Of a stretch of DNA of 64,000 nt, positions 1 through 64,000 are shown piece after piece. The notes under the pieces were generated by a model, which was given only the letters and a program-made list of their open reading frames with translations, did not search any database and was not told where the DNA came from. The stretch is from Sipunculus nudus (taxonomy: Eukaryota > Annelida > Sipuncula > Golfingiida > Sipunculidae), in NCBI GenBank assembly GCA_026874595.1, contig CM049308.1:21923867-21987866 (forward strand). Direction: 5' to 3'. The position numbers and the translations under genes were made by a program. Positions within the stretch are counted from its first letter, which is position 1; every line of letters begins with the position of its first letter.

Positions 1-1205
1 ACAACTCTTGCAGTATCTCGTAAAATATCTCGTGAATAGAGATATTTCGAGATTTCATTCATCTTGCGCCAAAGGCCACATTATTGCAGGAATCTTTTTG
101 AAACTGACATATCATAAGTCCTACACTAGTATCTCGAAATTGTTTTTTCATTTTTTTAATATGGCTGCTAAGGGGCGCTGCACACGACCCTCACAGATAT
201 ATCATTACATTGGCCATATCTCTAAAACCCAAAGCCTCAATTACATAAACTATAGCTTATTTTTTCCCTCTGAGTCTTCTCCATAAACTGATAATGTCAT
301 CTGGTCTCAATGTTGTGTCACTTTGTCATTGTGTCCGTCTGTTTGTCAGTTGTCCTCAAATTTGCCTGCTTGCTGGTTCTTGCGTCTCACATATAGCATT
401 CTACAGGCCACAGTTTTTAAAGAATCATTTGAAAACTGATGCATATTATGTTTCACAGAAATATCTCTGAACATTTTTTCTATTTTCCGGATATGGCCGC
501 TAGGTGGCGCTGCACATAACCCTCACACACATATCATTATATTGACCATATCTCTAAAACCCAAAGGCACAATTACAGAAACTATGGCTTATTTTCTTTC
601 CCTGAGTCTTCTCCATGACCTAGTAATGTCATCTGGTCTCAATCTTGTGTCACTTTGTCAGTGTGTCTGTTTGTCAGTTGTCCTAAAATCCGCCTACTTG
701 CTGGTTCTTGCGTCTCATATATAGCATTCTAAAGGCCACAGTTTTTTTTCAGGAATCCTTTTAAAACTGGTACATCTTATGTGTTACACTAATATCTCAA
801 AACAGATTTTTCATTTTCCGGATATAGCCACTAGGGGGCGCTGCACTTTCACCTCCCCAACATATCATATTTTGGCTATCTCTCCAAAATTATAAACCTT
901 ACCTACATAAACTATCGCTAATTTTGCTCTTCTTCACCTTCGGCGCTTTTGTCTGTAATCTGTTATCACAGATGTGTCAGTATGTCTGTCTGTTCGTCTT
1001 TTGTTGTCAGTTTTGTCTGCTTCCTCGTTGCTTTGTCTGATATGTCATTTTACAGGCCACAACTTCTCAGCAAACGCTGAGGGTCATTCAAATAATAGAA
1101 AACCCACAATATGTTCTGTCTGTCCGTCTGTCTGTCATTTCAACTTCCGGCAAGCGCTCGACCTCTGGTCGTCTAGTTTTATTCTTGGACATGCAGCATT
1201 TTAGA
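1..1205. repeat. Tandem array, ~330-bp unit, about 3 copies
   Basis: Three diverged copies follow one another. The landmark GGGGCGCTGCAC (or GGTGGCGCTGCAC) recurs near 173, 505 and 834. Around each copy sit the same phrases: 'atatctctaaaaccca', 'gtcttctcca', 'gtcactttgtca', 'tctgtttgtcagttgtcc' and 'atagcattcta..aggccaca'. The third copy decays into TGTCTGTC-type sequence. Short ORFs here are not conserved between copies and are not genes. The array may start before the window. Confidence 0.8.
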
Positions 1206-2100
1206 TTTTGTATTGAACCACCAGGGTTACAATGATTAAAGTGTACATTTAATTGTGTCCACAAAGTGGTGTATTGCTGTGAAAGTGTGGATGTTCATGA
1301 GATAAGTAATTCCTTTTTTCAGAAGAGTAAAAACTTCACCAGGTGTGAAATTGACTATTAATTCCAGTAATTAATTAAAACTGGGATAGTAATTAGCACA
1401 TTGATATTGTTTGTCCCTCATTCAACCAACAGTGTGTATACTTTATTTGAAAAGATGTTTTATTTTATCAAATTTACTTTTATTTTATTTTGGTGAATAA
1501 AATTAAGCATGTCCTGAAAACTCCAATGTGCAAAACTTTTTAATAGTGATTCAAGGAATATTCTTGTAGATGCCATGTTGTGGCATTATTTTCTTTTAAA
1601 ATCAGTTTAAACATTTATGATTTAAAAATAATTAAATAAATGTGTATGCATAATATGACCCAATGTTTTTTACTCTGTATATATAATGATTGCAACTTTT
1701 GCAACAATTCTAATATTTTAACTTATATTTTCAGGTTTTTTAATTAAAAAATTATAAACCTGTAAATAAAAAAATGATTCAGATAAAAACTTCTTAATGG
1801 AAAAAGTGGATCTGCTTAAAGAAATAGGATTATATATAAACTTAAATGCATTATTCTCTTGAAAGTGAAATAAAGGTATTTGTCCATTCTGTCCACTTGC
1901 CTGTCCATCTGTAAATTTTCATATGCAACACAGTATCTCAAAACTTTTACTGTTTTTCTTCATGACAGTCTTGTCAGAGTATTAGTTTGCAATCATATAT
2001 TTAGAACTTTACTATAACCAAGTAGGAGGGCCCCTTTCCTTTTAGCTTTTCATATTCTTATATAAATGAAAAAACATTACAATAGAATATTTCTACATCC
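1206..2100. other. AT-rich spacer, no feature recognised
   Basis: AT-rich sequence with no long ORF. A short TGTCC-rich patch near 1880-1912 resembles the head of the dispersed elements found elsewhere in the window, but no clear boundary is visible. Confidence 0.4.
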
Positions 2101-2741
2101 ACCTTCATGCTGCCCTCACTTTTCCCTTCTCCGAACCCCATCCCAAAGTCAGCCTCAGTAAGCAAGAACAAGATGAATCAGATATATTCATACTAAAATA
2201 TTTTGTATAACTATTCGTCCATAGGTACCTATGTACATGCCAGAAATTATGTTAATATTGTGTAATATGTAGACATAGTGGGCATCACAATAATGTACCT
2301 TGTCAAGACTAAAGAGATATTGTGTCATACAGTCACATATTCATAAATCACTTCATCAGCATAGTTAATCATAACATCATATCTGTCAAATTGAACACTT
2401 GCAGACTACCATACACTTTAGATCCTTCAACAAATAGCCTTGTCATCGTTCTACTACTGCTTATTACTGCTGTCATTGCATTCATATTTGCTCAAATATA
2501 TCACAATTTTCAACCCCTCCTAAATAAATAAAAAATAAACCACTTTATTTGACTCTATTAATCCATCAGTCAGGTAATTTCATTTATCATTTACTCACAT
2601 ATTACATTACATTCCTTTATAATAGCCCAACATGTACATGATATTCATAAGCTTTATCGACTCAATATTATTACAGTCGAGAAAAATTTATAGTCCAGTC
2701 ACGATCAGCTGAGCGACGTGACCCATGGGTCCCTTGTTTCC
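2101..2741 (+). repeat. Dispersed element 3' part (family A), copy a
   Basis: Ends in CAGCTGAGCGACGTGACCC then ATGGGTCCCTTGTTT, the terminal signature shared with ends at 3947, 15555, 21075, 23495 and 39186. The body ('tccgaaccccat', 'aagatgaatcagatatattc', 'catgccagaaattatgt') recurs about 1.2 kb downstream in copy b, and its 'catgccagaaatt' phrase recurs in the cores at 13250, 13935 and 38115. Confidence 0.75.
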
Positions 2742-2939
2742 TGTAAGCACTGATTAATTAAATTTCATAACCTGTACGTATATGCAAGGGTATTGTAACT
2801 CCCACCATCCCCTTCCCCCACCCCACTTAAGTCCTTGCTCCTTGGCACTGTGAACAATAGTTCTATTGCTATAGCATAAAATTGAATAATTTGAAGAAAT
2901 ATATACAGAGAGATTGAGGCGTTGTAACTCCCATCATAA

Positions 2940-2960
2940 CCCCCCCCCCCCCCCCCCCCC
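2940..2960. repeat. Poly-C tract (21 bp)
   Basis: Uninterrupted C run. Similar runs occur at ~19225, ~22607, ~23720 and ~56816, and a G run at 49745. The exact length is likely to be polymorphic and prone to sequencing error. Confidence 0.9.
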
Positions 2961-3269
2961 ATCAAGTCCTACCGCCAGTGGAATGAGGACTTTATAGCAA
3001 CTGTATACAAATCATGAAATGGAAAACAAAGTTTATTAAAAAAATATGATCTCATTAGAAAAATGTGTCAAATGTTGAACTGTCAACAGCCTGTCAGAAA
3101 GGTATCCAATGGAAACGCATGGTCAGATCTTAAAATATTATTTGCAACAATTTCTTCAATCATAATTCATATCAACCAACCATGGCCTAGATTACCTCTT
3201 ACTCTCAGACTTTATCTACATTTCATAATATTTTAGATTTTAACCTTCCAGGTGTTTAAGTACTGTTGA

Positions 3270-3947
3270 ATGCTCCGTCCCTCTCTCTCTATCTCATTTT
3301 CTCTCTACATCCAACCCTCCTTGTTGCCGTCACTGTTTCCTTCTCCGAACCCCATTCCAATGTCAGCCTCAGTAAACGAGAACAAGATGAATCAGATATA
3401 TTCATATTTTTATATATTGTATAACTATTTGTTACCTATGTACATGCCAGAAATTATGTCAAAATGTGTAATATGTAGACGTGGTGGGCATCAATCTAAT
3501 GTACCTTGTCAAGACCTAAGATATATAATGTCATATAGTCACAATTCATAAATCCCCTCTTCAGCATAGTTAATCATAACTTTATATCTGTCAAATTGAA
3601 ATCTTGCAGACTTCCATACACTATAGATCCTTCAACAAATAGCCTTATCATCATTCCACCACTGCTTAGTGTACTGTCATTGCATTCATATTTGCTCAAA
3701 TATATCCCTATTTTCAACAGGTCCCAAATAAATAAAAAATAAACCACTATATTTACTCCATATTAATCCATCAGTCAGCTTATTTCATTCATCATTTACT
3801 CACATATTACATTATATTCCTTTATAATAGCCTAACATGTCCGTGATATTCATAAGGTTTGTCGACTAAATATAGTATCTCAATGGTGATACATTTATAG
3901 TCCAATCACGATCAGCTGAGCGCCGTGACCCATGGGTCCCTTGTTTT
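3270..3947 (+). repeat. Dispersed element 3' part (family A), copy b
   Basis: Second copy of the block at 2101-2741, closely similar throughout and ending in CAGCTGAGCGCCGTGACCC then ATGGGTCCCTTGTTTTT. The two copies lie about 1.2 kb apart in the same orientation, so they are either a tandem duplication or two neighbouring insertions. Confidence 0.75.
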
Positions 3948-4103
3948 TGCTATGTAATCAGAAACAAAGAACTTTTTTTCCCCCAAATTGAAAGTTGTTG
4001 GTGCCGTTTGATATTTGTAAAATTTACACTTACAATTATGATGTGTACAATCAGTGTATAAAACTGGAAAAGCCAAGGTCGAATACACAAATTTTCCAGG
4101 ACT

Positions 4104-4860
4104 TTTTTTTTTTTTTTTTAACAAAGTTTTATTCAACAAAAATAATTACAAAGCTTTTCAGGTCTGTACAAAGCTATGATATGACGTACATAAATTAATC
4201 ATTAACCACCTCTACAATTTCCTTCAATACACATCTCCAAACAATATAAAATAATATAAAAAAATTCCACATTAACATGTCGAATTCTGTTTCATTATAA
4301 TAAACATTGTAATATCGACCACTTTTCCATAAAATTAGACACATTCCCCTTATTTTTTGCAATAATATATTCTATCTTCATATAATGTTTCAAATAATAC
4401 TTGAACGCTCCAATATTTAATTCTTCCTGCTTACATCTACATCTATAGATGTATCTTTTTCCCAATGTGAGTAGATAATTTTTCCAATCGTCACCATTTA
4501 AGTCTCCTAAGAATACTGTTTTCTTATCAATGTGAAAGTGATCAAATTTCAACTTATTTTGACTCCATTTTTCCATAGATATCCAAAATGTTTTTATTAT
4601 GTTACATTCCCAGAACAGGTGAGGTATATCCTCAGTGGCGAATTTGCAGAATGAACATTTATTATCTTCTTTTAACTTCCATTTTTCCAACCAATAATTA
4701 GTAACAAGAACATTCTGTAAAAATCTAAATTGAAAATTCTGAGTTTTCACATCTGTAAATACCTGTTTTGGTAGTAAGTGTACAGACCACCAGTCACAAT
4801 GGTCAATATTCAAATATTTATTAATCTGTGGTGGCTTTAAAGTGTTTGAGCATGTACAAC
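4104..4860 (-). mobile_element. 5'-truncated LINE tail (RT C-terminal zinc-finger region)
   Basis: Read on the minus strand, an open frame (4813 down to 4295; open upstream to about 4860) encodes the C-terminal part of a non-LTR retrotransposon polyprotein. Visible features are 'FQFRFLQNVLVTNYWLEKW', then a Cys/His motif CSFC-x8-H-x4-C ('HLFWEC') and a following tryptophan-rich stretch. This is the arrangement of the zinc-binding region after LINE reverse transcriptases. A T-run at about 4104-4120 on the + strand is the A-tail of the minus-strand element. No RT palm or endonuclease is present, so it is a typical 5'-truncated dead copy. The clade cannot be resolved from this piece. Confidence 0.75.
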
Positions 4861-5723
4861 TGTCATGCAGATAAGAGCACTAATCTGCAAGACCACCTGC
4901 TTAATGTGACAATTTTCTAAAGATAGAATCTAAACAAATTGACTACTACCTGTGGACGAACAAGCAACAATAGTTTGATAACAGCATTGTAAATGGTGGT
5001 AATTGCACTTTGCAATATTTTATGCTGTTAGGGTTCCCACCATGAGTTGCATAGAATGGCTGTATCATCACCCTGGGCCACCATGTTTGAATATTGCACA
5101 GACAATTTAATTAATCATATGCTTTGGATTCTTGTTTGAAATCATGAATATAGGCTCTATTGGTTAAGTTTCACACCACATAGGGTACAGCCCGGAGCCA
5201 CACAATGCGGCTGCCTTGGACAAAAGACAAATGTTACGAAGTACCCGTTTCATTTAAACAGGTTATCTGTATTATGTGTGATTGCATCCATTTTACATTT
5301 AATCAGTTTGTGATTAAATATTGTATATAGTTCATCCTGGTGGTTTCATAAGCCAACACTGTCATACCATAACAAACACACCATTTCCTTTCAGCGAAAA
5401 AAAACCCAAAAAAATAACAAAACCTGAATATTTGTTTCGGGCATTTTTTCATTGAAAACGCCTAAAAGATTTATCTTTTTGTTTTAATTTTTTTCTCAAG
5501 CCAAACTTAGCAGCACATAATCCGCTCACTTCAGGTTGATGTAATATCGGTGGCGCTTCCAGATAAAATCGCCTCAGCTTGATCTTAACTGGGCTGTCGG
5601 TGGCACAAAATGGCGGTGGCACCAGGCTCTAACATAAAGAACACTTCAAGATTACATTTTCATGTGAATACTTATCATTTTGATGAATCAGGAATAAACT
5701 TGTGAATTTCTGTTTTAAAACAG
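4861..5723. other. Region just upstream of the first recognised CRNKL1 exon; no exon recognised
   Basis: AT-rich. The family's N-terminal exon (about 20 residues ending before V-K-N-K) should lie upstream of the acceptor at 5722-5723, but I could not find it here or in 1-4860. An ATG at 5610 reads through a short frame that lacks the expected basic peptide and ends in a stop before the acceptor, so it is not a convincing start. Confidence 0.4.
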
Positions 5724-5813
5724 GTGAAGAACAAGATGCCAGCTCCAGTCCAGATCACAGCAGAACAGCTTCTCAGGGAAGCAAAGGAGAGGGAGCTCGA
5801 GCTGTCAGAACCG
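5724..5813 (+). CDS. CRNKL1: CRNKL1 first recognised coding exon (30 codons)
   Basis: Acceptor 'aaaacag', donor 'gtgagt', phase 0 at both ends. Encodes [20 protein letters not shown]. The VKNK residues before the in-frame ATG at 5736 match the family, so the acceptor is genuine and translation most likely starts in an upstream exon. Initiation at 5736 is the alternative. Confidence 0.93.
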
Positions 5814-8800
5814 GTGAGTTAATCGTATTTCTTTCAATATTAATTGCATAATGGCCTCTTGTCAGTATTGTTCAAACAATGAAACAGTAAAACTTTATAG
5901 TGTCATAGTCAAAGTGACTTAATTAAATATAGCTTTGAATTGGCAGAGGTTCGACACTAGCAGGTTTATTTTTTGTTGTTCTTGTGTTGTCAACTTAATT
6001 ACATAGTGTTGTGACTGACGATCGATTATAAATGATGATCGGTCTGCTGATGCAGACGATCTGATGATCAATCTTGTATTGCCATCTAATCGATTACAGA
6101 GTTTTTCACAAAGGTTAAGCTTTATCATGCTGGAAGGTACACTTTTCATCAAATTTATGTGAAAAAAATTAGAACAGTATGTGTTTACTAATAGATTCAC
6201 ACCCTAAGTTTAAAATGTAGGCTATAGGCCAAAAAAATAAAAAGGTATGGTTCTCAGGCACTTTTTTTCTGAAATCAGTGCGGATGGGCAGTATTTTATT
6301 TTTGATCTTTTTTGGTATGTTTTGATAAAAATGTCATATGATCAGGGGAAAGTATAAAAATAACAAATTTGTTTGCTAAACAGGTGAAAGCACTACATAT
6401 ATTGTATTATTTATCTTCTTGAAAGATTAAAATAAAAATAAAAATGTTTGATGCTGGGGATTTAAATTGACGTGGGTGGTGCCTGAGAACCATACCTTTT
6501 ATTTTTTTAAGCCATAGAGTTATAACATATATTAGCTTTGATGTAGGCCTCTATCAATAGAGCCCTGGGTTTTCTGTTTAAACAGAAAAACGGAATTAAG
6601 GTTCAAAAACAGAATTATTTTAAATGCGTGGAATACGGCGATAAATCAGATTTAGAGCAGATTTCAACTGCCAATAAAGAAATTCTCAGCCAATATCTGG
6701 TAAAAAAAAAATCTTTAAAACTGCGCCAGCCATCTACATAACAAGCAGATATCAGCAGACCTTGCTTGTGTGCCAAGATTATTGAAAGTTGTAGTTAAAC
6801 ACTTTATGAATTTATGATATTAAATGATAGCTGAAGATTGACTTGATAAGATTGGAAATTTTTGGTTGAAACATATGTTGTGAATGTCTGCATTGTATTT
6901 TTACATGATACCCAATCTCTCCTTTGTTTTAGCCGCCGAAACAAAAAATCTCAGATGAAGATGAGCTCGCTGCTTACAGGCTTAGGAAAAGAAAGGTACT
7001 TTTGTTCAGTGTTAGACCCTAATTCATTCCAACTTCAATTGTGTTTTTATGAATATTGCATTTTTCTGCAAGAGCCATATTTCATAAAAAAGTATTCATA
7101 AGGTATGCATGATCTGTATTAGCTATTGAAGACTTTCATTGCTAAAGTGTAAAGCATAACAATTTAACAAAATTTTTTAATGTAAAGAATTTTATACATT
7201 TATTTTAATAATACCTTGATGAAAATAAGTATTGTAGTGGGACAGTGAGCATTTGATTACCTGCACTTGTTAGTGGTATCATTCTGGTCTCAAATTGATG
7301 TAACTTTAACGTGCTAGAAATCACCTTAATAAAATTATTATTGTTTGTAGATGTTTGAAGATAATATAAGGAAAAACCGGTCAGTAATGACAAACTGGAT
7401 CAAGTATGCTCAGTGGGAGGAGAGCCAGAAAGAGATACAGAGGTAAACAAACAAACAGGTGTCGAACCATAACCTCCTGGGCTGAGGTACTAATCAGTCC
7501 CAGAAAGTGTTATATTGTTGATACCATAGAAGCAGCAGCCAAGATGGTAATCTTAAGCCAGACAATCTAATATTGAATAATGTTACCTAACATTACATAA
7601 AAGTGTTACCCCATGGCCTTTTTTGGACATTTAACCTATAATATTTCTGGAGAAGTATAGCTTATTTTATTTCTTGGAGAAAGAGAAAAAAATGAGCAAG
7701 AGAAGAAAAAAAGAGAGAAAGAAAAGTAGAGAGAGAGGTAGAATCAGAGAGTTTCTCTCTTGTCTCTTAAAGTTTGTTTTTTCACATAACTAAACACTGA
7801 ATTATACTAATTATGGATATTTTTATGTACAGCCATTTACTTGTTTGTGACACTTTCGTCCTCTCGACCGCTACTGCTCAGTGGTAGATGGTATTTCTGC
7901 ACAGTGAGCAGATTGTGGAATTTGGGCAGGTTGTGTTGTCCGTCATAATTAGCACACCTGATACTTCTTTTCGGATGTGAATGGCCTCAAGGCGAGCAGT
8001 AGCAGTCCCACAGTCTGATGAAGTCCACTGACATGATTGGACAAAACTGTCAGAAACAAGTAAATAAGTAACTGTGTATAAGAATATTCATAGTATATAA
8101 TATACTACACTAGCCTTGTGTGATTTTAAGAGATAAACACTGAATAGTATTTGAAGATTATTGTCAGAGTTTGCTGACTGGTAGCAAGAATCAGATGATT
8201 TAGAATTTATAGATACCTGCATATTGCAGTACCCAAACTGTCTTATTTCACTTGAGTTCGGTAGTGCTGTGTCATATTTTATACAGTAAAACCTCAAAAT
8301 ATTGACCACAAATGAGACGCAGATAAAGTGGTTATATTTTTTTAAAGTGGTCTTCTAAGGGAGGTCGATAAAAAGCAAAAGAGAATCGGCACTGTTACAA
8401 GTAGTCGTTATTTTGGGATGGTCACCAAATTGAGCTGGTTGTAAGGGGAGGTTTTCCTGTAGTAATATCTGAAAAAGGTGCAGTGTATTGGTACAGCACA
8501 GATTCTACTTCTGTTATTTGCAGAGCCAGATCAGTGTGGGAGCGAGCACTTGACGTGGACCACAGAAACATCACTGTGTGGCTGAAATATGCAGAAATGG
8601 AAATGAAGTAAGTTTAAACTATAGATAAACCATTTGTTACCCATGAAAATAGACCTGCTAGGCCATAAGTAATAGTATTCCCACTTAAATATGTAAAAGG
8701 GATTGTTATCCAGTGCCTAGATGGATGTCATTGAGGCATTAGTTGCTCAAACTAACGGCCTTTGCACTAAATGGGATCAGTCCCTGGTATTTGCATATTA

Positions 8801-11800
8801 GTATGTCACAAGGTTTTTGTAGGACCTGGCAGATTATTCCCAGTGGAATATTAATATGTCACACTTTAGGTCAAGAATGGTGATAATTGAAGGACCCAAG
8901 ATTTATCTGGGATAGACCCCAATATTACTGACATCACAGGAAAACATCCTCAGTTCAGCTAGGTGGCAACAGGTGGTGCTAACTATCACATGACTGTACA
9001 TTATACCAGTCGATATGCCTACAGCATTGTGTTGGTATGATGAGTTCTATAGTTTTCTTTCATCTTGCAGCAAGCTGTGTAACTAATTCATTATCCAAAA
9101 AGTGTTATTTAAAGCATATTGACTGGGCAACCCTGTGTACAGAATAATTCAATTTTTTTTACAATATTGCAAGAGTGGCATTGAGTAAAAGATAACTTAA
9201 CAAGTAGTTCTTTTTAGTTTAATGGCTATGTAGGTTATGAGTATGTTACAATCTGCCTATGAAATAAATCATTTGTCATAATGTTTAACAGATTTCAAGC
9301 ATCTTCGTATGGATGTTCAGATATTGCACTAATATCTAATAAATCATAACTATTGACTTGTGTAAACATTTTGATTATTTCCACATTTGAGGTTTTCTTT
9401 CTGGAGTGATTTATGGACTAGAGCCCATGGTCAGGCATCACTTTATTATTTTAAAAGAATTGTGATATATTTCTCACCAGGAACCGGCAAATTAATCATG
9501 CAAGGAACATATGGGACAGAGCAGTGACCATCTTGCCTAGGGCCAACCAGTTCTGGTACAAATATACATACATGGAGGAGATGCTAAACAACATAGCAGG
9601 TATGGCCTGTACTAGACTATAGTCCATCTCATCCCCTCTTATCTACTTTTTTTGCTATGAAAATTTTTTATTAGTTATATTTCAAGGGATGCAATTATAG
9701 TGGGGAGTAGAGGATTATAGGACCTTATTTTCAACAAGGTAAATAAATACCTACCTTACACAGTATTTCAGAAAAAGAATTATATGAAAATATGAGAAAT
9801 CAGTCTACATTTTACAACATATCAGACCCATTTATGGCGGTCAAGGTCATTGGTCACATGCAAAAACAGCCTCAACTGACAGCTGCTGATTGGATGATCT
9901 CATGTAAACACTCTAAAAAATATTACCAGCTAAAACAAAGATGGCTAGGGACACATCATATCTGCCAGATCATGGTGTAAAACCTAAAATTTATTTAAAC
10001 ACAAACGGGGAATTTTCAGTAAAACATTTAATTGCCATATTAGGTTGTCACTTCGATATGTTGTTTTCTTGGAAAATATTGAAAAATATTAACTTTTAAG
10101 AACATCATCAACAAAACATAAGTGGACAGCAGGTGGTGAAACGGACTATAGCTGCACCTTTAGTTAGTTCTATGTGGACCTTTAGTCCATTCCATCGGCA
10201 GATGTAGTGAGTTCCATCTGCAGATGTCAGTTCCAAGTGTTCCAGAAGTTGCCTATTTGAAATAGAATGATTCGTTCTTTTCCAGTATTATCACATTGGA
10301 AAAAAAATCCACAGGTGAGTTTTATGTCCTTGGGCCCTTGTGTAATATTATTTTTATGCCCCCGCCACAAAGTGGCCAGGGCATATAGTTTTACCCATGT
10401 CCGTCATTCCAAAATCAAACAGTTGTACAGACTTTTTTTCGCAATGCCTGCAGATATTGGCCTGATTTTTGGTGTGTAAGCAGATAATGACCAGTTACAG
10501 AACAAGTTCGCGTTTCGTCAAGGTTGACCTTTTTTTGACCGTTTTATGGCTCCTAAACTTTAAAAATTTCATGAAAAATAGAAATTTTCATGACAAATAC
10601 ACATGTACGGACTTTTTTTCGCAATGCCTGCAGATATTGGCCTGATTTTAGGTGTGTGGGCAGATAATGACCAGTTACAGATTGAGTTCGCGTTTCATCC
10701 CAGTTGACCTACTTTTGATTTTTTTTTACGGCTCCTAAACATAGAAAATTTCAAGAAAAATTTAAATTTTCATGACAAATGTACATGTACAGCTGTTTTA
10801 GCCCTCAGCTCATAGGCTGATTGGCTATTGTCATCACCCAAGCTGTCCATCTGTCTGTCCGTCTGTCTGTCTGTCCGGAGTCTGTCCATCCTGCGTCTGT
10901 TAACTTTTACCTTGTGAGCAGGATATATATATCTCTAAAAGGATTCACCGCTGCAATTTTATTTCATCAGTGAATATGTATATCGATAAAATCTCGGTCA
11001 AGTTCGAAGATGGGTGACCTTGACCCATTTTTCTACATTTTAGAGCTGATTATACAAAAACACTCAAAAGCTTATATCTCAGGAACCATATGGTGGATTG
11101 TTATGAAACATGGTACATACCTCTCCAATTTAAATTTATAACTGATTATCAGCTTTTGCTAATATCCTAGTTTCGCAATGCAGTGCTTACAGATACTGGC
11201 CTAATGTTTGGTCTGTGGGCGCAGAATGACCACTTACAGATCAAGTTCGCGTTTCGTCCCAGTTGACCTATTTTTGACCATATGACAGATCCTGAACATA
11301 GAAAATTTCATGAAAGACAGAAATATTTATGAAAAATGCACATGTATGGACTTTTTTTCACAATGCCTGCAGATACTGGCCTGATTTTAGGTGTGTTACT
11401 TAATAATGACCCGTTACAGATCGTGTTTGCATTTTGCCCTTGTTGAACTACTTTTGACCATATGACTACTCCTGAACTTAAAAAATTTTACAAAATTTAA
11501 CAAATGTTTCTAATTTGCCCCAGGCGGGGGCATTTGTGTCGTTCTGACACATCTAGTTTTAGACAGTCACCATATCGGCAAATATATGATTAATTAATTA
11601 AAAAAACTGCTCTCCAGATATCTTGAGGACATGTAAATGGTCTTAGAGGAATACAGTTCCTGCTTTACCTCATGATGTGTGAATATATTATGTCTTGTAT
11701 TAATTACAGGTGGACGTCAGGTGTTTGAGCGATGGATGGAATGGGAACCAGAAGAACAAGCATGGCACTCATATATCAACTTTGAGTTGCGCTACAAAGA

Positions 11801-14800
11801 GCTTGATAGGGCCAGGGCAATATATGAACGATATATCCTTTTTGTCATCATGCTCAAAATACCAGCATCTCCTAATACAGTCACATATTCATGTCATATT
11901 AAGAACCAAATTTTTATCCAATCTTATCTGCTGTAATAGTTTGCTAGAACAATTATGAAAGACTCAAAAGATCATTCAGATGAAACTTATTTAAAAGGAG
12001 ATACCTTGCTTATTTTGCATTTATATCTTGCGGAGATATTTCCTTACACTTATGTATCATATACAAAATTTATACCTCTAATATAACTCTTCACGATTTT
12101 CACATTCCTGGTGTGGGTGGTGGAGGGGGGGGATGACAGGTGTTTAAAATGGGTTAATTGTCCTTTGTCTATTGCTCATTTAGTAATTCTATAGGTAAAT
12201 TTGCCAACTGCAGACAACAGCTGTCTAATGTATTAAGTGTCATTGGATCATGTATTTCCTTAACAGTTCCTACTTGTCATTGTTCATCCAGAAATTAAGA
12301 ACTGGATCAAATATGCCAAATTTGAGGAGAAACATCATTACATTAACAGCAGCAGAAGGATCTATGAGCGGGCAGTCGAGTACTTCGGAGATGACAACAT
12401 CAGTGAAACCCTGCTGGTTGCATTTGCCAAATTCGAAGAAAATCAGAAAGAGGTACGAGCAGGGTTTATTGTGGATACTAGGGTTGTCACAATATACCAG
12501 TCCACTTATACATCCCAGTGAAGTCATACACTGTATTGATAACACCAGATGTTCTTATATTAATACATTAATGATACATGGTAAAACCCTGTCCTGTTGA
12601 GCTCGCTTAAATAAAAAAAAAACACTTGTGTTGAAGTTTCATGCTCAAAGTAAAATGTTACATTATTACTATATCAAACCTGCTTTTGTCAAAACCTCAA
12701 ATACGCCAAAGCTTGATTGTAAATCCCTTCAACTTCAGCACAACAAGGTTTAATGGTCCTAAAGTCAACTAGCGCAGGCATCTGATAGGCTGAAGTCTTC
12801 TCATCATCAGGCCTGAAAATATTTGATTGATAAAGAGAAATAAAAGACAACAAAAACTAAACAAAAGGTTGAATGCTAAGGATCAAATATTTTTCTTCCT
12901 GATTTTTAGCTCAGCTGACTATAAGTCATCTGAGCTATAGTCGTGGTCCATTGTCCGTCCGTCCGTCCGTCCATCCGTCTGTCGTGCCATCCATCTGTCC
13001 GTAGATGTGGCACGTTTTGAAACCGCAAGACCTAGGAATCCTAAATTTTGGCATAATGTTAGATGTCCCCAAGATCTCCTACCAAGCTGAAAACTGGGTC
13101 TGTGCGACTTCGTTCCTTTGAGAAATTAAGGAAAACCTCAATTTTTTATTATAAACCTATTTTCACACTTCAGGACTGCCTAATATCAAAACTGCTCATC
13201 TGTTTTTCCTCATATTTACCATAAATATTCCCCTATATATTTTCTATGTACATGCCAGAAATTATTTCTGTATTATATAATTTAAAAAAGTTATGGGCCC
13301 AAACATAATGCATTTTGTAAAAAATCAGGAAAGATATTTGATCACTCAACACAAAACATGTTAAAGCTATGGACCTTTTTTTCCAGTAATATAACTTTAA
13401 TTAATCAAAATTAAATTGTATACCCAAAATTAGATCAAAATCTTTTAAATTTTTTGAAATATTAACAAAAATAAAAAATTGGTACCTTAAATTTTTCCCA
13501 ACTTTGACCATGGCACGTTTTTTTCCTGTAAGTACTGTGGATTTAATTTTCACAGCATGTTTTTGTTAGCATTTTGTATGTTAACACCAACAATTTGAAA
13601 CCAGTTGATGATAAACTGTAGATTTTATTCAAGTTTTCAAGCACTATGTAACATATTGTTTACATCAAGCTAGTGTTATGCAGTTTGCTAGAGCTCAGCT
13701 CCTTTACTTCAGCTCTCAGTTCCTAAAATTTGGCATACAATTAGATGTCTCCAAAATCCCCTTCCATGCCAAGAATTTGGTCACTAGGACTTAATACCTT
13801 CGAGATATTAATGAAAAACTTCATTTTTCCATTAAAAACCCATTGTTACACTTCAAGACTGCCTAATATCAAAACCACTGATCTGTCTTTAATCATATAT
13901 AGTATACATATTTTTCTATACATTCTCTATACACATGCCAGAAATGATGTCAGTATTGCGTAATTGTTTTAAGTTATGGGCCAAAACATAATGCACTTTG
14001 TAAAAAATCAAGAAATATATTTACTCCCTTAACAAGAGGATTGCTGAAGCTAGAGATTTTTTGTCAGGGATGTAACATTATTTAATCAAGATTCAATTGA
14101 ATACCCAAAATTAGTTCTGAATTTTTCAAATTTTATAAGTTATTAGTATAAATATAAAATTAGTACCTTAAATTTTGCCAAACTTTGACTTTGGCACATT
14201 TGTTTCCTGTGAGCACTGTTGATATAATTTTTATATCATGCACACATAAGGATTTCAGCTTTTTAGTTTAGAAAGCTGAAAGAAATTGGCCAAAAATTGT
14301 AGCTTTTATTAATGTTTTTATGAGACCATGTCAGACCTTAGCTCTCCCCATCCCCTCTTGAGTCACCTGTATGTTGACCTTGTTGACCTTTCATCAAATT
14401 ATGCACGCTTGACGCGAGGCATACACTGGGGCAGCCAGGCAGCTTATGGCCAGCCACAGTTGATCCAGGTGTCCAACCCAATTCAACTAGTAGTTGTCAC
14501 TAACAACATAACAATAAACAATAAATGAATAAATTTTTATTGGTTTTTAATATCAAATTAAAGAAATATAGAAGAGGAATTTGTTAGTTGATAATAACAG
14601 GAAATTAACTTGCAGTGACTGATGATATAAGAATCCTGTGTCGATTGATAGAATATCACGTATTCCAAATAACACCATGCAGTCACCTATGGTATTTTTC
14701 AGTTCAATTTTAATGATAAAAAAATAAATCATATTATTCATTACTAATCATTAGGGATCATATGAAGGAAATTAATGACAGACAAAGATGCAGTTGATAA

Positions 14801-17800
14801 TATTAATCTAGATTCCTGCTGTGTCTAGTGTGTACATTGATGTGAAATTAGTCCAAAATGATTTTTTTACAGTTATTTTTTAATATAAATAAAAGCCATA
14901 AAACCAGTTACTTATGATTATTATTCAAATGTGTGAATTTTGTATATTCTGGATTCTCAACATCATTGTTTGGTAAAAACTGAATAAATACCAGACATGG
15001 TGCGAATACTTTGTTATTGTATTTAAATACGAATATGATTATGTACTCCATTATAAAATTTCTTGCATAAAGAATGGGAATTCAGGTAAAAATGAAAGTA
15101 TATGAATACTCGTGCAAATACTTTCAAAATTTATTCATGAATGCATTCATGAATATATTCTTTAATATTATTTTAATAATCATTTCAGTTATATTTCATT
15201 TTAGAAAATCATATGATTCTCTTATTATTTTTAATTAAAATTATATTTGGGACAATATTTGTAATTTTTTTTAATAAATAGTTAAACTCTTATATTATAT
15301 GTTCTGCTTATAAGTTATATGGCCAAGTCAAAATCTGTGTGACAATAGTACTCCATTTGTTAATAAAATAAATGAAATCAATCCTCTTCCCTGTCTCCAA
15401 AGGAACTATCAAAATCATACATAAGCTAAACACCCACAACTCATAATACAGCTTATATTTATTACCACACAAAACCAGCATGTGCCTCATTTCTAAATCA
15501 TATTTTTTTATCATATATAACAGCTGAGCGCCGTGACCCATGGGTCCCTTGTTTTATGAGATGCCATCTGTGTAAAAAATGATATTGCTTTTCTCCATAT
15601 CAATCAGTGGAAACAGTCACAAGAAGGGGAGGATAAGTATAATGATTATATTCAAGATTATTATAATGTAGACTTTTTTTGATGTTCAGATTTTCAAAAG
15701 GTTGAGAATTATGACCGATTAAGCAAAATTCCAATAAATTCAATTTAATGAAAGTAAATGAAAAATGGTCAATATAACGGATTAATTGACAAAACACTAT
15801 TGTTTATACTCTTTTTATTTTCCTATAATTACAGCATGACAGAGCTCGAGTAATCTACAAATATGCCCTCGACCACCTGCCTAAGGACAGCTGTCAGGAA
15901 ATTTATAAGCAGTACACGATGCATGAGAAACGCTACGGTTCACGTGCTGCTATAGAAGATGTCATCGTCAGCAAGAGAAAGTTCCAGTATGAAGAGGTAA
16001 GAACTCAAAAACGCCATTCATCTATTTGCCCATGTCCCCAATAATATTCCTATGTTATAGTTTGAGAGTCATGTGTCAATATGCAGTTTGAGAGTCACAA
16101 TACTACACGCGCAAGTCCTTACTGAAGTTGCAATGTCCTTTGGAGCCATAGGATTTCTGTTGGGTTTAATCTTAAACTGGAGCTTTGGAGTCGAATAGTA
16201 ACACTATTTTTATTTTTCAATATGATAACCTATACATTCGATCATACAAAAAAATTATTGTTATGAGGATTTGCTTTTCCTGTATTACAGATTTGCCACT
16301 CCTGTTTTTCTTTGGTCCAATTTTTTTTTTTTTTGCAAATGAAGACCAGGTCCTAGTACTATGGCAATAATTCCTTAAAGGGACCCATTCACCTATCTGA
16401 GTTTTATAAACTAAAGGTAATCCCTTCAAGCTATTTTAAAAATGGGCTCAAAAAAGTGGATATCACATCATATAGGCTGTTTGTTTTGTTTATATAAATG
16501 TGTTTATAATATGTGGGGGCCCACCAAAGTAATAAAAACAAATTAAACAAGGGCATCTGGGGGCAAGTCAGATAAGCCAGAGCTTTGCAAATGGCCGTTA
16601 GCAGGGCACAAATCGTAACTGCTGGTCCTAGAAACTTCTAAGTTAACATCCAAGGAGGTCAATAAAAAATCTCCTTGGAAACCTGAAATTAGTGACCTAT
16701 ATCCTCCGAACTATAGGGCTTGAAAGTACCACCCAGAATTATCAAAAATATAATACAAAATCTCCAATATCTTGATAATTAATGCATGGATTGTCATGAA
16801 TCTTGCCTTGAATATTGACCATGACTAGTTTTGTCAGTTCCCCAAAAGTGGTGGTGCCACCTGTATTTTTTTGCCACTTTAACGAATATTTTTCTATTTT
16901 TTTTACTATAAAATGACAACAATCATGTCAGTTTCTCAGCTGTAATTACATCTAGTGTCCCAAAACCTGGTGTGTTTATTGATCACAAAGTGGATGCCAT
17001 ATAGTAATCACCCTGTCTGTCTGTCTGTTGGTCTGTCTGTCTGTCCATCCGTCCATCCACACAAATTTGTTTCCAGATGATAACTCCAGGTTGTATTGAC
17101 ACATGGATTTCAAACTTGACTTACTTATGGCCCACCTCTAAAGCAAGAACATATATGATTTTGGGGTCACAAGGTCAAAGGTCAAGGTCACAGGACTCAT
17201 TTCTTTAAAAAGAATGCATATGCATTTGAAGGCAAACTTTTCATTGCAAATAGGGAAAGATTCTGTTCAGTTTTTTGGGGTCATGAGGTCAAAGGTCAAG
17301 GTCACAGTATCCACTTATTTAGAAAGATTGTGGATGCATTTTAAGCCAATCTTTTCATCCCAAACCTTTGATCTTGCACATATAGCTGAGCTGCCAATAG
17401 GGGAAGAACCTGATTGATGTGGGGATCACAAGGTCAAAGGTCATGGTCACAGGGGCCCTTCTGACACATATTTGTTTCTGGATGATAACTCCAGTTTCAA
17501 TTGACATATTGGTTTCAATTTTGACTTATATATGACCCACCAATAATGTTAGAACCCTTTTGATTTTGGGGTCATAAGGTCAAAGGTCAAGATCACAGGA
17601 CCCACTTCTTTAAAAAAGATTGTTGATGTATTTTTAGCTCAGCTGACTGAAAGTCATCTGAGCTATAGCGATCACTCTTTGTCCGTCGTCCGTCTGTCCG
17701 TCTGTCCGTCTGTCTGTCTGTCCATCTGTCCGTCCGTTAACCAGGCACAAATCGTAACCGCTGGACCTAGAACCTTGTAACTTGGGATTCTGAGAGGTCC

Positions 17801-20800
17801 ATAAAAAATCTCCTTGGAAACCAGAAATTAGGTCTCTGTTACCCATATCCTTCGAGCTATGTGGCCCCAAAGTACCCCCCAGAAAAGTCAAAAATTTCAT
17901 ACAAAAACTTCAATATCTCATTAACTACTTGACTGATGGTAATGATTTTTGGCATACATATTGATCATGAGATGTTACATCACTTCCTGCAGACTGGTGG
18001 CGCCACCTGTATTTTTCGATTTTTTACGAATTTTTTTCTCTATTTTTGAGACCTTTAAAAATGTGAACATCTGTTAACAAGGCACAAATCATAAAGACTG
18101 GACTTAGAATCTTAATTCTTGACACACTGAGAGGTCCATGAAAAATCTCCTTGGAAACCAGAAATTAGGTCTCTGTTACCCATATCCTTCGAGCTATGGG
18201 GCCCAAAAGTACCCCCCAGAATAGTAAAAAATTTCATACAAAAACTTCAATATTTCAATAACTACATCACTGATGGTCTTCATTTTTGGCATACATATTG
18301 ATCATGAGATGTTCGATCAGTTCCTGCAGACTGGTGGCGCCACCTGTTCTGTTTGATTTTTTACGATTTTTTCCTCTATTTTTGAGACCTTTGAGGATGC
18401 TGTCATCTGTTAGCGTGGCACAAATGGTAACGACTGGACATAGAATCTTCATTTTCGACACACTGAGAGACCTATGAAAAGTCTCCATGGAAACCAGAAA
18501 TTAGGTCTCTGTTACCCATATCCTTCGAGCTATGGGGCCCAAAATTACCCCCCAGAATAGTCAAAAATTTCATACAAAAACTTCAATATCTCATTAACTA
18601 CATCACTGATGGTCATGATTTTCGACTTACATATTGATCATGAGATGTTTCATCAGTTTGTGCAGACTGGTGGCGCCACCTATATTTTTCAATGTTCACG
18701 AATTGTTTTCTCCATTTTTGAGACCTTTAAGGATGTAGTTATCTGTCAACAGGGTACAAATCGTAACGACTGGACCTAGAATCTTCGTTCTTGACACACA
18801 GGGAGACCCATGATAAGTCTCCATGGAAACCTGAAATTTGGTCTCTGTTACCCATATCCTTTGAGCTATGGCACTCCAAAGTACAGCTCAGAATAATGGA
18901 AAATTTGATTCAAAAGCTAAAGTATCTGAACAACTAATGCAGAGATAACCATAATTGTTTGCATGGATATTGATCATGGAGTGTTTCATAAGTTTCTGCA
19001 GACTGGTGGCATCACCTGTATTTGTTCGGTTTTTTTTACGAAATTTTTCTGTATTTTTGAGACCTTTAAAGATATGAACATCTGTTAACAGGGCACAAAT
19101 CATAAAAACTGGACCAAGAATCTTCATTCTTGACACACAGGGAGACCCATGAAAAGTCTCCATGGAAACTTGAAATTAGGTCTCTGTTACCCATATTCTT
19201 TAAGCTGTATCTGTCCAAAATACCCCCCCCCCCCCCCCCCCCCAGAATAATGGAAAATTTGATACAAAAACTGCAGTATTTCAATAACTACAACACTGAT
19301 GGTCATGATTTTCGGCATACATATTGATCATGAGCTGTTCCATCAGTTTCTGCAGACTGGGTGTGCCACCTCTATTTTTTTTCAAATTTTTACGAATTTT
19401 TTTCTTTTTTTTTGAGACCTTTAAAGATGTGGTTATCTGTCAACAGGGTACAAATCGCAACAACTGGACCTAGAATCTTCATTCTTGTCATGCAAGGAGG
19501 CCCATGAAAGGTGCCTGTGGAAACTTGAAATTAGGTCTCTGTTACCCATATCCTTCAAGCTATAGGACTCCGAAGTATCCCTCAGAATAATGGACAATTT
19601 GATACAAAAACTGAAGTATCTGAACAACTAATGCAGAGATCACCATGATTTTTTGCATGTATATTGACCATTAAGTGTTTTTATTAGTTTCTGCAGACTG
19701 GTGGAGCCACCTGTATTTTTGTATCCGCCAAAACGAAGTTTTGTGGATACTATGTTTTTGACCGAGTTCCTCCACCGTGGCGGCATTCGTTTCCAGAGAG
19801 CTCCTCGGAGACTAATGGACTGATTTTTCCCAAACTTACACCTATTATCGGGTCACATGTGAACTGGTGCCTAACCAATATGCGTTGACCTCTGACCTTT
19901 CCTCTCTATCCAGTGTCCATTTGTGGGTCTGTTTCCACTCATAAACCCTCATATCTTGGGAACCGTTTGACCGATCAGGAAATAAAATTGATACAAATGT
20001 AGCCCTTGGATTGCTTTATAACATACACAAAAAATGGTGGCGCCAACTGTAACCATGTTTGCACAGTGTCCATCTGTTCATCTGCCTTGGGTTAAAATCA
20101 CTCATATCTCTGCAGTGAATTGACTAATTCACCTGAAATTCGTCATGCGTATACATCCAGGATAGCTTTCTTGATTTTATGACAGGTGGCGCCACCTACG
20201 TTCACGTTCACGCTGATGACATCCAAGCTTATATCTTGGGAACCTTTTGACCGATCAGGAAATAAAATTTATACAAATGTAGCCCTTTGATAGCTCTGTA
20301 ACATACACAAAAAATGGTGGCGCCACCTGTAACAATGTTTGCACAGCGTCTGTCTGTTAGTCTGCCGTGGCCTAAAATCACTCATTTCTCTGTAGTGGTT
20401 CGACATAACTGCCTAAAATTTTGCAGGTTTATACATCGTGGACAGCTTTCTTGATTTTATGACAGGTGGCGCCACCTACATTCTAGTTAACGCTGCACAC
20501 ATCCAAGCTCATATCTCAGGAACCATTTGACCGATTGGGCCAAAATTGTGCATGTGTTTAGATCTCACATAGGTCTTTATCATACACAAAACTGGAGGGG
20601 TTACCTGCAAAGATTTTTGCACAGTGTTTGTCTGTTTGTCTGCCATGGGCAAAAATCGCTCATATACATGTAGTGGTTTGACTTTTCTGCCTAAAATTTT
20701 GCAGGTGTATACAACTTGGACAGCTTTCTGGATTTGTGGTAGGTGGCACAACCTACATACACATTTAGGCTGCAGACATCCATGCTAATATGCAACATAC

Positions 20801-23800
20801 CTCACTCTATTTCCCCTTGCCACTCAATCCATGCCTCACTATCCGATTTTGGCAGATACATGTAGTCACTTGTCGGTTACCTGTATTCTAGTTTTAAAAG
20901 TTTACACATTTTTCTCTATTTTTGAGATATATAAATACAGACTAAATCTTGGCCTGTTGGTTAATCTGTTTGATGCTTCAGTTGAATGGGTATATACTAC
21001 CATTCTGATGATAAAATTTCCTTTTGCGAATCTCTTCCCAGTCAGCTGAGCGTCATGACCCATGGGTCACTTGTTATCCAAACTTTCTGCCCAAAACCTT
21101 CTATCTTCCAGATGTTGCTCACCTGCCAATAGTGGAAGTGACTTATGGATTTTGGGGTCACAAGGTCAAGATCATGTGGGCCATCTATCCACTTATTAGT
21201 TTCCAGATGATAACACCAGTTTGTTTTTAAATATTGGTTTCAAACTTGACTTATATATGGCCCACCACTTAAGTAAGAACTGTTGATTCTGGGGTCATGA
21301 GATCAAAGGTCAAGGTCACAGGACCCACCACTTTAGAAAGACTGTGGATGCATTTTAAGCCAAACTTTTCATCTTAATCCTTCCATCATCAATATGTGGT
21401 GCACATGCCAATAGGGGAAGTTTCCTTTTGATTTTTGAGTCACAAGGTTAAGGGCACAGGCCATATCCATTCACAAATTAGTTAATGGATGATAACTTCA
21501 TTTTGGGTGGACAGGTTGGCTTCAAACTGATCACAGGACCAATATTTTGGAAAACCTCATAAACATATATCCTTATAGACAAATGCAGCTGAGTGTTGAG
21601 ACCCATGGGTCCCTAGTTAAAAACCCATCTCTGACGGGATGTATTATGGTATACCCACAATCCCTCCATCCATTAATTTTGAGTGTCGCCACGTAAACTT
21701 AATCACCATAACTACTTACCAATAGATTATTTGCCCAAGTTCCATTATGGGCAAAATCAACACATATTTAATACTTAAGTTCAGAGGTCACTAGGCTGCT
21801 TTGTGGTGTTGCCGTATAACTTGCGGGGAATTAAATGGATTTTGATAAAACTCAACAGAAACATTAATCAGTGTTATATCTTGCCTAAGTTCGATTTCCA
21901 GCAAAATCCACACATATTTAATGAGGTCAGAGTCCTACTGACTTTGGTGGCACAACAGTGACTAATCTTATGGATTTTGATGACCCTAAATATTTAAATT
22001 TACCAATAGAGTTTCTCACCTGCATGACATTCCTAGCAAAATTTGCACATATGAATTGAGGTCAGAGGTCACAAGATACACAACAGGTGTATTATGCACT
22101 ATATGTGGTGCTCTTGTTGAGATTTGGATTGGATCCTTGTATGTAATCACATATCACTTTATGATATTTTTCACAAAGCATTTATTAAATTTCTGGAAAG
22201 TGTAATGCTAATTCTTGTATAATTATGCCAATCCTGATCACCTAGAACTGAAATGAATATGTGTCATGAATGGTAAAAATTACATTCCTATGGAGTTAAA
22301 TGTTGTTCAAAAAATTTAGTGACATATGTACTTATATATGCTAACTTTTGTAAGTGTTGTTATTAACCAAATTAATGAACTAGCCTTCTTTTTTTTGTTC
22401 AGCTGACTGTAAGTCATCTGAGCCATAGCGATCACTCTTTGTCTGTTGTCCGTCCAGCCATCTGTCCATTAACAGGGCACAAATCTTAACTGCTGGACCT
22501 GGAATCTTCTAACTTTACATCCGGAGAGGTCCATGAAAAGTCTCCTTAGAAACGTGGAATTAGTTCTCTGTTACCCATATTCTTCAAGCTATGGGGCTCT
22601 GAAGTACCCCCCCCCCCCCCAGAATAATGAAAAATTTGATACAAAAGCTCAAGTATCTGAACAACTAATCCATTGATCACAATGATTCTTTGAATGTATA
22701 TTTATCATGGAGTGTTTCATCAGTTTTTGCAAACTGGTGGTGCCACCTGTATTCTTTCAATTTTTTACAATTTTTTTTCTCTATTTTTGCGACTGTTAAA
22801 GATAGGGTCATCTGTTAACAGGGCACATTGTTACCGCTGGATCTAGCATCTTATAACTTAACATCCAGGGAGGTCTGTGAAAAATATCTGTGGAAACTTG
22901 AAACTAGGTCTCTGTTACCCATATTCTTTGGGCTATTGGGCTTATAAACACCCCCCATCAAAATTAAAAATTTGATACCAAAGCAGGGCACAAATCATAA
23001 CCATTGGACCTGGAATTTTCTAACTTTAAATCCAGTGAGGTCCATGCAAAGTCTCCTTGGAAACAGGAAATTAGGTCTCTGTTACCCATATTTTCTGAGC
23101 TATGGGGCTTATAAGCACCCCTCAGAATAACTGAAAATTTGATACCAAAGTAGAGCACAAATCATAACCATTTGGCCCAGAAAGCTCTTACATGACATCC
23201 TGAAAGTTCCTCAAATGTTCTCCCCAGAAACCTGAAATTCGGTCACTGTGACCTATATTCTCAGAGTTTTGGGGTATGTTTAATCATCCCAGAAATAATG
23301 CAATATACACACAGATTCCTTAGGAAAGGCTGGTTGGATTGTCATCAATTTTGTTGTGCTTATGGGTCTTGATGAGCTTAAGCTAACATGCATGAACAAT
23401 GATGCCACCTACAATATCTTAATTATTTGCCAGTGCAAGGATATTTTGTTAACATGTCAGTCAGTTGAGCCTCATGACCCATGGGTCACTTGTTTGGTGG
23501 AGGTGACCGCCCCCATTTTGTAATGCTCTCTTATCTAATTCTTATTCTAAGTATGTACATCTGCAGAGCTCCATTTCGGTTTGGGACTTTGTTACAGGGC
23601 CGTAGCACTCGCTTCCTGTCATATAATTTGTGTATCCTGATGTCACCCAAGCCTGTTGTCCACAACACCTGCAGGTCATGGAAATGTAATCATCCCAATT
23701 GCTGGGTTATACCCTGAGGACCCCCCCCCCCCCACAAAAGACGCACTAATTTGTGAGTGATAAAGGCTATTGGGCACAGCCTTCCAATTAGCTTGCTGAG

Positions 23801-26800
23801 CACTTGCCCCGATTGGGGACAGTCCATGAAAATCTCAGAGCCTCCACTGAGATTTGAACTCACGACCTCCCGGCTTTGATTCCTGTACCTTACCCCTGAG
23901 CCACAGAATCCAGATCCTGTCTTTAACCATCATGTGTGTTGCCAGATAACAGTGGTTAATTTCTGTTTTTCAGGAAGTGAAAGCCAACCCACAGAACTAC
24001 GATGCCTGGTTTGATTATCTGCGTCTGCTGGAGAGTGATGGTGACCCAGAACAAGTACGAGAAGTTTATGAAAGAGCAATTGCAAATGTACCACCTTCAA
24101 AGGTAAGTAATTGATATGTTTTAATACTTTCTCATTTTATGGAAGCTTATAATATAGTAGATTTTTGCTGTACCTCATTTCTGTCCAGCTGTTTCTCGTG
24201 CTGCCTAGTAATTTTAAAGGACAGGTTATTGCAGTTGGTAATTTCAGAACCTGAGCATAATCAGTTTTATTGGTAATTTCACAATCTAGGGATAATCAAT
24301 CATTAATTTTGTTTTAAGTCATGATAAAATTATGAAAAAATCATTCAGATATGATATTCTGGAAATGTAGGAACCCTGTAGAATTTACTTAAAAAGTTTG
24401 AAGTTTTTATCTTCTTGTAATGTAAGACACCTCTTTCACTTATCATGTACAGTAGAACCTGTCTGAAAGACTATCTGTCGAATAAGACCACCTGTGAATC
24501 AAGACCACTCTTGGCCAGTCCCACAGGTGGTCTTACTGCACAGGTTTACTGTTTATACACAACTTTATGCTTGTAGGAAAAGAGACACTGGCGACGGTAC
24601 ATCTATTTATGGATTAACTACGCTTTATACGAGGAGCTGGAGATGGAGGACTATGAGAGAACGCGTCAGGTGTACCAAGTCTGTCTAGAACTGATTCCAC
24701 ACAAAAAATTTACATTTGCTAAGATGTGGTTACTCTATGCTCAGTTTGAGATTCGACAGAAAAATTTGCAAAAAGCTCGTAAAATTTTGGTAAGTTATCA
24801 TCTTCATTAATTATTCACATGAATTCTTGTGAAAATTAATATTTAAAAAATTATGACTGGTTTACTTTATCTCAGCTGATATCTCTGATTGCTTCAATTT
24901 TTAAATAGTTGGCCTTAGGTTTTCTCAGATTTAAATAAATTGGCCTTTTCCTGTTTAAACTTCTCATCTGTGTCATCATTTTCAGGGTACTGCTATTGGA
25001 AAATGTCCCAAGGATAAACTCTTCAGGGGTTATATTGACCTAGAGTTACAGCTGAGGGAATTCGACCGATGTCGGATATTGTATGAAAAGTTTCTTGAAT
25101 TTACACCAGAAAACTGTACAACCTGGATGAAGGTAGGCTTTGTTCTTCTCTCCTCTATTTCATTAAATCCACAAAGAAGATGAAGAAACAAGTAGGACAC
25201 ACTCAGATCAGGCTTGGCAAATAACTCTTTTTAAAAAGAGTTACACTTCTTTTAAGATTTGCTAATAATTATGCCAATTACTCTTTTTCACTCTTTTTTT
25301 TTACCAGCACTTTTTTCCTCTGTTTTTCAGTAAAAATTTTGAGATTTTTAATACATCTTTTGTGTCATAACAGTTAAATTAGTACAAGATGGGACACCTT
25401 TTTTGGTAATTTTTTGTTGGCAAATGTCAAGCATGTAGACAAGTCTATGGAGCACATCTTTCTTCAGTTTGTCATAAAAAATGAGAATTATTGCTGATTG
25501 TACTCTTTTTTTTTTTTCTCTTTAACTTCAAAGAAAACTATTCTTTTTTTTAGAGCACTTACTCTTCATTACATTCATTCACATTTAGCGGGCCTGAAGA
25601 TAATTTCAAGCAGGATACTCATCAGATACACTCATACCAGTACTTGATTATCTGTCACATTTGACAGTCTTTTCCTACATTCATGTGAAAATCTGAACAC
25701 GTAGAACTAGAAAAGCGCTTAGAAAGCACAGACCTCAATCAAGGCAGCTCATCACCCAAATATGGTATTTTCAGAAGTGCAGCATTTTTCCTTTAAAAAA
25801 TTCCTGGGTCCACCCCCCCAAATTTAATTAATTCTTCCTTGTATCATTGCTGAGCTATCCTGAAAATTTGATCAAAATCCTTTAATGACTTTTTGAGTAA
25901 TGTCGCTGACAGACACACAAACAAACAGACAAATGTATTTTCTTACTAACAGCCATAAGTTTCACAAGTATTCTGTCATGGTGACATGAACAAGAAAGAC
26001 TTCCAAATATAGAATTAAATATGATATAAATTTGTCTTCCTTAATGTAGGAAAATACTTTATTAACCCTGGAACCTCAAAGGAACTGTTACCATTTATAT
26101 TACATCTACAGTATATCATGCATGTTTTCAAAATGAAAATAATTTTGATCTTGCAGCTTTATATTATGTATCAGGGAATAATATAATTATAGAAAAATCA
26201 TTAGTGATCATAGCAGATCAGTGTTGAAAAATGATTGGCGGTTTATGCTTCCGAGTGGCAGTTTGTCATTGACTTTTATTTTAGCATGTAAAATGTTATG
26301 ACTGGCTATTTAGATCTGGAGTATAATAAAGTTCCTTGAATCATAACAAGTGAGTAGAACCAATATTTTGCAAAAACTTCATAAAAAAAACTATAAATAA
26401 ATAATTGTCAAAATCATATCAGACTAGTCATCATAGCAATACAGTACAGTGGTAGGCAGCAAGGTGCTAAAAATAATATATCAGTTCAGGATCCCTTCTG
26501 TTCAATTAGTCCTATAGTCTGGACTTTCTTAATTATGATGGCTTCCTCAAGTGTTCCTTTTCTTTGATGGACCTGCCTCCTTATTTGAATATTTATTAGC
26601 AGTCATAGCGAATCAAAACGAGCAAACTATTAGCACCTGGCCTGAATTGACACACTGCAAACTCGGACTCACAAAGTATGACTCTGTTGTTTAGGGATTG
26701 TCAAAATCTGACACCTACAGTGCACCAAGGCTTCTAAATACACCAGCAGAGTAGGTATAAATGTAGTGAAGAGGACAGTGTAGTCCGTTCAAGTGTGGTG

Positions 26801-29800
26801 GATAAGAATTGTTTAAAGGCAAATTACATAAACATCGGTGTCTAGTGGTAAGGGTTTTAAGGAATAAGTAATATTTTGTAAGCATGCACATGTGAAATGT
26901 AAACAAAAGGTGTTTCCTTGAAATTAAACCTGTTTTGATTTTAAAGTTTGACAGTTGAGACAAGTAGTCCCGGGTGTCACCACAGTGCTCAAACACAAGA
27001 GATTTGTTTTGAGTAGAAACAACCTCTGGTGGAAGGGTGCTGAATCGATTATCAAACTATTCCCTGCCTGTCATTTTTAATGATAAATTTAAACTTCAGT
27101 ATTCTGAGCTTGAAACCATCCTGGGAGATCTGGACAGAGCACGATCGATATTTGAACTTGCCATCAATCAGCCCCGACTGGACATGCCGGAGGTCCTGTG
27201 GAAAGCTTACATTGATTTTGAGATTGAGCAGGGAGAGTACCAAAACACACGCAACTTATACAGACGACTTCTACAGCGCACACAACATGTAAAGGTAAGA
27301 GTTATCTTATTTTATTTGTAGTTTCATGGCATTATTTTACCTTGTACCTTAGAAAGGCAAATAAATCTTACATTAAGAATTTCTGTTACTGTAACCATCA
27401 GTCATGAATGTGACCTTTAACCCTAAACTTGTGATAAATGAAGGTTTGCATCCAAAACATCTTTCATCACTTTCCATTACTTTCACCCAGACAAATAAGA
27501 ACATTAGTGTTGTATTAATAAACTGTTAATTATTTATTACGCAAGAAACACTAAGAGAGGGATAACATATACTGCCAGCTGATTTGGGGTTTCTGCTGTA
27601 TGTTTATACTTACAAAATATTCCTGTACCTTTTTTGAAAGCTTAAGTTAAACAATATCCCTCATTTTCTGAAATCATCAGATATTCATAGTTATTTAACA
27701 AAACAGTATTATAAAGTGTTAGAGTATTTTGGTATAATTTTGTTGGTCTTTGTGATCCTCCTAGGAAACAAAATTTGTGGCATGGGTAAAATTTCTCATA
27801 GTGAACTGTACCACATCAGTAAAGTTTATTATTAAAAATTATTCAGTGAGAACATAGAAAATCCTTAGTGATGAATCAGAATAAATAATTTATTTTAACT
27901 TATTTAAAGCCGATTAATTAATGCAGCCACAGCACTTGACAGGATGGCACTTGACAGTGTGGCACCCTCACCCTGTGAGAAATTATGTGCAGCACAGAAA
28001 CACTGCATATGTTAGTTGAATTATAGTATTTTAAAAAGGATGGCACCCATCTAAAAATAGAGTTATTTATAAAAAAAATTAACTTTGACCAGGTATGGCT
28101 GAGCTATGCCCAGTTTGAACTGACAACTCAAGAGGATGATTGCTTTGATAATGCCAGAGAAGTCTACAGGCAGGCTAACAGAGCTCTGAAGAAAACAGAC
28201 CAAAAGGAGGAACGACTTATGTTACTCGAGGCCTGGAAAGAATTTGAGGTAATTTATATTATAACTGACAGTAACACTGAATCTTTGCCATGCAATTCCT
28301 CTGTGGCCAAGCCTTGCAAATGCTGTTTCATTCATAGTCTAAATGTGAGGTTTGTCTTTCACATTTCTTTATTACAAACATAAATCTTTTACCAAATATA
28401 GTCATCATTTATTAAATGTTTGCTGGGCTCCCCTCTTAAAGCTCCTGATAGTGCCATGAGTCATCCTGAGTAGAGTAATTCCCCCCTATAAAATCCTGAG
28501 GAATTTGACATTATTAGGGAAATTTGATGAAGGGTCAGTGTAACTTTACTCATGGAAAACCTACCAAACAAATCAGACGAAAGTCATACAGATCATTTTC
28601 AACACCAGATCAGTAATGTGCTAGTTATCTTTGTTGTAAAAGGATTTACCTGTTGGTATTGTGTACCTGAGCTGTAAAATATCAGGAATTGATCCTCATA
28701 TAACTATCAGTTTACAAATGGACAGTCTCACCTGTTTATGTATGTGGTTTGAGGCTCTGATAAATTGCTGGTAAGGGAAAAGATGATTGCAATGAGTGTT
28801 GGTAGACAGTCAGGGTTCGTACACTTATCACGAGAAAAATTTCAAGCACTTTTCAAGGACCTGAAAAGTATTTTCAAGGACATCAAAATTTATGGACGGT
28901 CAGTGCACCTTCACCCATGCATGTTGCCGACATCGAAAGGCTTGTAACACAAAATGCAAAATAATATTTATAATGAGATGGACCATATAGTGTGATAAAA
29001 AGGCTAGTAAATGTAGGTAAGTAATAGTTATAAGGAAATGACTCAGAAAAGTAACAAATTTAACCGAAATCTACACTAACAGCAATTGAAGCGCTTGTGG
29101 TATAACCAGTCGCGGTTTAATACACAGCGGCCCATTGTTTTAACTTTACATTCAAAATGATCACTCATCTTTGGCATGACCTTGACAGATTTAACTAATC
29201 TGATAACTAGGGTCTAAAACCTTTAATATCTTGAATAGGGATCTCTGATTTGCCGACTAGCTCAAACTTAAGCAAATTATATGCCTTGGCAGAAGAGGTG
29301 CCGAAAAACTCTGACAGTTCGGCGATCGTGGGGGATATTCACTCAAGTTTTCAACGGCAAAAAAAAAATCAATAAAAGCCTCTAATATGTTACCCTTATA
29401 CGATATTTAGGTCTAGTATTATCAAATTATTCAAAACAATACTAGTCAAACTTTGTATCAGCACGTTAAATATGACGTCCTTGGCGTGCACAAGGTTTCT
29501 GCCGTTTAACGCCAAGTCACAGGCCACACGTGTCAACAAATGGCCATGCAACACCTGTGAAGGTCATAATCTAACGATCACAGACGCAACCAGATTTCTA
29601 TTCAAACCTGTCCAACATTTGATTAAAACTAAAAATGTGAAATCTTATTTTAAAAAAAACTCTTATTGGCGAGTTTTATGCAATCGTTATGCAGGGCATG
29701 GAGTAGTCCATCTCTTGACCCTTGTGTCCTATGTTAGACCTGATGGACGGACACGTAGGCATGGAGGGGGCCGATGCTGGAAGTTGTATATGTCGTTGAT

Positions 29801-31476
29801 CATTCTTTAAACTGCCAGTGTACTACGCTTACAAACGGCTATCACATCGCAACAAAAATGTGATTTCCCCCATGGATCCCAGCATTTTACAAACTGACGC
29901 CAAAGTATGTGAATATATGTCAGTACCTGCCAAACACCTTAACTATTTCGGACAAACAGTATTTATCCTTAATTGGATTGACCACGCGTGTAAACTGTAT
30001 TTTGCTGATCAGTGGTCTTATGGAGCTAACAAATGACGATCACAGCGCGTACACTTGGAATGTGCAGGTACCAAGATAAAAAAAACACAACCCTTGGATA
30101 AACTGAAAAACCTTTAACCAAAACAAAGTCGAATCGGGTTCGTTGGGGAAATATGACCCCTCTGATATAATTATTATCACCGAGTTACCAATATAAAACG
30201 TAAAGTTAACTTGATTTAAACAACATATTCTACTGAGCGAATTAGTTTTATATTATTATTATCCCTCAGATTCGAATTTTTACCATCTTGTATTTTTCAC
30301 ACATTTTATTCCCCTGGTTTGTTCCCTGATAATTATTTCCTTTGGACAGATCTTCTCAATAGTTATATTAATAATCTCTGTAGTATTACATTTAAATTTA
30401 AATTATAAATCTTGCGAAAATACTTACATGAACTCGCCTAGCGTGTATTGAGTTTTCAATTAAAGAGCTTTTAATACGTACCTCGGGGGAAATCTCCACG
30501 ATCTTTCCAGTAAAGCAGCTCACTTTCTATTTGATAATAAACATGGTTATTACCCTCGTATGTCAACTTGTTACATCGTCACTTTCACTGCCCAGTCTCA
30601 TTCATCCACGATTGGGTTAATTCTATTTCATACATTTGATTGACGTAGAGATGCCAGAAAGTCGATATTAAAATACCAGGTATGCATACACACAAAATAC
30701 ACCAAACTCTTTCCCAAAATTTTATTTTTCAAGCACTTTTCCAAACCACTCTCTCTTTTTAAGCACTTTTCAAGCCCTTGAAATTGAAATGACTAAATTC
30801 TAGCATTTTTCAAGGTTTTCAAGGTGCGTACGAACCCTGACAGTGTTTTTCTTGCATATGTTTTATAGTAGGAACATGGGGGAGGGGGAAGAGTTTGTCG
30901 TTTATATAAAGAATCCATTAATAAGACCAGAAGTTGTACTTTCACAATCATAGAAGTTGTAATTTAAGATAATTAGTTATGATGTCTGAGGAGAGGACAA
31001 ATCTGAATGAAGACTGTTGTTGTTCTCTGTAGAAGGAACATGGGGACGATAACAAACAGGCAGAGGTACAGAAACTGATGCCCAACAGAGTCAAGAAGAG
31101 GAGGAAAGTACAGACAGAGGATGGGGTAAGTTACACACTCTGAAGGATATCCAGGAGCGTCAATATAGGGGGATGGGGGGTATATATATCCCCCCCCCAC
31201 TTTTTGGCATGGGGGATGGTCGATGTAATCATTCCCTTAACTATTCAGAGAATTTAATATTTATATATTGCAAATGAAATCTATTAATAAATAGAATTAT
31301 AGACTTTGGTTCCATTTATGGGTTTACTATGAAATGTTATATGTAAACCTGGTTTAGAATTAACTTATTATACTGGAAACATAAAAACTTATTTTCCAAA
31401 CCTTTATACATAATTGTCATTTATTTGAAATGGGATTAAGTATAATTATTTAATATGTGTCCTACAGATGCTAAAA

Positions 31477-31537
<61 letters not shown>

Positions 31538-33733
31538 TGTGTGTATGTTTGTGTGATGGTGTGTGTGGGAGTCATCCCTTCCATCCTGGAAGATAAATTT
31601 ACGCCACTGCAGGGATAATAGTTATCTAAAGCCTGTTTTTTGCTGTGAAACTTTTTCTCACTAATATTAGTTACATTTTAGGGGGAAAATGATAGTGATG
31701 GGGGAGATAAAAGGGCATAACTTTCCACAAGGTGAATAAATACCTACCTTGCACCTTATTTAAGAAACAGAATTATTAAAAAATATGAGAAATCAGTCTT
31801 TATTTTATAACATATCAGACCCACTTATGGAGGTCAAGGTCATTGGTCACATGCAACAGTAGCCTCAGTTGACAGCTGCTGATTAGATGATGTCATGTAA
31901 ACACTAATAATATAACCACCTAAAACAAACATGGCTACTTATGCAGGGATCTCTCAGATCATTATGAAGAGACCAAAGCATTGCTAAACATAAACTGGAG
32001 TTTTTTTGTAAAATTCTTAATTGCCATATTAGGCTGTTACCTCCATATTCTAGGAAATTATTTAAAAATATATACTTTTAAGAAAATTATCCAAAGAAAA
32101 GTGGACAAAGGTTGGTAGAACGGAGTTTAGAAAAGTTCTTGATTAGTTGTTGATCCATGAAAATCCTTATATCTTCCCAATTCTTGCTGTACTTAAAACT
32201 GGGTAAATTGGTATCACAGTTGTTATAAACTAAAAATTTAATGACCCTTTGACTTGCCCGTTCAGAGATGTCTGCAACATCCCCAGAAATGTAATCCTGG
32301 AAATAGCCACCAGGTGTCAGTATATGACAGTCAGAATAACAGATTTCAGCTGATAACAGCTGATAGACAAATATGGACTTGCTATCTTCTTTTCCTAAAA
32401 AAGTTTGTGGAAAAGAATTTTTTCCTGCAAACTACACTGAAGCATTTGGTGTATTAGTGAATAATTCATCGATATATAATAATATTATCTGATATTGTTT
32501 TTGTCTTTAATGATTCACCAGTGCACTGGTACATTGCTTTACAAAGTCATATCATATTTTTATCCATAGTGGTCCCTCAGTGATATTTGATTATCTGATG
32601 AAAAACGATGTCCAACATTCAAAAAGTCCTTCAGTGCCATATAAGGCATATAAGATAAAATGTCTTTCACATGAATGATGCTGAACAGCATATGATCATT
32701 TAATCATTTGAGATCAATTATTATTAATGGTTTGGGAATAAATTTTAGAAGAGTATGCTTATTTACATTTCTGTGAACAGTGAAAAAGTCTGATGTGGAA
32801 TCTTAAATTATTATTAATAATTTATACATGTAGCATATTTTGATCATATTATTGCATTAAGTAATGTAATGACAGATAATGTATCATTAACAACCTAGTT
32901 ATTGTAGTGCAAACAGTGCCCTGTTTAACCTGTGATCCTGATATAAGAATGTGCCTGTTGTGCAACAGTTTATTATGTGCTTGTAATGTGTTTACATTAT
33001 ATTTTCTAAAGCTTTTATATTGTTGTATTTGCAAGTATATTTTTATGAATTAATTATATAGGTATTGAACAGTTACATTTTCTTATGTGCATAAAAGATG
33101 TTTATATTGTTTAAAGTATAAATCATTTGTTATGTTACATGTTAATATGTGCTTATATGTGCATACAATCAGATACTCCATTTTTGGGCACTTATAGGTA
33201 AACAGATAAGACAGGATGCCTAGTGGAACACTAGATTAAGTGCATATTATAACACAATGTTTAAACATGCTCTGAGATACAGCAAAGGTCCACAAATAGT
33301 GACTCACAACGGGCACTTAACTGTCTTTATTTAAGCACAATGTGTCAAACTTATAATAACCATATATATGCAGTAACAATACTGTCTGTCTAACCACCAG
33401 GTGGCGCCCTTGTCATGCAAAGCCATATAATTATAACTGTCAAAGTATTTGTCACATTACCTTTAATAGTATGCCTAAATGTGTTTATTATATCAAAAAT
33501 GAAAGCACAGTAATATTTATGATGTTAAAATACAATTTATGATGTACTGATACTGATGTAATTTACATTTACAGACTGATGCAGGCTGGGAGGAGTATTA
33601 TGACTACATCTTTCCTGATGACGAGACAGCTCAACCAAATCTCAAGCTCCTGGCCATGGCCAAGAAATGGAAGGCCCAGCAACCAGAGGAGGATGAAGAC
33701 AAAGATGTAGACACACAGGAGCAGGAGGCATGA
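5724..33733 (+). CDS. CRNKL1: Crooked neck-like protein 1 (HAT-repeat spliceosomal protein), 15 exons, N-terminal exon missing
   Basis: CRNKL1 (yeast Clf1/Syf3) is a nuclear scaffold protein of the Prp19-associated part of the spliceosome, needed for spliceosome activation. Joining 5724-5813, 6933-6995, 7351-7442, 8524-8607, 9481-9599, 11710-11832, 12274-12452, 15835-15996, 23974-24102, 24577-24789, 24986-25132, 27100-27294, 28093-28248, 31033-31125 and 33575-33733 gives 2,004 nt: 667 codons plus TGA, with no frame break. The protein opens [20 protein letters not shown], a family hallmark. It then consists of successive HAT (half-a-TPR) repeats with the W-x-x-Y and R-x-[IV]-[YFW]-E/D-R-A pattern ([62 protein letters not shown]). 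It ends in the conserved [12 protein letters not shown] and an acidic tail. About 20 N-terminal residues are missing compared with the usual ~687. All introns are GT-AG except intron 6 (AT-AC). Identity is from recall of the family, not a database search. Confidence 0.96.
6227..6513. mobile_element. MITE with ~33-bp terminal inverted repeats (287 bp)
   Basis: The left end 'ggccaaaaaaataaaaaggt' continues into 'atggttctcaggca'. Its complement is at the right end, 'tgcctgagaaccatacc' then 'ttttatttttttaagcc'. There is no coding capacity. A solo copy of one end is at about 50151-50176. It lies in CRNKL1 intron 1. Confidence 0.82.
6933..6995 (+). CDS. CRNKL1: CRNKL1 exon (21 codons)
   Basis: Acceptor 'tttgttttag', donor 'gtactt' (weaker than consensus). 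Encodes [20 protein letters not shown] followed by K, matching the family segment before the first HAT repeat. Phase 0 at both ends. Confidence 0.93.
7351..7442 (+). CDS. CRNKL1: CRNKL1 exon (first HAT repeat)
   Basis: Acceptor 'tgtttgtag', donor 'gtaaac'; ends in phase 2. Encodes [12 protein letters not shown], then the first HAT helix [15 protein letters not shown]. Confidence 0.95.
8284..8459. mobile_element. pogo/Tigger-like MITE (176 bp)
   Basis: Ends CAGTAAAACCTC and GAGGTTTTCCTG (one mismatch), flanked on both sides by TA (8282-8283 and 8460-8461), the target duplication of Tc1/mariner-pogo elements. No transposase. CRNKL1 intron 3. Confidence 0.72.
8524..8607 (+). CDS. CRNKL1: CRNKL1 exon (HAT repeats 1-2)
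   Basis: Acceptor 'ttatttgcag', donor 'gtaagt', phase 2 at both ends. Encodes [20 protein letters not shown] and then LKYAEMEM, the second helix of HAT 1 and the first of HAT 2. Confidence 0.95.
9481..9599 (+). CDS. CRNKL1: CRNKL1 exon (HAT repeats 2-3)
   Basis: Acceptor 'ttctcaccag', donor 'gtatgg'; ends in phase 1. Encodes [20 protein letters not shown], then [17 protein letters not shown]. Confidence 0.95.
9737..10135 (+). repeat. Dispersed ~400-bp repeat, copy 1
   Basis: Matches 31731-32125 in the same orientation: 'aataaatacctacctt', 'atatgagaaatcagtct', 'aacatatcagaccca', 'ggtcaaggtcattggtcaca', 'gacagctgctgatt', 'atgtaaacact'. No coding potential and no obvious terminal repeats. Both copies lie in CRNKL1 introns (5 and 14). 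Confidence 0.8.
10355..11565 (+). mobile_element. Hairpin-headed dispersed element, ATGCCCCCGCC family
   Basis: Starts TATGCCCCCGCCAC-AAA-GTGGCCAGGGCATA, a strong hairpin. Near the far end lies GGCGGGGGCAT (11523-11533), the exact complement of ATGCCCCCGCC (10356-10366). It ends 'tctgacacatctagttttt'. Between them are internal tandem copies marked by 'gcaatgcctgcagatattgg' (10441, 10621; diverged at ~11180 and ~11361) and a TGTCCGTCTGTC tract at ~10845. No ORF suggests a transposase. CRNKL1 intron 5. Confidence 0.75.
11710..11832 (+). CDS. CRNKL1: CRNKL1 exon ending at a U12-type donor
   Basis: Acceptor 'taattacag', phase 1. Encodes [20 protein letters not shown] and onward to RARAIYER. The exon stops at 11832 because ATATCCTT follows; joined to 12274 the next residues read [11 protein letters not shown], as the family requires. 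Reading on past 11832 gives a non-homologous tail. Confidence 0.94.
11833..11840 (+). promoter_or_regulatory. U12-type (AT-AC) 5' splice site of CRNKL1 intron 6
   Basis: The intron begins ATATCCTT, an exact match to the minor-spliceosome donor consensus recognised by U11/U6atac. No usable GT donor near this point restores the protein. Confidence 0.93.
12256..12273 (+). promoter_or_regulatory. U12-type branch site and AC 3' splice site of CRNKL1 intron 6
   Basis: TTCCTTAAC at 12256-12264 is the exact U12 branch-point consensus. It lies about 10 nt before the terminal AC at 12272-12273, within the short spacing typical of minor introns. There is no long polypyrimidine tract. Intron length is 441 bp (11833-12273). 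Confidence 0.93.
12274..12452 (+). CDS. CRNKL1: CRNKL1 exon after the U12 intron
   Basis: Begins in phase 1 after an AC acceptor; donor 'gtacga', ends in phase 0. Encodes [20 protein letters not shown], then [14 protein letters not shown] and [14 protein letters not shown] (HAT repeats 4-6). Confidence 0.94.
12904..15555 (+). mobile_element. Family A element, copy with ~695-bp tandem core
   Basis: Head hairpin TAGCTCAG...CTGAGCTA (12907-12937), then a GTCCGTCC tract. The core has two ~695-bp tandem copies ('tttggcata', 'gactgcctaatatcaaaac', 'catgccagaaat' near 13250 and 13935). The tail is CAGCTGAGCGCCGTGACCC then ATGGGTCCCTTGTTTT, with the palindrome GACCCATGGGTC at 15535-15546. The stretch ~14270-15500 is AT-rich with nothing else recognisable. 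CRNKL1 intron 7. Confidence 0.8.
15835..15996 (+). CDS. CRNKL1: CRNKL1 exon (54 codons)
   Basis: Acceptor 'aattacag', donor 'gtaaga', phase 0. Encodes [19 protein letters not shown], then [15 protein letters not shown], a conserved linker in the family. Confidence 0.95.
16930..17630 (+). mobile_element. Left part of AGGTCA-rich repeat interrupted by a nested element
   Basis: Starts near 'gtttattgatcacaaagtgg' with CTGTCTGTC/TCCATCCGTCC, then repeats of a ~150-bp unit carrying AGGTCAAAGGTCA. It is the same family as the inverted copy at 52354-54756. It breaks at ~17630 in 'gattgttgatgtattttt' and resumes at ~21076. Confidence 0.75.
17631..21075 (+). mobile_element. Family A element (3.4 kb), nested insertion with ~336-bp tandem core
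   Basis: Head hairpin TAGCTCAG...CTGAGCTA at 17635-17665, a GTCCGTCTGTCC tract, then six tandem ~336-bp units. Each has 'ggcacaaatcgtaac', 'ctccttggaaacc', 'ttacccatatcctt' and a GGTGGCGCCACC palindrome (exact at 17996, 18333 and 18669; degenerate near 19005, 19359 and 19700). From 19721 a second hairpin-headed module follows. The tail is GTCAGCTGAGCGTCATGACC then CATGGGTCACTTGTT. It splits a host repeat whose uninterrupted relative is at 52895-52925 on the other strand. Confidence 0.82.
19721..20765 (+). repeat. Inner module headed by a GTATCC...GGATAC hairpin
   Basis: 19721-19750 folds as GTATCCgCCAAAAC-ga-aGTTTTGtGGATAC. It is followed by ~280-bp tandem units ('catatcttgggaaccgtttg', 'acacaaaaaatggtgg', 'tgattttatgacaggtggcg') near 19950, 20230 and 20510. 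It appears to be a separate element or captured module within the larger insertion. Confidence 0.65.
21076..21620 (+). mobile_element. Right part of the interrupted AGGTCA-rich repeat
   Basis: Resumes 'ccaaactttctgcccaaaac' and continues collinear with the complement of 52360-52900. It ends GCAGCTGAGTGTTGAGACCC then ATGGGTCCCTAG, the family A tail (compare the minus-strand end at 52354-52390). Confidence 0.75.
21621..22393 (+). repeat. Short tandem repeat of ~140 bp, ~3 copies, then AT-rich sequence
   Basis: After 'ctgacgggatgtattatgg', the phrase 'gcaaaatccacacatattta' followed by a 'gaggtcagaggtcac'-like sequence recurs near 21750, 21900 and 22040. From ~22100 to 22393 it is AT-rich with nothing recognised. 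Confidence 0.6.
22394..23495 (+). mobile_element. Family A element, short copy (~1.1 kb)
   Basis: Head 'ttcagctgactgtaagtcat' then 'ctgagccatagcgatcactc' and GTCCGTCC. The core has partial ~336-bp units (GGTGGTGCCACC near 22737). The tail is 'cagttgagcctcatgaccc' then ATGGGTCACTTG. It holds a poly-C run near 22607 and a perfect IR3 GGTCACTGTGACC at 23241-23253. Confidence 0.78.
23730..23912 (-). mobile_element. tRNA-derived SINE-like element
   Basis: On the minus strand an A-box-like TGGCTCAGGGGTAAGG is followed by a B-box-like GAGTTCAAATCTC, the spacing of a pol III internal promoter. No tRNA cloverleaf forms. The body shares 'gagatttt', 'ggaaggctgtgccc' and 'aattag' with 55640-55810. It lies just upstream of a CRNKL1 exon (starts 23974), in antisense orientation. 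Confidence 0.62.
23974..24102 (+). CDS. CRNKL1: CRNKL1 exon (43 codons)
   Basis: Acceptor 'gtttttcag', donor 'gtaagt', phase 0. Encodes [20 protein letters not shown], then [14 protein letters not shown]. It follows the largest intron (15997-23973, ~8 kb, packed with dispersed elements). Confidence 0.96.
24450..24551. mobile_element. Short pogo-like MITE (~102 bp)
   Basis: Ends CAGTAGAACCTG and CAGGTTTACTG are imperfect inverted repeats similar to the 8284-8459 element, with 'agaccac...gtggtctt' inside. The target duplication is not clear. CRNKL1 intron 9, ending 25 bp before the next exon. Confidence 0.5.
24577..24789 (+). CDS. CRNKL1: CRNKL1 exon (71 codons)
   Basis: Acceptor 'gcttgtag', donor 'gtaagt', phase 0. 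Encodes [20 protein letters not shown], then [20 protein letters not shown] and onward. Among the most conserved blocks of the protein. Confidence 0.96.
24986..25132 (+). CDS. CRNKL1: CRNKL1 exon (49 codons)
   Basis: Acceptor 'attttcag', donor 'gtaggc', phase 0. Encodes [20 protein letters not shown], then [20 protein letters not shown]. Confidence 0.96.
25133..27099 (+). other. CRNKL1 intron 11: palindrome and a dispersed-repeat fragment
   Basis: AACTCTTTTTAAAAAGAGTT (25223-25242) is a 20-bp perfect palindrome. About 25765-25945 ('gctgagctatcctgaaaat', 'tgatcaaaatcctttaa', 'acagacacacaaacaaac') reads like a known style of invertebrate dispersed repeat, but no second copy is in the window. 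Nothing coding is seen in the remainder. Confidence 0.45.
27100..27294 (+). CDS. CRNKL1: CRNKL1 exon (65 codons)
   Basis: Acceptor 'aaacttcag', donor 'gtaaga', phase 0. Encodes [20 protein letters not shown], then [20 protein letters not shown] and the [15 protein letters not shown] block. The frame is also open upstream of the acceptor, but that part is not homologous. Confidence 0.96.
28093..28248 (+). CDS. CRNKL1: CRNKL1 exon (52 codons)
   Basis: Acceptor 'ttgaccag', donor 'gtaatt', phase 0. Encodes [20 protein letters not shown], then [15 protein letters not shown], the last HAT-like repeat. Confidence 0.95.
28811..30839. mobile_element. 2,029-bp element with perfect 12-bp TIRs and candidate 5-bp target duplication
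   Basis: Ends CAGGGTTCGTAC (28811-28822) and GTACGAACCCTG (30828-30839) are exact inverted repeats. ACAGT flanks both sides (28806-28810 and 30840-30844). Subterminal stretches on both sides carry many 'caagcacttttcaag'-type words in opposite orientation. Internal ORFs (29472-29810, 112 aa; 29818-30036, 72 aa) show no transposase motif, so it looks non-autonomous. CRNKL1 intron 13. The superfamily is unresolved: CAGGG ends suggest hAT, but hAT would give an 8-bp duplication. Confidence 0.8.
31033..31125 (+). CDS. CRNKL1: CRNKL1 exon (31 codons, basic region)
   Basis: Acceptor 'ctctgtag', donor 'gtaagt', phase 0. Encodes [20 protein letters not shown], then [16 protein letters not shown] is a likely nuclear localisation signal conserved in the family. 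Confidence 0.95.
31479..31534. repeat. (AT)n microsatellite, 28 units
   Basis: Uninterrupted AT dinucleotides in CRNKL1 intron 14, followed by a GT-rich stretch. Confidence 0.95.
31731..32125 (+). repeat. Dispersed ~400-bp repeat, copy 2
   Basis: Second copy of the 9737-10135 repeat, collinear and same strand, with small indels. CRNKL1 intron 14. From 32126 to 33574 no other feature is seen. Confidence 0.8.
33575..33733 (+). CDS. CRNKL1: CRNKL1 terminal coding exon and stop
   Basis: Acceptor 'atttacag'. Encodes [20 protein letters not shown], then [13 protein letters not shown] and an acidic Glu/Asp-rich tail to TGA at 33731-33733. Confidence 0.96.
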
Positions 33734-33744
33734 CATCATCCCTA

Positions 33745-33826
33745 CCCATAATCCTCTACATCACTTCCCATAATCCTCTGCATCACTTCCCATAATCCTC
33801 TGCATCACTGCCCATAATCCTCTGCA
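33745..33826 (+). repeat. 22-bp tandem repeat in CRNKL1 3' UTR, ~4 copies
   Basis: The unit 'cccataatcctctgcatcac' plus two bases is repeated four times with few changes, starting 12 nt after the stop codon. Confidence 0.88.
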
Positions 33827-34047
33827 GCAGCAGTGTGATTGTCAACATGTAAAAACATCAGTGTTTTCATGTGGTCTTCTCATAGTACCAGCATTTGTCA
33901 GAGTCAGCATCTTCACCATAGGAACTGTGTGTATCATTGAATTTATGATTCATAATACAATGCATCACAGCATTGACATTAGAGATAATAAACATCACTT
34001 ATTTAACTCTTTATCCATTAATACCAGCACTGCATGTGATGACATGT

Positions 34048-34201
34048 CATCACATCAGCTCCATCATTCCCCACAATGCCATGGAGATTTCCTCAATTCA
34101 TCCAAATTTTCTGTAGTAAATTGTCATCACATCACCTCCATCATTCCCCACAATGCCATGGAGATTTCCTAAATTCATCCAAATTTGTCTGTAGTAAATT
34201 G
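34048..34201 (+). repeat. ~77-bp direct duplication in CRNKL1 3' UTR
   Basis: Two adjacent near-identical copies carrying 'cattccccacaatgccatgg', 'agatttcct', 'attcatccaaattt' and 'ctgtagtaaattg'. They differ at only a few positions, so the duplication is recent. Confidence 0.88.
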
Positions 34202-34588
34202 CTAACTTTGGTGTAATTTCCCTTGCAAGGAGTGAAAACAGTTTGGTGCATTTTTTCTACATATGCCAACAGGTGGCAGCTCTTTTTGCATACAACAGTA
34301 TGATTGGGCTGTTTATTAATGGTTTCTCTGAAGATTTCCAAAAGAAGCCACCAAAGTGTATTAGGGTTTTGGCAGCTAACTGGATTGAAGTTACTAATTC
34401 CTGGCACATGCCACATTTTATGAGATGTTGAAACAGTATGGCTGGATATATATTTTTGCCTGTTTGTGCAAAATAGCAGTGAAAATGTTACATTATGTGT
34501 GTTTGGTATTTTTATACATTATCAGAGAACCTGTTCTTGACAGTATTTAACCTGAATTTCTTCTCAATATATCAGTATGGTAGTATTA

Positions 34589-34594
34589 AATAAA
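34589..34594 (+). terminator. Candidate polyadenylation signal AATAAA
   Basis: Canonical hexamer 856 nt after the CRNKL1 stop. Further hexamers at 35067-35072 and 35612-35617 are alternatives. Confidence 0.45.
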
Positions 34595-35627
34595 TGACAA
34601 ATGTAAGCATCCAAATGCCTGATCTGTACAGAAATGATTAAGTTCTTTAGTCCAAGGCCAAGGTTCCTTGCAATTGTAGGGTTTACAGTTGTAGGGTAAA
34701 GCCATCTTGATGTGATTAAATAATTTAACTTCTCAAAGCATCACCAGATACTTTGTAAAGCATAATGCCAATGCTGCATCCTATTATCATTTGTTAACTT
34801 TTCACTTGTTCTCCAAAGATATCATCAGTTACTATTGTTTAGAGGCAGGAAGTGGCAACGGCTAAGAACAAGTGAGAGAGGACCACCCAGGAGACTCAGA
34901 GTAAACTTGTTTTCTTTGTATCCTGAGAAGTCTATCAACAGCTGTCAGTTGTTGGTCATTAAGCACTGTCATCAGCACTATCTTTACAGGAAGATGTACT
35001 GAGAGTTTGAATTTGGTCAAACATGGTGAAAGGACCAGTTGTAAATATTCATTCATATTATTTTGTAATAAAAATGTATCATTCAAATAACAGATTTTTC
35101 TACTTTATTGAAGTGTGTACTAGTGTGATCAGTGTTTGAAAAGATTACTTCATACTGAAATCTCCCAGTTTGTCTCACAAATTTATTTTTAACAGAATTT
35201 GAGTATAATAACTTATTAGTTAATTCATTCATTGCATCTCTTACATATGTTCCACTTGTGGTATACCCGTAAGTTTGACACACTGTGACATCCAGGTTTT
35301 AGAGTGTGCTCAAAATGGCAGCCTTCATGAGAGGTTTCAAGAAACTGGGAGAAACAAACTTGTTAGTGTTTTATAAGGGTGCTAGGAGGTGACACGGCAG
35401 TGCTCATAATGACAGCAACCATCCAGAATCTATCTAGGGAGAGGGTTTTGTGGTATTTTTAAGGGTTTTTTTTTTTTGGACCACACCCAAATTAAAAAAT
35501 TATAGTAGGATAGTCAGCTTTGCTAGTGTCACCCTATAATGTTGCCCCTTACAGGAAACAGACTGCCCTTACCAAGTAACAGACTAGGTTGCCTTTGGTT
35601 TAATGTGATAAAATAAAGATGGTGTGA

Positions 35628-38600
35628 TTTTTAGCTCAGCTGACTTTCAGTCATGCTGGGCTATAGCGATGGGTCTTTGTCCGTCGTCCTTCTGTCTGTC
35701 TGTCCGGCCGTTAGCAGGGCACAAATCGTAACCGTAGGGGCTAGTGCCATGAACCCTATGCAGTCTTAGAGGTTCTAAAAGATCTCCTTGCAAACCTGAA
35801 ATTAGGTCACTGCGACCTATATTCTCGAAGTTATGGGGTGTGTTTGCACCCCCCAGAAATAATTCTTTTAGCCAAAATTTTCATCCCAAACCTTCCATCT
35901 TTCACATACAGCTCACCTACCAACAGGGGAAGAACCATAATTATTTTGAGGTCACAAGGTCAAAGGTCAAGGTCACAGAACCAACTTCTTTGAAAAGCCT
36001 GTGGATGCATTTTTAGCCAAACCTTTCATCCCAATTCTTTGATCTTTCACATATAGCTCACCTACTAAGTGGGAGAAGAACCCTATAGATGTTGAGGTCA
36101 TAAGGTCAAAGGTCAGGGTCACAGGATCCACTTCTTTGAAAAGGTTGTGGACACATTTCAAGCTAGACCTTTCATTCCAAACCTTTCAGCACTGATATCA
36201 CTTCTCTGCCAACAGGGGAAAAGACCTGTTGATTTTGAGGTCAAAGGTCAAGTTCACAGCACCCTCTTCTTGCGTGGAGTCATTTTCAGGCAAACTTTTC
36301 AATCTATACTTTCCATCTGTCATATATGGCTTACCTACCAAGAGGGGAAGAAGCCTATTGATATTGAGTTCCAAAGGTCAATGTCACAATATTGTTCTAA
36401 ATGCTTGTGAACATATTTCAAGTGAAACTGTTCAACCCAAACCTTCAGTCTTTCACATATGCCACATCTATGCATCACTCAATGTGATTCAAACTTCATA
36501 TTTATGGGTCCTTTTGCATGAAGAAATAACTAATTGATTTTGAGGTCAGCTGGTCAGGAGCTTAAAGGTTGCAGGTCTAAGTTATTCACTCATTGGTTGC
36601 CAAGTAATTACACCCGGCCAGATGTAATTGGTTAGTAGTTATCCATCATTTAGAAAGAATCCAGTTGATATGTGGGCAAAAGGCCAAGGTCATAGGTCAG
36701 GTCAACTTATTTTGTAGACCATCTCTATTTTTCTTGTATATATAAGCTTGCACTCCAGCTGGTACATCTCACCGTGTGGCTGTAATTGTGAGTGACACTG
36801 GTGACATATGACTCCCTTTTGTATCAGGCTATTAAGTGATAAGGCTGAGTGATAAGTACCTCGTTACTGCATAACAAAACACTGTTGTTGGAATACTTCA
36901 GCCAGGAATTAACACTATGAGAGTATAGTGTTATGGTTTAGCTACTGATTTATTAGATGATGGGAACATTTTGCAGTTTATTTTATGGAATCATAGCAAT
37001 AAACGTAGTTTCCTAGATATCTGAATATTTTTATATAAATCACCACATGTAAAAGCAAGTGTTTGTTCTCATAATATGTGGATGTGTACTTGATTTAGGA
37101 TGGCTTTATTTTATTACAAGACTCTAAGTCATGCTTTCTGCATTTCTTTTCCATCAGGTTTTGCAGTTTACCAACCCTGCTGACCCCATTGAAAAGCAGA
37201 GTGATAATAAAAAATATTGGACCTACACTTTTACATTTGCATATCTATAAATCTGATATGAGCGCCTGAGCATGCCTTTTGAATTGTTTTGGACATTCAT
37301 TACTGTAACATCATTTGGAGAATTTGCCCCAAGTTTGGTCTCTTATTGGAGGATGTGTGATATCAAATGTCAGACTTGTCAGAAATCCATTTTGTCTGCC
37401 AGTTAGCCACCTTAGAAATCCTTTTTTTAGTGCAGTTTCAGTAATTTTCCTTCAATATTTGGTCCGATTTAGAGAATGGTTGTTATCTGATTTCAGACCT
37501 GTCAGAAGTCCAAAATGGCCACCAGGCAACCATCTTTGAATTCCTTTTGATCATATTATCTCAAGAACTGTTAAAGTGAAGGCAGTCGGATGTATATTAA
37601 TGTAATCTTGCAAAGGATTGGGTCAAATATTTCTTAATAAATATTATCATCATATATGAAAGTGCAGTACAGTTGGATTGTATTGAATAAAAATTCATAC
37701 AGAAGCACCTGTTTCTTAATAATTCTTGCATGGATTTCCTTGATTTTTTTGCTATATATTTTGATCTTATATTTGCCCTTTATGGTGTTCCTTTTGAGAC
37801 TGACAGGTATCAAGTAAGCTATGGGAATAGTTCTGGATACCTTAACAATCATACATTTTCCTCAGACCATCAATTCACTTTGTTTTAACCAGACATAGGT
37901 GATATATATTTCTGTTGTCGTAGAAAATTTCAACAAATTGGCAAATTGGTTCTTCAAAGTTTGACTGGAAGTTGTGAATCTCAGCCCATGATGTCGCAGG
38001 TCATGCTTGGCATTAAAAACATATTTTTACACTTCAGGACTGCCTAATATCAAAACCACTCATCTGTTTTTCCCTCATATTTACCATAAATATTCCTCTG
38101 TATCGTTCCTATATACATGCCAGAAATAAGGTCTGTATTATATAATTTAAAAAAGTTATTGGCTCAAACAATGCATTTTGTAAAAAATCAGAAAAGATAT
38201 TTGATCGCTTGACACAAAACATATTAAAGCTAAGGACTTTTTTCCAGTAATATAACTTTAATTAATCAAAATTAAATTGTATACCCAAAATTAGATAAAA
38301 ATATTTTAAATTTTTTAAAATAATAGCAAACATAAAAATTGGTACCTTAAATTTTGCCCAACTTTGGCCACAGCACGTTTTTTTCCTGTAAGTACTGTGG
38401 ATTTAATTTTCACAGCATGTGCACATAAGGATTTAATCTGTTAAAATCTGAAATTTGAAAATAAAAGCTGCAAAATTAGGCTAGTAATTGAATTTTTTTT
38501 GGAGGCTCTTGTTGTATTCCTTTACATTGTCAAGCAGTCCACTTTGGTGACTGTAGGTCATTCAGTGCAGCTCTCTCCACTGAGTTGAGCTTGATCAGGC

Positions 38601-39186
38601 TGTCTGCAGTTAATACCATACCACAGGGAGCCTTTTTCTCTGGCAACACCCCTCAACAACCCCCCAATCCCCATTCTGTTGACGGACCTGTACAATGATC
38701 TAGATGAATCTTAAAATTAACATTTTTTTCAGCAACGAGCAGTAACAACGGGGACCCCTCCCCCAACCCACCCCTTCAATACACAGGACTAATCAACAAG
38801 ATGAATGTTATAATTTTAATGTTAAATAAATTCTTTTTGATGAGACTTGGACAATTTTGATTGTTTTAAAGAAAAAAAATCAGGAATTTAATCCTAATAT
38901 TCAAATGCTTTTGAAAACTTAATTACCTTCACACATCATTTGTTTATGAAATGTTACTTTTATATAACACTTACCGTAGGCCTATTTGTTCCCTTGGTGC
39001 ATCTCTAAATGGTTTAGCTCATGTCCATTATTCTATAATTTACAGAGTTTCCTTTTAGCAGGGCCATTTTCTCATAGCTTTTCTAATGATAATATACATG
39101 AAAAACCAAAAGAAATAAAAATATTTTGCAGTTACTAATATTTTCCAAAATTCAGCTGAGCGATGTGACCCATGGGTCCCTTGTTT
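35628..39186 (+). mobile_element. Family A element, ~3.56 kb, mixed core
   Basis: Head 'ttttagctcagctgact' with GTCCGTC/CTGTCTGTCC. The first part of the core (35880-36700) is a ~150-bp AGGTCA-rich tandem array. The later part (about 38020-38430) matches the 'gactgcctaatatcaaaacc / catgccagaaat' core of the 12904-15555 copy. The tail is TCAGCTGAGCGATGTGACCC then ATGGGTCCCTTGTTTT. Between the two cores, 36700-38000 shows no gene. Confidence 0.78.
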
Positions 39187-39390
39187 TATGGTGTGCTCAT
39201 CATATCAGCACTCTGGTACACATTAAAACACAAGAGAGTGGCTAAGCAACAAAGAACATTACAGAATTCAAAACCACCTACCAGATGGTTCCCAGCCTGT
39301 TTACACCTTACATGAAATAAACTGGTTGCACAAAAAAATAGAAACTCTAGTAAAAAACAAAGTCCAGTGAACAGTCTCTAGACATCCTAA

Positions 39391-39550
39391 ACTGGCACTA
39401 CTGTCCCTGACTTGTTGGAACAGTACCCTGACTGGCGGCATTGGACCCTGACTGGTGGGACAGGACTCCAACTGGTGGTACTGTACCCCAATTGGCAGAA
39501 CTTGACCCTAACTGGCGGTACTGGTCCTCGACTGGCAGCAGTGGTCATTG
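39391..39550 (+). repeat. Minisatellite, ~24-bp unit, ~7 copies
   Basis: Degenerate repeats of 'ccctgactggcggtactgga'-like sequence. This is unrelated to the larger 26-bp array that begins about 1 kb downstream. From 39551 to ~40110 nothing is recognised. Confidence 0.75.
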
Positions 39551-40589
39551 AAGACTGAATCCCCTCTATGCCACCTATATAAATATCCTACTACCCTGAA
39601 GGCCCATCTATTTTCATAAGTCTCTGGGACATTTTTTGCCACCATGGCTTATCCATAATCATGAGTACACTGAATATCAAATAGGATGATAACAATACTC
39701 TAAAGCCATGGCAAAACTTGAAATGGAACACCAGGTGACCCTTATTGAATACCCCTATTGTCTTTTGATACAATGACTCTGGCCAGTGTGCCGACTGTCC
39801 TCTCAACAAATATAAATATACAACTAAACCAAAGAATAAAAATAAACAAAACAACAAGATTCACTTCATGACAGCTAGGATAGAGAAATAAGTAGTATTC
39901 AGTTATGAAACTGCAACTTTTTATGTTGTGTCTTTGTAAGTGACTGGTTTTAAGGCCCTCCTTGTGTGGCTTTGTTAGTTAGAGTGTCATAGTTTTGCAG
40001 GAGAGAGTCTGATGCATAATGTAATGCATATAAGGCCATCAGTATAGCTATTAAATAATTTTTCATAGCACCTGAAGTTTAACTGACCAGCCAATAGATA
40101 CGGAGACATGAACCCATTTTATGATACCAAGGAATGAATCCCTTTAAAATACTGAGTATGACTGACACCAGGACCTCTTTCATGGTCTTAAGAACTGAAG
40201 CCATCTACTGATACTGAGAGCTCTCAACCCGACATACTTATCCCATGAATCACTGCCGCCTCATTAGTGACATCTGTTAGCGATGACTGACACTAAGTTT
40301 TTGGATCTGTTATTTTAATAATGATCAATTAAATTTGTTATATTTGTTAAGTAATAAAAACATGTCTCAGTCTTAGAGGCAATTCTCTTCCATGCAGCTT
40401 GTTTCTTGTATCAAAAGCCACAATTCTTGATAACTTGACACATAGAGTAAATGATCATCACCCTCACTGTGCATGCTCATGGGTCTATTTTATTGTATGA
40501 AACTCCAAGAATCAAATCTATCTCCTTATACTGGGAAAAAAATCACTCCTCATAATATGTAATATAAAAATAACTTAACAGTATTACTG

Positions 40590-43500
40590 AACCCATGATA
40601 CTAAGAATCCTTAAAAACTAATGAACCCTTAAAACTGAACCCAACCCATGATACTGACAACTGAAACCATCTCATGTTACTGAAAACTGAACCAATCTTA
40701 TGATACTTAGAACTGAACCCATCTCATGATACTGAGACCTAAACTCATCTCATGATACTGAGACCTAAACTCATCTCCTAATACTGAGACCTGAACCCAT
40801 CTCAAGATACAGAACTGAACCCATCTCATGACACTGAGACCAGAACCCATCTCATGATACTGAGACCTAAACTCATCTCAAGATACAGAACTGAACCCAT
40901 CTCATGACACTGAGACCTGAACCAATCTCAAAATACTGAGAACTGAACCCATCTCAAGATACAGAGACCTGAACCATTCTCATGACACTAAGACCTGAAC
41001 CAATCTCAAAATACTGAGAACTGACCCCATCTCAAGATACGGAGAACAGAACCCATCTCATGACACTAAGAACTGAACCCATCTCATGATACAGAGACCT
41101 GAACCCATCTAATGATACTGAGACCTGAACCCATCTCATGATACTGAGACCTGAACCCATCTCATGATACAGAGACTTGAACCCATCTCATGATACTGAG
41201 ACCTGAACCAATCTCCTAATACTGAGAACTGAACCCATCTCATGACACTGAGACCTGAACCAATCTCAAAATACTGAGAACTGAACCCATCTCAAGATAC
41301 AGAGACCTGAACCATTCTCATGACACTAAGACCTGAACCAATCTCAAAATACTGAGAACTGACCCCATCTCAAGATACAGAGAACAGAACCCATCTCATG
41401 ACACTAAGAACTGAACCCATCTCATGATACAGAGACCTGAACCCATCTCATGATACTGAGACCTGAACCCATCTCATGATACTGAGACCTGAACCCATCT
41501 CATTATACAGAGACTTGAACCCATCTCATGATACTGAGACCTGGACCCATCTCATGATACAAAGACTTGAACCTATCCCATGATACAGAGACCTGAACCC
41601 ATCTCATGATACTGAGACCTGAACCCATCTCATGATACTGAGACCTGAACCCATCTCATGATACAGACTTGAACCCATCTCATGATACTGAGACCTGAAC
41701 CCATCTCATGATACAAAGACTTGAACCTATCCCCTGATACGGAGACCTGAACCTATCTCATGATACTGAGACTTTAACCCATCTCATGATACTGAGACCT
41801 GAACCCATCTCATAATACAAAGACTTGAACCTATCCCATGATACGGAGACTTGAACCTATCTCATGATACAGAGACTTGAACCCATCTCATGATACTGAG
41901 ACCTGAACCCATCTCATGATACAGACCTGAACCCATCTCATGATACTGAGACCTGAACCCATCTCATGATACTGAGACCTGAACCCATCTCATGATACAG
42001 AGACTTGAACCCATCTCATGATACTAAGACCTGAACCCATCTCATGATACAAAGACTTGAACCTATCCCATGATACAGAGACCTGAACCTATCTCATGAT
42101 GCTGAGACTTGAACCCATCTCATGATACTGAGACCTGAACCCATCTCATGATACAAAGATTTGAACCTATCCCATGATACGGAGACTTGAAACTATCTCA
42201 TGATTCAGAGACTTGAACCCATCTCATGATATGGAGATCTGAACCCATCTCATGATACAGAGACCTGAACCCATCTCATGATACTGAGACCTGAACCCAT
42301 CTCATGATACTGAGACCTTAACCCATCTCATGATACAGAGACTTGAACCCATCTCATGATACTGAGACCTGAACCCATCTCATGATACAAAGACTTGAAC
42401 CTATCCCATGATACGGAGACCTGAACCTATCTCATGATACAGAGACTTGAACCCATCTCATGATACAGAGACCTGAACCCATCTCATGATACAGAGACCT
42501 GAACCCATCTCATGATACAAAGACTTGAACCTATCCCATGATACGGAGACCTGAACCTATCTCATGATACAGAGACTTTAACCCATCTCATGATACTGAG
42601 ACCTGAACCCATCTCATGATACAGAGACCTGAACCCATCTCATGATACTGAGACCTGAACCCATGTCATGATACTGAGACCTGAACCCATATCATGATAC
42701 AGAGACTTGAACCCATCTCATGATACTGAGACCTGAACCCATCTCATGATACAGAGACTTGAACCCATCTCATGATACTGAGACCTGAACCCATCTCATG
42801 ATACAAAGACTTGAACCTATCCCATGATACGGAGACCTGAACCTATCTCATGACACAGAGACTTGAACCCATCTCATGATACTGAGACCTGAACCCATCT
42901 CATGATACAAAGACTTGAACCCATCTCATGATACTGAGACCTGAACCCATCTCATGATACTGAGACCTGAACCCATCTCATGATACTGAGACCTGAACCC
43001 ATATCATGATACAGAGACTTGAACCCATCTCATGATACTGAGACCTGAACCCATCTCATGATACAGAGACTTGAACCCATCTCATGATACTGAGACCTGA
43101 ACCCATCTCATGATACAAAGACTTGAACCCATCTCATGATACGGAGACCTGAACCCATCTCATGATACTGAGACCTGAACCCATCTCATGATACTGAGAC
43201 CTGAACCCATCTCATGATACAGAGACTTGAACCCATCTCATGATACTGAGACCTGAACCCATCTCATGATACAAAGACTTGAACCCATCTCATGATACGG
43301 AGACCTGAACCCATCTCATGATACTGAGACCTGAACCCATCTCATGATACTGAGACCTGAACCCATCTCATGATACAGAGACTTGAACCCATCTCATGAT
43401 ACTGAGACCTGAACCCATCTCATGATACAAAGACTTGAACCTATCCCATGATACGGAGACCTGAACCTATCTCATGATACAGAGACTTGAATCCATCTCA

Positions 43501-44405
43501 TGATACAGAGACATGAACCCATCTCATGATACTGAGACCTGAACCCATCTCATGATACAGAGACTTGAACCCATCTCATGATACAGAGAACTGAACGCAT
43601 CTCATGACACTTAGACCTGAACCCATCTCATGATACTGAGACCTGAACCCATCTCATGATACAGAGACCTGAACCCATCTCATGATACTGAGACCTGAAC
43701 CCATCTCATGATATGGAGACCTGAACCCATCTCATGATACTGAGACCTGAACCCATCTCATTATACAGAGACTTGAACCCATCTCATGATACTGAGACCT
43801 GAACCCATCTCATGATATAAAGACTTGAACCTATCCCATGATATGGAGACCTGAACCTATCTCATGATACAGAGACTTGAACCCATCTCATGATATGGAG
43901 ACCTGAACCCATCTCATGATACAGAGAACTGAACCCATCTCATGATACTGAGACCTGAACCCATCTCATGATACTGAGACTTGAACCGATCTCATGATAC
44001 TGAGACCGGAACCCATCTCATGATACTGAGACTTGAACCTATCCCATGATACAGAGACCTGAACCCATCTCATGATACTGAGACCTGAACCCATCTCATG
44101 ATACTGAGACCTGAACCCATCCCAAGATACTGAGACCTAAACCCATCTCCTTATACTGAGAACTGAACCCATCTTATGACATTGAGACCTTAACCAATCT
44201 CAAAATACTGAGAACTGACCCCATCTCATGATACAGAGACTTGAACTGATCTCATGATACTGAGACCTGTACCCATCTCATGATACAAAGACTTGAACCC
44301 ATCCCATGATACGGAGACCTGAACCCATCTCATGATACAGAGACTTGAACACATCTCATGATATGGAGACATGAACCCATCTCATGACACTAAGACCTGA
44401 ACCCA

Positions 44406-44409
<4 letters not shown>
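40590..44409 (+). repeat. 26-bp minisatellite, main block (~145 units)
   Basis: The unit starts GAACCCATCTCATGATAC and ends TGAGACCT (26 bp). Left-edge units are degenerate, with faint traces from ~40110; central units are nearly identical. Common variants carry CAGAGACTT, CAAAGACTT with CCTATCCC, or CGGAGACCT. The CAAAGACTT variant recurs at exact multiples of 26 bp, including 43117, 43273 and 43429 (156-bp spacing, six units), so there is higher-order structure. The array is not coding: 26 is not a multiple of 3 and stops recur. Confidence 0.97.

Positions 44410-44471
<62 letters not shown>
44410..44471. repeat. (CT)n(AT)n microsatellite at the LINE/minisatellite junction
   Basis: CT dinucleotides to about 44430, then AT to about 44471. 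On the minus strand the AT part directly follows the LINE's AATAAAG end, so it is probably the element's simple-sequence 3' tail, extended by slippage. Confidence 0.85.
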
Positions 44472-44474
<3 letters not shown>

Positions 44475-47400
44475 TTATTCTGGAAATGAAGGCCTCAGGC
44501 CCATATATCCAACATATATACATACAAAATACATAATACATAATACATGGTCACGTGAAAAAACAATAATAAATGATAAGAATAAATAATTAATAAATAA
44601 ACAATTAAATGAATACAGTTGTCAACAATACAAAGTTATCATTAATAAAATATTAACAGAAATAACTTTTTTAATAACTGAATAAATACACACTGTAATA
44701 TTATAAGGTAACTATTTGTGTTTCACAAACTGATAAAAGTTAATGGTAATTACATAGAATAAATTTCATAACAACATAAAATATGATACATGGAAAATTG
44801 TTCACTTACTAGTTTAAAGAATCATTTAGAAATGACTCTCTCTTAACAAATGCAAAATATACAAATGCTGAAAGCTTATTAATTGTGACATAATTTGTTG
44901 TGGACATTAATGAAATGAAAGACATATCTTTAAATTCAGACAGATATCTTTCTCTTTAATGAAATATATAAAGGACATTTAATGATAAAATGGAACTCAT
45001 CTTCAATATATGATTCTCCATGTTTAAGACAAAATTTACAACATCTCTCTTCCCAGGCTATTCTCTTGTGGCGACCAACTTCTACTTCTAAGCTATGTGA
45101 TGATGTTCTAAGTCTTGCTAAACTAATTCTATATCTTCTATTTGGAACTGCTGATAAATATAATTCAGTGTTTAATAAGCTTTTAAAGATAGCATATGTT
45201 TTCAATCTTCCATTATTTTCTATGTTAGCTGTCCATTCTTGTCTTTCATTATTATGCAACCTTTGTTTGAAACCTGACAGAAATATATTAATATTACCTA
45301 CATCTTGAAATATCCATGTATATCCAAATCCAAATGAAAATAATATATTTTTTACCCTTGTTGCCCACGTATACTTTCCTACTTCATCTAGCCTATGTAA
45401 TTTAGAATATAAATGCTTAGGGTATTCTTAGTAATTCTTAGTAATTTAACCCAATTAGAAATACATTTTAACATAAATCTGAATTTCAGAGAAAACCTTC
45501 CACACTCACCAAGGCTGCAGCATTTGGTGAAGAAGAGTTAATCCCAAGTACGTATTTACAAAATTTATTGTGGACCTGTTCTATTTTATCTTGTTTTTTG
45601 TAACCCCATAATTCACTGCCATATGAAAAGTACAGGTACAACCATCTTATCAAACGAAGAAAATGATTCTTTTACAGTAATATATTTATAATGAGAAATG
45701 AATTTTCTTATCATTAAAACAGTTTTATTTGCTTGGCACACAAGATGTTTTTCCATTTCTGCCCATTTCAGACAAGAAGTAAATACCCCTCCCAAATACC
45801 TATAACTATTGACTACTTCAAGCTTTCTTCCTTTATAATACCATTTTTCATATTTCTTTAACATCCCCCCATTTCTAAATACAACAACTTTAGTTTTGTC
45901 CACATTCAACTTCATTCCATAACGGTTACAAAAATATTCAAGTTTATCAATTTGATTCTGTAATCTTCCAACTGTGTCTCCAAAACAAACAATATCATCA
46001 TTGTCAAAGGTTGTGTTTCCTGGTCTAAAAATATACCTTGATTTAAATCCTGCATTATATAATACAATTCATTCATGAAGAAGGTAAATAAAAGTGGGCT
46101 TATCATACAACCCTGTCTTACTCCAATATTACATAAAAAATATTCTGAAAGCCCCTCATTTGTAATAACACATGACTGAAATTTAGCATACATTGACTTT
46201 AAAATATTTAACATTTTTCCTTGTATCCCACACTTATGAAGTACATAAAATAATGTTTTGTGTTGTAAACAATCAAAAGCTTTGGAAAAATCTATGAAAA
46301 TTGCATAAAATCTTCCTCTTTTTTCCTTGTCGGATATGTTTCAATTAAAGACATTAGAGTAAACATATAATCTGTAGTACTGTATTTCTTCTGTAACCTG
46401 CCTGTTCTTCAAGAAATATACTGTTGGCTTCAGCCTATTTAATTAATCTTTCATTAAGAATTTTTGTGAATAACTTGCTAACAGTATTTAATAGTGAGAT
46501 ACCTCTGTAATTATTTGGAACATTGGTGGAGCAAATTTTTATATAATGGAAAAATAATGGCTTTAGACCATTCTGCTGAGAATTCACCTTTAGAATAAAT
46601 AATATTAAAGAAACTTTCTAATAATGGTACTAAAAGAGTTTGGTTTTCTTTCAATAATTCAACAGTGATCCCATCTGGACCAGGAGCTTTACTACTTTTC
46701 ATACCCAATAAAGTTTTCCTTATTTCCTCTTGGTTTATATCCATATTAATATTATTTAAGAGTTCATCTGAGCTATCATCCTGAAAGTTATATTCATCAA
46801 TGTACTTGTCAAAGTCCTTATCTAAAGAAATAAAATTCTCTGTGAACAAACATTTAAAATATTTGATCCATTTATCTTGTAATGTTACTGCTTACATTCT
46901 TTCTCTTTGATACTTTAATCTTCCTAAACAAATCATTTAAAGTTCTACATTGTTGTAGATCCCTTATATAAGTGAACGATTATATTTTATCTTATGCAAT
47001 TTACTTATTTCTTTAAATTTTAATTTAGCTATTCTATATTTCACTGTTTGAGATTCTGAAATTATTCAAAGCTCTGTATTTTTCTCTCTTCATATTTGTA
47101 CATTCTTCTGTCCACCAATTCAGCTGCTTGTATATTAATTTATTTGCCTTACCACTAGTTTTCTTTTCATAAGTTTGTATTGCTATTTACTCAAATAAAT
47201 TTTGTAACAGAGAAGCACTATTTTCAATATCATTTAACATATGGTTTTGAAAAGTGTCAATTTTATTTAAAAAATATTGGTCCTGTATTGGTTGATAATT
47301 AGTGTTTTTTTCTTTTTTGATATTGGTTCCATTCTATTATATCTTCTGCTATATTGGTTTGATCTATGTAAAATTCTATTTCAAATGTTGCAGTTACTGC

Positions 47401-47972
47401 AGGAAAATGATCAGATGTGTCATTATTTAAAACCTCAAAAGATTTAAAGTTATTAAAAATCTCAGAACTTACTATAATATAATCAATAAGTGATGCCCCT
47501 TTGGATGACATATATGTCATAATCCCATCAGTATCTGGTGCAAGTCTGCCATTTAAGGTATGAACATTTAAATTTATACACATTTCTTGAAGCGAGTGCC
47601 CAAATTTGTTAATAACTTTATCTTTGGATTTTCTTTGAGAAATACAATTATCTCCAGAGTATTCATTCACTGATAAATGTTTTAAGTTGTCATTTTCTAA
47701 ATAGTCTTTTAAATTTCCCATCCTAGCATTTAGATCTCCCATAATAACAAGTCTAGTTCTCCATGTGTTTCTAACAGTTCTACTAAGATATTCTCAAGTC
47801 TTTTAATTTCATTTGCTGTGCCCAACTGGTTATATATAACTGAATATTCAGGTGCAATGTATGCAGATATAACAGCAACATTTTTATAAAGTCCTAATTC
47901 TTTGCCATTTAAGATAATAATAACTATATCAGTAAATTTTGTAATGACATGCATTATATGTTTTGTTAAAAA
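44430..47972 (-). mobile_element. Degenerate APE-type LINE inserted in the 26-bp minisatellite
   Basis: On the minus strand, in order: an endonuclease region (47974-47299; 'GDLNARMG' and 'LIDYIIVSSEI...TSDHFPA'); the RT start (46849-46511; 'KSSKAPGPDGITVELLK'); palm motif A 'FYAIFIDFSKAFDCLQHKTLF' split over ~46320-46245; 'GVRQGCMISPLLF' (46214-45912); motif C with 'NDDIVCFGD' in another frame near 45990; 'MKLNVDKTKVVVF...SYRYLGG' (45915-45613); and a C-terminal CxxC/HF..C motif (45259-44936). Several frameshifts and stops make it inactive, and the endonuclease lacks its N-terminus (5' truncation). The 3' end has AATAAAG then (AT)n. The clade is not determined. Confidence 0.88.
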
Positions 47973-48910
47973 AACCCATCTCATGATACAAAGACTTGAA
48001 CCCATCCCATGATACAGAGACCTGAACCCATCTCATGATACAGAGACTTGAACCCATCTCATGATACTGACACCTGAACCCATCTCATGATACAGAGACC
48101 TGAACCCATCTCATGATACAGAGACTTGAACCCATCCCATGATACAGAGACCTGAACCCATCTCATGATACAGAGACATGAACCCATCTCATGATACTGA
48201 GACCTGAACCCATCTCATGATACAGAGACTTGAACCCATCTCATGATACAGAGACCTGAACCCATCTCATGATACAGAGACTTGAACCCATCTCATGATA
48301 CAGAGACCTGAACCCATCTCATGATACAGAGACTTGAACCCATCCCATGATACAGAGACCTGAACCCATCTCATGATAGAGAGACTTGAACCCATCTCAT
48401 GATATGGAGACCTGAACCCATCTCATGATACTGACACCTGAACCCATCTCATGATACTGAGACCTGAACCCATCTCATGTCACTGAGACCTAAGCCCATC
48501 CCATGACACTGAGACCTGAACCCATCTCATGTCACTGAGACCTAAGCCTATCCCATGACACTGAGACCTGAACCCTTCTCATGACAATGAGACCTAAGCC
48601 CATCCCATGATACTGAGACCTGAACCCATCTCATGATACTGAGACCTGAACCCATCTCATGTCACTGAGACCTAAGCCCATCCCATGACACTGAGACCTG
48701 AACCTATCTCATGTCACTGAGACCTAAGCCCATCCCATGACACTGAGACCTGAACCCTTCTCATGACAATGAGACCTAAGCCCATCTCAAGATACTGAAA
48801 CCTGAACCCATCTCATGATACTCTCATGATAACCTGAACTCGACTCATGATATTGAGACTTGAACCAATCTCAAAGTATTGAGACCTGAACCCATCTCAA
48901 AGCGAGAATA
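47973..48910 (+). repeat. 26-bp minisatellite, right block (~35 units)
   Basis: Resumes the same unit in phase after the LINE. From ~48475 a sub-family 'cactgagacctaagcccatc' alternates with the standard unit, giving a two-unit (52-bp) period. It decays near 48900. Confidence 0.95.
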
Positions 48911-50815
48911 GATGACTAAATTCACCACATGCTTAGTAAATCTTGTTTGTTTTAACATATCAAGATGAAGACTAAAATGTTAACTGGCATGTACACTCTT
49001 GGTACTAAAAGATGCCTTAAATTGTCCCCTTATCTCCTTCATATGAAAAGAATGAAGAAAGCAGTTATTATCTGGTGTTCAAATACATAAAATCTTTATG
49101 TTACAATAGCAATTGATGACCACAATTAGTGCAGTTTAAAGTGCATATATTTGGCTGCATGTGCTTCAGCACTGCTGAATCATCCATATATTCTAGCTAA
49201 TCATGTGTGTGACATCTGTTGGCTCCTGTTCAAATTTACTGGGTAACCTTTGCAATATCATTGTTTGTACCAGATACGGTTGTGAGAAGTACTGAACCCA
49301 GGGGTGGCCTCAGCTGTCCTGTCATATGGTCGAGCATGCTGCGCTGTTCACAGCCTCCTTTTTTACCTGTTTATGTCCCTGACGTAATTACCTCCATCTT
49401 GACACACTGCTGTTATAGGAGTCCTTTTAAGTTGTAAAATATATCAAATAAGGCTCAATGTTACTACTTGATACATGGGATTTGTGAAAATACTGCACAA
49501 AATATACACCTAATTTTTTTGCGGGACTCCCTGTTGATGAATAGTTTCCTTTGACGGCACAATGGGACGTAACAAGCTTTTTATGTCAAGGTCATTCATG
49601 GTTCTTTGTGCAAGGGCTGATGTTTTATGTAATATCTGCCACGATAAAAAAAACGCTCTCAGCTATAAATCACATCCTCTGTGTGTATTGCAGATGATTT
49701 CTTTAACGATTATACCGTCTGACATCCTCTTTACCTTTTTTCAAGGGGGGGGGGGGGGGGGGGGGCTGCCAACTCAATGAAGGGGTGTTGCAGAAGTACC
49801 TTGTGTGGCCAAACGTTCTTCCCAGCTGGTTAAGCATTCATCCCCACTTATAAATAGATAGATCTGTATGAATAATCAACCTAACACTGTTGGTGTACTG
49901 TAAATGTCATATTATTAAGTATGGTGTGTCTGGGATTATAACCTTTGTGGGATTGATATATTTATAGTCACTGACGACACTCCAGCATGTGTGATTACCC
50001 TTCTAGACCTAATATTAATAGTCAATATATATAGCAAGTGTAACAAACATAATTTTATAAGTGATATTTATGTAGTGATATTATGAGGGTCCAGTCCATC
50101 TGTTACTGTCATCCTGAAAGAGCCTTTAGGGCAAAGAAAAAAAGAATTATAGAACCATACCTTTTATTTTTTTGGCCTTACCATACTGTATTTATTCTAA
50201 ATACTCCACCAGTAAATATAAATGAATTTAAAGTAAAATTTTAGAGGAAATATGATTAATTATTCTGAGCCAGCAACTTATGCGATGGTCAAATGATTAT
50301 GATAGAATACTTATGGTATGTATTTTCTATGTATGTATGCATTACTATCAACCCTATATATTCCCAGAATATTTAATATTAGCACTCAACATATAAAATA
50401 CAATATCACACTCAAAAATGAACTATGGCTGATGTTTATTCAGTTAAGACAAAACCATATTGATAATTTAACCAATTGCCAAATTGTTAAGATTTTCTCC
50501 ACATGATAAATATAATAATAGATATAACATTGTGGGTTATTATATGGTAAGATTGTGAAATTATTCCCTTGTATACACTGAAAATGTATTGGCTAATTTC
50601 TCACTAATTTCTTGTTCACATATACAAATTCATGGTGCTCAGTATTATTACTAATGCTGAACAAGTGTATCTTTTGAGAGTTTACAGGGCTTCCCATGTG
50701 GTGACCCCCATCTTTGTAACAGTATCTATACCTGTCACGTGCTGTCAGCATGGGACTTGACACCTGCTGCTGTGTCTGCAGGTCTGAAGTGATGTGATAA
50801 TACTATGTTGTTCTT
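48911..50815. other. Intergenic, no gene recognised
   Basis: Ordinary AT-rich sequence. A G run lies at 49745-49765, and a solo end of the 6227-6513 MITE at about 50151-50176 ('gaaccataccttttattttt'). Short ORFs have no recognisable content. Confidence 0.45.
49745..49765. repeat. Poly-G tract (21 bp)
   Basis: Uninterrupted G run on the + strand; a potential G-quadruplex former and prone to sequencing error. Confidence 0.9.
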
Positions 50816-50939
50816 TTGAAAAGAAACCTGCTGTCAGAGAGGACTTGCACATGTACAGCAGACATTTATCACTGGGATCTCCCTGTATTTAATCTCACTC
50901 TATTTTTTTCACACCAGCTCATTCTTTTTATTTTCAGTC

Positions 50940-51620
50940 TTTTTCCATCATTCTCTAGAGTCTCACTCTTTCCCTCTCACTTACTCACTTCCCTCAATGT
51001 ATTTTCCTCATACTTACCCACTTTCCTCGCTCTGTCTTTCTCTCTCACTTCCCTCACTGTCTTTCTCTCTCACTTGCTCATTTCCCTCACTCTGTCTTTC
51101 TCTCTCACTTCCCTCACTGTCTTTCTCTCTCACTTGCTCATTTCCCTCACTCTGTCTTTCCCTCTCACTCCCTCACTCTGTCTTTCCCTCTCACTTGCTC
51201 ACTTCCCTCAATGTCTTTCCCTCTCACCTGCTCACTTCCCTCATTGTCTTCCCTCTCACTTGCTCACTTCCCTCACTGTCTTTCCCTCTCACTTGCTCAC
51301 TTCCCTCACTCTGTCTTTCTCTCTCACTTCCCTCACTGTCTTTCTCTCTCACTTGCTCATTTCCCTCACTCTGTCTTTCTCTCTCACTTCCCTCACTGTC
51401 TTTCTCTCTCACTTGCTCATTTCCCTCACTCTGTCTTTCCCTCTCACTCCCTCACTCTGTCTTTCCCTCTCACTTGCTCACTTCCCTCAATCTGTCTTTG
51501 TCCCTCACTTGCCCCCTTTCCTCAGCTGTCTTTCTATCACTCTCATTTGTTCACTTTCCTCACAATATTGTGTTTCCCTGTCACTTTCTTACCCCGCTGC
51601 TCTCAATCTCTCATATGTTC
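50940..51620 (+). repeat. Pyrimidine-rich minisatellite (~60-bp unit)
   Basis: Almost pure C/T on the + strand apart from CAC, TGC and TGT triplets. A 60-bp period ('ctttctctctcacttgctca', 'tttccctcactctgtctttc') is seen, and a larger duplication of about 279 bp (landmark at 51135 and 51414). Three overlapping open frames of 148-271 codons arise only because purines, and hence stops, are rare. Confidence 0.92.
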
Positions 51621-52353
51621 ACTCTTTCTAGTGTCTATGTCATACCTGCTCACTTAGACATTGTCTTCACTCCCATGCGGTTCTTGTTTTCTAATTGCCT
51701 GGGCTCTCCCTCATGTACCATATAGACATGACCTCCCCTTTTTTTTTTTATTCCCGCCATTGTTTAATTTGTGGTTCTCCCTTAACCCATGTTAAACTAC
51801 TGTAACTTTAATCAAAGTAAATTGTTCCCAGAATATTTGTCTCAAAAACAAATATTTTAATTATGGCAATTTATGTTACTTTTGATCCAGTTCTCAGAAA
51901 AGCTTTAAATAAACCTGGAAAATCTTATGATCAACCAAGATTCATGACCCTTGAAGCACAAAAACAATGTCCCAGAAACTGGATATCATGATAGACTGGT
52001 TTGATAAAAGGGTTATTCCAAGCTCAATGTACAAGAAGTAAAAATAAACATTTTTAAAATATTTTTAATGTAACTGCCTGTCAATAACAAGTCCAGTATA
52101 AAAATGAATAAAAACCCTGTGACTCTTAGATCAAACTGTTGCTCCTACAGGCAAAAAAGTCCAATTCAGCACTGGTCTTATTTCATGAAGCCTGGCATGC
52201 AGAGCATGAAAACATTCCAATCATTGACTGATCTACTTAGACTGGGTACAGAGTACAGTGGTGGTACTGGCTTCTGTGGTCTGGGAGAAAAAGTAGCCTA
52301 GGTACAGTATATACCAGAAACTGGTTTTAAAATAATAAAATGATTGATAAATA

Positions 52354-54756
52354 AAAACAAGGGACCCATGGGTCTCGATGCTCAGCTGCATTTGTCTACA
52401 AGGATATATGTTTATGAGGTTTTCCAAAATATTGGTCCTGTGATCAGTTTGAAGCCAACCTGTTTACCTAAACTGGAGTTATCATCCATAAACTAATTTG
52501 TGAATGGATGGGCCCTGTGACCTTAAACTTTGACCTTATGACCCCAAATCAAAAGGAAACTTCCCCTATTGGCAGGTGCACCACATGTTGATGATGGAAG
52601 GATTGAGATGAAATGTTTGGCTTAAAATGCATCCACAATCTTTCTAAAGTAGTGGGTCCTGTGACCTTGACCTCTGATCTCATGACCCCAAAATCAACAC
52701 TTCTTACTTTAGTGGTGGGCCATATATAAGTCAAGTTTGAAACCAATATCTCAAACTAAACTGGTGTTATCATCTGGAAACTAATATGTGGATTGATGGC
52801 CCTCATGACCTTGACCTTGTGACCCCAAAATCCATCAGTTACTTCCACTATTGGCAGGTAAGCAACATCTTGAAGATAGAATGTTTGGGACAGAAAGTTT
52901 GGCAAAAAATACGTCAACAATCTTTTTTAAGAAGTGGGTCCTGTGACCTTGACCTTTGGCCTTATGACCCCAAAATTGAACAGAATCTTCCTCCATTGGC
53001 AGGTTAGCAATATCTTGAAGATGGAAGGTTTGGGATGAAAAGCTTGGCTTCAAATTCATATGCATTCTTTTTTTTTAAAATGAGTCCTGTGACCATGACC
53101 TTTGACCCATTGGACCCCAAAATCCACAGGGTTCTTACTTTTGTGGTAAAATATATAAGTTTGAAACCAATATGTCAAACTAAACTGGAAATATCATCTG
53201 GACACTAATTTGTGAACAGATGGCCCCTGTGACCTTGACCTTTGACCATGTGACCCCAAATTCATTTATGCTCTCCCCATACTGGCAAGTCAGCTAAATG
53301 TGCAAAATGGAAAGTCTAGGATGAAAAGCTTGGCTTAAAATGCAGCCATAATCTTTTTAAAAAAGTGAGTCCTGTGACCTTGACCTTTGACCTCATGACC
53401 ACAAATTATATAGGTTCCTGCTTTAGTGATGGGCCATATGTAAGTCAAGTTTGAAACCAATATCTCAAACTAAACTGGTGTTATCATCTGGAAACTAATA
53501 TGTGGATTGATGGCCCCCATGACCTTGACCTTGTGACCCCAAAATCCATCAGTTACTTCCACTATTGGCAGGTAAGCAACATCTGGAAGATAGAGTGTTT
53601 GGGACAGAAAGTTTGGCAAAAAATATGTCAACAATCTTTTTTAAGAAGTGGGTCCTGTGACCTTGACCTTTGGCCTTATGACCCCAAAATTGAACAGAAT
53701 CTTCCTCCATTGGCAGGTTAGCAATATCTTGAAGATGGAAGGTTTGGGATGAAAAGCTTGGCTTCAAATTCATATGCATTCTTTTTTTTTAAAATGAGTC
53801 CTGTGACCATGACCTTTGACCCATTGGACCCCAAAATCCACAGGGTTCTTACTTTTGTGGTAAAATATATAAGTTTGAAACCAATATGTCAAACTAAACT
53901 GGAAATATCATCTGGACACTAATTTGTGAACAGATGGCCCCTGTGACCTTGACCTTTGACCATGTGACCCCAAATTCATTTATGCTCTCCCCATACTGGC
54001 AAGTCAGCTAAATGTGCAAAATGGAAAGTCTGGGATGAAAAGCTTGGCTTAAAATGCAGCCATAATCTTTTTAAAAAAGTGAGTCCTGTGACCTTGACCT
54101 TTGACCTCATGACCACAAATTATATAGGTTCCTGCTTTAGTGGTGGGCCTTATGTAAGTCAAGTTTAAAATCCATGTATCAAAACAACCTGGAGTTATCA
54201 TCTGGAAACAAATCCGTGTGGATGGACGGATGGACAGCTAGACAGACAAACAGACAGACAGACAGGGTGATAACTATATCGCATCCACTTGTGATCAATA
54301 AACACACCAGGTTTTGGGACACTAGATGTAACTAAAGCTGAGAAACTGACATGATTGTTGTCATTTTATAGTAAAAAAAATTTTTAAATATTCATTAAAA
54401 TAACAAAAAATACAGGTGGCACCACCACTTTTTTGGAACTGAAAAAACTAGTCATGGTCGATATTCAAGGCAAGATTAATGACAATCCATGCATTAATAA
54501 TCAAGATATTGGAGGTTTTGTATTATATTTTTTATTATTCGAGGGGGTACTTTCAAGCCACATAGCTCAGAGGATATAGGTCGCAGTGACCTAATTTAAG
54601 GTTTCCATGGAGATTTTTTATTGACCTCCATGGATATTCACTTAGAAGTTTCTAGGTCCAGCAGTCACAATTTGTGCCCTGCTAATGGACGGCGGGACGG
54701 ACAATGGACAAAGCGCCATTCCTATACCTCAGTTGACTTACAGTCAGCTGAGCTAA
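52354..54756 (-). mobile_element. Family A element, inverted copy with AGGTCA core and 714-bp tandem duplication
   Basis: On the + strand it begins AAAACAAGGGACCCATGGGT then CTCGATGCTCAGCTG (the family tail reversed) and ends ACAGTCAGCTGAGCTA (the head hairpin reversed). The core is made of units carrying TGACCTTTGACC. A block of 714 bp is duplicated head-to-tail (about 52690-53403 and 53404-54117, plus a partial third start) with only scattered differences. A GACAGACAGACAG tract at ~54238 is the reversed CTGTCTGTC tract. Confidence 0.83.
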
Positions 54757-55639
54757 CAACTGATGATCAATTATAAATAGATTATTTTATGTACTTTTTA
54801 TATTACCTCAAAATCTGCTGTATACTTCTGCCTAAAATATTGACCCCAGTACATAGTCTAACATGTACATTGGTATTCATAATGAATTCATCAATCCATC
54901 TGCATCCAAGTTGAACCTGCCATCAGGCGATTGTTGGCTGCGCAAGGTTCTGTTTTGATGCTTGTTACTTTGTGTTCATATATCTCTGTCACGATAAGAT
55001 TCTTTGCATGAACATAATTGTTTTTCAATTGAATATGCAAAAATGCATTCAATATAATAGATTTTGAAAGAAAACGACCAATCATTGATTTAATCGTTCA
55101 ATCGTCACACCACTTGTATATAGCGCTTGACCATGGCTGGCATGGTTAGTCCTACAGGCTACTTCATTGAGAGTTTATCCTACAGATCGCCATGTAGCAC
55201 TGACATGTAATTCTTGCACTTGTTGTGGGCAGAAAGTCATTCAATTCAGTGTATATGGAAATTTAACTTTCTATATATCAAGATGCATCAATATATCGCA
55301 GAAATGTGCATCTGTGAAAGTGTTTTCACCCTTTACGTTTTGCTGTTACAACCATAAGGTACCAAAATCACAGTGGAGAAGAAGAAATATATCATGAACT
55401 TCTCAGTTAATACCCATAATTTCAGACATTCAGCAGTAATTTTTGTCCCAATGAAGCCTAAACCTCTGTATTAATGATAATATATGTAAGGGTTATTTGG
55501 TCCCTTCATGCTACACAAGGAATATGTGCCCAAAAATCTTTGGACAGATCTGTCCAAAGATCCGTAGGCTAAACTCTCAATGGAGTTGCCTGTAGCACTA
55601 TTCATGCCAATCACGGTCAAGCAGTACATATACTCTAGC
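54757..55639. other. Intergenic, nothing recognised
   Basis: AT-rich unique-looking sequence without ORFs of note, splice-bounded exons or repeats that recur in this window. Confidence 0.4.
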
Positions 55640-55810
55640 AATGGAGCACAGGGCTGAGAGCCATTGGATCGTGAGTTCGAATCTTAGCCGAGGCAATGAG
55701 ATTTTTCAATTTCAGTCTCCACCCAGGGTGAGCACTCTGCAGCCTTAAAGGGAAGGCCGTGCCCCACAGCTGTGTTACAAATTAGCAGGATTGGGGTAAA
55801 ATACAGTATG
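55640..55810 (+). mobile_element. tRNA-derived SINE-like element, second copy
   Basis: Contains GAGTTCGAATCTTAGCC, a good pol III B-box, preceded at tRNA-like distance by 'gcaatggagcacagggctga'. The body shares words with the minus-strand copy at 23730-23912. It is followed by 'aaatacaaatac' simple repeats (55818-55925). Confidence 0.6.
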
Positions 55811-56702
55811 CCACAAACAAATACAAATATAGATATGAAAGCTGTTCTCCTCCAAATACAAATACAAGTGGGTGAAGTTAAAAACAAATACAAATACAAA
55901 TACAGAATATCAAATACAAATACGCAAATGTAGGTTATATAGAACATTTATTAATTTCGAGCACCATAAATATTCATAATGTCCACTCGTACTGAAACTA
56001 CTTGTGTACTTTTAGAGATCAGAGTCCTTCTATATTCTACAAAGTTTGAAAAAACATTCCTGCTGCAACAGAGGAACATAAATTCCTAAAACCTACTGTC
56101 TGAAAGACATCTTTATTCTAGAAAGTCTGAATAAATTCTCTGTTGCAATGCAGGAACATAAGTTCCTCAGACCTGTTGTCTGATAGACAGCAGTGCTCTG
56201 GACGGAACACTTTGCCAGTTCTGACCCTTGCCACTGAACAACCTGGTGAGGCTGAGGCCATTAACAGTTATGGACCATGAACACAGTGACTAAGCAGTTA
56301 GTTATCGAGGCACATGCTCCAGACATAAACTGAAGTATGACTTGATTTGTTGGCATGTGAGTAATTTGTGATATAAATAATATGTACATGCAGTATGGGA
56401 TGACATCAACAGAGGCCATGTGCCAGCTAGCTGACAGATAACTCATAATAAACAACTGAATTACATGCACCATACTCCACCCTTTACTGACACCAGGCAG
56501 ATCAAAGTTCCCACCCCATATTTACCCCACCTACTTGCTATGCATTCATGAAACAGCCACAATTCTAAAGGGGAGAATCCAGAGTAGAGATTTCTGAAAT
56601 GAGGATAATGGTGTCCCATTTATAAATGAAGTGATTATACCAAGGTTATATCTATGGGTTAAATTCTGTAAAGATACATTTTATCTGGACCCATATTGTA
56701 TC

Positions 56703-56706
<4 letters not shown>

Positions 56707-56790
<84 letters not shown>
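56707..56790. repeat. (TA)n microsatellite, 42 units
   Basis: Uninterrupted TA dinucleotides, followed ~25 bp later by a C run (about 56816-56830). Confidence 0.95.
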
Positions 56791-56793
<3 letters not shown>

Positions 56794-56869
56794 ATATCTT
56801 ACAACCCTATGATTTCCCCCCCCCCCCCCCAGAAAAAAAAATGAAAATGATGTTCCCATGCCTATGCTG

Positions 56870-57345
56870 TAGATAATTAGGTAGATGTCCACAATGCTCT
56901 CAGTTTGAACTGTGGGACCTCCAGCTCCTGAGCTCAAGATCTCTGCCATCAGTCCACAGACCACCTCACTTTGTAACTGTTCTGTCAGAGTGCAGGAAAC
57001 CTTAATTGTGCACTGGAAGACTGTCAAGGCTGCACCTGTTGCTGTGCTGGTCTTGACCTTTACTGACGCTGCTGTCTGGAGGAAAGCACACCCTGGCCGG
57101 ATGTGGCTGGCCACAGATTAGCCAAGAATTTGACTGACTGCACCAGCACCGTTACAAATTACTTGGAAGGCCAAACATGCAGCCAGGCTATGGAGCTCAT
57201 CACTTACAGCAGACTGACAAAGTCCCAGTTGATGGCAACAGCCCTGCAATCAGTACTGTCAAGAAATCCCAAACTTCCAATCTTAAACGTACTATTTTCT
57301 GCCTTTACAGTGCCAATCCCACATGAACCACTGAACTACTGATTT
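56870..57345. other. GC-richer segment with overlapping ORFs, unassigned
   Basis: Less AT-rich than its surroundings, with open frames on both strands (56912-57121 and 57103-57342 on +; about 57114-56880 on -). None resembles a family I recognise, and in-frame stops bound them closely. It could be an old pseudogene or exon, or chance. Confidence 0.25.
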
Positions 57346-57349
57346 CCAG

Positions 57350-59148
57350 TGGTGATATAGAAATTGATTTTTTAGTGGGCTTTTGGACAGATGACAACTT
57401 CATTTGCAGGTCTTATAAATAGAAAAAAAATGAGTAAAAATTTGAAAAAATACAGGTAGTGCCACCAGTCTGCAGGAACTCATGAAACACTCCATGATCA
57501 ATATATATCCAAAGAACCATGGCTATCAAGGCATTAGTTATTCAGATACTGGAGCTTTTGTTTGTATCAAATGTTAAATTATTCTTGGGGGTATTTATGA
57601 GCCCTATAGCTTGGAGAATATGAATAAGAGAAACCTTATTATGTTTCCAAGGAGATTTTTTATTAGTCTCCCTGGATGTCAAGTAAGAAGATTCTAGGTT
57701 CAGCAGTTACAGTTTGTGCCATGTTAACAGATGACCACTTCATTTGAAGGTCTCATAATAAAGAAAAAATGCCTAAATAAATGAAAAAAAAATACAGGTG
57801 GCACCACCAGTTTGCAGGAACTGATGGAACACTCCATGATCAATATGCCTGCAAAGAATCATGGAGATCAATGCATTAGTTATTCAGATACTGGAGCTTT
57901 TGTATCAATTTTTTTAATTTGTCTGAGGGGTACTTATTACGAAGGATATGGGTAACAGAGACGTAATTTTTATGTTTTCACAGAGACTTTTCATGAACCT
58001 CCCTTGATGTCAAGTTAGAAGAATCTAGGTCCAGTGGTTACGATTTGTGCCCTGTTAACAGATGACAGCTTCTTTGAAGGTCTCAAAAATAAAGAAAAAA
58101 ATTGTAAAAATTGGAAAATATAGGTGGCACCACCAGTCTACAGGAAGTGTTGGAACTTCCCATGATCAATATTCATGCTAAGAATCATGGTGATCAATGC
58201 AGTGGTTATTCAGATACTTGAGCTTTTGTATCAAATTTTGCATTATTCTGGGGGGTGGGGGTACTTTGGAGCCCCATAGCTCCAAGGATATGAGTACAGA
58301 GACCTAATTTCAGGTTTTCAAGGAGATTTTTCATGGACCTCCCTGGATATTAAGTTTGAAGATTCCAGGTCCAGTGGTTACGATTTGTGCCCTGTTAACA
58401 GATGACAGTTTCATTGCAGGTCTGAAAAAAAAGAAAAAAACATTTGAAAAAAATTGGAAAAAATACAGGTGGCACCACCAGTCTTCAGGAAGTGATGGAA
58501 CATCCCATGATCAATATTCATGCAAAGAATCATGGTGATCAAGGCAGTAGTTATTCAGATACTTGAGCTTTTGTATCAAATTTTGCATTATTCTGGGGGG
58601 TGGGGGTACTTTGGAGCCCCATAGCTCGAAGGATATGGGAAACAGAGACCTAATTTCAGGTTTTCAAGGAGATTTTTCATGGACCTCCCTGGATATTAAG
58701 TTTGAAGATTCCAGGTCCAGTGGTTACGATTTGTGCCCTGTTAACAGATGACAGTTTCATTGCAGGTCTGAAAAAAAGAAAAAACAATTTTTTTAAATTG
58801 GAAAAAATACAGGTGGCACCACCAGTCTTCAGGAAGTGATGGAACATCCCATGATCAATATTCATGCAAAGAATCATGGTGATCAATGCAGTAGTTATTC
58901 AGATACTTGAGCTTTTGTATCAAATTATGCATTATTCTGGGGGGTACTTTGGAGTGCCATAGCTCAAAGGATATGGGTAACAGAGACCTAATTTCAGATT
59001 TTCAAGGAGATTTTTCATGGACCTCCCTGGATGTCAAGTGAGAAGATTCCAGGTCCAGCAGTTACGATTTGTGACCTGTTAACGGATGGCCGGACGACGG
59101 TCAAAGGGTGATCGCTATAGCTCGGATGACTTTCAGCCTGCTGAAGAA
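57350..59148 (-). repeat. ~340-bp tandem array (5 units) ending in a family A head
   Basis: Five units spaced 332-344 bp. Each carries 'acagatgacagcttcatt', 'aggtggcaccaccag', 'catgatcaatatt' and 'ggttacgatttgtgccctgt'. They are the reverse complement of the core at 17631-19720. The right end has 'ggtgatcgctatagctcgga' and 'tgactttcagcctgctgaag', a decayed head hairpin. No GACCCATGGGTC tail is visible on the left, so the copy is incomplete. Confidence 0.8.
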
Positions 59149-59547
59149 TACCTTATTTACATAAGGGTTTTCTGGGATTAACAAACCCCTCTACTGATAT
59201 GAGGCAGGGGTCAGTCTGGTCATGTTATATCAACGTGTCTGCAAATTATTTCTATACATGGATCCTTGAGTCCCTGCCTAAACCTTGTTTAGACTGCCAG
59301 GCTATTACCAATAATAACAGAGGTATTGATCTCAAAAAGCTCTGCTAAATTAATTGCATCAATTTATATCCTTTTGAAAATATTTTATACTTGCATATCC
59401 CTTATCTAGAATCTCAATATAAACAGAAAGGCTTTTATTAATGTCACCTATACCAATAAGCCTCTTCTGAATATCTTGATCTGATTAATAGTAAACATTT
59501 AGATTATTTGGAAAACGAGTCTGAAACCTTCAATTGAAAATTACTTA

Positions 59548-59550
<3 letters not shown>

Positions 59551-59610
<60 letters not shown>
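59551..59610. repeat. (AT)n microsatellite with one GT interruption
   Basis: AT repeats from 59551 to 59610, interrupted by a single G at about 59593. Confidence 0.95.
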
Positions 59611-61842
59611 CTAAAGAATTTATCCAGCCACACACCCATGCATTCAATCAAACAAAGATAGAAAACAAGGTCTGCTGTTTATGTCAATTATTAAAATGAC
59701 TCAGCTGGCAGTGCCCAAATTAAATGTCAATCATTCCAGGCAGAAATGTAAGCAGAGTCCAAGATTGCCTGGGTGAGAATATCAATATGTACTAGTTAGT
59801 TATTATAATGCATTAAAGCTTCTCAAGGGGCACTGCCAGGTAAAATCAAACACCAAGTGATACAATTATAATTATAAACATAACACATAGTGCTGAGGGG
59901 AACCAAAAAAGGCCACCCCAGCATAAACACAAAGGCATAGAACTCAAGCATTGTATATGTAAATGTGGTGCAACATGGAGCTTAAAAAAAAGAACCATAG
60001 CTGAGGAAACATTATTTCACAACTAAAAGAAGCCAAGTTAACAAGCATACAAAAACAATTTGACAAAGGGTGGAGGATGGGGAGTGGTGGAAAAAGTAAA
60101 ATTTCTTTTGACGTGCTGTTCAGTGGCATGGCGCAAGAGAAAAGACCGATTATCCAAAGTGTAACCCAGACTACAAATTCTGCGCATGCGCAGTAGAGAA
60201 CTAACAATATGTGATAAATTGTTAACCAATCAGATTCCATTTTGTCTCCACCTTCTGTATATGATAGATCACAATATATGCAAGTTATACATGAGAAACC
60301 TTGAATGCATGTGTGGTGCTAAATAAATACTTTAATGGTCCTTCGACCCTGAAAGGTCATTTATCACATCCCTATGTATTTTTGATGTTAATGTAAATTA
60401 CAAACTCAAACAGGAGTTTATGTAGCAATTAACAGTCTGTTATTTGACTGCATGAAATAGGGTATAAAACTTATAAACTAAAAGATTACTTCATTATATT
60501 AATATATTATAGATAAGATTAAAAAATATACGGGCAGTGAATCCAGTTACCAAAATAAACGTCAAAAGAGAGCTGGTTACTGTTATTAGGAACAGTTTGG
60601 TTTATGGCAATATTAAGGACGCAGCATAAAAAATGGACTTTTTACTTTGTGGCTAATAGATTCCTGCAAGAATTAGGTTTCCTGTCAAATATGACAAATC
60701 TGTCATCCTCGGGTCCTGATAACCAATGATAAAGGACTTCATCTGTTATGAAGATTGCTATTCTATTCCCTAGTACCTCTTTACTTGGGTCTTGTCTTCA
60801 AATAAACCTTGGCTCTAAGTGCTTACTCTGAGCCCCCTCAGTGTAATAACTCAGCTATCCTGGGCAATAATCAGAGTCGCGTGGACCGACAAATCTTTCG
60901 TCTGCAGCCCTTCTTGCCAATACATCTCATTGAACTGACCCTTGAACATGAAATACCTTGTCGTATATGGAAGACGGATATTGAAAAACTGATCCTGCCA
61001 CTTTTACTGACTCAGCACAACCAATGCAATATTATGTCAGCAATATCCTCTGTACCCATTCATTTTAGATGCTAATGAGACAGGGCTGCCATGTCAGGGT
61101 TCAGTCCTGTCATTCCCTTCACTGTCAGGCTTCTTTAGCAATTTTGTGCAGTCAATATGGTAACACTGGTTTTCATACTGTAAATATATGGTAACCACAA
61201 TTTTGCTCAAATTAAAAAAAAAAACTTTTGCTTGTTTTCTTTTAAAAATGATAATATGTAAAAGTTTAACAAAATGCAAATTTGATAAATATTTCGTCTC
61301 TAATAAATTATATTGCTATAATTAAATAGCACTATCCCCTCAACCCTTTAATATATATGTTGCTCTTAGAACTCAAAGATGATGACTGATTATGGAAAAC
61401 ATAGGGTTTGGAATACTTTTGTATACTTAATATCCTTCAGCACTGAATGGTTGCATATAAATAAATTAATTAATTAAAATATTATTCATATTTATTTATA
61501 TATATTTATGAATATTTATATGTTATTAAGGAGAAATGACAATTAAATATTCACTCCTTCGTGGAAATGCAAAAATTTGAGAAAGGTCATGTCTTCCCCC
61601 TTGTTTATTTGTTTGTCAGTCTGCACCAAAAAAAACTCATAAGATATTAATACATTGCCTGAAAATTTTGTAGAAAGGTAGGTCTTGATGTTAGGAAGAG
61701 AAGAAAAAAATTATTATGCTGATCAATGTCATAGGTCTGTTCCTCGAAAGGGTGACCACTGAAATATATCAAAATTCACATAAGTTGGCTGATCAATTCT
61801 AAAAAGTAAGGCACAATGAAGGAATGAAGAATAGGTCTGTCT
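59611..61842. other. Intergenic, nothing recognised
   Basis: No homologous ORF. An 88-codon frame at 60809-61075 has no recognisable motif and no clear splice context. The remainder is AT-rich single-copy-looking sequence. Confidence 0.4.
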
Positions 61843-63665
61843 ATTACAAGTGGCCCATGGGCCATGACACATAGCTGATTTGACATACAAGTGATGCAAG
61901 TATTAATTATGAATGATATGACCTGGTGAAAAATATTTGTTAAGGAACCTTGAACAATGGAAAGAATGACTTCCAGAGTGCTCAAAATAAGGCGTTTTGT
62001 CCATAGGCCTTAGAAAATAGGATACAGTGACCTTATTTAGTGTTTCTAAGAAGGTTTTACCACGAACTCCCTAGATGTTATGTTCTATGTGCAACTGCTA
62101 CAATATTTGTCCATCCAACTACTTACATGGTGCTAAATGCTCACAGAATATGGGTCACAGTGACCTTATTTAGGGTTTCTAGGAAGATTTTACAGGGCCC
62201 TCCCTGGAACTTCATTAAATTAGAAGTTTCTAGGTCAAACTGCTAACATTTGTGCCCATCTGACTTATAGGGTGCTAAAATCATGTTCTTTCACAAAGCT
62301 TACAGAATATACCAGTAGTCACAGTGACCTTATTTTGGTTGTCCAAGGAGACATTTAAATCATGTTTCTGGATCCAACATTTAAAATTATGTCCACATCT
62401 GACTTTCTGGTGCTCAAAATTAGGTTTTCTGCTCATACCTCACAGAATAAAGGGCATCATGAGCTAATCTCAGGTGTTGAAGGAGATTTGGCTGAAACAA
62501 CCTTATATTTTAAGTTAGAAGGTTCTAGGTCCAACTGTTATGATTTGTGCCCATCTGATTTTCACAGTATTAAAATCTTGTTTTTTTTTCCTATAGCTCA
62601 CAGAATTTATGTCACATTGACCTAAATTCAAGGTCGTAAGGAGACTTGCCAAGGACCTCCCTGGATTTTACAACAGAATGTTCTAGGTCCAACAGTTATG
62701 ATTTGTGCCCAAGCATTTAGGTTGTTCAAATAATGTCTTTATTCTAGAGATTGCAGAATATAGGTTGCAGTGACCTAATTTCATGTTTCCATGGACATTT
62801 TCCTCGGACCCCCAAAATTATATTAAGGGATACAATTTTTGCCCTGTCTGACTGTCTTGGTGCTCAAAATCATGTTTTCCGCCCCTGAGTCACAAAATAT
62901 AGGTCATCATGACCTAATTTCAGGTTTCCATGAAGATTTACCCAGCATCTCTCTGGATGTTTCTTTAGATGATTCTAGGCCTAACAAGTACAATTTGTGT
63001 GAATCTGACATTTAGGGTGCTCATATGACATCTTTTTCCTATAGGTTGCAGAATAGAGTGCAAGGTGACCTTATTTCATGTTTCAAAGGGCATTTCCCTA
63101 GGACCTCCCAGAATGTTACATTAGAAGATTCCAGGCCTAATGGATACAATTTGTGCTCCGTCTGACTGTCTAGGTGCTCAAATCATGTTATCCGTCTTAA
63201 GGTCTATGAATATAGGTCACAATAACCTTATTTCAAAATATCCCTGGATTTGTGTTAGAAGATTCAAGGCCTAATAGATACAATTTGTGCCCATCTGACA
63301 TTCAGGGTTTGCATATGATATATATTTTCCTAATATGTCACAGAATATAGGTAACAGTGAACTTATTTCATGTTTCCATCCCTGAAAGTTACTTTAGAAG
63401 ATTTTAGACCTAATTGTAAAAATTTATGCTCTGTCTGACTGTCTGGGTGCTCAAATCATGTTTTCGGTCCACAGATCACAGAATATAGGTCCCCATGACC
63501 TAATTTCAGGTTTCCAAGGAGATTTGCCTAGAACCTCCCTGGATGTACAGTAAGAAGTTTCTAGGTCTAACGGTTAAAATTTGTGCCTTGTTACCTGCAG
63601 GACGGATGCTGGACAAAGGGTGATCACTATAGCTCAGATGACTTACAGTCAGCTGAGCTACTAAA
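61843..63665 (-). mobile_element. Family A element, inverted copy with ~150-bp IR3-bearing core
   Basis: Left end 'acaagtggcccatgggccat' then 'gacacatagctga' is a diverged reversed tail. The right end 'ctatagctcagatgactta' then 'cagtcagctgagcta' is the head hairpin. Between them are about ten ~150-bp units with 'cagaatataggtcac', 'gtgacctaatttcagg', 'gatttgtgccc' and 'ctgactgtctgggtgctcaa'. Unit at 62153-62165 is a perfect GGTCACAGTGACC. Confidence 0.78.
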
Positions 63666-63691
63666 ACCAAAGCCATACCTTGTAAATTATA

Positions 63692-64000
63692 ATCCCCTCA
63701 CAACGGAGTTGTGAAAGGGTAACGTTCGTGTGTCCATCCGTCTGTCTGTCCGAAATTGATTTTTGGATCAATTTCAAGCCAAACCTTTTGCCCAAAACCT
63801 TTCATCTCGCACATATGGCTTACCCACCCATGGATGAAGAAACCTATCGATTTTGAGGTCACAGGGTCAAAGGTCATGGCCACAGCACACACTTCTTGAA
63901 AAAGCTTGTGGATCGATTTCAAGCCAAACTGTTTTACCAGCTAAACCTTTCATCTTGCACATATATGGCTTACCCACCCATGGATGAAGAAACCTGTCGA
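63692..64000 (+). mobile_element. Hairpin-headed element (CACAACGGAGTTGTG), cut by window end
   Basis: Hairpin CACAAC-GGA-GTTGTG at 63699-63713, then GTCCATCCGTCTGTCTGTCC, then ~150-bp units ('catatggcttacccaccca', 'gaggtcacagggtcaaaggt'). It has the same layout as the other hairpin-headed families but a different head sequence. Confidence 0.7.

Follow-up and report, generated by a model that had tools for sequence, protein, structure and literature searches.

A U12-type AT-AC intron in the gene for the splicing factor CRNKL1 of Sipunculus nudus

A single intron in a 64,000-nucleotide stretch of the Sipunculus nudus genome (hereafter the window, whose own coordinates are used throughout) raises the question as to whether a component of the spliceosome relies on the minor spliceosome for its own mRNA. 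The first-pass annotation of this DNA had placed an AT-AC intron of the minor (U12) class within the CRNKL1 gene and had pointed to possible feedback between the two splicing machineries. We find that it is almost certainly an ordinary, functional U12-type AT-AC intron, in an animal that has all four of the minor snRNA genes; the regulatory question calls for a more guarded answer.

The plus strand of the window contains most of the gene for CRNKL1, the HAT-repeat protein also known as Crooked-neck or Clf1/Syf3. A tblastn comparison of human CRNKL1 with the window identifies 13 successive exons from 6939 to 31125, the first 12 of which can be joined in a single reading frame that no stop interrupts, and an additional exon is likely near 5724.

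6933..31125, plus strand: reconstructed CRNKL1 coding region, 13 exons and 12 introns (tblastn and joins)
11710..11832, plus strand: CRNKL1 coding exon 5′ of the AT-AC intron (tblastn with human CRNKL1, and joins)
12274..12452, plus strand: CRNKL1 coding exon 3′ of the AT-AC intron (tblastn and joins)

In phmmer searches the protein encoded by the first exons scores 545.5-547.2 bits against human CRNKL1, with 77% identity across 273 aligned residues, as compared with 88.3 bits for human SYF1 and 46.5-48.4 bits for PRPF6; the gene product is thus a HAT-repeat protein nearer to CRNKL1/Crooked-neck than to either SYF1 or PRPF6. A 101-residue query spanning the join of interest matches only the window's own two exons, with no second copy found in the genome, so that, within the limits of a search of this length, there is no intronless CRNKL1 that bypasses the intron. 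A search for CRNKL1 relatives gave 51 pattern matches among viral contigs and 32 among prokaryote genomes, none of which was confirmed.

To place the intron boundaries we scored all 12 of the CRNKL1 gaps against the human protein with GT-AG, GC-AG, AT-AC, AT-AG, GT-AC and AT-AA ends. GT-AG gives the best fit in 11 of the 12, and AT-AC does so only at 11833-12273, where the intron begins with ATATCCTTTTTG and ends with TTCCTTAACAGTTCCTAC.

11833..12273, plus strand: U12-type AT-AC intron, 441 nt, phase 1, the fifth of 12 CRNKL1 introns (join score and motifs)
11833..11840, plus strand: U12-type 5′ splice site ATATCCTT (consensus match and snRNA pairing)
12256..12264, plus strand: U12-type branch site TTCCTTAAC, with adenosines at 12262 and 12263 (9/9 consensus and U12 pairing)
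12272..12273, plus strand: 3′ splice site AC (join and motifs)

Splicing at these positions unites Y-E-R with F-V-I-V through a Phe codon split T/TT, and the coordinates (11833-12273), the AT...AC termini, the branch site TTCCTTAAC at 12256-12264 and the phase (1) all agree with the first-pass annotation. A broader scan, in which donors from 11780-11900 were combined with acceptors from 12200-12320 irrespective of their dinucleotides and compared with human CRNKL1, yields 2,318 open in-frame joins, among which the AT-AC join has the top score, 458. The rest of the top twelve are slides of a few bases with ends of no known pair and score from 456 to 451; the AT-AC join leads these by only 2-7 score units, and it is therefore the protein that sets the length of the intron and the motifs that set its exact bases.

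The first-pass claim that any nearby GT-AG choice breaks the protein is incorrect. Four GT-AG joins in the scan are open, the best of which, 11844/12266, is in frame, has an AACAG acceptor, and scores 440 as compared to 458. Use of this pair in place of AT-AC would make the intron a U2-type one (11844-12266) and would give CRNKL1 a net gain of six residues (YILFFLL for F), but its donor, ttt/GTCATC, makes a weak U2 site, and extra residues at the join are absent from all four of the other CRNKL1 proteins in our alignment. The nearest length difference is of one residue, in one of the four chains and a few positions further on; the more divergent, unaligned PDB chains (yeast CLF1 among them) include some with net length differences, at places that were not located. 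The GT-AG reading also leaves the perfect U12 motifs unexplained, and we regard it as highly improbable, its use being implausible rather than impossible.

The U12 5′ splice site motif is (A/G)TATCCTT, which ATATCCTT at 11833 fits; from +3 to +8 the intron matches the consensus at 6 of 6 positions, against 1-4 of 6 in the gene's other 11 introns, and at the branch site it matches 9/9, the other 11 reaching at most 6/9. The 5′ splice site and branch site are the elements by which the U12 class is defined (PMC3584512). The branch adenosines at 12262 and 12263 lie 11 and 10 nt, respectively, from the last base of the intron, at or just under the short edge of the 11-13 nt optimum given for the distance from branch to 3′ splice site in U12 introns (PMC3584512). 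At the 3′ end, 12 of the 17 positions from -20 to -4 are pyrimidines, a number inside the spread of the gene's other 11 introns (7-13), and the branch motif itself contributes to the count; as a test for the distinct polypyrimidine tract that U12 introns lack, it favours neither class.

How often might such an arrangement occur by chance? Of 300 strands of 64 kb simulated by a first-order Markov model, 10 carry ATATCCTT...TTCCTTAAC...AC with the motifs and the AC within 5 kb, the mean being 0.067 per 64 kb on both strands; the chance that the motifs should fall at the exact join is about 3e-8 by base composition. On its own ATATCCTT is over-represented in the window, with 16 copies when both strands are counted, where simulation gives a mean of 4.5, and nine of the 16 fall in the tandem arrays 17736-19720 and 57387-59088; this excess does not touch the argument from the joint motifs.

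The two arrays have units of 336 and 345 bp, respectively, in which the U12-5′ss-like ATATCCTT recurs: five times on the plus strand in the array at 17736-19720, which lies inside the CRNKL1 intron 15997-23973, and four times on the minus strand in that at 57387-59088. The recurrence is probably a coincidence of the repeats. Elsewhere in the window a 26-bp satellite occupies 40635-44409 (∼145 copies) and 47973-48899 (∼35 copies), flanking minus-strand ORFs at 45613-47793. Four of these ORFs were scanned against Pfam, with one matching Exo_endo_phos_2 and one RVT_1 over the cut-off, one matching RVT_1 below it, and one matching nothing; the arrangement looks like a fragmented LINE with the same satellite on either side. 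Long AT/TA dinucleotide runs are present at 31479-31534, 44430-44472, 56707-56790 and 59550-59610.

The class of an intron cannot be read from AT-AC termini by themselves (PMC2831892), and an AT-AC intron could be U2-dependent, as in some sodium-channel genes. The sodium-channel introns of this type have G at +5 (PMC2831892), whereas the CRNKL1 intron has C at that position together with a perfect U12 branch motif, and a U2-dependent AT-AC intron is extremely improbable here.

An intron of the U12 class would require the corresponding machinery, and the first-pass annotation had pointed to the minor snRNA genes as a means of checking its reading. We have therefore examined the 1.43 Gb genome (153 contigs) against Rfam cut-offs, scoring the best candidates such that the copy counts are lower bounds, and all four genes are present over the cut-offs: U12 with at least two matches (118.6 and 117.2 bits), U11 with at least one (108.7 bits), U4atac with at least one (88.4 bits), and U6atac with at least two, on two contigs (100.5 and 97.8 bits). 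The same searches for U11, U12, U4atac and U6atac are positive in none of 14 control genomes. An Rfam scan of the 64-kb window gives no matches at gathering scores, and the snRNA genes found sit on other contigs. The two U12 copies are on one contig (G000:C9:61119570-61119720 and G000:C9:24762301-24762451); they differ at 5 of 151 positions and have different upstream flanks.

Duplex folding with the U11 5′ end, U12 GTAAGGAA and the first AAGGA segment of U6atac predicts eight pairs for each snRNA segment, U11 and U6atac pairing with the CRNKL1 5′ site and U12 with the branch site; the predicted U11 and U6atac duplexes each include a G-U pair. The CENATAC family (PF14968) is represented by four exon matches over the cut-off, all on one contig, and in human cells CENATAC is reported to promote the splicing of minor introns of the AT-AN type (PMC8280824).

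As a control we looked at PHB2, for which a U12 intron of the AT-AC subtype is recorded in both fly and human (PMC2831892). PHB2 was found in the same genome, and of the six introns reconstructed for it five are GT-AG and one AT-AC; the AT-AC intron (4607-5586 of locus L017) has the form ATATCCTT...CCTTAAC...AC and is in phase 0. The correspondence drawn with fly and human is one of gene and intron design. The CRNKL1 intron is similar to U12-type AT-AC introns such as that of PHB2 in fly and human in ATATCCTT, in its CCTTAAC core and in having the AC about 10 nt further on, and differs in its host gene and its phase (phase 1 in CRNKL1 as compared to phase 0 for PHB2 in this genome). For a second control, SNRPE, the donor after the first matched exon is GTATGATCC, not the U12 consensus, and no later exons were recognised within the 9.3 kb fetched, so that SNRPE lends no support and is uninformative as a control. 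The motifs, the join, the snRNA genes and the PHB2 control all back the first-pass reading of the intron as AT-AC minor-class.

If the CRNKL1 intron is spliced as its signals suggest, U11 would bind at the 5′ site and U12 at the branch site, after which U6atac would take the place of U11, and cuts at AT and AC would join Y-E-R to F-V-I-V. Since no second copy was found and no good GT-AG pair fits, we naturally infer from the sequence that CRNKL1 mRNA would depend on the minor spliceosome. A side effect probably follows when the intron is retained:

11934..11936, plus strand: first in-frame stop upon retention of the CRNKL1 intron, 101 nt into the intron

If minor splicing were slow or failed, the resulting mRNA would have an early stop, and the early stop would lower CRNKL1 output.

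Could this constitute a regulated switch, in which low minor-spliceosome activity leads to retention, an early stop and less CRNKL1, and thereby tunes splicing at large? A retained intron would halt translation 101 nt in, as such a switch needs, but most introns introduce a stop when retained. Relatively high basal retention has been described for AT-AN minor introns (PMC8280824), and a minor-intron circuit is known in SRSF10 (PMC7244321); on the other hand, a survey suggests that the evolution of minor introns may reflect largely neutral processes (PMC10639083). The likeness to SRSF10 would be that the output of a splicing protein is controlled by minor splicing, but in SRSF10 a minor and a major donor compete and an enhancer is present (PMC7244321), whereas in CRNKL1 no strong competing donor was found beside the U12 donor. 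By consensus count over the 30 GT sites in 11700-12299, only that at 12195, deep in the intron, fits the U2 donor at 7/8, and the others reach at most 5/8; with no good U2 donor next to the U12 donor, the SRSF10 design is not seen here. We consider the regulated switch unlikely. A related proposal makes CRNKL1 a control point: splicing of this intron, limited by CENATAC or U6atac, would set how much CRNKL1 is made and, in this lineage, would thereby tie major splicing to the activity of the minor spliceosome. This is quite unlikely.

Feedback between the two machineries, as raised at first pass, is accordingly to be taken as only a possibility. The idea itself is not new, with precedents in print in the splicing-factor genes that have U12 introns (PMC2831892) and in SRSF10 (PMC7244321), and a review of crosstalk describes further minor-intron feedbacks and raises the idea of such a loop for CENATAC itself (PMC8329584).

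The CRNKL1 gene also has company among genes with functions in splicing. CCDC16/ZNF830 has been linked to splicing. Like CRNKL1, the fly SF3A1, ZRSR2/Urp and CCDC16/ZNF830 are splicing-related genes with a minor intron (PMC2831892); that of SF3A1 is GC-AG and that of ZRSR2 a GT-AG twintron, whereas CCDC16 has an AT-AC intron as in CRNKL1 (PMC2831892). The crooked-neck gene is absent from the table of 19 fly U12 introns in that paper (PMC2831892, Table 2). A 2023 survey puts the biases of minor introns down largely to gene age, and notes that molluscs, among other protostomes, are relatively rich in minor introns (PMC10639083). Searches of the open full-text literature for CRNKL1 together with minor-intron terms turned up no naming of a U12 intron in this gene among the results listed, and the intron may already be present in U12 catalogues. 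U12 introns in splicing-factor genes are already known, and the CRNKL1 case is a sound and fairly ordinary addition to them.

What is gained is a minor intron of the AT-AC type, well supported, in the gene for a core splicing factor and in a genome whose minor snRNA genes are now located. If other animals share the CRNKL1 intron it would be one more old minor intron; if they do not, something would be learned from its age and pattern of loss. For the feedback to matter, retention would have to prove to set CRNKL1 levels.
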